Shown here one piece after another: positions 1 through 64,000 of a stretch of 64,000 nt of DNA. Where the stretch lies: assembly GCA_963978895.1 (NCBI GenBank), contig OZ022244.1, forward strand, positions 32,513,432 through 32,577,431, read 5' to 3'. Within the stretch, counting starts at the first letter, position 1; every line of letters starts with the position of its first letter. This stretch comes from Erpobdella octoculata. Taxonomy: Eukaryota; Annelida; Clitellata; Hirudinida; Erpobdellidae. The position numbers and the translations under genes are program-made. The notes under the pieces are model-generated. The model was not told the DNA's origin. It searched no databases and saw nothing but the letters and a program-made list of their open reading frames with translations.

Positions 1-1417
1 GTAAAAACTAGCCCGTGGCATTGAAACAATTATAAATCATCGCTCTTCAACCGGATGAATTCTTTAAACGTTGCTTGTTTATCTTTTCTCGACAACTCCA
101 GGCAACAGCTGCTTCACTTTGCACTGGAAAGGAACCTACTCCGCCACGACGAACAGCTGGTGTCCTAATGACGCACGTCGTCACCCGCCCGACTCTCCGA
201 CTGCTCTCCAGTTTTTTTCGGTGATTGAAGCTTTCGTATCTCGTTCCCATCTCTTTTCTCATCTACGCTCTCTCGACCGCTACGCTCTGAAGCATGTGTG
301 GCTTCGTCGTGCAGGAATTTGGTATCGTTTTTTAGAATGTGTTCGTCTCGCGTCCGATTCATACGTACGTGTTTGTGTGTGTGCGTGTTCGAGTGTGCGT
401 ACACGTAGAAGATATAACTTTTTAGTCTTTTTTGTTGCTTCCTCATCCTTTTTTCAAAAGATCGTTAGGAAAATTTTTTCATCACTGGATTTATTCGTTT
501 GTATTTTTTTTATTACTTTTTTGATATTTCTCATAAAATTAATTTGCACTTGATTTTCGAATTTGTTACGTACACTTCTCTCATATTGGAATCATTCGAG
601 TACGTCAGTAAAACGAGAGTACGCCCCCGATGATTTCTTCTTCTTCTGTGTTCGATTGCTATTACCGGTGGCGTGAGGAAGCGGTCGGAACTTTTAATAG
701 GGGCATATTTTAAGAAAAAAATGTAGGTTGATTACATCTTAACCCACCCCAGACATCGACATTTTTTCGGGAAAAGGAGATTAGGTTTCACCCCATCGAT
801 CGACTTTTTTGGAGATACCCGCCTCGAGCGGCCGAAACCCCCCCCCCCGCTACGTCACTGATTATTAAAATTTCAAGAATATTCTAATCGAGAGACAAAG
901 AGAGAAAAGGTAAGTAAGTCTTTTTCAATAGAATTATGACAAACGACATCGCGACAATAATGACAAACGCTGCGACGTCACGAATGAGTTATGGAAAAAA
1001 ATAACAAAACAAATAGACGTCAAGTAAGTAATTTCGGAATGTTAAGTGTCGAGACGATTCAAAACGGATTGAGGAATCAGAATAATACACAAATCTTTAT
1101 GAAAAAAAATCAAACGATGAGGAAAAAATTACAAATTCGAACGAAAAAAACCAGGGTCGACGAGATGTCATCAAGCTGGTAAGAAAAAAAGCCGTGCGGA
1201 AAATGCAAGGAGCGGTCGGTCGGTCGCGGGTGACCCGAGGAAGAAGTCACGCCGTCGGATCGTAATATCGTGGTGCTGTAACTGAGATTTGTAGCGACGA
1301 AGAACACGTTGCGTGCATGAGATGACACGTAAATACCACAAACAAACAAAAAATCTGTAACAAACAACGATTAAAAAAAACGCTTTCGTAAATTTACAAC
1401 GAGCTTAATAACGTAAT
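1..1417. other. Intergenic sequence, no gene recognised
   Basis: I see no gene here. A 160-codon open frame lies at 71-553 on the plus strand, but it has no family resemblance and is rich in Phe, Ser and Arg. The stretch next to 1418 probably holds the 3' UTR of the minus-strand GH65 gene. A C-run lies near 840. Confidence 0.5.
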
Positions 1418-4400
1418 TCACACGCGATCGACAAATCCCTGCTGGACTACGGCGCACTTGCCCGACGTTACGCTGACTTGTACATCCAGGTCTAACTTTT
1501 GAGCGTTTTTGTTTTTGAACTCGACCAGATAGAGCTGCACCGGCCGGTCTTCGGCCTGCCGCGGGGAAGCGGTGACCATGACGGAAATCTCGGCTTTCTT
1601 CACGACGACGTTCAAACTGCGACCCAGGTAGTCGACCCCGACGAAGTGCAGGACGTCCGAGTCGCGCGGAAGCGTCGGATGGATGACCAGCATGTTTTCA
1701 AGGAATCGGAATCCACCGTAGCCGAAGACGACCGACTGGAGAAGGCTGCCCATGCCGGAGAGGTGGTTCGGATTCAGCTTGTTGCTTCGCGATATGGTAG
1801 TCCAAGTCTGAAGAAAAAAGTCATTGATCTTTCACACGTGGCCATGAGAAACAAGATATTAGGTGCAAAAAAACTAAATATTACCCTAATTTTAGGATTT
1901 ATTTTATAATTTGATGATATAAATAATTATATCAAAAATCATTCTATTCATTAATAATTCAAATAAACAATCTAAGTCAGAAAAAAGTCGATCTTTCATG
2001 CAACCATGAGAAATGAGATGCAAAAAAACTGAATATTAACCTAATTGTAGGATTCATTTTATAATTTAATTATATCAAAAACGATTATAGTAAATATTGA
2101 TTAATAATTCGAATAAACAATCCTAATAATAATAACCTGGAACGGTCTGGTATGGTGAGACATTAAAGTCTTCAACATGGAATCCCCTTGTATTTTTTGA
2201 CCCAATTCCAACCAGTTGATGGATAGAAGCGCTTTGCTCATCGGAGACGATTTGTGGTCCAAAATCTTCAGCGATCGAAGAGAACAAAACGATTTACGTG
2301 TAAATTTGTGTAAATATACCATTTAAATTAAAATTTTTAGCAATAGATTAATTATTTAGCTCATAGTCCTATACACTGGGCGTTTTAAAACTCAGATATA
2401 GGAAATACCAAAGTACTTCTGGTCACAATTTGACCTCTGGAGTTATACGTAAATTATGCACATTAAAAATGCTATAAAACTATTACCAAATAAAAATGTG
2501 TGAAAAATCAATGCTGAATAGGAAATTAAGTCAACTTCATCAGATTATCTTGAACGACTGTTTATTTAAGCGACGACGAAGCACAAAGCAGGTCAAACAA
2601 AGCATCTCTCGGATTTAATACGCCGATAACCTTAATACCTCTCTGATAACCTTAATACCTCTCTGATAACCTTAATACCTCTCTGATAACCTTAATACCT
2701 CTCTGATAACCTTAATACCTCTCTGATAACCTTAATACCTCTCTGATAACCTTAATACCTCTCTGATAACCTTAATACCTCTCTGATAACCTTAATACCT
2801 CTCTGATAACCTTAATACCTTCCCGATAACCTTAATACTTGCCCAATGACGGAGCCCCTATCAGTATATAAGATTTCATGGAAATTCACGCAAAAGAAGC
2901 TTCTAACAACAACATACCCGAGCATAATACTGGAGATCGTTGGCAATGAATCGTTCTCTCGATATGTTCGTCATCAGTGGAAAGTTGTACATGAGTACGT
3001 CCGCTTCTCCGATGCTAACGGCCGATTCTGCCGAGCAAAACAAAAAATTTACGATATTTAACTTGTCGTCGGTAAAGACGGTGACGCTGTAGCAAAAAAA
3101 GGAGACTTCATTCCAGCTGCTACGACTCACCCGCCGCGTATCCGGAATACGGAGCGTGCAGCGAAGAGTTGATCTGAGGGAAAACGATATTTTCCGCATC
3201 CATCTTCCACGCTTGGTATTGTCCGCGCATCTTGGTGAGGTCGTACGGAAGCGACAGAGCATCTCTGATCAGCGCATTCCCCGACAAGGAATCGGAAACC
3301 AGGTCCAGAGTTTCGTCGATCGGCAGTTGATCTGAAAACGTCGTACGAAATTACATTGCATATCTCGTTGCTTTTTATTATACGAAATAGATTCAGTAGA
3401 CGACATTACATAGAAAAAAAAAAGAAAATCAAGGGCTTATATGTACAAAAATTTTTTTTTATAAAAAGACGTACACAACTTTTAAACAAAAAACAAATAT
3501 AATTCAATTCCCACAAAATCATTCACAACACATGAACACGTCATGCAAACACGTGCATACTAGATCTAACAACAAACGATCAGAAACTCCGAAGCCGACC
3601 CAAAACTCTGAATCGATCTCCGTCAACCGACAGTCGAGCGTGAAGAAAGTCGGCACCGTCGCGGACGATTGGCCACAGCGTCGCGTTGACGTACGTGTCG
3701 TTGGTTGCGTACACGTACTGACGGATGGCGTGCAGGACAGAGGCCGTCACGTACGGCGCTTTGAAGCATTTCCTCGTGTCTTTGCTGATTTCGATGCCTT
3801 GAAAATGGACGTATCAAAGATTAATATCAATTTTTTCGTATGCTTAATACAAACCAATGCGACGTCGGTGAGAACTTAGTTGGATATGAAAATCTCAAAG
3901 CAGTCATTGAATTAGAACGCTTACCTGTGAAATTTATTCTTACAATTCGATCAAGCACAACATTTGATACATTTAATTCTACGTAATGTACGCGTACAAT
4001 TTAATCCATTTAAAGTTTCTACATAATTTAGCGTAATATTTAATACATTTAAGCTTTCCATATAATTTGCATGTATATTTGACACATTTATACATTCTAC
4101 GTAATTTACGTGTAACATTTAATACATTTAAACTTTCTACATAATTTAGGGTAACATTTAACTTTCTATGTAATTTACATGTAACATTTAAACTTTTTAA
4201 GTAATTTAACTTACATTTAATACATTTAAACTTTCTAAGAATTTTAGTATAGCATTTAAACATTCTATGTGATTTAGTGTAACATTTCATTCAACGATTT
4301 CTTCTCTATTTATTAAAAACCAAACCGCCGGTCTCATTCTCGTTGAATGAAAGTTTACCAAATGACGAAAAAATGGCACGGAAAGTAATTATTACCGACT

Positions 4401-7400
4401 GAAGCCCCTTCGTACGGAAACACGAGCCCGTGCACGCTCATGTTCCTGGCGTTGGCGTAGGCGCCGGAAACCGTAGAATTTCGAGAGAAGAGAATCATCT
4501 TGGAGAGTTCTTGATGCATCGCAAGCATCGGAGGGAAGATGTACAATTCCTGGTCGGCTTTTATCCTTCCGCCTTTGTACTGCGGGAGAATTATTAAAAA
4601 TTATATGAATGGAGAAACTGTCCTCCTCATCCTACCCTGGCCCCCGTATGTTTTTTCGGAACCATTTAATTCTGCAGATCCACGCCAGTGGCATAGAGTG
4701 GGTTACAGCTGCCCAAGACGGAAACCTAAAAAACTTGATGAAAAGGAAAAGTTAAATTTAATCGACTTTTTTTCTCAAAATTTTCCCTCCCCCTCTGAAG
4801 TGTTGGCTGGACCGCCCCCTATGCCACTAACTCAAACCATACCAGGGACAGTAAAATAGCATCAATCTTTTTTCCCTCAAGTAATAACAACGGGATATAT
4901 AATCCTGCAGATTTCGAAACAAAAAAATGAAAACCGAAACGAACGTAGTCCGCATTTCCAAACGGCAATCCGGAAGGGCTCAGTCCGACGAATCTGCTGT
5001 CGTTGAATCGGAGAGGAATGTTACTGAGAATGTAATAGAAACTCGCATAGATGGACCTGGAAAGATCGACGTCGCCTTCCAAATCTATACGACCTTTCGC
5101 CCAAAGTTCCGACCAACCTTTCAGATGTTCGGTGTAGAGGTCGTCTCTCGCCACTAAGAGTCTTCGGGCTGCGTCAAAAAATGTCAGTGAAATTTTTCAT
5201 AAGAAGTTCCACGGCGGTCTTACTCGACTGAATCGGGCTTAAATCTTGGTCCTCGAGAACCAGTGGTTTAAAAAAAAAAAAGCATACTTTATAAGAAACA
5301 AAAAACCCTTCTCAAACCTTCTTCGTAGTGGCGTTCCACTTCGTCGAGACTGAAGGCGTACACCGTCACGAAAACCCACTTGCATCTCAGAAAATCTTTC
5401 GGGGGTTTGAGTTCCGAGGGGACGTGATCGTACATGACGTGGACCTCCAGGTTGGATAGGTCGTCGCTTTCCGGGGCGTTTAATATGCCCACTTTGTAGC
5501 TGGCGTTCGGTGAAATTGTTAAAAAAAAAATAATAAAATTTTCTTTTCCCATGGAGCAGAAAAGGTTTAATAATTCATAATTACAAGGGTTCTCTACCAA
5601 TCTCTTTGCTCTGTTTTTCCAGAAAAAGATTTGATCAGAGAAAAGCTGATCCTTAAGGTAAATAAAAGGTGCCCCATCAAAATGACTTTAGAAAAAAAAT
5701 TCCGACAATATAGTCCTCTACAAAAAAGCCACAACATTAGCGACCGACCCATGATGTCGAGGCCCTTTTGAACGGGGTCACCTAAACAAAAAGATGAATA
5801 ACATATACATAAATATTCAATGAAATACGCGCACCTGACTTCTTGATACTTCGGCTGCCGGATCTTGAACGTGAAATCCTGATTGTCCTGCCACTTATTC
5901 AGCTGTATCTTAAGGACGACTGGTTCGACGACTTTAGACTTCCTCTCGTAGTCGACTTCCGTCACGAGCAGGTTGACGAGCGTCCTGTGGGCGTAGATCC
6001 TCTGAGTGAAAGAGTGGAGGTTGCTCGACGACGTCTCGCTGTAAACACCTGTCGACGGATGGAAATGATAAAAAAAAAACGGTTTACAGGTGTGCGAGTA
6101 AAGCTGACGGTCAGAAAGTAATAACGGTGTAAAAATTTCAATTTTTTTTTTACATAACCAATAGATTCACTAGACGAATTTATTTCAAGAATACATTGCA
6201 TTGGAAAAAAGAAAATCAACAGCTATATATGTGTACAAAACAAACTTCATAAACAAAGAAGTAATTAATAATAATAATAATAATGATAATAATAATAATA
6301 ATTAACAATAATAATAACAATATTAATCATAATAATAATAAATCGGACCAGTAGAAACGTCGAGCTGATGGCTTCTGGAAAAATTGACGACAGGAAACGT
6401 GGAAGAAACGTTGAACGAAGCAGTAGACGGGATTCCGGCTCTGTGTATTTCTACGTGTTTCCCGTTGTAAACGCTGTTTACGTGAACCTGCTTGCTGTGA
6501 ACCACGGTGCCCAGAAAACCGTTTGCCAGGTTCGGTCTCAGGTGCAACTTCTTGGGAAAGCTAAAGTGAATAATTTAAAAAAAAAAAAATTCAAACTTAT
6601 GTGACTTTTTATCATGTAAATAGGTTTTATTGTAATTAGTATAGCATTTCTCTAGCGGGATTAATATCCCTTTCAAATGTCCTACATGATTTACTTTTTT
6701 TTAGGTTGATATTATTTCTGTTCTGATTTTGGTTTTTTGTGAATAAATGTTTAGTCTTTAAAAATAAAATTTAAAAAACGATAAAAAACAACGCAAAGAA
6801 ACCTCTGAGTTCTAACCTCTTCGAAGTGAAAACGTACTGATCCCGAGGTATATAAGTTGGAAAAGGATTCGGGTTATCGTGGGTGACCCCGACCACAGAA
6901 GCGGCTGCATTGTGTATCAATACGTACGGTCCTTCGTCGGATCCGGACCACGTTCCGCCTTTCTCCACATTTCCGTTAAGGTGATCGTTCAAGGGTCTTT
7001 TGCGATTCGAAGAAGAAGGAACCTGCGATGCTGATCTCGACTGGTTCAGCAGAACGTTTGATTGTTTCCTCGGTATCGCTATGGCATCTTTAAAATAAGG
7101 TTCTCTTCTGAACGTCGCTTCCTCGTTTTGGCCGGTGGGCGTAGTAAACTTTCCGAAATCGCTTCTTAAGAAGGTTACCCTCTCGGGCGTGTCGATTTTC
7201 TTTCTATATTTATTACTCGCATGATATTCTACGTAATCTAATGAGTTATCTGACTCTTCAGGTTCCTCAATATTATTAAATTTATTATTATTATTACTGT
7301 TTTCATTATTATTATTATTGTTGTTGTTGTTATTCTTCTGAATCACAGAGTCAATTTTTCCAGGTTTGGCGAGAGGTGGCGCTACCAGCTTCACCAACTC

Positions 7401-7694
7401 TTCTGCATCATAATTTAAAGTAGTAGTGTCAGACAAAGCACCATCCGGTGGGCGTTGCTTTGATTTTGTCCGTGGAAAATCGTAATTTACTTCACTTTGA
7501 CCAAACTGACCTATCTTAACTTTGACTTTTCTATTTTGATTGAAGCTCGAAGAAAGCGAACCACCACCACCACCACCTGCTGATGTTGTGTCATTCGCGG
7601 CGGGAACGTTTGACGACCAGTAAATTAACCAGACAACGGCAAATACCAAGAAAAGTGGAACAATCAACCGAATCTTTTTCAATTTCAAATTCAT
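1418..7694 (-). CDS. Membrane-anchored GH65 glucosidase, PGGHG/ATHL1-like
   Basis: Eleven exons on the minus strand: 6817-7694, 6349-6560, 5835-6048, 5318-5499, 4945-5168, 4396-4579, 3600-3797, 3131-3331, 2918-3027, 2137-2265, 1418-1807. They join in frame to 973 codons. Vertebrate PGGHG removes glucose from glucosyl-galactosyl-hydroxylysine of collagen. Matching blocks run through the whole protein: RIYAHRTLVNLL near residue 385, ADQELYIFP at 578-586, the region around E704, GEADVLMYNFP, SPMSKALLSINWLELG, and GMGSLLQSVVFGYGGFRF near the C terminus. Unlike human PGGHG (about 737 residues, no anchor), exon 1 encodes a short basic start, one hydrophobic segment at about residues 9-27, then a roughly 265-residue linker rich in Gly, Asn and Ser with an Asn run. 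This predicts a type II membrane protein facing the secretory lumen or outside. Of the three catalytic carboxylates I recall for human PGGHG, equivalents of D301 (D579) and E430 (E704) are present, but E574 aligns with T848. It may therefore be weak or inactive. Family call is firm; activity is uncertain. Confidence 0.88.
2623..2842. repeat. 20-bp minisatellite in GH65 intron
   Basis: About eleven near-perfect head-to-tail copies of a 20-bp unit that starts GATAACCTTAATACC. It lies in the intron between the exons at 2137-2265 and 2918-3027. There are no spacers, so it is not a CRISPR array. Confidence 0.95.
3985..4285. repeat. Degenerate ~40-bp tandem repeat in GH65 intron
   Basis: Imperfect repeats built around ACATTTAATACATTTAAACT followed by variants of TTCTACATAATTTA. 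It lies in the intron between the exons at 3600-3797 and 4396-4579. Confidence 0.8.
4686..4829. mobile_element. Short MITE-like element with inverted ends, in GH65 intron
   Basis: About 144 bp bounded by CAGTGGCATAG at the left and its near-complement CTATGCCACTA at the right. Size and terminal inverted repeats suggest a non-autonomous DNA transposon, hAT-like by its ends. I found no clear target-site duplication. Confidence 0.5.
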
Positions 7695-8094
7695 TCTGCT
7701 AAATTCCTCTTACATCGTCAAAAGATCTGAAATACAAAACATAAACACAGGCGAGTTAACTCTGGTGACGATGGAAAGCCATCTGGTTTTTTAATGTTTT
7801 AAATAATAAAAATCAAACATGATCACAAATGTAATAAATTCTATTGCAAAATAAAAAAAAATAAAAATAAAATAGATTTTCACTCCTGATTGATGAAATG
7901 AGAAATGTTTTCGTCTGACCTCTGGCGTCCGCAGTTACTACAGGCTTTCTTCAGGTTTTAAGTTGGGTTCGAAAAATTTCTGTCGAGTTTTGATTTCCAA
8001 ATCTAATCTCGAGGGCTTTCACAATCGCATTGCTATCATCTTTGTCCAAAATGTGCCACCACACAAAGAGGGGAGGGGTGGCCATTGCTGGATG

Positions 8095-8780
8095 CAGGGG
8101 CGGCGCCAGGAATTTTGTTCTGGGGGGGTCCAAAATGTCCAAGGACAAGTTGAAGTATATATATATATATATATATGGTTCATAGTCCTTTATCCATTTT
8201 GTTAAAAACTGAAATAGAACTATGTAAGAAATAAATACTGAAGTATTTACACCAGCAGAACACAATTTAGTCGTGTTTTTTCTAGTTTATCTAGGTTTGT
8301 TACTGGCAAAGCAAAGTTCAAATATAAATGGAAAAATGTAAGTTGTTGTTATTATAGTTTTTTCAAAAATTAAAATTTATTCAACTAACACGAATTAAGA
8401 GTTCAAAAAACAAACGAAGCTAATAAAATTATTATTCAATAATACCATTAAGTACTTAACTGTAAACGAAAAACAGTGAACTATCATCAATAAACATTGA
8501 ATCATCATAAAACTATACAGAATGTTTAAGAAAAACTACTATAATATAGTTAAACTCCATGCAGCAAAAACATAGTTTGAAAAAAGGAAGAAAGCCCGCC
8601 GCAGGCGAAAATTTTTTTTGACTATTTTTAGTCTACAGTCTGATTAATCCAATAAGATTCAAATACCCCCCCCCCCCCTAGTAAAAAAAAGTTTTTGGAT
8701 TTGCAAAAATCTCATGGGTGGCACCTGTCGGAGCTGGGGGGGTCCGGACCCCTGGACCCCCCCGCCCAGCGCCGCGCCTG
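8095..8780. mobile_element. Non-autonomous hAT-like DNA transposon with 8-bp TSD
   Basis: A 686-bp element starting CAGGGGCGGCGCC and ending with its imperfect complement (AGCGCCGCGCCTG). It is flanked by GCTGGATG on the left (8087-8094) and GCAGGATG on the right (8781-8788), an 8-bp target duplication with one mismatch, as expected for hAT. G- and C-runs next to the ends are also typical of hAT-derived MITEs. The interior has no transposase frame and includes an (AT)n run at about 8156-8176. It lies between the GH65 and B56 genes. Confidence 0.72.
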
Positions 8781-8994
8781 GCAGGATGGCCCCCATAAAA
8801 CGCCAGTGCGAGAAGCTGTTATTATATACCACTTTTAAAGGACAATATAATTTGTTTGTTTTGAAAGGGCCAGGGGGCGGTTTTGCTCATCAGGCCTAAA
8901 CTAGCCAAAGGTTATAATTAGACGATTGTTGAGCTTCTTTTATTCTCGTAACTGTAAGTTTATCCAATACTTGGCAATACTCGACTTAACTTTC

Positions 8995-9127
<133 letters not shown>

Positions 9128-9264
9128 CTCTGCTTCAACGATTGAGAAAAACCTCATCAACGAAATACACAGAGTATATAACTACAATTTTATTTAAAAA
9201 AAACACAAACTAACCGATCAACTACGTTCGAGTTAAAAAAAATCAAAAGCTTAACGAATGTTAT

Positions 9265-12200
9265 CTACAGCCCGAAACTTTGGTCTTTGAAATGTGATTT
9301 GACTGATTTCTTGAGCAGACGACTCTTAATTTCATCGCTGGTTCTGTGGCTATGATATGATGAAAGAAGCTGACTGAATTTCTTCCATATCTCTTCGTAT
9401 ACTGCAAGTCGAGGCAAAGAAGGAATGTTAACCGGAGAATTCTCGAAAAACATCGACTGCCTTTCCAGTGTAGTGTTATAAACCGAAACCGAATTGAGAG
9501 TCGATTGGTTACTCCACAAGCTGGAAATGTCAGAAATGGTAAGTTCAGTCGCGGTGTGTAAAGATGTCATTGTAGACGCATGCTCGAAATCTGAAACAGG
9601 AGGCGTGTCTTTTTCTTCTATACTTCCCCCCTCGGTTTCTTCGTCCTCTGATCTGTCTACCAGGCTTCGACTGGGAGTTTTGACATCTTTCGTTTCTGCT
9701 TCTTGAGCCGCCGTTTCTTGTTCTTGAGAGACGAAGATTTCCGCCTGACCGGCACCGGGGGGCAGTTGGATCTTTGGACTTTCTGGAAAGATTATAAACT
9801 TATTATTTTCTGAAATTTTTATCAACTCAAATTCTTCTTCGACGAGAATTTTCTTCTGAACGGGAACGCGTTTCAAAAAAGGTTTTCTTCTCTCTTCGAT
9901 TAAATCGATGGTTTTCCAGATATTTATCCAAGAGGTTCTCTGTTTTTCAGCTCTGGGGAAAAAAACAACAAAAAAACACAAATAAATTTTAAAAAAATAA
10001 ACTTAAAAATTAAAATGTCATCAGAAAATTTTTCAACGTTCAAATGACCTTAACCCTAACCCTAACCCTGACTCAAATGTTTTTATAGCTTTTTTTTTTA
10101 AATTATTTGTTCCTTGCTTAAAAATTAAATTCAAACCCACAAAAAAAAAACAAAATGTCACGACATAAAAAAGTATTCATCGACGACTAACCTATCGACT
10201 TCAGCAGCATTTTTGCAAACCGGTGTCAAAGAGGAGTCTTTCACTTGGAACTGATACTTTTTCAAGATTATGTTGACCCGCGAAAGGTCGGGGTTATTGG
10301 GGTCAAAGGAGGCTTTGCTGAGTGCCGGGAGAATGAGGGGGACGGTTTCTGGGGAGTGTTTATGAACCAGAGAGCAGATGTTAGTGTTGTGCAGTAAGTC
10401 TATAACGGCTTCGGTAACCTGTGAATTAATTATTGTACGAAATTGTATAATAATAATAATAATTATTATTATTAAAAACGACAAGTTATATAGCGCCGTG
10501 TGCAGCAGAAGTTGCTTAAATGGCGCTTGTAGAGTAGAGAGTGAAAAAAAACTTGTATTAAACAAAAACACAACTGACCACATAATCCCATCAAAACTTT
10601 CAGATTGCGAAAGAGAACAAATGAGTTAAACATCATTAAATTAAAATGAATTGAAAGTAGTGTATTACTAAATGGAAAGCCATTTATAAAATAGAGTTTT
10701 ATTCCTAAAATGCATGGGTTTTATCCAACCACAAACATTTTGTATCTAGGTATGCCCCTATTTCTCCCATGTCGATTTTACCATTGTTTACGCTACTTTG
10801 ACTTATGTCAAACAATAAACGTTTCGAAATATAATTAAATAAATGTTTATATAAAAATGGGACAAACTGACTTTAAGCCCCTTTCTATATTTTTAAGCAC
10901 CAGATTTCAAATTTATTGATGGATTGAATTGAAACATTTGGAGCTTCAAGCATCTTAGCTTAGTTATATAATAATATACTGTAATATACTATAATATAAT
11001 ATAACTTATTTTTTATTTTAAACTGTAATTTAAAAATACCCTTTTATCTATTTAATTCGACTTTGATTATAAATAACTTAAAATCGATAATTCTCGGCCC
11101 GATATAAAGCGCTATACAAATATCCCATGACGTCACTAAACTTATAATGTATAAAAGTTAACAGAAATTACAAAGTAGTTTGAATCAGTCATTGATTTCT
11201 CCAGTTGTCTGAAGAGCGGATCCATTATTTCAACAAACTCGTTATCTTTAATGTCTGTCAGTAAATCGTTCAGTTCTTTTAGAAATAGTATCTGAGAATG
11301 AAAATGAAAATATAAAAACGCGTAATAAAATGAATAAATTATTCTGTTCAAGAAAATATTTAGGTGTAGTTGTTGTTTTTTTTTTGAACATAATTTTAAG
11401 ACACTATTTTATAACAACTGACTTGCTTCTCAGAAGACGTTTTTGGCCAGTACCTCACCATTGCTTGGATGAGCTGCAGAAAATTTAAAATATTACATAA
11501 AAACCAAAAAATGTCCGTGATTTATTTATTTAATTTATTAATTTATTTATTTATTTGTTTATTTATTATCGAATGGAGGACAATGGCCACTTGCCAGTTT
11601 GGTAAAGAAAAATACGGACGTATCAGATATGGTTGAAGAAACAGAAAAGTAGCACAAATATTAAATAACAAAAGAAAAATAAATGTAAAACATAAAAAAT
11701 AAATAACATAAACGTATGGAGAACATTAAATGGTGACAAAATGTTGTCACTAATGAAGCGCTAAGCATTGGCTATTAGATAAGCTGCACTTGATTTAAAG
11801 TCATTCACCTTTGAAAAAGTCATTGAGTGTGATTATTAAACGCAAAAATTGTCTATGGCTGTATGAAGTATGGTAGGGCAAAATTATCAATAGCTAGTGA
11901 ATTTTATTCCATGACTTTGAACAACAAGAACAATTTTTCTAATAATTTTTTTTTTAAATTCATTTTTAGAAGTAAAATTACAATTTAAATTAATTTTTCT
12001 TACATTGCTGTAGAGAGAACAATCTTTGAGTAGAAATTCATACAAACAATCTACATACTGAAACAAACATAAAAATAAATTTTTTTAGATAAAATAAGAA
12101 ATTGGCACTATACGATATTTATTATATACTTATGGCAATTGCATACTATTTGTAGGTGATAGTTTTTTATAAACAGGAAAACGGGGGGAGGGGGGATATT

Positions 12201-15200
12201 TTTCCAGTTCCCCTTCCAAGGGGCGCTGAATATTTTAAATATTAATTGAAAATCTATGCATAAATTAATTGTAAATATTTTATTGAATATTAAATTTAAT
12301 TAAACGTATAAGAAATATTACGAAAATCTTTTCCGGGTAAATGTCGCCCCCTCCAGCCCCCCTCATATTTGGAAGAAAAGTTGACAAGTTTTTACAGAAA
12401 ATAGGCTGTAAAAATAAGAAGCGTTTGGTTAATTTTCTCAATGCTTTTTATTTAGATATAAAGAACCTAAAAATTCAAATATTTATTTTAAAGTTTAAAA
12501 GAAAAACAGTTGAAACTTTTTTTTTCAGCTTTCTAAAAACTTTAAAAAAAACTTACCGGTGAAAAATATCCCGGAAACATGAAGCAGGAATGTAATTTCA
12601 GAAAAATATTTTGATAGAAGATAACATGCTCCATTTCGAGAGGTTTTGTAAATCCAGAAACGACGCTTGTAAAAAGCAAATGTATCGTGAGAGCTAATGT
12701 TTTGTTTTTCTTATAATTATTATATCTATAAACACAAATTTACACAAATTTTTTATCATTATTAACTATGCACAAACATGTTCTAGCATCACAAAACAAG
12801 TATAAATTTAAAGTCCTGCTGTTATTTATATCTTTTTTTCTATTCGGAGCATCTTTTTTCCAAATTTTTCGATAAAATCCGTAATATAATCATAAAAATG
12901 ATCTATTGGCATAGCGGTGATGTTTGTTGGCGTTCTTTAGAAATTCCACCCGGGGACGCGTGCTTCCCTGCCCCCTCGTCGCTACGCCTCTGAAGTGATC
13001 AGTGATCAATAATGTGCATTGAAAGCTAAGCTTTGGTCGAAAGACATCCCAGTAAACACGACAACTGTTTTGTGACGTTTTTACCAATGCTTTTATTAAC
13101 TCGTCGTCTCTGTTTCTCTGTCTGTCTGTTTCTCTGTCTGTTTCAAATCTTGCAATCAATTTTTGAGTCACTTCCTGATGATAGTTTTGTTTTCAAATTT
13201 TGCATACATGCTCAAAATAGAAGACAATGCAATATTCAATTATTAGTTTTACAATAAGTCAATTAATTTAGTTAATTTTAATTAATTTCGATATTTCGAT
13301 ATAATTAAGATATTTCGACTTTAATATAAAATAAAAGAGTAATATAAGAATAAATTGATTGCAAAATTTGTGTTTTAATTACATATAAGAGCATTGGTTT
13401 TAAAAATTTGTTTTTAATTTACTTGTTGTTGTTACATTCCCGTTAATCCCGTTACCTGTTTATGAAACCGTTACCGACTTTAAAGAAACGTTTCCAATCC
13501 GACCGAAAATTAACGTTTAATTCCCGATTAAAAAGAAACGTTTCTGCAACGTTTACCAAAGAGCATTTAATTATTCAGTTAATAATAAATGTTTTCTCGA
13601 CATTGTCAATTGAACGAAGATGTAACGTTTAATTCACTGTCATTCAAACAGTTGACTGATATTAAGCCTTAAGTTACCTACTTGTAACTTGTGGTCATTT
13701 TCTATCGATCAATGTAGATAGTTAGAGCAGTTTTTAATAGCTCTGTTCGTTTACCATGTTTGACTGAGAACGGTTTTACTCCCGAAAATCCCACAATATA
13801 ATAAGATTTATTATATTCATTGATAAAAAAAAACAAATTAAAAACACAAACTCGTCATACAATACAGGACTACTGGTATATAATTATTTTGATAAGTAGG
13901 ATTAACATACCAGCTGTAGAACTCCAGCAAGTTAGGCAAACCGACGGTGTATTTTGATTGATAGGTATACCTTCATAGGAAAAAAAGAATTAATAATTAC
14001 GTGTTATATGATGAATTAAATATAAAATTAATAATTAAAAACTCTAGTTGTTTTTGCTGTGACTAATGACAGGGTTAAAAATGATGATCTTGGTATCCTT
14101 AAGGCTAAGGATGAAATGTATGCGTTTGTTCTATCCAATTTATAAATTAAAAAACATTAATAGAAAGATGTATAACAAGTTGAATTTGTTTAAGCGTAAA
14201 AACGAGTAAATTCACATATCGTAAAAAATGTGAAATAATTTTTTTCTGTGTAATTTTTTCTTTGGGCCCCTTTTTGGTTTTAAATACAGATATACATCAC
14301 ACAGAATCATACTATAAGATGTGTTTAACTGAATTTTATTTCTTCTAAATACGGACCTCCAGCATATTTCGTAGAATTTCTTTCGTACGTAACTCCTCAA
14401 GACTACGAAAGTTTTGTAAATTTCTATGAGAATTTTCTTCAGACGAGTTCTTTCGTCTGGATCCCGCGAGTGGAACAGGGTCAGGAACTACGAAAAAATT
14501 CTTTTATTTAAGTTAATATAAAAAAATCATAAGTGATTTTTTTCTCCAATCAAAAGTTTGATTGTACAAGTGATTTAATAAATTGTTTAAAAAAAATCTT
14601 ATAACAATAAATTTGATAATGATAAGGATAAAATAACATTTAAAAAAATAATTTATCACATCATCTATGAATTCTTCGTCGATGTACAATCTTGCAGGAG
14701 TTATCTTGAACGAAGGAAGCTGAAGAAATTGTAGGAAAATCTCGTAGACGAGCTGTAAAAAAGTTAATTATATCTTAATTATTCTCTAGTAGGTATGTAT
14801 AAAAAGTCCTGCACAAGCCAATTTTTGCGGTCCAACCCCGGCTCCCAGCCCAGCCCGTTTTATATGCTCAAAATTCCAAACTGGTTGGTGCTGATTTGGG
14901 TAAAACCCGGCCGGTCAGTTTTTACAGGCCAAAAGTATCTAAACTTAGCCGAACACTCCAAGCCCGATCAGGCCCATTTAGATAACCATAAAATAAAACT
15001 CAGACCCGACCCGGGCCATGCAAAACTCTAGTGTGATCATTATTTATAAATTTTATTAAGTGTTTACCATGAGATGCGGCCAAGATGGTTCTTTGGCGTA
15101 GTGGTTAGCCTCAAAGTCAAGCTGCTCAGTTGACTCTGGCAAACTTCTTAGAATGTTGCTTTTTACCTGTTTAATAAGGATTGTATTAGTAAAAACTAAT

Positions 15201-16493
15201 CAAAATAATAGATTTTCATAAAATATATTAAAAATATTAAATTATATATAATACTACCACAAAGGAAAAGTCAAAAAATATTTTTTTCAAGTAATTTCAA
15301 AGAGCAATCTTTTTTTATTTGTTTAGTTCAATTTTTTGTTGCAACAGCCAATAAATAGCTTATGGCAGTATTTTCTTATTTTAAAAGTTATTATATAGTT
15401 TTCAAATCAATTAGTTGATCAAAAATAGGCCTATCACGTCCTGTTGGAATGGCTCCATACAAATACAATATTTAAAAACTGTTTGTTCCGACAGTGTTGA
15501 AAATTGTGGTTGGTGTGAGAGAGAAGTGGCTATCGCGTGATGCCCCCTTTTGTGAGTACGCCCATATGTCTAAGTTATTAAAATATATACCTAAATACCT
15601 ACCATCGATATTAGTTCCGGATAAACATCAGGTTCTACGACTTGACGAGAGTGAATGAGATACTCCAAAATCTCGCTTAGAAATCTTTTCTTGATTCCTT
15701 TCTCTGTCGCCATGGCGTGGCTGCTGAAATCGAAAGTTGGCACACACATGCGAAGCTTTTTAATGAGCATTTCCGTACTTTCCAAAGGGTCTTCAATATC
15801 TGTAATACATTTTTGTATATTGCATGGTATGCAGAGGCGTAGCGAGGGGGCAGGGTGCCAGTTGTGCCCGGGCGCAAAAGACCCTAGCTACGCCTCTGAT
15901 GATGTAATATATTATTAGTTCGGAATTGAAGGATCGCTGATTAGCAAATGACAATGTTGGCCAAATAAGAACCGAGGGTGGGGGTGGATGGTTAAATTAT
16001 AGACCAAAGCACTTCTAATAGAGGTAATAAAATAAAGGTTTTGCAGAAGTTTAGCAACTTTTAGAAAAATTTTATGAAAAGGTACAACCCCCTGTGGCGT
16101 AGTGAGGGTATATGGCGTACGAGGGCAGATACCCTCTTTCGCTACGCTACCGCAACCCCCCCCCCGTACACCGACTATTTTGCGAGAAAAAAATGAGGTA
16201 CGACAGTCAAACCAAAAAATCATACAACCTATTAATTAGAGGCTTCACTATTTTTTTGGGTGGGGGGGGGGTTCTCACAGTCACACCATAAGCCCGCCGC
16301 TGCATAAAGGAGGGCAAATGTTTTTTTTTAAAGTTTTGTACCTTTTAAAAGGCTCGTATTAAGTGAATCTTCCACATACGTTGAAACTGCTGGCACGTGA
16401 CAAACTTGTACGTCTGCTAGAATATTTCTCTGCCAGAAAACTTTGTTGTACGGATCTATTTCGTCGACGAATCTCTTAAATTTTACTGGCTGA
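9265..16493 (-). CDS. Divergent PP2A B56-type regulatory subunit (5' end open)
   Basis: Twelve minus-strand exons: ~16342-16493, 15603-15799, 15068-15166, 14660-14752, 14357-14487, 13911-13970, 12557-12665, 12004-12057, 11423-11473, 11172-11291, 10192-10418, 9265-9952. They encode about 660 residues in frame; the start codon must lie upstream and was not found. B56 subunits are HEAT-like solenoids that direct the PP2A core enzyme to substrates. Recognisable B56 blocks in order: VEPDVYPELISM, EPSWPHLMLVYEIFLQFLQ, SRDPDERTRLKKILIEIY, VLRSYVRKKF, LPNLLEF, VRYWPKTSSEKQ, LFLKELNDLL and EIMDPLFRQLEKS. A long acidic, Ser/Thr-rich tail of about 230 residues follows in the last exon and is unlike the tails I know. 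The sequence is far from the conserved animal B56 paralogues: the HR pair in the TLHRIYGKF block, which helps bind LxxIxE motifs, is IE here. It could be a lineage-specific paralogue. Confidence 0.87.
10049..10068. repeat. Short interstitial telomere-like repeat
   Basis: Three tandem CCCTAA/TTAGGG units in the last intron of the B56 gene. This is the common animal telomere repeat. It is far too short to be a chromosome end and may mark a repaired break. Confidence 0.6.
10440..10535 (-). mobile_element. Short retroelement 3' tail (GGCGCTATATAA family)
   Basis: Read on the minus strand, this has a CTTCTGCTGCACA block, then GGCGCTATATAA, then an (ATT)n tail. The same order occurs at 41232-41295 on the plus strand. 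The end resembles the 3' ends of CR1/L2-type non-LTR elements and the SINEs that borrow them. It lies in a B56 intron. Confidence 0.5.
12058..12556. other. B56 intron, no other feature recognised
   Basis: AT-rich intron between two B56 exons. A G-rich tract lies near 12183-12200. A short open frame at 12341-12562 has no family resemblance. Confidence 0.5.
13078..13427. repeat. Interspersed ~350-bp repeat family, copy A
   Basis: Starts at ACCAATGCTTTTATTAACTC, passes through CTCTGTCTGTTT repeats, then a Cys/Phe-coding-looking block, and ends AT-rich with TTTTAATTTACTTG. Near-identical copies occur at 18136-18355 (truncated) and 18604-18953. No inverted ends or tRNA boxes were seen. It lies in a large B56 intron. 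Confidence 0.85.
14810..15025. mobile_element. CG-rich degraded repeat in B56 intron
   Basis: A locally GC-rich block with GGCCCGGCC-like motifs and TTTTTACAGGCC followed by ACTTAGCC. A second, shorter copy lies at 58497-58610 with TTTTTACAGGCC and ACTTGGCC. Probably an old DNA-transposon remnant; class not established. Confidence 0.45.
15832..15898. mobile_element. Tiny hairpin MITE with perfect 12-bp inverted ends
   Basis: A 67-bp stretch bounded by CAGAGGCGTAGC and its exact complement GCTACGCCTCTG. Fragments with the same end (GCTACGCCTCTGA, or GCTAAGCCTCTGA) occur near 12982 and 17942, so this belongs to a dispersed family. It lies in a B56 intron. Confidence 0.65.
16094..16152. mobile_element. 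Imperfect inverted-repeat element
   Basis: GGCGTAGTGAGGGTAT at the left pairs imperfectly with ATACCCTCTTTCGCTACGCT at the right. It looks like a relative of the GCTACGCCTCTG-type MITE nearby. A long C-run follows at about 16156. Confidence 0.45.
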
Positions 16494-18135
16494 CTATCAA
16501 AATCAATTAATTTATTTTGTCAAATAAACAGTTTTTTATGGGTCGACATTTTTTATATTCTACCTAAAATTTAAAAAAAACCACAAAGACAAAAAATAGA
16601 AACTATTACTGTGAATCGTCTTCAAAAAAGTGCGACATTTTCAAAAATAAAATAGCTATTATTTGTAAAGAATTTTTGAAAGTACTGATATCGTCAGTTT
16701 AAAAAAAAACACCGGGTTCTACTATTGCTACGTCACAACAATAAAACGTTTTCTAATTATTATATTTCACTTCAGAGTTAAATTAACTTTTATATTTTTA
16801 TACTCGGCACATGAAGCTTCTTGCAGCAGCCAGTCATTCATTCAGATTCTACCTTATTATAATAATTCAACTCTGGTCAACCGCGTAGCCCGCCAAATTT
16901 TCCTGGGGTGGCTCAGTCTCAGTATTTGCTGGAGTGGGCTCAAACTTTTTCTGAAGCGCTTGGTACTTGCAAAAGAGAGCCCACAATTTTTTACGGGTAG
17001 TAGTAAGCACTTTTCACAAAAATTTTCCCAACTTTCCCATTTAAAACTTGTTACTTAAAAACTTTCCTGGGGGTCACAACGGCTTATAGGGGCCGATCAT
17101 CGGGGTGCCCATGATTCTAGCCAATTTACTCAATATAAAACGGAAACTGCATGGTTGTTGGCAGTTCTGTTAATTTTTCAGTAGTTATTAGTTACTCTTA
17201 AACACTACATATTTAATATTAATTAACGCTGCATGATTATTCTGCTCAGCACTTATGATACATTCTGTTCCTCCTTCTCAGCACTTCTTTGAAGACTTTC
17301 ATCTTCAAACAGTTCGTGACCAAGTGCTCACACCTCAGTTGGTTGATTTGATTGGTTGATCAGATAGGTAGGTTATTAAATATCCAGTTTCAAATCGAGG
17401 CTTAGAAACTTAGAATGGCTCTTAAACGCAAACACATTTAATAAATTGTCAACGTTTTGAAAAGAATTGCAAACTTGTGGCTTCAACGTTTCATACAAAA
17501 TAATTTTCTAAAAACTATGTAACAAGATAGCAGACTGAGCTAGAAAACGTCAACCAATAAAATCTATGTGAGTTTATAGAGTGATTTCTATCAAACTCGG
17601 GGCTGGTCTTTTAAATGCCTTACAAAGAACGGTTCTACAAGCTAATTTCTAATAACGTGGCCATGCAGTGGAAGCAGTGACAGCGAGGGTGTCCGAAGCG
17701 TGGGTAGGTACAAGGTATAAAAAATGAACCCTGAAAATGTCCATCTGAAAACATTTGCGGGGAGTAGTCGTATGTACTTTTCCAAAAAAAAATTTATTTT
17801 CTCTTTCAAAAATAGCTAATGACCGAGATGGAGGTAGCCGTAGGAGTACTTTTTAAAAAAAATCCACGTTTTAAAATATTTATCTTTTTGGCACTTTTTA
17901 CAAATGGTGCCCGGGGACACCTGCCCACTCCCACGCTCCCCGCTAAGCCTCTGAGTGTAAGTTGAACAGTGAACCTTTCGTATTCAAGTCTAGTGTTCTA
18001 TAGACACGGTTATTAGTAAAAAAAAGTTATGCAGATACTGATACAATCTTGAATTTTTTTCAAAAATTTATATTTATGGATACAACATTTTTTAAGGAAT
18101 ATGCCCACAGCCCACATCTACATCACTGAATTGTT

Positions 18136-18355
18136 TTTTACCAATGCTTTTATTAACTCGTCGGCTCTGTTTCTCTGTCTGTTTCTCTGTCTGTTTCTCT
18201 GTCTGTTTCTCTGTCTGTTTCAAATCTTGCAATCAATTTTTGAGTCACTTCCTCATGTTAGATTTTTTTCAAATTTTGCATACATGCTCAAGATAGAAGA
18301 CAATGCAATATTCAATTATTAGTTTTACAATAAGTCAATTAATTTAGTTAATTTT
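18136..18355. repeat. Interspersed repeat family, copy B (truncated)
   Basis: Same sequence as the repeat at 13078-13427. It has an expanded run of four CTCTGTCTGTTT units and is cut off after TTTAGTTAATTTT, where a 12-bp minisatellite begins. Confidence 0.85.
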
Positions 18356-18456
18356 CTTGAGGATTTTATCGAGGGGTTTCTTGAGGGTTTTCTTGAGGGT
18401 TTTCTTGAGGGTTTTCTTGAGGGTTTTCTTGAGGGTTTTCTTGAGGGTTTTCTTGA
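18349..18456. repeat. 12-bp minisatellite
   Basis: About eight copies of GGGTTTTCTTGA. It starts exactly where the preceding interspersed repeat copy is truncated. Confidence 0.9.
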
Positions 18457-18603
18457 CCACAAAACGCTAACCGACTGGCAGACTATTTTACCAAGTTAAC
18501 ACGAACCACACTCACTGACCGCGATTCTCAAGCGTGTACGAAATTTTCATGAAAATAGTTGAGATATTTAAATTCGATGCTTTTTGATGATATTTTTATT
18601 ATT

Positions 18604-18953
18604 ATTACCAATGCTTTTATTAACTCGTCGTCTCTGTTTCTCTGTCTGTCTGTTTGTTTCTCTGTCTGTTTCAAATCTTGCAATCAATTTTTGTGTCACT
18701 TCCTGATGATAGATTTTTTCAAATTTTGCATACATGCTTAAAATAGAAGACAATGCAATATTCAATTATTAGTTTTACAATAAGTCAATTAATTTAGATA
18801 ATTTTAATTAATTTCGATATTTCGATATAATTAAGATATTTCGACTTTAACATAAAATAAAAGAGTAATATAAAAAAAAATTGATTGCAAAATTTGTGTT
18901 TTAATTACATATAAGAGCATTGGTTTTAAAAATTCGTTTTTAATTTACTTGTT
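18604..18953. repeat. Interspersed repeat family, copy C
   Basis: Nearly full-length copy of the family seen at 13078-13427, on the same strand. It ends about 260 bp upstream of the IMPACT start codon. Confidence 0.85.
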
Positions 18954-19210
18954 TATCTAAGCGTTTGTAAATCTGTATCTATGGTGTAAACTTCACATCC
19001 GCTGGTGTTTCGGTTTCGACGCGTGAATCGATCGTTTTACCAAATTTTCACCGCCGACAAACCGCTTTCTAAACCACTTTAGTTTTGTTTAATAATTAAG
19101 ATATACCAAAAAGTGCATTGCATCGTTCAAAACTATTCAAAAGCATTGTATAAATAAGATTTTTAAATTTTTTTATTTCGGCTGCACAAACATTTTATAA
19201 TAGCAAAAAA

Positions 19211-20914
19211 ATGAGCTCTCATGATGACCAGGATAACTGGCTACAACAAGTATGTGACATACTTAAGAAATAATATTTCTGTATTACTTAAATTCTTACA
19301 TACTAAATCGAGGTTGTTTTATTATTCTCCAAGTCGGATGAAATTGAAGTCCTGAAAGCCATTTACGATGGCAGTTTGGTTGCAGATGAGAAAGATCAAA
19401 CAAAGTTTTCTGTTACCCTTTCAGAAGGATCTGGAGTATTTCAACAATCACTAACATTGGAGGTAAATTTTAATAATGTTTAGATTTATTCATAAAGTTT
19501 TGTGTATAGCATGGTTGTTGTATAATTGTTTCTGATGAAAAGGTATGAAATATTCCAGTCTACTGCTAAATATAAGAAAGTTTTATTTTTAACCTGTTTT
19601 TCAAAAAAAATATTTTGTATAATTTTTGTTTACTCCAGATTAAATTCAGTCCAGATTATCCAAGCCATGCACCTCCGATTTACTCCATCAAGTTGGTAGT
19701 TGTGAAGATAAATTGTAAAAATGATCTACTTTAGTTTAACATTTTAAGTCACAATTTTTTATTAATAGTTTTGTTATTCTTACATGCACAATTATAAAGC
19801 GTTTTAAAAAGAAGATTTTCTGCTACTTTTAAGCTTTGTTACTAGCACATGGATGGTTAAACGATTAGCAAATCTGATTTGCATCTCATAGATCATGAGT
19901 GATTTTTGACATACTTGACTTTCTTTTTCTTCCAAGTATTTGTTAAGATTTTATGAAATTTTCGTAAGGGGTATTTTGATGCATATACAACCTTATATTC
20001 ATGGAGTTTATATGATGATTTTCTGATGCTAATAAATGTTATACTAATGAAGTCCATATAGGGGTTTTTTGTGGTTACTTACCTTATACATACACATTTT
20101 TATATAGGGTTTTCATGTTTATAAGCCTTACATTTAAAAAGTTTATATAGGGTTTTCATACCTGAATATATAAGAAGCTAACTTATTTATGACTTTTTTA
20201 AATGTAGAAAGTCTCAATTAAGACCAGATGAAAGTGCAATCATGTGCAGCCATTTTGACCAAATATATCTGTAAGTTTTAATTAATTTACTATTAATTTA
20301 TTTATTATTCAATAATAAAAAATTAGATGTTGTATTTTTTATATAAAAAATAAATATATTTATTTATTAATTTATTTTCAATTTTCCGATAAGTGACAAT
20401 TTAGGTTCGCCCGTCGTCCACTTGTGGTTGGAGAAAGCTCGCGAGATTTTGCTGGAGAAAGTCGACTCGTGTTGCGCAGCTGCTTTAGAAGATTCCAGTG
20501 TCGAGAAAGGTGACAATTCTTTTTAATGATGTTGCTCTTGATTTTAAAATAAATGATTTTTTTGGGGGGGGAAGAAATTTATTTTTTTGGGGGGGGGAAG
20601 AAATGATTTTTTTGGGGGGGACAAGATAAATTCTTCGTAAGTGCGTGCATACATGTATGCGTGTTTTTTTCTATGCACGTATATTCGTGTGGTGTGAACG
20701 TGTGTGTATTTTTATTATATAATAGCTTATAGTCTTTTACACCACCAGGTGTTTTAAGACTGAAATGGCTGTTGTTTGTAAAGAAGCACCTAAGTACTTT
20801 CTGTCGTGGATCATAATTTGATCCTTTTAACTGTCCCTCCTCCTTTATCCAGGTTGGGACTGGCTCGCAAAAGCGAGGCAGAGTTTATAATAAATGATTT
20901 AATTGATGCTTGTT

Positions 20915-20970
<56 letters not shown>

Positions 20971-23306
20971 TTTACTTTTACATGTGATAATTGTTTTAAT
21001 CAACAGCAACCGATATTGCAGAGCAGGCCATAAGCAATGATGAAGTGGCATGTAAAAAATCTGATGAAGAAGAAGAGTATGAAGAGGAACGTGGCGAAGG
21101 AGATGGAGAAGAAGAAGAAGCTTATCCGACGACATTCACGTCAAACTTTGAGCCTCATTCCGTCAGTCGGACGGATTCCAACGACGGTAAACTTCTTGAA
21201 ACGAATTCTGAATTTCTATTTTACATCTGAAATTTTTTTTATTTGATTTCCTATGTACCCGTCTTCGTGCTAGCCTGCGATAAAATCTTCTCTAATTTTA
21301 TTTTGTCCTTCAATTATATATATATATTGGCTGCAATTATAAATTTACCTAGATTCTCTCACCAGGTTATCTTTTTTAGTCGTACTTTTCCACGTAAATA
21401 GGAAAGATGGATATTTGTTTTGATTTGTTTTATCTGTTCGAGTTGAATCTACATCCTTAATATTGAGGCAATATTTTTACTTCTTAGGTGTAGAGCTTCC
21501 TCCCATACATCACGGAGAGTTTGTCAAGGACAGAAAGAGCACCTTTCAAGGACATTTGGCACCGGTAACCGACAAAAGACAGGTTGATTCAATTGTGATT
21601 TTTATTTCAATACTACATCGTATAATTATCCAACATTTTTTACGTATTGGGTTCTGGTTTCAAATTTTTATAACTTATGGTTCAGGTATAGCAAAAAAAT
21701 AGGGTAGCACAAAATTTTGGGTCTGATACCAGTGACATCCCTGATGAATGTTTATATATCATAATTTAAAAAAAACTGTTTATTATGGTGTACGTTGTTG
21801 TAGATCGGAGTTATACTCTAAGTAAAGAAATCTTGAAAATTTTCATTTCTCAGGTTGACATGGTCATGGACAAGTTAAAAGAAAACAAGAAAATAGCCGA
21901 AGCAACTCACAATATAATCGCTTACAGGTGAGTTTCAGCAGGTGAAGTCATCGCCACTGAAATCATTTGTTATACATTTAATGTGATTATTTATGAATGA
22001 TTTGTTATACATATATTGTTGTAGTTTGTGAATGATTTGTTATACATATAATGTTGTGGTTTGTGAATGATTTGTTCTACATTTAATGTGGTATTTTATC
22101 AATGATTTGTTCTACATTTAATGTGGTATTTTATGAACGATTTGTTCTACATTTAATGTGGTATTTTATGAATGATTTGTTCTACATTTAATGTGGTATT
22201 TTATGAACGATTTGTTCTACATTTAATGTTATTTTGCAGATGATTTATTTTATTTTTTATTATTAAATAAATTTCAGGATCGACTGCAAGAATGGAGGTT
22301 TCATGACGGGGAACGTCGATGACGGAGAAACTCATGCTGCTGCGAGGATGCTTCATTTGTTAGAAGTTTGTTTACTTTTTTAAGTTTGTTACTTATTTTA
22401 AGTTTGTTTACTTTTTTAAGTTTGTTTACTTTTTTAAGTTTGTTTACTTTTTTAAGTTTGTTTACTTTATTAAGTTTGTTTACTTTATTAAGTTTGTTTA
22501 ATTTTTTAAGTTTGTTTATTTTTTTTAAATTTTTAATTGTGTATATTACTGTAATTTTGTTTCAGTGTTTATATTAAAGATGTTATTTGGATAATATTAA
22601 CTATATTAAAAAGTTATATTACTATAATTTTATTTCAGTATTCATATTGAGAATATTTGAATAATATTAATTATATTATAAAGTTATGTTTCTATAATTC
22701 TATTTCATTATTTATATTAAAGATATTTAAACAATAATAATTATATTAAGATTTATATTACTATTATTTTATTTCAGTATTTATATTACTATTATTGTAT
22801 TTCAGAATTTATATTAAAGATTTTTTGAAAACTATTAGCTATGTTATTAAAAAGTTATTTAAAGAGGAAATAATGTATCGATTAAATGATAATCAGATCG
22901 TAGACGCAAGAAACGTGTTGGTGGTAGTGACCCGATGGTACGGCGGCATTCACCTCGGTCCCGATAGATTCAAACACATCAACAACTGCACGAGAGATTT
23001 ACTGGACAGGCACGGTTACATATCAGAAAAGGTAGCTCTAGCTGGTTCCTTCAATTGATTTGTTCTCAAATTAGTATTATATATAATATAATAGCCCACG
23101 TCTGTGTAAGACGTTTTTGCGTGACAATTTGCTATCTATGGCAAATCTTGTGTTTTAATAATGAAGTAGAAATAATAAGGTTATAATGTTTTTTTGCATT
23201 TGAATTTTTTGTTTTACAGACTAACAGTTCCAAGCACAGTACCAAGGGCGGCTCAGACGGTGCTCCTGCCAAGACGAAAGCCGCGCGAAAGAGCAAAAAA
23301 CACTAG
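19211..23306 (+). CDS. IMPACT: IMPACT homologue (RWD + UPF0029), GCN1-binding translational regulator
   Basis: Eleven exons: 19211-19249, 19334-19462, 19639-19691, 20208-20270, 20394-20509, 21007-21186, 21488-21582, 21854-21927, 22278-22365, 22897-23031, 23220-23306. They join in frame to 352 residues (human about 320). IMPACT binds GCN1 and so restrains GCN2 kinase activation under amino-acid stress. An N-terminal RWD domain spans about residues 14-115 (EIEVLKAIY, PDYPSHAPPIYS). An acidic Glu-rich linker lies near 140-155. The UPF0029 domain spans about 172-285, with ELPPIHHGEF, KSTFQGHLAPV, ATHNIIAYR, DDGETHAAARMLHLLE and VVVTRWYGGIHLGPDRFKHI. A basic Lys-rich tail ends the protein. The start ATG follows an A-run and precedes the RWD domain as in relatives. 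The last two exons belong to a segment present four times (22775-39000); only this copy has the upstream exons. Confidence 0.95.
20918..20966. repeat. (AT)n microsatellite in IMPACT intron
   Basis: About 24 AT dinucleotides in the intron between the exons ending at 20509 and starting at 21007. Repeated G-run blocks (TTTTTTTGGGGGG plus AAGAAA) lie upstream at about 20560-20625. Confidence 0.95.
21985..22235. repeat. ~36-bp minisatellite in IMPACT intron
   Basis: About seven imperfect copies of a unit containing GAATGATTTGTTCTACATTT and AATGTGGTATTTTAT, between exons 8 and 9. Confidence 0.9.
22362..22525. repeat. 18-bp minisatellite overlapping an IMPACT splice donor
   Basis: Tandem copies of GTTTGTTTACTTTTTTAA beginning immediately at the donor of exon 9 (GAA|GTTTG). 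The repeat therefore multiplies the donor-like GTTTG motif through the intron. Confidence 0.85.
23087..23147 (+). repeat. Small two-hairpin repeat in last IMPACT intron
   Basis: A conserved block of about 60 bp containing two perfect 6-bp stems: ACGTCT-GTGTA-AGACGT, then ATTTGC-TATCTATG-GCAAAT. The same block lies in a NARS intron at 52913-52971, and in the duplicated IMPACT fragments at about 27163, 31210 and 35222. Confidence 0.75.
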
Positions 23307-24359
23307 CAGCATATATCGACTGATACTTGTGCATGGAGTTTTTATTGTAATTATTTTATATAAATATATTATAAACAGCCTTATTTTGTTACGATGATGA
23401 TTTTGTTGTTATTTTATTGTTGTTGATGTTTGTAATAAATCTATTTGAATATAAATGTGAGACTTTTTTCTCTTCTTTATCCTTTTGTAATTACTTCTGT
23501 TTTATGTCTACACGACACGATTTATCAGTTGTTCAATAAAATAATGAATGTCTTCGGTAGATTGCCATCATTTTTCGTCATTCAAACTTCGCCAGTACAG
23601 CACATTTATCGATTATAAGTGTAAAAAGATTAAGCTCGTTTTCCTTATGAGTCCTGCGGTAGTGCAGTGCGAATTTCACACCAAAAAAAAGTTCTGCTAG
23701 CGGTGAACCGCCTCACCCTACGCTCCTCCGACCGCCTCACCTTACGCTCCACCACTGAGCTCTTAAATATCTTAACATGCAACCAAAGCTGCACTCTGCA
23801 CTCATCTACGTTAGCAAACCATTCTGTTCTGACATAAGACAAGAAGACATGTCTAGAACTCTAAACAGCTGACCTTTGTAGGATATCCTACTTTTTAATA
23901 ACTCATACTCAAATTGACTTTTTGTTTAATAGGTAGAATTGAAATGAAGTGTAAAAAAATTAGTTAAAAACTGACAATTAAAAAATGATTAACACCACAC
24001 GCTGCCAATGCAAACAATAACATCTAATTATTTTTTTCTGATGAGTTATTGCTTTTTCACTTTTAAGTTTGTTGTGGTAGAAACGTGTTTTTGTGCGAAA
24101 AGCTGCATAGAATGCATGCGGCAACTTAACCAGCCACATAATATATATATATAATATATTCCAATTATTCTATCGATACAATATGTGTGTTACCAACATG
24201 ACTGTGTGAATTATGACTCGCATTTTAAAAAGAAAGTTTGAGATGTGTCAATCAATCAAGAAATCATAATAAAGTAGGCATGGCCATGATTGAGCAGAGG
24301 TTTTTTGACTACTTTTGCTTTTGAGTTAAACTACCGTTGTTGAATTTTGTGAGCTGATA

Positions 24360-26587
24360 ATGATGTTTAATAATATATGTTTAGTAGTTTTTGTTCTGTT
24401 TGCCATAACACTTGTTCTGGCTACTTTGACAAAGTCAGCAGGTAAGAAGAAATTGATAAAAACTTTTCTAATTAATTAAGCTGCTTGTAGAAAAATAATT
24501 AATTCTTTTAAAGAAAATCAGAACTAATTATGAGTATGAGAATTAATTCAGCTGTTTGTAGAAAAATAATTAATTTTTATAAATACATTTTTTTTTAAGA
24601 AAATCAGAACGAAATATTAATAGTCGTCTCGAGTTCGTCGAATGTTTTCCACCGGAGACGAGCTGAGTTGTTGAGAAGAAATATTTACAAACAGCACGAA
24701 GAAAATACGCGAGTAAATATTTTTTTTTTATTGATTATCGATTTATTGAAAAATAAAAAATCTAAACGTCTAATTTACCTGCCGTGGAAAATTTAATTTG
24801 TTACCGAAGAAAAATCATGACTAAATTTAATAATTAAAAAATCTAAGCAATATTTGGATCAAAGTTGATTTTCAACTGGTACTTGTTGAAACAAATGCTC
24901 ATTGGAAATCTCATAGTTTTGGTTCTTGAATTATTTTGTGTCTCTTTAGTGTGTTGATGGGGGAAGGGTGTAAGGAAAAGATTTTAATGTGTTAACTGTT
25001 TGTAATTTCTGAATATTCAATCGTAGAAGTAATGTTGTTTTTCTATCGAAATCGAATCAGGATGGTGTAATAGAAGATTACATGTCTATAAATATTTACT
25101 GTCGTAATTTCATTTCTCAATTCTTTATTGAAAAAGTTCTATTTTAAACAACATTTATGAATCAGCTAGAAGCATTGGAGTTTTGAGTCTCAGATACATC
25201 TGACGTCTATGCCCCCCTTTGTTACGCCCCCCCCCCCCGGTATAAACCAGTGATGAAGGCTCTGAAGTTTTGTGAGAAACATAGAGCCACTTTTTTAAAT
25301 AAACTTTTCGTAACTTTTGTATGAAAAGCTGAAGCGTATACGAAATTTTGTCTGCTCTATAAGTGTAATTTTTTTTATAATTTAAAAAATCTATTTTTAA
25401 CTCGAATTTGTTTATAAAATAAAAGTGATTATAATTTTTTTTAATTCAATTATGTTATTTAACCCTGTTAAAATAATTAAAAAGTTAAACAAAACCATCT
25501 TTTCATGGCTATTAATCAATTAAGTTCAGTTTTTTCCCCCCAAGTTCTTCCGAACGAACTTTTCTATATGCCAAGTCGTCCTGTTAAGTGAAATCGCTGT
25601 TTTGATTGATTACAGCTATACAAGCCACAGGTGTTGCTGCTACCTGAAACCTTTCCAGAGGTCGTTGGTTCATGGACCATATTGCCAATTATGTCCAGGT
25701 GAGTTATCTTCCGACAAAAAAAAACTGTTTTTATTTATTTTGATTATTATTTTAATTTTTAATCATAATAATTTATTTGTATTTATTTATTTTAATTTAT
25801 TAAAAAAAACTTTTTATTCAGATTTTGTTATGTTTTTATTTTTTTTATATTTTCGGGCAGATTGGTGGACGAGTGTCTGACGTGCAAAGTCGTAATATTC
25901 TGCGATGATAATGTCGAAATAAACTTGACCGTTCTCGACAAAGTTTTCAAGAAGTTAGATCTTGACAAGGTTTACATATATATATAGATATATATTTATT
26001 AGTGATCTACATGTATATATAGATATATATTTATTAGTGATCTACATGTATATATAGATATATATTTATTAGTGATGTTTTAAACATTTTAAAAAAGTGT
26101 AAACAGACTACTAGAAAGTTAGTTTCGGTTAAATGGCGTTTGTATTTCAATAGAGCATGTTTATCTGAATATATTGAGCCAATTTACTGTTAATATATAT
26201 TTATATATGTGTATATATTTAAATATATATTTATAAATCACTATTTATGTAGAAATGACAGGGAGGAGTATAAGTAATAAAACTTGATTGAGTGATTTAA
26301 TATGGAGAAACGCTCAACCCTAGCATAGCGTGTAAAAGCGATGTTTCTAAAATAAGTGGTGGTGATGATGATGATGATATTAAATTTATACAGTTATAAT
26401 ACTAATAGCAAGGAATATAATAAGTTATTTTTGTTATTTACATTTTAAAGGATCAATTATTCGGTGGACGAACTCTGAAAGACAAAGATCCTACTGTCGT
26501 TCATCACTACAATTTCAAAAACGATCTTTCCTTCCAATATCCTGACTTCTCTTCTGGATTTTTCGTTTCGATGAGTTTGCTCAAAAA
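24360..26587 (+). pseudogene. B3GLCT 5' module 1 (exons 1-5, intact frame, no catalytic part)
   Basis: Exons 24360-24441, 24600-24712, 25616-25698, 25861-25969 and 26451-26587 match the first five exons of the B3GLCT at 36496-41835. They encode the signal peptide and most of the non-catalytic N-terminal domain. All splice sites and the frame are intact. It differs from the other modules at several residues, for example LVDECLTCK here against LADECETCK, and NTR against NAQ. The next downstream exon is a duplicated IMPACT exon; joining to it would give a stop within three codons. A useful product would need splicing about 12.5 kb ahead to exon 6 at 39083. It may be a pseudogene or an alternative 5' end. 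Confidence 0.85.
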
Positions 26588-26972
26588 GTGAGAGGTTTTT
26601 AAAATTTGAATGTTATTATAGTCCTGGTGATGATGATAACGATTATATTTAGGGTTGTGATGAAGATAACGATTATTTTTATAGCTGTGGTTATGATAAC
26701 GATTATTTTTATAATCATGATAAGGATTATATTCATGATAAGGATTATATTTATAGTCGTGGTGATGATAAATAATGATAATGATTGTATTTATAGTCGT
26801 GGTTATGATAATGATTATTTTTATAGTCGTGGTGATGATAACGATTATTTCAGTATTTATATTACTATTATTGTATTTCAGAATTTATATTAAAGATTTT
26901 TTGAAAACTATTAGCTATGTTATTAAAAAGTTATTTAAAGAGGAAATAATGTATCGATTAAATGATAATCAG

Positions 26973-27382
26973 ATCGTAGACGCAAGAAACGTGTTGGTGG
27001 TAGTGACCCGATGGTACGGCGGCATTCACCTCGGTCCCGATAGGTTCAAACACATCAACAACTGCACGAGAGATTTACTGGACAGGCACGGTTACATATC
27101 GGAAAAGGTAGCTCTAGCTGGTTCCTTTAATTGATTTGTTCTCAAATTAGTATTATATATAATATAATAGCCCACGTCTGTGTAAGACGTTTTTGCGTGA
27201 CAATTTGCTATCTATGGCAAATCTTGTGTTTTAATAATGAAGTAGAAATAATAAGGTTATAATGTTTTTCTGCATTTGAATTTTTTGTTTTACAGACTAA
27301 CAGTTCCAAGCACAGTACCAAGGGCGGCTCAGACGGTGCTCCTGCCAAGACGAAAGCCGCGCGAAAGAGCAAAAAACACTAG
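26973..27382 (+). pseudogene. IMPACT 3' fragment 1 (last two exons only)
   Basis: Exons 26973-27107 and 27296-27382 repeat IMPACT exons 10 and 11, with intact frame and splice sites but none of the nine upstream exons. It encodes only the end of the UPF0029 domain (VVVTRWYGGIHLGPDRFKHI region) and the basic tail. It is presumably not translated on its own, though it could be a cryptic terminal exon for transcripts starting upstream. Confidence 0.93.
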
Positions 27383-28436
27383 CAGCATATATCGACTGAT
27401 ACTTGTGCATGGAGTTTTTATTGTAATTATGTTATATAAATATATTATAAACAGCCTTATTTTGTTACGATGATGATTTTGTTGTTATTTTATTGTTGTT
27501 GATGTTTGTAATAAATCTATTTGAATATAAATGTGAGACTTTTTTCTCTTCTTTATCCTTTTGTAATTACTTCTGTTTTATGTCTACACGACACGATTTA
27601 TCAGTTGTTCAATAAAATAATGAATGTCTTCGGTAGATTGCCATCATTTTTCGTCATTCAAACTTCGCCAGTACAGCACATTTATCGATTATAAGTGTAA
27701 AAAGATTTAGCTTGTTTTCCTTATGAGTCCTGCGGTAGTGCAGTGCGAATTTCACACCAAAAAAAAGTTCTGCTCGCTGTGAACCGCCTCGCCCTACGCT
27801 CCTCCGACCGCCTCACCTTACGCTCCACCACTGAGCTATTAAATATCTTAACATGCAACCAAAGCTGCACTCTACACTCATCTACGTTAGCAAACCATTC
27901 TGGCATAAGACAAGAATTATTACGTCAATAACTCTCTAAACAGCTGACCTTTGTGGGATATCCTACTTTTAATAATAACTCATACTCAAATTGACTTTTT
28001 GTTTAATAGGTAGAATTGAAATGAAGTGTAAAAAAATTAGTTAACAACTGACAATTAAAAAATGATTAACACCACACGCTGCCAACGCAAACAATAACAT
28101 CTAATTATTTTTTTCTGATGAGTTATTGCTTTTTCACTTTTAAGTTTGTTGTGGTAGAAACGTGTTTTTGTGCGAAAAGCTGCATAGAATGCATGCGGCA
28201 ACTTAACCAGCCACATAATATATATATATAATATATTCCAATTATTCTATCGATACAATATGTGTGTTACCAACATGGCTGTGTGAATTATGACTCGCAT
28301 TTTAAAAAGAAAGTTTGAGATGTGTCAATCAATCAAGAAATCATAATAAAGTAGGCATGGCCATGATTGAGCAGAGGCTTTTTGACTACTTTTGCTTTTG
28401 AGTTAAACTACCGTTGTTGAATTTTGTGAGCTGATA

Positions 28437-30634
28437 ATGATGTTTAATAATATATGTTTAGTAGTTTTTGTTCTGTTTGCCATAGCACTTGTTCTGGCTA
28501 CTTTGACAAAGTCAGCAGGTAAGAAGAAATTGATAAAAACTTTTCTAATTAATTAAGCTGCTTGTAGAAAAATAATTAATTTTTTTAAAGAAAATCAGAA
28601 CTAATTATGAGTATGAGAATTAATTCAGCTGTTTGTAGAAAAATAATTAATTTTTATAAATACATTTTTTTTTTAAGAAAATCAGAACGAAATATTAATA
28701 GTCGTCTCGAGTTCGTCGAATGTTTTCCACCGGAGACGAGCTGAGTTGTTGAGAAGAAATATTTACAAACAGCACGAAGAAAATGCACAAGTAAATGTTT
28801 TTTTATTGATTATCGATTTATTGAAAAATAAAAAATCTAAACGTATAATTTACCTGCCGTGGAAAATTTAATTTGTTACCAAAGAAAAATCATGATTAAA
28901 TTTAATAATTAAAAAATCTAAGCAATATTTGGATCAAAGCTGATTTTCAACTGGTACTGGTTGAAACAAATGCTCATTGGAAATCTCATAGTTTTGGTTC
29001 TTGAATTATTTTGTCTCTCTACTTATTAATTTAGTGTGTTGATGGGGGAGGGGGGGGGGTAAGGAAAAGATTTTAATGTGTTAACTGTTTGTAATTTCTG
29101 AACATTCAATCGTAGAAGTAATGTTGTTTTCTACCAAAATTGAATCAGGATGAAATAATAGAAGATAGCATGTCTATAAATATTTATTGTTGTAATTTTG
29201 TTTCTCAATTCTCTATTAAAAAAAGTTCTGTTTTAAACAACATATATGAAACCAGCCAGAGGTATTGGAGTTTTGATGTTCAGAAACATCTGACCCCCAT
29301 GCCCCCCTTTTGTTACGCCCCTGGTATAAACCAGTGATGAAAAGCTGAAGCATTTACAATATTTTGTCTGCTCTATAAGTGTAATTTTTTTATAATTTAA
29401 AAAATTTATTTTTAGCTCGAATTTGTTTATAAAATAAAAGTAATTATATTTAAAAAAAAATTAAATATGTTATTTAACTATGTGAAAATAATTACAAAGT
29501 TTAACAAAACCATCTTTTCATGGCTATTAATCAATTAAGTTCAGTTTTTTCCTCAAAGTTCTTCCGAACGAACTTTTCTATATGCCAAGTCGTGTTAAGT
29601 GAAATCGCTGTTTTGATTGATTACAGCTATACAAGCCACAGGTGTTGCTGCTACCTGAAACCTTTCCAGAGGTCGTTGGTTCATGGACCATATTGCCAAT
29701 TATGTCCAGGTTAGTTACCTTCCGGAAAAAAAAACTGTTTTTATTATTTTGATTATTATTTTAATTTTTAATCATATTAATTTATTTTTATTTATTTATT
29801 TTACTTTAATAAAAAAAAACTTTTTATTCAGATTTTGTTATATTTTTATTTTTTTTATATTTTCGGACAGATTGGCGGACGAGTGTGAGACGTGCAAAGT
29901 CGTAATATTCTGCGATGATAATGTCGAAATAAACTTGACCGTTCTCGACAAAGTTTTCAAGAAGTTAGATCTTGACAAGGTTTACATATATATATAGATA
30001 TATATTTATTAGTGATCTACATGTATATATAGATATATATTTATTAGTGATCTACATGTATATATAGATATATATTTATTAGTGATCTACATGTATATAT
30101 AGATATATATTTATTAGTGATGTTTTAAACATTTTAAAAAAGTGTAAACAGACTACTAGAAAGTTAGTTTCGGTTAAATGGCGTTCGTATTTCAATAGAG
30201 CATGTTTATCTGAATATATTGAGCCAATTTACTGTTAATATATATTTATATATATGTGTATATATTTACATATATATTTATAAATCACTATTTATGTAGA
30301 AATAAAAGGGAGGAGTATAAGTAATAAAACTTGATTGAGTGATTTAATATGGAGAAACGCTCAACCCTAGCATAGCGTGTAAAAGCGATGTTTCTAAAAT
30401 AAGTGGTGGTGATGATGATGATGATATTAAATTTATACAGTTATAATACTAATAGCAAGGAATATAATAAGTTATTTTTGTTATTTACATTTTAAAGGAT
30501 CAATTATTCGGTGGACGAACTCTGAAAGACAAAGATCCTACTGTCGTTCATCACTACAATTTCAAAAACGATCTTTCCTTCCAATATCCTGACTTCTCTT
30601 CTGGATTTTTCGTTTCGATGAGTTTGCTCAAAAA
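28437..30634 (+). pseudogene. B3GLCT 5' module 2 (exons 1-5)
   Basis: Copy of B3GLCT exons 1-5 with intact start, signal peptide and splice sites. Exon 1 starts at 28437 and exon 5 is 30498-30634. Its coding sequence is practically the same as module 3. It lacks the catalytic exons. Confidence 0.85.
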
Positions 30635-31019
30635 GTGAGAGGTTTTTAAAATTTGAATGTTATTATAGTCCTGGTGATGATGATAACGATTATATTTAGG
30701 GTTGTGATGAAGATAACGATTATTTTTATAGCTGTGGTTATGATAACGATTATTTTTATAATCATGATAAGGATTATATTCATGATAAGGATTATATTTA
30801 TAGTCGTGGTGATGATAAATAATGATAATGATTGTATTTATAGTCGTGGTTATGATAATGATTATTTTTATAGTCGTGGTGATGATAACGATTATTTCAG
30901 TATTTATATTACTATTATTGTATTTCAGAATTTATATTAAAGATTTTTTGAAAACTATTAGCTATGTTATTAAAAAGTTATTTAAAGAGGAAATAATGTA
31001 TCGATTAAATGATAATCAG

Positions 31020-31429
31020 ATCGTAGACGCAAGAAACGTGTTGGTGGTAGTGACCCGATGGTACGGCGGCATTCACCTCGGTCCCGATAGGTTCAAACAC
31101 ATCAACAACTGCACGAGAGATTTACTGGACAGGCACGGTTACATATCGGAAAAGGTAGCTCTAGCTGGTTCCTTCAATTGATTTGTTCTCAAATTAGTAT
31201 TATATATAATATAATAGCCCACGTCTGTGTAAGACGTTTTTGCGTGACAATTTGCTATCTATGGCAAATCTTGTGTTTTAATAATGAAGTAGAAATAATA
31301 AGGTTATAATGTTTTTCTGCATTTGAATTTTTTGTTTTACAGACTAACAGTTCCAAGCACAGTACCAAGGGCGGCTCAGACGGTGCTCCTGCCAAGACGA
31401 AAGCCGCGCGAAAGAGCAAAAAACACTAG
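31020..31429 (+). pseudogene. IMPACT 3' fragment 2 (last two exons only)
   Basis: Exons 31020-31154 and 31343-31429, the third occurrence of IMPACT exons 10 and 11. Frame intact, no upstream exons. Confidence 0.93.
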
Positions 31430-32483
31430 CAGCATATATCGACTGATACTTGTGCATGGAGTTTTTATTGTAATTATGTTATATAAATATATTATAAACA
31501 GCCTTATTTTGTTACGATGATGATTTTGTTGTTATTTTATTGTTGTTGATGTTTGTAATAAATCTATTTGAATATAAATGTGAGACTTTTTTCTCTTCTT
31601 TATCCTTTTGTAATTACTTCTGTTTTATGTCTACACGACACGATTTATCAGTTGTTCAATAAAATAATGAATGTCTTCGGTAGATTGCCATCATTTTTCG
31701 TCATTCAAACTTCGCCAGTACAGCACATTTATCGATTATAAGTGTAAAAAGATTTAGCTTGTTTTCCTTATGAGTCCTGCGGTAGTGCAGTGCGAATTTC
31801 ACACCAAAAAAAAGTTCTGCTCGCTGTGAACCGCCTCGCCCTACGCTCCTCCGACCGCCTCACCTTACGCTCCACCACTGAGCTATTAAATATCTTAACA
31901 TGCAACCAAAGCTGCACTCTACACTCATCTACGTTAGCAAACCATTCTGGCATAAGACAAGAATTATTACGTCAATAACTCTCTAAACAGCTGACCTTTG
32001 TGGGATATCCTACTTTTAATAATAACTCATACTCAAATTGACTTTTTGTTTAATAGGTAGAATTGAAATGAAGTGTAAAAAAATTAGTTAACAACTGACA
32101 ATTAAAAAATGATTAACACCACACGCTGCCAACGCAAACAATAACATCTAATTATTTTTTTCTGATGAGTTATTGCTTTTTCACTTTTAAGTTTGTTGTG
32201 GTAGAAACGTGTTTTTGTGCGAAAAGCTGCATAGAATGCATGCGGCAACTTAACCAGCCACATAATATATATATATAATATATTCCAATTATTCTATCGA
32301 TACAATATGTGTGTTACCAACATGGCTGTGTGAATTATGACTCGCATTTTAAAAAGAAAGTTTGAGATGTGTCAATCAATCAAGAAATCATAATAAAGTA
32401 GGCATGGCCATGATTGAGCAGAGGCTTTTTGACTACTTTTGCTTTTGAGTTAAACTACCGTTGTTGAATTTTGTGAGCTGATA

Positions 32484-34646
32484 ATGATGTTTAATAATAT
32501 ATGTTTAGTAGTTTTTGTTCTGTTTGCCATAGCACTTGTTCTGGCTACTTTGACAAAGTCAGCAGGTAAGAAGAAATTGATAAAAACTTTTCTAATTAAT
32601 TAAGCTGCTTGTAGAAAAATAATTAATTTTTTTAAAGAAAATCAGAACTAATTATGAGTATGAGAATTAATTCAGCTGTTTGTAGAAAAATAATTAATTT
32701 TTATAAATACATTTTTTTTTTAAGAAAATCAGAACGAAATATTAATAGTCGTCTCGAGTTCGTCGAATGTTTTCCACCGGAGACGAGCTGAGTTGTTGAG
32801 AAGAAATATTTACAAACAGCACGAAGAAAATGCACAAGTAAATGTTTTTTTATTGATTATCGATTTATTGAAAAATAAAAAATCTAAACGTATAATTTAC
32901 CTGCCGTGGAAAATTTAATTTGTTACCAAAGAAAAATCATGATTAAATTTAATAATTAAAAAATCTAAGCAATATTTGGATCAAAGCTGATTTTCAACTG
33001 GTACTGGTTGAAACAAATGCTCATTGGAAATCTCATAGTTTTGGTTCTTGAATTATTTTGTCTCTCTACTTATTAATTTAGTGTGTTGATGGGGGAGAGG
33101 GGGGGGTAAGGAAAAGATTTTAATGTGTTAACTGTTTGTAATTTCTGAACATTCAATCGTAGAAGTAATGTTGTTTTCTACCAAAATTGAATCAGGATGA
33201 AATAATAGAAGATAGCATGTCTATAAATATTTATTGTTGTAATTTTGTTTCTCAATTCTCTATTAAAAAAAGTTCTGTTTTAAACAACATATATGAAACC
33301 AGCCAGAGGTATTGGAGTTTTGATGTTCAGAAACATCTGACCCCCATGCCCCCCTTTTGTTACGCCCCTGGTATAAACCAGTGATGAAAAGCTGAAGCAT
33401 TTACAATATTTTGTCTGCTCTATAAGTGTAATTTTTTTATAATTTAAAAAATTTATTTTTAGCTCGAATTTGTTTATAAAATAAAAGTAATTATATTTAA
33501 AAAAAAATTAAATATGTTATTTAACTATGTGAAAATAATTACAAAGTTTAACAAAACCATCTTTTCATGGCTATTAATCAATTAAGTTCAGTTTTTTCCT
33601 CAAAGTTCTTCCGAACGAACTTTTCTATATGCCAAGTCGTGTTAAGTGAAATCGCTGTTTTGATTGATTACAGCTATACAAGCCACAGGTGTTGCTGCTA
33701 CCTGAAACCTTTCCAGAGGTCGTTGGTTCATGGACCATATTGCCAATTATGTCCAGGTTAGTTACCTTCCGGAAAAAAAAACTGTTTTTATTATTTTGAT
33801 TATTATTTTAATTTTTAATCATATTAATTTATTTTTATTTATTTATTTTACTTTAATAAAAAAAAACTTTTTATTCAGATTTTGTTATATTTTTATTTTT
33901 TTTATATTTTCGGACAGATTGGCGGACGAGTGTGAGACGTGCAAAGTCGTAATATTCTGCGATGATAATGTCGAAATAAACTTGACCGTTCTCGACAAAG
34001 TTTTCAAGAAGTTAGATCTTGACAAGGTTTACATATATATATAGATATATATTTATTAGTGATCTACATGTATATATAGATATATATTTATTAGTGATCT
34101 ACATGTATATATAGATATATATTTATTAGTGATGTTTTAAACATTTTAAAAAAGTGTAAACAGACTACTAGAAAGTTAGTTTCGGTTAAATGGCGTTCGT
34201 ATTTCAATAGAGCATGTTTATCTGAATATATTGAGCCAATTTACTGTTAATATATATTTATATATATGTGTATATATTTACATATATATTTATAAATCAC
34301 TATTTATGTAGAAATAAAAGGGAGGAGTATAAGTAATAAAACTTGATTGAGTGATTTAATATGGAGAAACGCTCAACCCTAGCATAGCGTGTAAAAGCGA
34401 TGTTTCTAAAATAAGTGGTGGTGATGATGATGATGATATTAAATTTATACAGTTATAATACTAATAGCAAGGAATATAATAAGTTATTTTTGTTATTTAC
34501 ATTTTAAAGGATCAATTATTCGGTGGACGAACTCTGAAAGACAAAGATCCTACTGTCGTTCATCACTACAATTTCAAAAACGATCTTTCCTTCCAATATC
34601 CTGACTTCTCTTCTGGATTTTTCGTTTCGATGAGTTTGCTCAAAAA
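32484..34646 (+). pseudogene. B3GLCT 5' module 3 (exons 1-5)
   Basis: Third copy of B3GLCT exons 1-5 with intact start and splice sites. Exon 1 starts at 32484 and exon 5 is 34510-34646. No catalytic exons follow before the next IMPACT fragment. Confidence 0.85.
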
Positions 34647-34909
34647 GTGAGAGGTTTTTAAAATTTGAATGTTATTATAGTCCTGGTGATGATGATAACG
34701 ATTATATTTAGGGTTGTGATGAAGATAACGATTATTTTTATAGCTGTGGTTATGATAACGATTATTTTTATAATCATGATAAGGATTATATTCATGATAA
34801 GGATTATATTTATAGTCGTGGTGATGATAAATAATGATAATGATTGTATTTATAGTCGTGGTTATGATAATGATTATTTTTATAGTCGTGGTGATGATAA
34901 CGATTATTT

Positions 34910-37900
34910 CAGTATTTATATTACTATTATTGTATTTCAGAATTTATATTAAAGATTTTTTGAAAACTATTAGCTATGTTATTAAAAAGTTATTTAAAGA
35001 GGAAATAATGTATCGATTAAATGATAATCAGATCGTAGACGCAAGAAACGTGTTGGTGGTAGTGACCCGATGGTACGGCGGCATTCACCTCGGTCCCGAT
35101 AGGTTCAAACACATCAACAACTGCACGAGAGATTTACTGGACAGGCACGGTTACATATCGGAAAAGGTAGCTCTAGCTGGTTCCTTCAATTGATTTGTTC
35201 TCAAATTAGTATTATATATAATATAATAGCCCACGTCTGTGTAAGACGTTTTTGCGTGACAATTTGCTATCTATGGCAAATCTTGTGTTTTAATAATGAA
35301 GTAGAAATAATAAGGTTATAATGTTTTTCTGCATTTGAATTTTTTGTTTTACAGACTAACAGTTCCAAGCACAGTACCAAGGGCGGCTCAGACGGTGCTC
35401 CTGCCAAGACGAAAGCCGCGCGAAAGAGCAAAAAACACTAGCAGCATATATCGACTGATACTTGTGCATGGAGTTTTTATTGTAATTATGTTATATAAAT
35501 ATATTATAAACAGCCTTATTTTGTTACGATGATGATTTTGTTGTTATTTTATTGTTGTTGATGTTTGTAATAAATCTATTTGAATATAAATGTGAGACTT
35601 TTTTCTCTTCTTTATCCTTTTGTAATTACTTCTGTTTTATGTCTACACGACACGATTTATCAGTTGTTCAATAAAATAATGAATGTCTTCGGTAGATTGC
35701 CATCATTTTTCGTCATTCAAACTTCGCCAGTACAGCACATTTATCGATTATAAGTGTAAAAAGATTTAGCTTGTTTTCCTTATGAGTCCTGCGGTAGTGC
35801 AGTGCGAATTTCACACCAAAAAAAAGTTCTGCTCGCTGTGAACCGCCTCGCCCTACGCTCCTCCGACCGCCTCACCTTACGCTCCACCACTGAGCTATTA
35901 AATATCTTAACATGCAACCAAAGCTGCACTCTACACTCATCTACGTTAGCAAACCATTCTGGCATAAGACAAGAATTATTACGTCAATAACTCTCTAAAC
36001 AGCTGACCTTTGTGGGATATCCTACTTTTAATAATAACTCATACTCAAATTGACTTTTTGTTTAATAGGTAGAATTGAAATGAAGTGTAAAAAAATTAGT
36101 TAACAACTGACAATTAAAAAATGATTAACACCACACGCTGCCAACGCAAACAATAACATCTAATTATTTTTTTCTGATGAGTTATTGCTTTTTCACTTTT
36201 AAGTTTGTTGTGGTAGAAACGTGTTTTTGTGCGAAAAGCTGCATAGAATGCATGCGGCAACTTAACCAGCCACATAATATATATATATAATATATTCCAA
36301 TTATTCTATCGATACAATATGTGTGTTACCAACATGGCTGTGTGAATTATGACTCGCATTTTAAAAAGAAAGTTTGAGATGTGTCAATCAATCAAGAAAT
36401 CATAATAAAGTAGGCATGGCCATGATTGAGCAGAGGCTTTTTGACTACTTTTGCTTTTGAGTTAAACTACCGTTGTTGAATTTTGTGAGCTGATAATGAT
36501 GTTTAATAATATATGTTTAGTAGTTTTTGTTCTGTTTGCCATAGCACTTGTTCTGGCTACTTTGACAAAGTCAGCAGGTAAGAAGAAATTGATAAAAACT
36601 TTTCTAATTAATTAAGCTGCTTGTAGAAAAATAATTAATTTTTTTAAAGAAAATCAGAACTAATTATGAGTATGAGAATTAATTCAGCTGTTTGTAGAAA
36701 AATAATTAATTTTTATAAATACATTTTTTTTTTAAGAAAATCAGAACGAAATATTAATAGTCGTCTCGAGTTCGTCGAATGTTTTCCACCGGAGACGAGC
36801 TGAGTTGTTGAGAAGAAATATTTACAAACAGCACGAAGAAAATGCACAAGTAAATGTTTTTTTATTGATTATCGATTTATTGAAAAATAAAAAATCTAAA
36901 CGTATAATTTACCTGCCGTGGAAAATTTAATTTGTTACCAAAGAAAAATCATGATTAAATTTAATAATTAAAAAATCTAAGCAATATTTGGATCAAAGCT
37001 GATTTTCAACTGGTACTGGTTGAAACAAATGCTCATTGGAAATCTCATAGTTTTGGTTCTTGAATTATTTTGTCTCTCTACTTATTAATTTAGTGTGTTG
37101 ATGGGGGAGGGGGGGGGGTAAGGAAAAGATTTTAATGTGTTAACTGTTTGTAATTTCTGAACATTCAATCGTAGAAGTAATGTTGTTTTCTACCAAAATT
37201 GAATCAGGATGAAATAATAGAAGATAGCATGTCTATAAATATTTATTGTTGTAATTTTGTTTCTCAATTCTCTATTAAAAAAAGTTCTGTTTTAAACAAC
37301 ATATATGAAACCAGCCAGAGGTATTGGAGTTTTGATGTTCAGAAACATCTGACCCCCATGCCCCCCTTTTGTTACGCCCCTGGTATAAACCAGTGATGAA
37401 AAGCTGAAGCATTTACAATATTTTGTCTGCTCTATAAGTGTAATTTTTTTATAATTTAAAAAATTTATTTTTAGCTCGAATTTGTTTATAAAATAAAAGT
37501 AATTATATTTAAAAAAAAATTAAATATGTTATTTAACTATGTGAAAATAATTACAAAGTTTAACAAAACCATCTTTTCATGGCTATTAATCAATTAAGTT
37601 CAGTTTTTTCCTCAAAGTTCTTCCGAACGAACTTTTCTATATGCCAAGTCGTGTTAAGTGAAATCGCTGTTTTGATTGATTACAGCTATACAAGCCACAG
37701 GTGTTGCTGCTACCTGAAACCTTTCCAGAGGTCGTTGGTTCATGGACCATATTGCCAATTATGTCCAGGTTAGTTACCTTCCGGAAAAAAAAACTGTTTT
37801 TATTATTTTGATTATTATTTTAATTTTTAATCATATTAATTTATTTTTATTTATTTATTTTACTTTAATAAAAAAAAACTTTTTATTCAGATTTTGTTAT

Positions 37901-39000
37901 ATTTTTATTTTTTTTATATTTTCGGACAGATTGGCGGACGAGTGTGAGACGTGCAAAGTCGTAATATTCTGCGATGATAATGTCGAAATAAACTTGACCG
38001 TTCTCGACAAAGTTTTCAAGAAGTTAGATCTTGACAAGGTTTACATATATATATAGATATATATTTATTAGTGATCTACATGTATATATAGATATATATT
38101 TATTAGTGATCTACATGTATATATAGATATATATTTATTAGTGATCTACATGTATATATAGATATATATTTATTAGTGATGTTTTAAACATTTTAAAAAA
38201 GTGTAAACAGACTACTAGAAAGTTAGTTTCGGTTAAATGGCGTTCGTATTTCAATAGAGCATGTTTATCTGAATATATTGAGCCAATTTACTGTTAATAT
38301 ATATTTATATATATGTGTATATATTTACATATATATTTATAAATCACTATTTATGTAGAAATAAAAGGGAGGAGTATAAGTAATAAAACTTGATTGAGTG
38401 ATTTAATATGGAGAAACGCTCAACCCTAGCATAGCGTGTAAAAGCGATGTTTCTAAAATAAGTGGTGGTGATGATGATGATGATATTAAATTTATACAGT
38501 TATAATACTAATAGCAAGGAATATAATAAGTTATTTTTGTTATTTACATTTTAAAGGATCAATTATTCGGTGGACGGCCTCTGAAAGACAAAGATCCTAC
38601 TGTCGTTCATCACTACAATTTCAAAAACGATCTTTCCTTCCAATATCCCGACTTCTCTTCTGGCTTTTTCGTTTCGATGAGTTTGCTCAAAAAGTGAGAG
38701 GTTTTTAAAATTTGAATGTTATTATAGTCCTGGTGATGATGATAACGATTATATTTAGGGTTGTAATGAAGATAACGATTATTTTTATAGCTGTGGTTAT
38801 GATAATGATTATTTTTGTAGTCGTGGTTATGATAACGATTATTTTTATAGTCGTGGTGGTGATACTGATTATTTTTATAATCGTGATAATGATTATATTT
38901 ATAGCCGTGATGATGATAACGATTATATTTATAGTCGTGGTGATGATAAATAATGCTAATGATTGTATTTATAGTCGTGGTTGCGATAATGATTATTTTT
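34910..39000 (+). repeat. Tandem segmental duplication, unit 4, continuing into unique B3GLCT
   Basis: The last unit runs through the position where the others break and continues into the full-length, unduplicated tandem array of B3GLCT intron 5 (about 38712-39060). Most of the unit is nearly identical to units 2 and 3. Exon 5 differs in both DNA and protein (GRPLKDK rather than GRTLKDK), so its 3' end looks like the ancestral locus. Confidence 0.95.
35032..35441 (+). pseudogene. IMPACT 3' fragment 3 (last two exons only)
   Basis: Exons 35032-35166 and 35355-35441, the fourth occurrence of IMPACT exons 10 and 11, about 1 kb upstream of the complete B3GLCT model. Frame intact, no upstream exons. 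Confidence 0.93.
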
Positions 39001-41835
39001 ATAATTGCGGTTATGATAACGATTATATTTATAATCTTGATGATGATAATGATTGCATGTGGTGAATTTTTCGTTCTTTCAGACTCTCCGAGCGATTCAA
39101 GAGGGATGAAGCAAAAATTGATTTTTCCATCGATGCTTACTACGAGGTGGTTTGAATTTTGCAGTAAAAACAAATTATTAACATAACATTTATTTATAGA
39201 TTTATTTAGATTCATAACTTGACTTTATTGATATTATTATTTTTATTCAAATAAATATTACAAGTTATTTCTAGTGATATGAAATTAAATTAAATATTGT
39301 CTGTTGTTCAAATGTTTTTCAGTTTGTACTGTTTCAGAAAATAATACAAGTTATTTTTAAAATAATTCAAAATTAAATTAATTTTTTTATTTAAAATATT
39401 TTTCAGTTTGCACAGTTTGTACACAACGAGGGCCAAGGAATTAATTTCACGAAATTCGATTCTTTCTGCGGATTCAAAGAAAAATCACCGAACTGTGCCG
39501 TGTCCTGTTCAAGTAGAATGCCGAAATGCGTTCGCAAGTTTTCTTCTATGTTTCTTTTATTAACTAATTATTAATTATTAATTATTATTATTTATTATTA
39601 TTATTATTATTATTGATGTTGTTGTCAATCATATGTTTTATTTTAATGACTTTCTTCTTTCTGCCATTTTTGTGATTTGTTTATGTATGTATTGATAACT
39701 GAATAAACATTCTCATTGTCTTAATTTCGGATACATTTTTTTCTCCATTTAGGATGGGTATCCTACTGAAAACAAAGATGTTTTTGTTGCAGTGAAGACT
39801 TGTGAGAAGTATCATAAAAAGAGATGTCAGTTGATGGAATCGATTTAGTCTTTTATCCCGCTGTTATGCTTGTATTGCATTGTATTGTATTGTATTACAT
39901 TGCATTGCATTGTATTGCATTATATTGTATTGTGTTGTATTGTATTGTATTGTATTGTATTGTATTGTATTACAAGGAACTGATGACTCATAATGTGCTT
40001 ACCAACAAACATCTGTGGTGTTGGTTGTGCGATTTTTAACCGTCAACCTTCTAATCTAAAAACCACTTCATTATTATTTCGACACGAGTTCTCCAAAAAC
40101 AGTATCGGAAATGTTTTTTTACAGAATTACTACCTAGTAGATGAAATCAATTTAAGTTTAATAATAATAATATTTCCAGTGTCGATTTTGAACTTGTACT
40201 CGAAACCTCAGTACTCGTACTCGATACCATGGTACTTGTACTCGATACCATGGTACTCGTACTCGAACCATAAGAACTTGCAACATCTCTGAAATAAATT
40301 TAAGTTTAATAATAATATTTCCAGTGTCGATTTTGAAGAAGACGTGGGGACGACGGGTCGAAAACATCCGATACTTTAGCGACGTCGAAGACGAAACGAT
40401 ACCTACGATATACGCCGGGGTTCCGAACACCGAACACGGTTTTGTCTTAATCGTATATATTATTGCATTTATTTTTATTTAAAGGTTTTTTCACTAGATT
40501 TCTTTTTTTAATTATTTCATATCAAATAATTGAATGAAAACTGTTTTTCTTTAAATATAATTTTTCAGGTCATTGTAAGAAGTTCTTTTTGATTCTGGAG
40601 TATGCTTACGAATTGTTTAAAAATTCCAACTTCAAATGGCTTTTCGTTGCTGACGATGATACTTTGTTGAGGTGACTGATACTTTACTGTGGTGATTGGT
40701 ACTTTGTTGAGATGAATTTTACATCGTTGAGATGAATGATACACTGTTGAGATGATTAATGCTTTGTTGAGAAGAACGGTACTTTGTTGAGGTGAATTAA
40801 TCATTGTTGAGATGAATGGTACTTTGTTGAGATGATTGATACACTGTTGAGATGATTAATGCTTTGTTGAGAAGAATGGTACTTTGTTGAGGTGAATTAA
40901 TCTTTGTTGAGATGATTGATACATTGTTGAGATGATTAACACTTTGTTGATATGAATGATACTTTAAAAGTTCCGTCAGTTGACAAGTAACATCCAAAAA
41001 TCTGACCGTGGAATGGTCAGCTGTTTAAATTTCAGTCGTTTTGAAACACATTTGCTTTTAACTCTAACAGCATGGAAAGACTTCTGAACCTCCTGTCGTG
41101 CTACGACCCGAGCGATCTCGTCTTCCTCGGAGAGCGTTACGGATACGGAGTCGTGAGCGGGCACGGATACGACTACGTCACTCTCGGCGGAGGGTTAGTG
41201 GATCTTTTAGAGACGCATCAATCCGAATGAATATTTAAGCGGCTTCTGCTGCACATGGCGTTATATAAATTGTCGTCTTTATTATTATTATTATTCTAAA
41301 ATTATAAATTTACATATTCAAATTGATTTGTATATGTTTTTATCTTCTTTAAACACTTTCTATGATATCGAATCAATCACACTATTCTCACGTCTATGTA
41401 AATAGAGTTTTTTTTTTAAGGTTCCTACTCAGATTTTAATCAAGAGTTTTAATTTTAACATATTAAAGTAGCTTGTGATGTTTCGAGTATAAATTCCATT
41501 GAAAACGAAAAATACTTGTTCACAGGATGGCAATTAGTAGAAAAGGACTCGAAACCGTCCTGGAAAGCAAGAAATGCGGTTGCGCCAAAGCGGACGCTCC
41601 GGACGACATGACGATGGGCATGTGCCTCCATCACTTGCAGCTTCCCGTCGTTCACAGTCCGCTGTTCCACCAAGCACGACCGATCGATTACCCAGCAGCC
41701 TACCTGGAGAACCAGCTGCCCGTATCGTTCCATCGACACTGGGACAATGATGCCGTCGCGGCCTACGGAAAGTGGCTCGAAAGTGAAAATTCCAAGTCGT
41801 CCGAGAAGAGTAAAAGCGTGAAAAAAGAACTCTAG
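36496..41835 (+). CDS. B3GLCT: Beta-1,3-glucosyltransferase (O-fucose extension), complete model
   Basis: Twelve exons: 36496-36577, 36737-36849, 37686-37768, 37930-38038, 38557-38693, 39083-39146, 39407-39529, 39753-39825, 40325-40438, 40569-40671, 41071-41193, 41526-41835. They join in frame to 477 residues (human about 498). B3GLCT adds glucose to O-linked fucose on thrombospondin type 1 repeats in the ER. Exon 1 encodes a hydrophobic signal peptide (residues ~5-22). The N-terminal, non-catalytic half includes [19 protein letters not shown] and [10 protein letters not shown]. The catalytic GT31 half includes [26 protein letters not shown], the metal-binding DDD at 328-330, [21 protein letters not shown] and [14 protein letters not shown]. 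The C-terminal KKEL resembles human REEL and should retain it in the ER. Two ATGs are adjacent; I use the first. Exons 1-5 are the fourth copy of a repeated module, so the true promoter may be another copy. Confidence 0.95.
38712..39060. repeat. ~30-bp minisatellite in B3GLCT intron 5
   Basis: Imperfect tandem units such as TATAGTCGTGGTTATGATAA followed by CGATTATTTT. Units 1-3 of the large duplication carry shortened versions (for example 26606-26850) that end at the duplication junction. Confidence 0.9.
39868..39976. repeat. (ATTGT)n pentamer repeat
   Basis: TATTG/CATTG pentamers in the B3GLCT intron that follows exon 8. Confidence 0.9.
40143..40338 (+). repeat. Duplicated splice acceptor in B3GLCT
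   Basis: A block starting AATTTAAGTTTAATAATAAT and ending CAGTGTCGATTTTGAA occurs at 40149-40193 and again at 40297-40338. The second copy is the real exon 9 acceptor. The first is a decoy that soon diverges into short repeats of ACTCGATACCATGGTACT. Confidence 0.85.
40655..40965 (+). repeat. Minisatellite grown from the B3GLCT exon 10/donor junction
   Basis: About 13 imperfect units of GATACTTTGTTGAGATGA. The first unit is the end of exon 10 (coding DDDTLLR) plus its donor GTGACT; the rest lie in the intron. Several units keep a donor-like G|GTGA. Confidence 0.9.
41232..41295 (+). mobile_element. Short retroelement 3' tail (second copy)
   Basis: CTTCTGCTGCACA, then GGCGTTATATAA, then (ATT)n, in a B3GLCT intron. 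It matches the minus-strand copy at 10440-10535. Confidence 0.5.
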
Positions 41836-42453
41836 TCGAAGGCACGTGTGCTCTCGTCCGAGTTTAAAACACGGTTACGTTCTGTGAAGTTCGAATTTTA
41901 TGTCGTATTTTTATATCTATCCGGGAAGTAAGTAGTGTGTTTTTGTGTGAGCATAAATTTTAAACTAGGTTTTCGACTTTCCGTTTTGACGATTCTTTTG
42001 TTGGCGCGATCGAAGAGTGAAACATCGTAAATGGTTTCGTCAGACAAGTCATAATGATATATTTCAAGAAAAATTCGAATTTCAACAACAAGTCGAAGAA
42101 CATCGGTAAATAAAATACAATAAAATAACATATATATCAATTATAATTCTCATTAAGGTTACGATCGACACGATTGATACAGATCGGATACGTTGAAATA
42201 CGAACGTAGAACAAAGCACCTCAAAAAAAAGAAGCGATAATGATATATTTATATCAAATATTATGCATCGTTCATTTCATTGATGACAAGAATAGTACGA
42301 GTTTGAAACAGAAAAAAAATGAATAAAACAAACGAAACGAGGCTCCAAGATAATTGAAAACATCTCGATGATTTAACGAATCAAAACTAACGGATTCTAC
42401 GATTATATTATAACAAATCAAAATTAATTCTCATCAATTTGAAGCAATGAAAA

Positions 42454-42488
<35 letters not shown>

Positions 42489-42598
42489 GACCACGTAGCC
42501 ATTTTGCAAGTGATACGTAAAAATATTTCTCATGAATAAGGCACCACACAAACCGCTTCCGCATTCAATCAAACCTCGGATTCCCGTCGCCGTCATCT
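41836..42598. other. Convergent intergenic gap between B3GLCT and DBT
   Basis: Expected to hold the 3' UTRs of both genes. An AT dinucleotide run lies at about 42457-42484. No gene recognised. Confidence 0.6.
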
Positions 42599-45500
42599 TC
42601 ATCTCAGATGGAGCAACAGAGTTGCGGGGTTCTCCAAGTAAGATTTCCAGAGGTTGGAAAACCTCGCCATCGTCGCTCCGTCGATGACACGGTGATCGGC
42701 CGACCAGCTGACGTTCATGACGTGGGCGGGAACGACTATGTCCGTTTCGTCGAAACGAGGAAGTTTCTGGATGGAGATGGGGAGGAGCAAAAAAAAGACA
42801 AAATATGTAAATTAATTCCGCTGAAGAAGATTTGTCAAACTGGAAGAAACAAAAAACGGGGCGGTAACAGAATGAAAGGTGCAAGCAAGCATTATTTGGA
42901 TTAATGTTATTTCATTGCTGCTCTATCTTTGATCTTTGATCTTTTGTCTATTATTTATTATTATCATTGAATATTTTCTAGTATCGACAATCTTTTATCG
43001 CAAACTGATTGATGTAACTAGAATATCGCACGTTTTGTTGGCAACTTTTAAAGTTCTGATAACGGATTACACTCTAATATTCCAGCAACAAGTTACATTC
43101 TGATATTCTAGCAGCAAATTACATTCTAATATTCCAGCAACAGACAACATTCTAATATTTTAGCAACAAATTACGTTCTTATATTCCAGCAACAAATTAC
43201 ATTCTAATATTCCAGCAACAAATTACAATCTAATATTCCAACAACAAGTTACATTCTAATATTCCAACAACAAGTGACACTCTAATATTCCGAAAACAAG
43301 TTACATTCTAATATTCCGAAAACAAGTTACATTCTAATTTTCCAGCAAGAGATTACATTCTAATATTCCAACAACAGAACACATACTAATATTCCGTCGA
43401 TATCGCATCACTAAACCTCTCGCTTAAAACGAACCTTGATGGATCCGAGCGCCCCGATGACCACTTCCGGAACGAAGATGACCGGTTTCGTGTAAGTTCC
43501 ACCGATCTGAATCGTAGAAATGAAAATTCACTCGTGAGGCGCTGGTGGCAGAGCGGTAGAGCGTTCGCCTGTCGATCGTTAGGTCGGCAGTTCAAACCTC
43601 ACCAGCGTAACTCCCTTAAGCAAGGAGTTCACTCGCATTTGCTAAAGGGGTAGGCGCCTATAAATGGCTGCCTTTGCATGTACCCTCCCTCTCTCGCCTT
43701 GAGCAAGACTTGTCTTGATAAGGCGTATGCTAAATCTCATGTGTGTACGTAATCTAACTTCAAGGCAGAGCGCTTTAATAGCTTTTTCTAATGACACGGC
43801 TAAAAAACTTAAGAGATATTCATTCGTAAACATTTACAGTGAGGAGACACTGGTGTCGTAGTGGCTGGCGGTTTAACCCCTCGCCCCCTCCCTGGAATCA
43901 CAAGCCCCTATGGGTCGAGGAGAGACATTAAAAAGCTGTACGTTTTGGTGCCACGAGTGAGCAAGCAAAAGAGTTAAAAATATATTGTACTGACGTTTCT
44001 ACAAAAGATGCAATGCCGTTCTAATCTAACGAAGCCATAACAACCCTAACGAGAATTCATCAATTCCAGAAATACGAACAAGTCAACTCACCATTCCGAT
44101 GTTCGAAAGAGTAAAAGTTCCTCCGGTGAGCTCCGACGGTCCGAGCTTTCCGGAGTTTCCGAGCTGGACGAGCCGGTTGAGTTCGGAAGCGACTTGCAAG
44201 ACGCTCAGCCGTTCGACGTTCTTTATGTTCGGCACCATCAGTCCTCGCGACGTATCCATGGCGACTCCAATGTTGTGCGATCCCTTTGAAGATGCAACTT
44301 TATTGTTATTATTACTATTATTGTTGTTGTTGTTATCATGTCAGTCCAGAATAATGCAACAGAAGTGCTACTATATGTCTATAAACCTCCACCAAGCTTA
44401 TTGTACAACGGGATGGCTTGCGGCCTGTTTTATATATTAGAGAGCTGTCTCTCATAAATCGTATATATATTCTTTGGTTTGAATTTTTATAAACTATAAT
44501 AAAAAAAAACATATAAATCGTATATATATTATTTGGTTTGAATTTTGTACAGAGCTGTCGTAAATTGTTTTGTTTCGTGTTCCACCGAATAAAAAAAAAA
44601 GACAAGTTGAACGAGTTCAACAAGAAACCTTGTAAGTGATGTTCTTGCACTCAGCGTCGACCGTTGAATTCAAAATCGGGTACTCCAGTAACGCCATTGA
44701 AGCCGCCTGGAACGAAAATTAAAAATCATCATTTCGATCAATCGATTTTGAGCAACAAGCTCGAGAAAAATAATTCGGAATAGAGTTTTCCAGAAATTTA
44801 GAAATCATCGGGCGCACTTCAAACTGACCTTAACGAAGAAGGAAGTATACGAAAACTTGATTCCGTACTTTTGCCCGGCCTCTTTGAAGACGGGTATCAA
44901 CTCGACGAGTTTGGATAGATCGATCTGAGATGCGCGGAAAAATAAAATTCAATAAAATGCTTCGAGTTTGTGTTGTAAATGTCTTGTCACGAGAAATTAA
45001 AATTTATATAATGAAATAATTTAAATAAATTATCAACAAAAATGACAAACTTTCTTAAACTTACAAATTTGCTTCAAAATCTCTGCTGGTCTACAAACAA
45101 AACTCTCAACCTTAAAATAATCCCTCAACCTGAAAATAAACCCTCAATCTAAAAATAACTCCCATCAACCTAAAAATAACTCCCCCAACCTAAAAATAAC
45201 TCCCTCAACCTAAAAATAACCTCCTCAACTTAAAAACAAACTACCTCATCGCACAAGCAGAAATGAGGCACGGCATTGGCAGCGGTCATGGACTTGACCA
45301 TGACTTTCTTGATGCCCGTAATAGGTTCAGTCCTGTCTTCAGCTGCTGCAGCTGTTCTGCTCGCTACGGCAAAAAGTGGAACTGGTTTTTCCAGAGGCTC
45401 GGGAATTTCCGACGGCGCCGGTTTCGCTTCGGGCGCGACTGCGTGCTCGGCAACGAGGGCTGCAAATGAGAGGTGGAATTTAATAACGATGCATATAAAT

Positions 45501-47973
45501 GATAATAAGCAAAATAAATCTAATGATATAACATAATATCAAATAATAAATACAAAATTTTAAAATACAAAAAAAATTAATTAAAAACATAAAATCAATT
45601 ATATAATAGATGAACGAATCAATTACGCTGGAGAGGAATTTTGGTTTTGAGATAAGCAAAAACGTCATCTTTCAGAATCCTCCCGTGTTTTCCGCTGCCT
45701 TTAACATCCTGCAGTTTCACCTGATTTCAAATGATAAAAAAAAAAAAATTCATCAATCATTTTCACTTTTATTTAACAATTAATTGAATAAACGACAAAG
45801 GAATTTCTCGGATTGTTTTCACTCGTTAACCGGCTGTAAAGTTACCGTCGCAAACCGCAAGCCTGTCTGCTTATAGGTCGGCGGTTCGAATCTCACTGAC
45901 GTTACCATCGTAGCTTCCTTAAGCAAGGAATTTACACGCATAGCTCAGGTTGAGTGTCTCTCGTGGGGTTAACTAACTCCTTTCACTAACCTTAGAAAAA
46001 AAACCATCAAAAGTGACATAACAAAGACTTTAAATAGCTCACTTTATTTTGAGCCGCCAGATTACGCACGGCCGGTGTAGCCAAAACTTTCTGGGATTCG
46101 TTGGAACGTTCTTCTTCGTCGGACGAGGAAGAGGATGACTCGTCTCCGTCGGAGTCTTTCTTCGACTCGTTCTCTTCCACGGATGACACGAAACTTTCTC
46201 CGTCTGAAAAAGAGAAAAAAAAATGAAACAAATATAGAAACGATTAGGTTAAACGTCAGGAAAGCATGAAGAAGAGACATGTACAAATATGCTACTACAA
46301 AACTCATAAGATGTACAAATATGCAATTACCAAACTAATATGATATACAAATATGCAACTATATAACTTATGAGATATACAAATATGCAACTACAAAACT
46401 TATTATCAGATAAAAAATATGCAACTACAAAACTTATTATCAGATATAAAATATGCAACTACAAAAATATATGCAACTATAAAACTTATAAGATATACAA
46501 ATATGCAATTATGATATTCAGTAATATACACACATGCAACTACCAAACTTATAACATACACAACTATGCAACTACAAAACTTATAAAGCACACAAATATG
46601 CAACTACTAAACCTATAACACACACAAATAATGACAAATATGCAACTACCAAACTTATAATATACACAAATAATGACAATTATCAACTATCAAACTTATG
46701 ATATGCACAAATATGCAACTACCAAACTTATAACATACACAAATAATGACAATTATCAACTATCAAACTTATGATATGCACAAATATGCAGCTACCAAAC
46801 TTATAACATACACAAATATGCAACTACCAAACTTATAACATACACAAATATGCAACTACCGTCAAGCTCGATGTCGACCAACGGCAGACCGACCAATGCC
46901 GTTTCATCTTGCTGATAATACAACTTCGTGACGACGCCGTCATAGCGACTCGTTATCATGACGGACGCCTTGTCACTCTCGACTTCGCATATGCCGTCAA
47001 ACTGTGACACCTTGTCTCCGACCTTTACGAGCCTGAAAATTTAAGAAAAAAAAATTAGTGACGAAAGATCAGGTTTTCAATAAGACAATGATGATAGGTA
47101 TGTTGATGTTGATGATGATGATGCTGATAATGATGTTAATGACTTATAATGATGATTAATGATGTTATTGATGACGATGATCAATGATGTTAATGATGAT
47201 AATGATGTTGATGATCAATGATGTTGATGGTAATGATGTTGATGATGATGATGTTGATGATTAATGATGATAGTGATGATCAATGATGTTGATGATAATT
47301 GATAATGAACGTGACGTTTCATTTTAATTTTCCTAACAGATAAAAAAAATAACAAAATTAAAACGTAGCCCAACTCTCTGAAAAATTACACGTTTGCGAT
47401 AAGGTATGACACTCCTTCAGTACTTTCCATAGCAGCAACACAGCATGAGTCATCACAAATAATTTATTCATCAACAAATAAACTGTAAAATTATAAATAA
47501 ACTGACCATGCTTTGACTGCGACTTCTCTGATGCCTTCCCCGATGTCGGACAGCTTGAACTGAACCGTTTTCTTTGCGTCTTCCTGCCGTGGCAAAGTCG
47601 AAAACGTTCCTGACACGAGAAAACGTCAGACGAACAAAAAATTATTACGCTTTCAAGTCCACTAAAAACCACCGTAACAATTTTGATGAATGAATGTTTG
47701 ATCATTTTTAGAGGTGACATAAATCTGTGACAAACATCAATGCTGCCGAATTAATTTTTCATATAAACCACTCATCTTATTTTATCCACCCAAAAAAAAC
47801 TAACTCCACAGAGACATCGCGGTTAAACTTCTAGCGGAGTGCAACTCTCTGAAATTGTAAAAACAAAATCCGTCCTTTCGTTGTTGGTGTTGCTGACATA
47901 GCTGTACGGAAGATCTGTTCTTGAAGCAGCTCAGCCCTTTTGGTTGATCGATTTTCGATAAGATTCGGCCGAC
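42599..47973 (-). CDS. DBT: Branched-chain alpha-keto acid dehydrogenase E2 (dihydrolipoyl transacylase)
   Basis: Eleven minus-strand exons: 47805-47973, 47507-47609, 46860-47032, 46043-46203, 45627-45720, 45245-45459, 44829-44924, 44629-44706, 44092-44283, 43435-43506, 42599-42766. They give about 506 codons in frame (human 482). The start is unresolved: exon 1 is open at its 5' side with no ATG in the right place. E2 is the core of the mitochondrial complex that oxidises Leu, Ile and Val keto acids. Domains in order: a Ser/Arg-rich leader suited to mitochondrial import; a lipoyl domain ([12 protein letters not shown], lipoyl Lys in ESDKAS); a linker rich in Ser, Asp and Glu; an E3/E1-binding domain ([23 protein letters not shown]); a second linker; and the acyltransferase domain ([24 protein letters not shown]). 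The domain ends with the catalytic His in [10 protein letters not shown] and the [11 protein letters not shown] tail. All expected functional residues are present. High confidence apart from the first codons. Confidence 0.95.
43060..43395. repeat. ~27-bp minisatellite in DBT intron
   Basis: About a dozen units of ACATTCTAATATTCCAGCAA plus CAAATT. It sits next to the acceptor of the last DBT exon's upstream neighbour. Confidence 0.9.
43530..43765 (+). mobile_element. tRNA-derived SINE
   Basis: A tRNA-like head at about 43536-43605: acceptor-like ends CGCTGG and CCAGCG pair, with an A box (GTGGCAGAGCGG) and a B box (GGCAGTTCAAACC). A shared body follows (TTAAGCAAGGAGTTCACTCG). A second copy with the same body is at 45835-45965. 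No discrete functional tRNA is called because the arms are imperfect. It lies in a DBT intron. Confidence 0.65.
43846..43975 (+). mobile_element. Possible further SINE-like fragment
   Basis: ACTGGTGTCGTAGTGGCTGG with a downstream GGTTTAACCCC resembles degraded tRNA promoter boxes. Weak evidence. Confidence 0.25.
45095..45245. repeat. ~21-bp minisatellite abutting a DBT splice donor
   Basis: Units of CTCAACCTAAAAATAACTCC run up to the end of the exon at 45245-45459. Confidence 0.85.
45835..45965 (+). mobile_element. tRNA-derived SINE, second copy
   Basis: B box GGCGGTTCGAATCTC, followed by CTTAAGCAAGGAATTTACACG, the same body as the element at 43530-43765. It lies in a DBT intron. Confidence 0.6.
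46290..46858. repeat. Long imperfect minisatellite in DBT intron
   Basis: Roughly 30-bp units built on ATATGCAACTACCAAACTTA plus TAACATACACAA. The array ends within two bases of the donor of the lipoyl-domain exon (46860-47032). Confidence 0.9.
47095..47312. repeat. (GATGAT/GTTGAT) simple repeat in DBT intron
   Basis: Trinucleotide-like GAT/GTT/AAT repeats. Confidence 0.9.
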
Positions 47974-56437
<8,464 letters not shown>

Positions 56438-57182
56438 TTTAGTTATATCAAATTTTTTACAATAAATGAGTCAAATTATTATTAAAGTTTAATTCTGCAA
56501 GGGATTGGACCCAAAATCTCCCCATGGTTACGCTTCAGATGCGTCCTTTGATCTTTGTTAGACTGAGAACGTTGAATTTATTCCAATATATAAATAAAAT
56601 ATTATGTTCATTAATGAAGTTGAGGTTATAGAAAATCAAAATAAAACTGTTTCACAAAATTGTGAGGCGCCCAAACATAAACAGTTTGTCATTAATTACT
56701 TGCATTTCCACAGTTATGGTCCCCGGCATATAATTTAATTTGTTTTATTTTGTTTGTATTGTTTTCTTTGAATTACGGATTCTAGCACCAGCGCCGTATC
56801 ATTTGCTGTGGAAGTAGTTCTGCTTTAATCAATCTAACAAGAAAGAGTTATACGTGACGTTAGTAAAGTTAACGGTCCGTCCGCAGCTTTTAGTAGTGTC
56901 TTATTTATTGTAGATTTTGTAGTATAGTAGATGCTAACTAACTTGTGCAATGAAGTATACAATAAACTTTTTTATTTTTTTTATGGTTGGTGCGCATTAA
57001 TTTGTGGTGTAGTGTAGTGCTCTCTCTTGACTCTTGACTTGACAGTGCTCAATAGTAGTAATAGCAATTACTTATATTATATGGTTACAATTATTAATCA
57101 GTACTATCTAAATATAATGATTAGTGATTATTATTTCACATTTCACAACTTATATAGCACCATTAATATAAATACTTCTAGG

Positions 57183-57430
57183 GGAGGTTTTACAGAACAA
57201 TTGATTCTAGAAATGAACTAGAAGTCCCTGCCGAGAGCATCTGTGCTTCTAGAAAAAGTGCATCTTTAGGAAATGCTTGAAAGAAAAAAATGTTATTATC
57301 TTGATCGAAGGCTGGAAGATCGTTCCAGGTCCTAGGTTCCGGTGACAGAGAACGCCCGTTCACAGCCAACAGCTCGTGTCCGGGGAACGAATACGTTAGC
57401 CATTTCGTAAAGTCTCGGTTGCCTTGGAGA
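57183..57430 (-). pseudogene. Non-LTR retrotransposon 3' fragment, minus strand
   Basis: On the minus strand, CERAFSVTG is followed, after a shift of frame, by PRTWNDLP. These are the typical last conserved residues of a LINE reverse-transcriptase ORF. Broken and short. Confidence 0.55.
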
Positions 57431-57459
57431 TGAGTCTACGTTGATTAGCTTGATGTGCT

Positions 57460-57805
57460 GTGATGGAGCGAGTGAAAATCTGTTTACTAATGTATAAAAT
57501 AAAAAATTGTTCTTCTCCTTTCTACTTAACTAATTTAATACATATCCCTCCTAAGTCTGGTCTTCGTTCTTCTTCTCTTAATCACTTTCGCATCTTCACT
57601 ATTAAGCATTCTTTTGCTAAACGCTTTTTCTCCTACTCTGGTCCCTATCTCTGGAACTCTCTTCCTGCTGCTCTTACTAACTCTACTTCCCTCACAGTTT
57701 TCCGTCATGGACTTAAAACACATCTGTTAAATAAGTCTTAATAAGTTCATGATCATGTGCTATTGAACGCCACGGAAATTGCGCTATATAAATTTAAATT
57801 GATTG
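57460..57805 (+). pseudogene. Non-LTR retrotransposon 3' fragment, plus strand
   Basis: A 93-codon frame ends in SYSGPYLWNSLPAAL and FRHGLKTHLL, the typical C terminus of LINE reverse-transcriptase proteins of the CR1/L2/jockey group. It is followed by a 3' end GCGCTATATAAAT and an (ATTG)n tail at about 57796-57810. 5'-truncated, as usual for LINE insertions. Confidence 0.75.
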
Positions 57806-58496
57806 ATTGCTTGAAAGCATTAAAAACAAATCAAGATTTTGTTTGTAACGCACGCACAGAAGAAACAAAACAGTAAGAAATGAGATTTCAACTAATTTCT
57901 GGTGGTATAAAAAGATTTTTAATGTAGTATCTACAATGCTTCAACTTCTCAAGCTGTTCTTTTTTTAAAGAATTTGATATGCTGTGACGATGGACTCTAT
58001 GTATAGTAGTAGTAATAGTACTTGAAAAATTCAACCAGATTATGTGTGTCTAGATGTTAAGTTATGAAGACGTATATGTTGTGGAAGCGATATAAACACT
58101 AGGGTGGTCATCACTGACCATCAACATGTTGAATTTTTATTGTTTTTATGAAAAATAAAAAAATCACGAATTTTGAATAAATTTGTGAATTTAATTACTT
58201 GTATTGATGTCTTAATTTTTAATAATAATAATAAGCAAAACAATGATTAATTAATCATGCTATTTCTGAAAATGATCAGTTAGACTAGTTAGAGCTTTTA
58301 ATATTGTTCTATTAGCAATTTAATTGAATAAACATTGTTTTACAACTTTCTCTGTTATTTTATTTTCTGTACAGTTTTTATTTATTCTATGGTGTAGAAA
58401 AGGATCTTATACAAGTATACCAAATTGTCATTGGTCTGTTCCGCAGTGACCGGTTGCATCAACACAAGAATATCAAACGTAGTGCTCAGATTACTG

Positions 58497-58610
58497 AAAG
58501 GGCTGATTTTTCGCGCCCCGGCCCGGTCTGTCTAATTGGCGTCGGACCCGACTCGTTTTTACAGGCCTAAATCCCCTATACTTGGCCAATAATCTTGGCT
58601 TGGCCATGGA
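58497..58610. mobile_element. GC-rich degraded repeat, second copy
   Basis: Shares TTTTTACAGGCC and the nearby CTTGGCC block with the repeat at 14810-15025. Confidence 0.4.
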
Positions 58611-59295
58611 GAGGGAGGAAATGGATATCCACTAATAATCACGGAAAGAACTCACGTAAATGTCCGTTTTGATCGATTGATTCGATCGGGGTGTACTAAA
58701 AATACGAAACTAGTGCATGGATTTGTGCTTCGAATTCGGTTGGATACAGTCGTCGCGATTTCTTCTGGCGCATGTCGTAGGGGGATGTTTTGCAAGATAA
58801 CGATACAAGTTTGCTAGAAAGCTTGTATAATAAAGCAAATAAAAATGTTACCTTTTGTTGTAATGAATGAACGATTTAAATTTCTTGTCAGAGATGCTTT
58901 CCATGTTGTTATTTCTTTCTCTTTAACGATTGTTTTTGCATCGATGTTATTATTTTTATTTGAGTTTTGGTTCGTTTGATGATGATGTAATCTGGTCAGA
59001 TGACATTTAATTTTGGAGAATGTGAATAAACAAAATCACAATGAAATGCGGTCGTTCGTGGCTCGTTGTACGGATATCGATTTGTTTCGATCGAACCGCT
59101 TGTTGTACTTGTACACGTGTTTTTTTCCTTTTTCAAATTAGTCTCATTTCTAATTACAGTCAATGTTTTGTAGTCAGGTTAATAAGGTTTTTAAATTAAA
59201 AGTTTTTTCTTTTTTTGAATTATTCAGTTTTTTTTTATTAAATATTCATTTTTTTTGTAAAATTGTTCATCATTTTTATCACTCAAGAATCCGAG

Positions 59296-62200
59296 ATGGG
59301 AAGCCGCAAAGAAGAACTTCTGGAGATGCTCAAGAGTACGTTGGCGTTGAGTAAAACTTCGCTCAGAGTTTCTCTGAAAAAACCCCAACAGGAATCGTCC
59401 GCAGCCACAAGCCAAGGCCAATCCGGTTCGAAGAAGGATTCTCAACCGATGTTTTCTAACGCTGGCTCTTCTTCGGGAAGCCTGTTCAAGGCGAGTGCGG
59501 AAGAAGAGGATGATTTCTTGTATGGCAAGACGGGTGCAGGCGTGGACAGGTGTTCCAGTTCAGATGCCGGATACCGGTTCCAGAAACAAGGCGATCCTCC
59601 TGAAAGATATAGAGATCATACGTCGTGGAGAGAGACAAGTTTGGGGGATCCGAGAGGAGGAAGGTTTGATAACCCTACTGTCGTGGACTCGAGCAGAAGC
59701 TCTTTGAGAGATTTTGCTCAGAATACACATGCTTCATCTGGTCCCGGTCAACATAAGGCCGTGTCGGCTCAGAGTAATTCCTTTCTTGAAACGGATAGGT
59801 TCTCGCCAGCTTACGGGTCGGACAAATCGTCCGTAGATTCTTCGTACGACACGAGCAGAATGGTCGATAACATATTGAAGAGTATGTCGATAGATGGAGA
59901 TTTGTCGAAAATCATTGCTGAAAAACTGAAGAAGTCTTGCGAAGATGCCGCTGCCGCCAACAGCAGCCAGAGCATCGCCGAACAGAGCTCATCTATGATC
60001 CCGGTTCGGATAGACGGCAATGTAAGGTCGCATGCCGCAGAGGGGAGACGATTCTCCGAGGAATACCCATCTACTGAGCACATGCAATCTGCTACTTATC
60101 ACCACCCGGCTGCAGTCTTTCCTGGCGACCAATTGGTTTCACAGGAGTCCAAAAACTCGAGCTGGAATAGAAAAACCGAGGAATTTTTGAGAAAACTTGA
60201 AATACCCCAGTCTTCGGGTGCCTACGAAGAGAGAGGTTATGGAAATGACAGGATGAATTTTGATCAAAGGAAACGGTTGTCGACCGCGTCTAGAAATTCT
60301 CTCACGAAGTCTCCGAGTCCCGTCAAGAAGATGAAAGTTCAGCAAGGTAGCAGAGTGGAAGATTTCATTGACTCTGCTAGAAGAGCAGATGAGGACATGT
60401 TTGCAAGCTCTTTTTCCGGCGAATCTTCTAAGAACGCTTCAAGAACACAAGACGAAAGCAGACGCATCGTCATGAAACCCGATGCTTCGAATCCTCCGGA
60501 CCAAAACGATAGAGTCCGCCCGAGCAGGGCTAAGGGCGGTCTCGAAGACGCCGGCATCAACAAAGAGGAGATTCTCGACACGATAAATGCTCTCGAGGAA
60601 GAAATAAGAAAGCTGGAGAGAAGAAGGTGCGTTATGTCATCGAAGCCGTCGACTACTCAGCTTCAGGCTAACATCAACACAAACGTACAGATGCAATGCG
60701 AAATGAAGAGTCAGATATCTACGATGAGGCAGATCATTAGCGAGATTTCTTCTCCCGTCAGAGGCTTTGCCAGAGACGAGGTAACCATCAGGGACGATAG
60801 CCCTCCGGCATCGACCGGCGACATGTGGGACAAGCAGGTCATCAAGGATAAACAAGCTAAGGTTTATAGAGTTTTTTTTTTTAGATTCATCAGTCATATA
60901 AACAAGTGCCACTGGTGCTATCTTTCATTTCAGTTTGTTTAGTTATGAGTTTGGTAATCTGACGTTATTATTATTATTGTTGTTATTATTATTATCTTTA
61001 AAGCTGAAGATAAAATTATAAATATATGTTTGTTTTTTTAAACCACGTTTCTAGAAAATGGCCGATACCATGGCGAGACATGAAACGACCACCAAGGGTG
61101 GCGAAAGGCACTCTGTGGCCTCGACGTCTAGTCAGAGAAGCGTCGCTAGTTCGAGGAACGGTTCGGAGAAATTACGCGGAAACAGGAGTCCGACAAAGCC
61201 CGCCAAAGAAATGTCGCGACAGAGAAGTAGAAGCAGATCGAGGCCGTCGGATAGAATGAGGAACGAGAAGAAAGCAATGCCAGCAGCTACTGCTGCTGCT
61301 GGAATACATAGCTCTTTGAAGGGGGAAAGCAACATCCAAATTAAGAAAGAGCCATTGAGTGTTGGTGCAAACCAGGGGACGGACAAGGAACCCCAGAGAA
61401 TGATCGAGGACAAAGTTAAGAAGGGTATCGAGTATGCCGTTTCTTTATACATGAAGGCTCAGAGGTTTTATGACTGCGGCAACCTGTGGTGTCAGCACTG
61501 CGATAAAATATGTTCCAACGTTTATGAGTTGTGCAGTCACTTGCATACTGAAGACCATTTGTCGGTTGGTTTTTCTTCTCTTCTTGATAACGGCATAATT
61601 GTTTCAGTTTAACTTCTTATATGATTTATTTACGCATTTCGGCTGTTACTTGTTTTACATAGAAATCTGGTAACATCAGTACCAAAGACTCGAAAAGCCA
61701 AGGACAGAGCTGCGGCCCTAACAGCGCACCTGCACGAGGTAAGATTTGAAATCGTTCAGCTGCCGTTCACGCTCATTTTTTTTTTTTTTAAATTTTATCT
61801 ACAGGTGAAGAATTCATTAAGCCAGTCAAAGCTTTCTATTGTGCTCTGTGCGAGGAGTTCTGCAAAGACGACACCATCTTAGAGGCTCATTTTACGGGTG
61901 TAGCTCACAACAAGAAATTCCAAGTTGGACAATTTTTTACATACTTTTTTAACTTACGTTTTTCTGAGTTTACTACGTAAATTTTTTTTTATCTACAGGA
62001 GTTCCTGGTAAAAGATCCGAACTATGAAGTTCCGTATTTGGCCAAAAAAATGGCCGTAATTTTAAAGGAGAATACTCTTCCAAAGGAGAGCAGAACCCCC
62101 AATCAGACGGCACCCGTCGTGCCCACGCCGGTGCGAACGGAACAGGTCATAGAAAATCGTAAAGTTACGGCGACCAAGAAAAGTTATATGCCTCTGGAAA

Positions 62201-62391
62201 ACATCAGCATCACTTTGCTGAGAAAGGAACCATCCAAGCAGACCGAGGGAAAGGAAATCGGCTCGGGAAAACAAGCAAATAGTTTGGAGTACCGCAGTGC
62301 CGGCGGCCAAGGCGGTCGCGATCAGGCATCGATGAACTTGCCGAAAACCTATCATGTCCAGCCGTTCAAGTTGGTCGGACCGAAAAAGTAG
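59296..62391 (+). CDS. Matrin-type zinc-finger protein, ZNF318-like
   Basis: Five exons: 59296-60861, 61055-61564, 61663-61738, 61805-61923, 61999-62391. They join in frame to 887 residues. Two U1/matrin-type C2H2 fingers with the exact CX2CX12HX5H spacing lie at about residues 669-692 (LWCQHCDKIC to HTEDH) and 725-752 (FYCALCEEFC to AHNKKF). The arrangement of the two fingers, and the LVKDPNYE segment after the second, matches vertebrate ZNF318, a nuclear factor linked to transcription and RNA processing. The long first exon is Ser-rich and disordered-looking, with a predicted coiled coil at about 421-445 (EEILDTINALEEEIRKLERR). An Arg/Ser stretch lies near 574. Start chosen at the ATG before GSRKEELLEML; an earlier in-frame ATG at 59263 is possible but the residues it adds look like UTR. 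Orthology to ZNF318 is inferred from fingers only. Confidence 0.85.
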
Positions 62392-62738
62392 AACCGATAC
62401 TGAATAAGTCTTGTTTACTCGGAACGGAGCGGATGCGTACAGTTTGAGTTTTCATTTTTTAGGAAGTTCTCGATACCTATGTTGTCCTTTTTGTAAACTC
62501 TTGCTTAACCGCGACTAAGAGACGTGATCTCTGTTAACGACTTTTTCTCTGTTTAGAATTAAGCTTGTTGAGGCATCAGAAATTCATACAAGATGTTTTA
62601 GAATTGTATTAAAGTGTATCAAAAAAGTAAGTTTAAAGTCTGTTTATTAAAAAAAAAAGAAGAAAAAATTATGTGTTTTTTCTACAGAAATAAAGATAGA
62701 TAGAATACATTATAAAATTTATAGCTGTCTTTTTAACT
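62392..62738. other. Convergent 3' gap between ZNF318-like and WDR25 genes
   Basis: Only 347 bp separate the two stop codons, so the 3' UTRs probably nearly meet or overlap. No other feature seen. Confidence 0.6.
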
Positions 62739-63779
62739 TTAATGCCAGATGTCTATGCGTCCACTCCATGTCGAAGCTGCACACATGCCGGTGATGACTG
62801 GATGCCAATTCACGTCTAAGATTACGTCGCCCGTATGGGGCGACCCTATCTTTGTGATGACGTTGCTCGTCCTGTAGTTATAAAATACGACTTGACCATC
62901 GGCACTTCCACTGGCAACTATTCCTCCGTTGGGGTTTATGTCACACCCGACATTATAGCCCGAAACCTGTAAGAAAATAGATATTGTAACATTTAAAATA
63001 CTTGACTCGTCCGAATATTCGTAGCCGGGGCCGCCTAATCAACAGAGCAATGAAGCGGTACTAATCTAAAATATTTTTTTAGATTATTGGCCAAGATTTA
63101 GAATAAAATTTTGAGCCAATTTTTATTGTTCTGTTATGGGCAGCCTTTCAAATTATATTACTCATACTTACCTTGTGGCAGTTATAACGTTTGGACTTGT
63201 TCATTCTGTACGGAGGTTCCGATGAGAACTGTGCAATATAATCTCCTTGGGTTTGGGCTATGAACTCTTTCCTGAACGGATGACATCTCAGACGCGGGCA
63301 AGTGTACTTCTCCTATAATTGAAATAGGCGGACGTTAATGCAACACCCGAGTCGACGTTCACGTATATACGTGACAAAACTACGGAAGATCTCACACGTG
63401 GAATATTTCATTGGAAATGGCAGCTGCGGCAGAAAAATCCCAGACCATGATGCATCTATCTGACGAATCTCGGCTCACGAAATCACAGGAAGTCAAGAAT
63501 TCCTTATCGGACAGAAAGCAAATATCCAAAACCTGACTCGAAAATTAATATCTGGTAAGTTGTTGTATCAGCTTATTATTCAATAACTAAGCTTTCTAAT
63601 GATCTTAACCTGTCCGATTTTGTCCTTGTATTTATACTTCTTTACCGGTTTTGTAGGTATCCTAGTATCCCAGCATAAAATTGTGTCCGTGGAGCCTGTC
63701 AATACGGCGCTAGAATCGATCGGATGAAATTTGACGCTTGTCAAATAGTTCTCAAATGAGGAGGAGAATACCTGCATCC
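62739..63779 (-). CDS. WDR25: WD-repeat protein WDR25, C-terminal part (5' end missing)
   Basis: Four minus-strand exons: 63610-63779, 63398-63532, 63172-63312, 62739-62966. They encode about 224 residues, each join in phase. Human WDR25 is a WD40-repeat protein of poorly known function, related to the splicing factor CDC40/PRP17. Recognisable blocks: FHPIDSSAVLTGSTDTILCWD, FLTSCDFVSRDSSDRCIMVWD, YTCPRLRCHP with PYRMNKSKRYNCH, GYNVGCDINPNGGIVASGSA and, at the end, WSGRIDIWH immediately before the stop. About half of the protein must lie upstream, beyond the window or in its last 220 bp, where I see no coding resemblance. The GSADG and IDIWH ending matches WDR25 better than CDC40. Confidence 0.85.
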
Positions 63780-64000
63780 CTAAATATAAAAATTGTTTCC
63801 GGTCATTTACAATCGTAAGGATTATTTAATTGGTCAGGTCCTTGGTAGCACGGCGGGCGATGATGCCCATTATCCGGCGGGTCAAATCCAGACAACATTG
63901 CATAGGACCTCGTTTATACGACTCAGCTATGCAACTATTGTGTTTATACCGCCTAAAAATTATGCACGCGTTCCGTCTCACTTTCAGGTTAATTTTTGGA
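63780..64000. other. WDR25 intron or upstream sequence
   Basis: No exon recognised. A CG-rich stretch (about 63840-63890) looks like a dispersed repeat. Confidence 0.4.

Follow-up and report, generated by a model that had tools for sequence, protein, structure and literature searches.

Four tandem units across the IMPACT/B3GLCT boundary of Erpobdella octoculata, probably a tandem duplication amplified by unequal crossing over

In the assembled sequence of Erpobdella octoculata, a ~4-kb segment spanning the boundary between IMPACT and B3GLCT is present in four direct tandem copies, an arrangement that probably arose by tandem duplication into two copies, A and B, which then underwent unequal crossing over within a 211-bp interval, leaving both parent genes spared and an array that is most likely neutral. 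These observations come from one assembly (GCA_963978895.1) and from a 64,000-nucleotide window of contig OZ022244.1 (positions 32,513,432 to 32,577,431), whose internal coordinates are used below; all features lie on the + strand. The units start at 22769, 26845, 30892, and 34904, with start-to-start spacings of 4076, 4047, and 4012, and unit 4 terminates in a minisatellite near 38949-39054. Each unit contains the final two exons of IMPACT and the first five of B3GLCT, and aligned pieces of the copies were 94-99.95% identical. The four-copy array with ends in IMPACT and B3GLCT introns that had been described in a first-pass annotation was confirmed, except that unit 1 begins at 22769 rather than 22775 and that the last unit runs into the minisatellite at 38733-39054. 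The order within the unit was also as described, the end of IMPACT preceding the front of B3GLCT; along the direction of transcription, however, it is the front of B3GLCT that runs into the end of IMPACT at each junction.

Both parents are intact as reading frames, as evidenced by 352-aa and 477-aa models without internal stops. IMPACT comprises 11 exons at 19211..23306 (19211-19249, 19334-19462, 19639-19691, 20208-20270, 20394-20509, 21007-21186, 21488-21582, 21854-21927, 22278-22365, 22897-23031, and 23220-23306) and ends in unit 1; its protein matched Pfam UPF0029 (5.1e-31), Pfam RWD (2.1e-16), and the PDB entry Protein IMPACT homolog (2.7e-29), and its exon 10 boundary agreed with that of a second IMPACT-like gene. 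B3GLCT (Pfam Fringe, 6e-65) starts in unit 4 and comprises 12 exons at 36496..41835, the first five within the unit (36496-36577, 36737-36849, 37686-37768, 37930-38038, and 38557-38693) and the remainder beyond it (39083-39146, 39407-39529, 39753-39825, 40325-40438, 40569-40671, 41071-41193, and 41526-41835). The closest protein homologues showed 46-47% identity.

Unit 1 (22769..26844) carries IMPACT exons 10-11 of the whole gene and orphan B3GLCT exons at 24360-24441, 24600-24712, 25616-25698, 25861-25969, and 26451-26587. Orphan copies of both kinds occupy unit 2 (26845..30891; IMPACT 26973-27107 and 27296-27382, B3GLCT 28437-28518, 28678-28790, 29627-29709, 29871-29979, and 30498-30634) and unit 3 (30892..34903; IMPACT 31020-31154 and 31343-31429, B3GLCT 32484-32565, 32725-32837, 33674-33756, 33918-34026, and 34510-34646), while unit 4 (34904..38949) holds orphan IMPACT exons at 35032-35166 and 35355-35441 ahead of the whole B3GLCT. 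The locus therefore contains a single whole IMPACT and a single complete B3GLCT, together with three orphan 3' ends of IMPACT (two exons in each) and three orphan 5' modules of B3GLCT (exons 1-5 in each), the same tally as that first annotated. A search of the genome with the B3GLCT protein agreed with this count: 27 of its 28 matches fell at the locus (four for each of exons 1-5 and one for each of exons 6-12), and the 28th was a weak match on C5 (3.1e-4).

No other copy of the unit was found in the genome in a search with 2151 bp of it, half of the unit without the dispersed element, which matched only the four units described here. A search with the whole unit returned 152 matches; among the matches listed, all were to the dispersed element and the window's own copies were absent, so that a missing match in that search means little. 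Short dispersed elements inside the unit recur elsewhere in the genome. Two other origins of the copies were rejected: chance repeats, in view of the length and identity of the copies, and carriage of the unit by a dispersed element, since the 2151 bp lay at no other genome location and only short internal elements recurred.

The breakpoints interrupt two different co-oriented genes. The left one lies within IMPACT intron 9 (22366-22896), inside a 70-bp tandem repeat (22542..22788, breakpoint at 22769), and the right one within B3GLCT intron 5 (38694-39082), inside a 30-bp minisatellite (38733..39054). At duplication junction 1 (26834..26854) the B3GLCT-intron minisatellite is fused to IMPACT intron 9, and the same sequence is found near 30892 and 34904. 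Each of the three junctions is novel, placing the 5' portion of the downstream gene ahead of the 3' portion of the upstream one, and because they share an identical 65-bp context, they point to one founding event. Tandem-duplication geometry brings the front of a downstream gene to the end of an upstream one while leaving the parents whole, which is the arrangement found here. Six bp at the join, TTATTT, are compatible with the minisatellite repeat as well as with the IMPACT intron; when these two repeat tracts were joined at random, 1.3% of the junctions shared a stretch of at least 6 bp, and TRF arrays (score of at least 200) of the kind that contain both breakpoints make up 6.3% of the window outside units 2-4. 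For the mechanism, the location of the breakpoints in repeats and the 6 bp at the join are suggestive only.

The four units differed from one another in a strongly ordered way. Among 140 gap-free variable columns, 122 set unit 1 apart, all at or before 26259, and 17 set unit 4 apart, all at or after 26471 (split 122/17/1); no gap-free column paired unit 1 with unit 4. With x denoting the part of a unit up to 26259 and y the part from 26260 (unit 1 coordinates), the order along the array is xA-yA / xB-yA / xB-yA / xB-yB, such that units 2 and 3 are hybrids. Up to 26259, two base differences and one step of a 35-bp VNTR distinguished units 2-4, while from 26260 to the unit end units 1-3 showed zero differences and unit 4 was the odd one, although 13 of its 17 sites fell in the minisatellite, where the alignment is loose, and 4 fell outside it. 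The claim that unit 1 is diverged and units 2-4 almost identical held for 22769-26259 and failed from 26260 onward. The near-identical stretch runs from ~26260 to 38576, out of register with the unit boundaries, with divergence at both outer ends of the array. Hybrid internal units with a single switch point in 26260-26470 are what unequal crossing over is expected to leave, and the crossover is placed inside this 211-bp stretch (26260..26470), which is identical in all four units.

Hybrid genes formed by unequal crossing over in tandem pairs are exemplified by Hb Lepore/anti-Lepore and the red/green opsins. The present array resembles them in having an internal hybrid unit between outer units of two parental types, whereas those hybrids lie between whole paralogous genes and the unit here takes in parts of two genes that are unrelated. 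Gene conversion acting on four copies already in place would likewise produce near-identical tracts, and the patchy divergence described below suggests that some conversion took place; as the source of the mosaic itself, however, conversion is improbable, because its tracts would have to respect one boundary in every unit and leave xA solely in the leftmost unit and yB solely in the rightmost, an order that crossing over yields directly.

Outside exons, types A and B differed by ~4% (113 differences over 2796 aligned sites, counted as far as 26259), and the recent copies were ~120-fold less different per branch than A versus B (34-fold at the 95% bound). The A/B divergence was very uneven, with 4 differences in the first 800 columns and ~10% in two patches. 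Such patchiness is not expected from a simple clock, and gene conversion or allelic mosaicism must have contributed. Exons differed less than non-exon sequence (9/609 versus 113/2796; Fisher test, p = 0.001), a result that is not taken as proof of constraint because the divergence is patchy. The 35-bp VNTR in B3GLCT intron 4 has 3, 4, 3, and 4 copies in units 1-4 (25973..26076, 29983-30121, 34030-34133, and 38042-38180, respectively), an order that needs an additional step of slippage or conversion.

It is possible, if less probable, that A and B represent two alleles rather than old duplicates, and that one recent exchange between homologues joined allele a on the left to allele b on the right before the array expanded. 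The left and right ends of the array do carry different types, the patchy divergence resembles an allelic mosaic, and coding differences are compatible with constraint on both types: B3GLCT exons 1-5 showed 7 nonsynonymous and 4 synonymous differences between units 1 and 4 (pN 0.017, pS 0.035), and IMPACT exons 10-11 showed 0 and 2, respectively, between A and B. B3GLCT exons 1-4 alone, on the other hand, showed 6 nonsynonymous and 1 synonymous differences, which fits better with a loss of constraint on one copy, yet with p = 1 (Fisher test) relaxed constraint is a hint only. One of these differences, at residue 99, is L in unit 1 and E in units 2-4, and E also occurs in P0003, the only homologue among the 11 aligned in which the C-x-x-C spacing is the same; with such small numbers neither observation is decisive. 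A first duplication and a later expansion, as the first-pass annotation had proposed, are upheld, and can be specified as two unit types, A and B, with a later unequal crossover in the 211-bp stretch, while its single diverged unit 1 is not upheld, and "older" is uncertain, since A and B may be alleles that a single recent exchange between homologues brought together.

It is unlikely that the array, or the number of its copies, results from misassembly of two haplotypes or error-rich reads as tandem copies. False duplications made up 4-16% of sequence in the earlier assemblies considered in one report and are described there as generating false chimeric genes (PMC9516828), and the 4% distance between A and B could be allelic. 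Against this, no N occurs anywhere in the window, and a gap between copies, as in false duplication, was not found; the assembly consists of 94 contigs for 386 Mb; the units have private variants (27128, 33098, and the VNTR order 3/4/3/4); and the three junctions share novel sequence within two introns that alleles placed side by side would not alone create.

Under the preferred reading, tandem duplication followed by unequal crossing over, a founding duplication that broke IMPACT in intron 9 and B3GLCT, the downstream gene in the same orientation, in intron 5 would have produced copies A and B. Later, A on one chromatid would have paired with B on another and a crossover within 26260-26470 would have yielded A, a B/A hybrid, and B, after which one further event of the same kind would account for four units; both of these steps are read from the site patterns. 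Each internal junction would place a presumed B3GLCT promoter region, the signal-peptide exon, and exons 2-5 ahead of IMPACT exons 10-11 and a poly(A) signal.

The exon order contains three chimeric gene structures, each with B3GLCT exons 1-5 followed by IMPACT exons 10-11, at 24360..27382, 28437..31429, and 32484..35441, with poly(A)-type hexamers at 27510, 31557, and 35569, respectively. Splicing to the normal IMPACT exon 10 acceptor would be out of frame, reading K, S, and a stop at the third codon past the junction, ~128 nt ahead of the last exon junction, and because of this early stop the chimeras probably give decayed mRNA or a truncated N-terminal fragment. Two further splice combinations were rejected as out of frame, namely B3GLCT exon-duplicated isoforms (exon 5 spliced onto exon 2 one unit further on) and IMPACT exon 9 to B3GLCT exon 2. 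An upstream acceptor at 26882 would instead remain in frame to the IMPACT stop and encode a predicted 278-aa chimera; it scored highest (8.56) of ten candidate acceptors scoring >2 in 26640-26990, versus 0.56 for the normal acceptor when left out of the 21-site model and 5.72 when included, and a second in-frame candidate at 26915 scored 3.47. That the chimeras are working genes spliced from exon 5 to this acceptor (30929 and 34941 in the next units by unit spacing), with selected copy number, is nevertheless highly improbable: chance alone gives an in-frame reading one time in three, only about a third of the UPF0029 domain would be included, and the scoring model was built on 21 sites. Equally doubtful is the associated picture of a young, still-changing family of three in-frame proteins combining the B3GLCT promoter, signal peptide, and N-terminal part with ~31 new residues from what was IMPACT intron and the basic IMPACT C terminus. 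Judged from sequence, the chimeric genes are probably functionally inert, with little effect, and the array is most likely neutral and copy-number variable within the species.

Tandem duplications that ignore gene boundaries have been described as forming chimeric genes in Drosophila yakuba and D. simulans (PMC5460883, PMC4503668). The present locus resembles the chimeras described there in its intragenic breakpoints and in the shuffling of exons at the duplication junction; unlike the cases those reports describe, it has been amplified to four units with three tandem chimeras and hybrid internal units. The yeast CUP1 array, as described in PMC4232551, has a unit of 1.2-2 kb, little or no junction homology (up to 3 bp shared, versus 6 bp here), and frequent copy-number change; in its type 1 repeats a flanking gene is represented by a truncated copy (YHR054C, derived from RSC30), while the complete gene stands once, at the end of the array. 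Units here likewise carry truncated flanking-gene copies with a complete copy at the array end, but CUP1 units contain a complete gene and lengthen under copper selection (PMC4232551), whereas the unit here lacks a complete gene and shows no sign of a dosage benefit. An earlier report of an IMPACT-B3GLCT array was not found in the literature searched, which covered few subscription papers.

The locus adds a clean new case of tandem duplication giving rise to chimeric genes, an event of a kind already known, and an unusually legible one: a duplication that ignored gene boundaries, founded in tandem-repeat DNA, would then have grown by unequal exchange, with a crossover that can be narrowed to 211 bp and with the parents spared. 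Annotators should be alert to automatic gene models in this region that duplicate, truncate, or fuse IMPACT and B3GLCT. Provided that the copies are real, copy number should vary among individuals, and the locus could serve to measure how fast arrays mutate and what becomes of chimeric genes in tandem.

Comparison of the window with itself showed that a unit of 4.0-4.1 kb occurs four times in direct orientation, which bore out the four-copy tandem array proposed in the first-pass annotation, in whose register the units start at 22769, 26845, 30892 and 34904. Each unit contained IMPACT exons 10-11 followed by B3GLCT exons 1-5, and the last copy extended into a 30-bp minisatellite (38733-39054). 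Splice models derived from the DNA gave an IMPACT gene of 11 exons and 352 aa (19211-23306) and a B3GLCT gene of 12 exons and 477 aa (36496-41835), both with 0 internal stops; the former carried UPF0029 and RWD domains (Pfam) and matched Protein IMPACT homolog in the PDB, and the latter carried a Fringe domain (Pfam) and matched proteins named beta-1,3-glucosyltransferase. The acceptor of IMPACT exon 10 was weak, and support for the exon came from another IMPACT-like gene, whose exon 9/10 boundary is the same and in which an AG precedes the same residues. This gene lies ~0.2 Mb downstream on the minus strand, opposite to IMPACT, at ~3012-7098 of L019, a separate locus (C7:32749000-32758990) in which a search with the exon 1-5 part of B3GLCT found no match. 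Upstream of B3GLCT exon 9 (~40140-40350), a short tandem duplication repeated that exon's acceptor and first bases (CAGTGTCGATTTTGAA) and so created a decoy acceptor. Elsewhere in the window, two exon-sized minus-strand frames matched a glycosyl hydrolase family 65 C-terminal domain (1418-1831; 3.8e-05, 23.8 bits, cut-off 22) and WD40-type domains under curated cut-offs (62739-63038).

Genome-wide, 27 of 28 matches to B3GLCT fell at this locus, where each of the four units gave matches to exons 1-5, while exons 6-12 were matched a single time; the sole match off the locus was weak and on C5. A 2151-bp query from the unit (22800-24950), for which the best 40 of 695 candidates were scored, returned 43 matches, of which 4 were full-length, all at this locus, and 39 were short, to a dispersed ~70-bp stretch. 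The whole-unit search was dominated by another dispersed element, and the window's own copies were not among the matches listed. Because of this swamping and the best-candidate scoring, it is likely, not proven, that the unit has no copies elsewhere in the genome. The ~70-bp stretch, in IMPACT intron 10 (23067-23146) and also at 52907-52972, is a short, well-conserved dispersed element with 39 other matches listed genome-wide (81-99% identity). In addition, a 35-bp VNTR and the next ~175 bp (25973-26251, with copies in units 2-4) are part of a genome-dispersed element that starts directly behind the B3GLCT exon 4 splice donor and gave 152 matches from 39 scored candidates (72-91% identity among matches listed).

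Variable gap-free columns across the units numbered 140: unit 1 differed from units 2-4 at 122 (span 22968-26259), unit 4 differed from units 1-3 at 17 (span 26471-26834; 13 within the minisatellite and 4 outside), and 1 was private to unit 2. The order of sites was perfect; its chance would be ~4e-22 for independent sites, a condition that holds here only in part. Because of this order, the outer units represent the parental types, A (unit 1) and B (unit 4), and both inner units B-then-A hybrids that switch within 26260-26470; misaligned A and B copies would have produced these hybrids by unequal crossover. The earlier description of a diverged unit 1 beside near-identical units 2-4 held up to 26259, but both outer ends were diverged (unit 4 from 26471), with hybrids as the inner units. 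Part of the presumed crossover interval may be dispersed sequence, since 73 bp within it (~26300-26372) was 84% like an L019 stretch.

All three junctions were identical over 65 bp and therefore trace to one founding event, with 6 bp shared at the junction and both breakpoints in tandem-repeat tracts. Two substitutions and a single VNTR step distinguished the recent copies, a per-branch difference ~120-fold below that between A and B; at the 95% bound the factor was 34-fold. The main caveat is a false duplication in the assembly, of the kind treated in PMC9516828; against it, the junctions are shared among units, the units carry private variants, and the window (C7:32513432-32577431; genome of 386 Mb, 94 contigs) is without gaps, with 0 N bases.

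Outside exons, A and B differed at 113 of 2796 sites, unevenly spread. The two types may be old duplicates, or they may be two alleles brought together by one exchange. In B3GLCT exons 1-4 the 6 nonsynonymous and 1 synonymous A/B differences hint that one module has been free of constraint, although no such hint came from exons 1-5 together (7 nonsynonymous, 4 synonymous; pN 0.017, pS 0.035) or from IMPACT exons 10-11 (0 nonsynonymous, 2 synonymous); all these numbers are too low to settle the matter. Compared with unit 4, unit 1 also had a ~37-bp replaced segment upstream of B3GLCT exon 1 (~23826-23862) and ~68 bp extra in intron 2 (~25255-25325), both distinguishing it from units 2-4.

At each junction the transcription order was B3GLCT exon 5, junction, IMPACT exon 10; therefore, the three internal structures are chimeric genes with a B3GLCT front and an IMPACT end, each followed by an AATAAA or ATTAAA hexamer. 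The fusion of IMPACT end to B3GLCT front described previously holds for the layout of one unit, but read along transcription the fusion leads from B3GLCT into IMPACT. The promoter of B3GLCT is assumed to sit in the unit, ahead of the first exon. Splicing to the normal IMPACT acceptor would join mismatched phases (2 vs 0), and the predicted product (176 aa) consists of the N-terminal 174 aa of B3GLCT followed by K, S and a stop. Since this stop lies ~128 nt before the last exon junction, as judged from exon lengths, chimeric mRNA spliced at the normal acceptor would likely be decayed. A candidate acceptor at 26882, 91 nt upstream of the normal one, was in frame (predicted 278 aa) and was the best of ten scoring >2 in 26640-26990 under a rough model based on 21 acceptors of IMPACT and B3GLCT; a weaker candidate at 26915 predicted 267 aa.

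Chimeric genes from tandem duplications that disregard gene boundaries are well described (PMC5460883, PMC4503668), the former paper giving 76 chimeric genes from 1116 tandem duplications in Drosophila yakuba. A close structural parallel is the yeast CUP1 array (PMC4232551), whose tandem units, one type with a truncated copy of a neighbour, were founded with little homology. The IMPACT-B3GLCT locus is a further case of this known kind and, its interest being modest, a tidy, testable instance of a known process.
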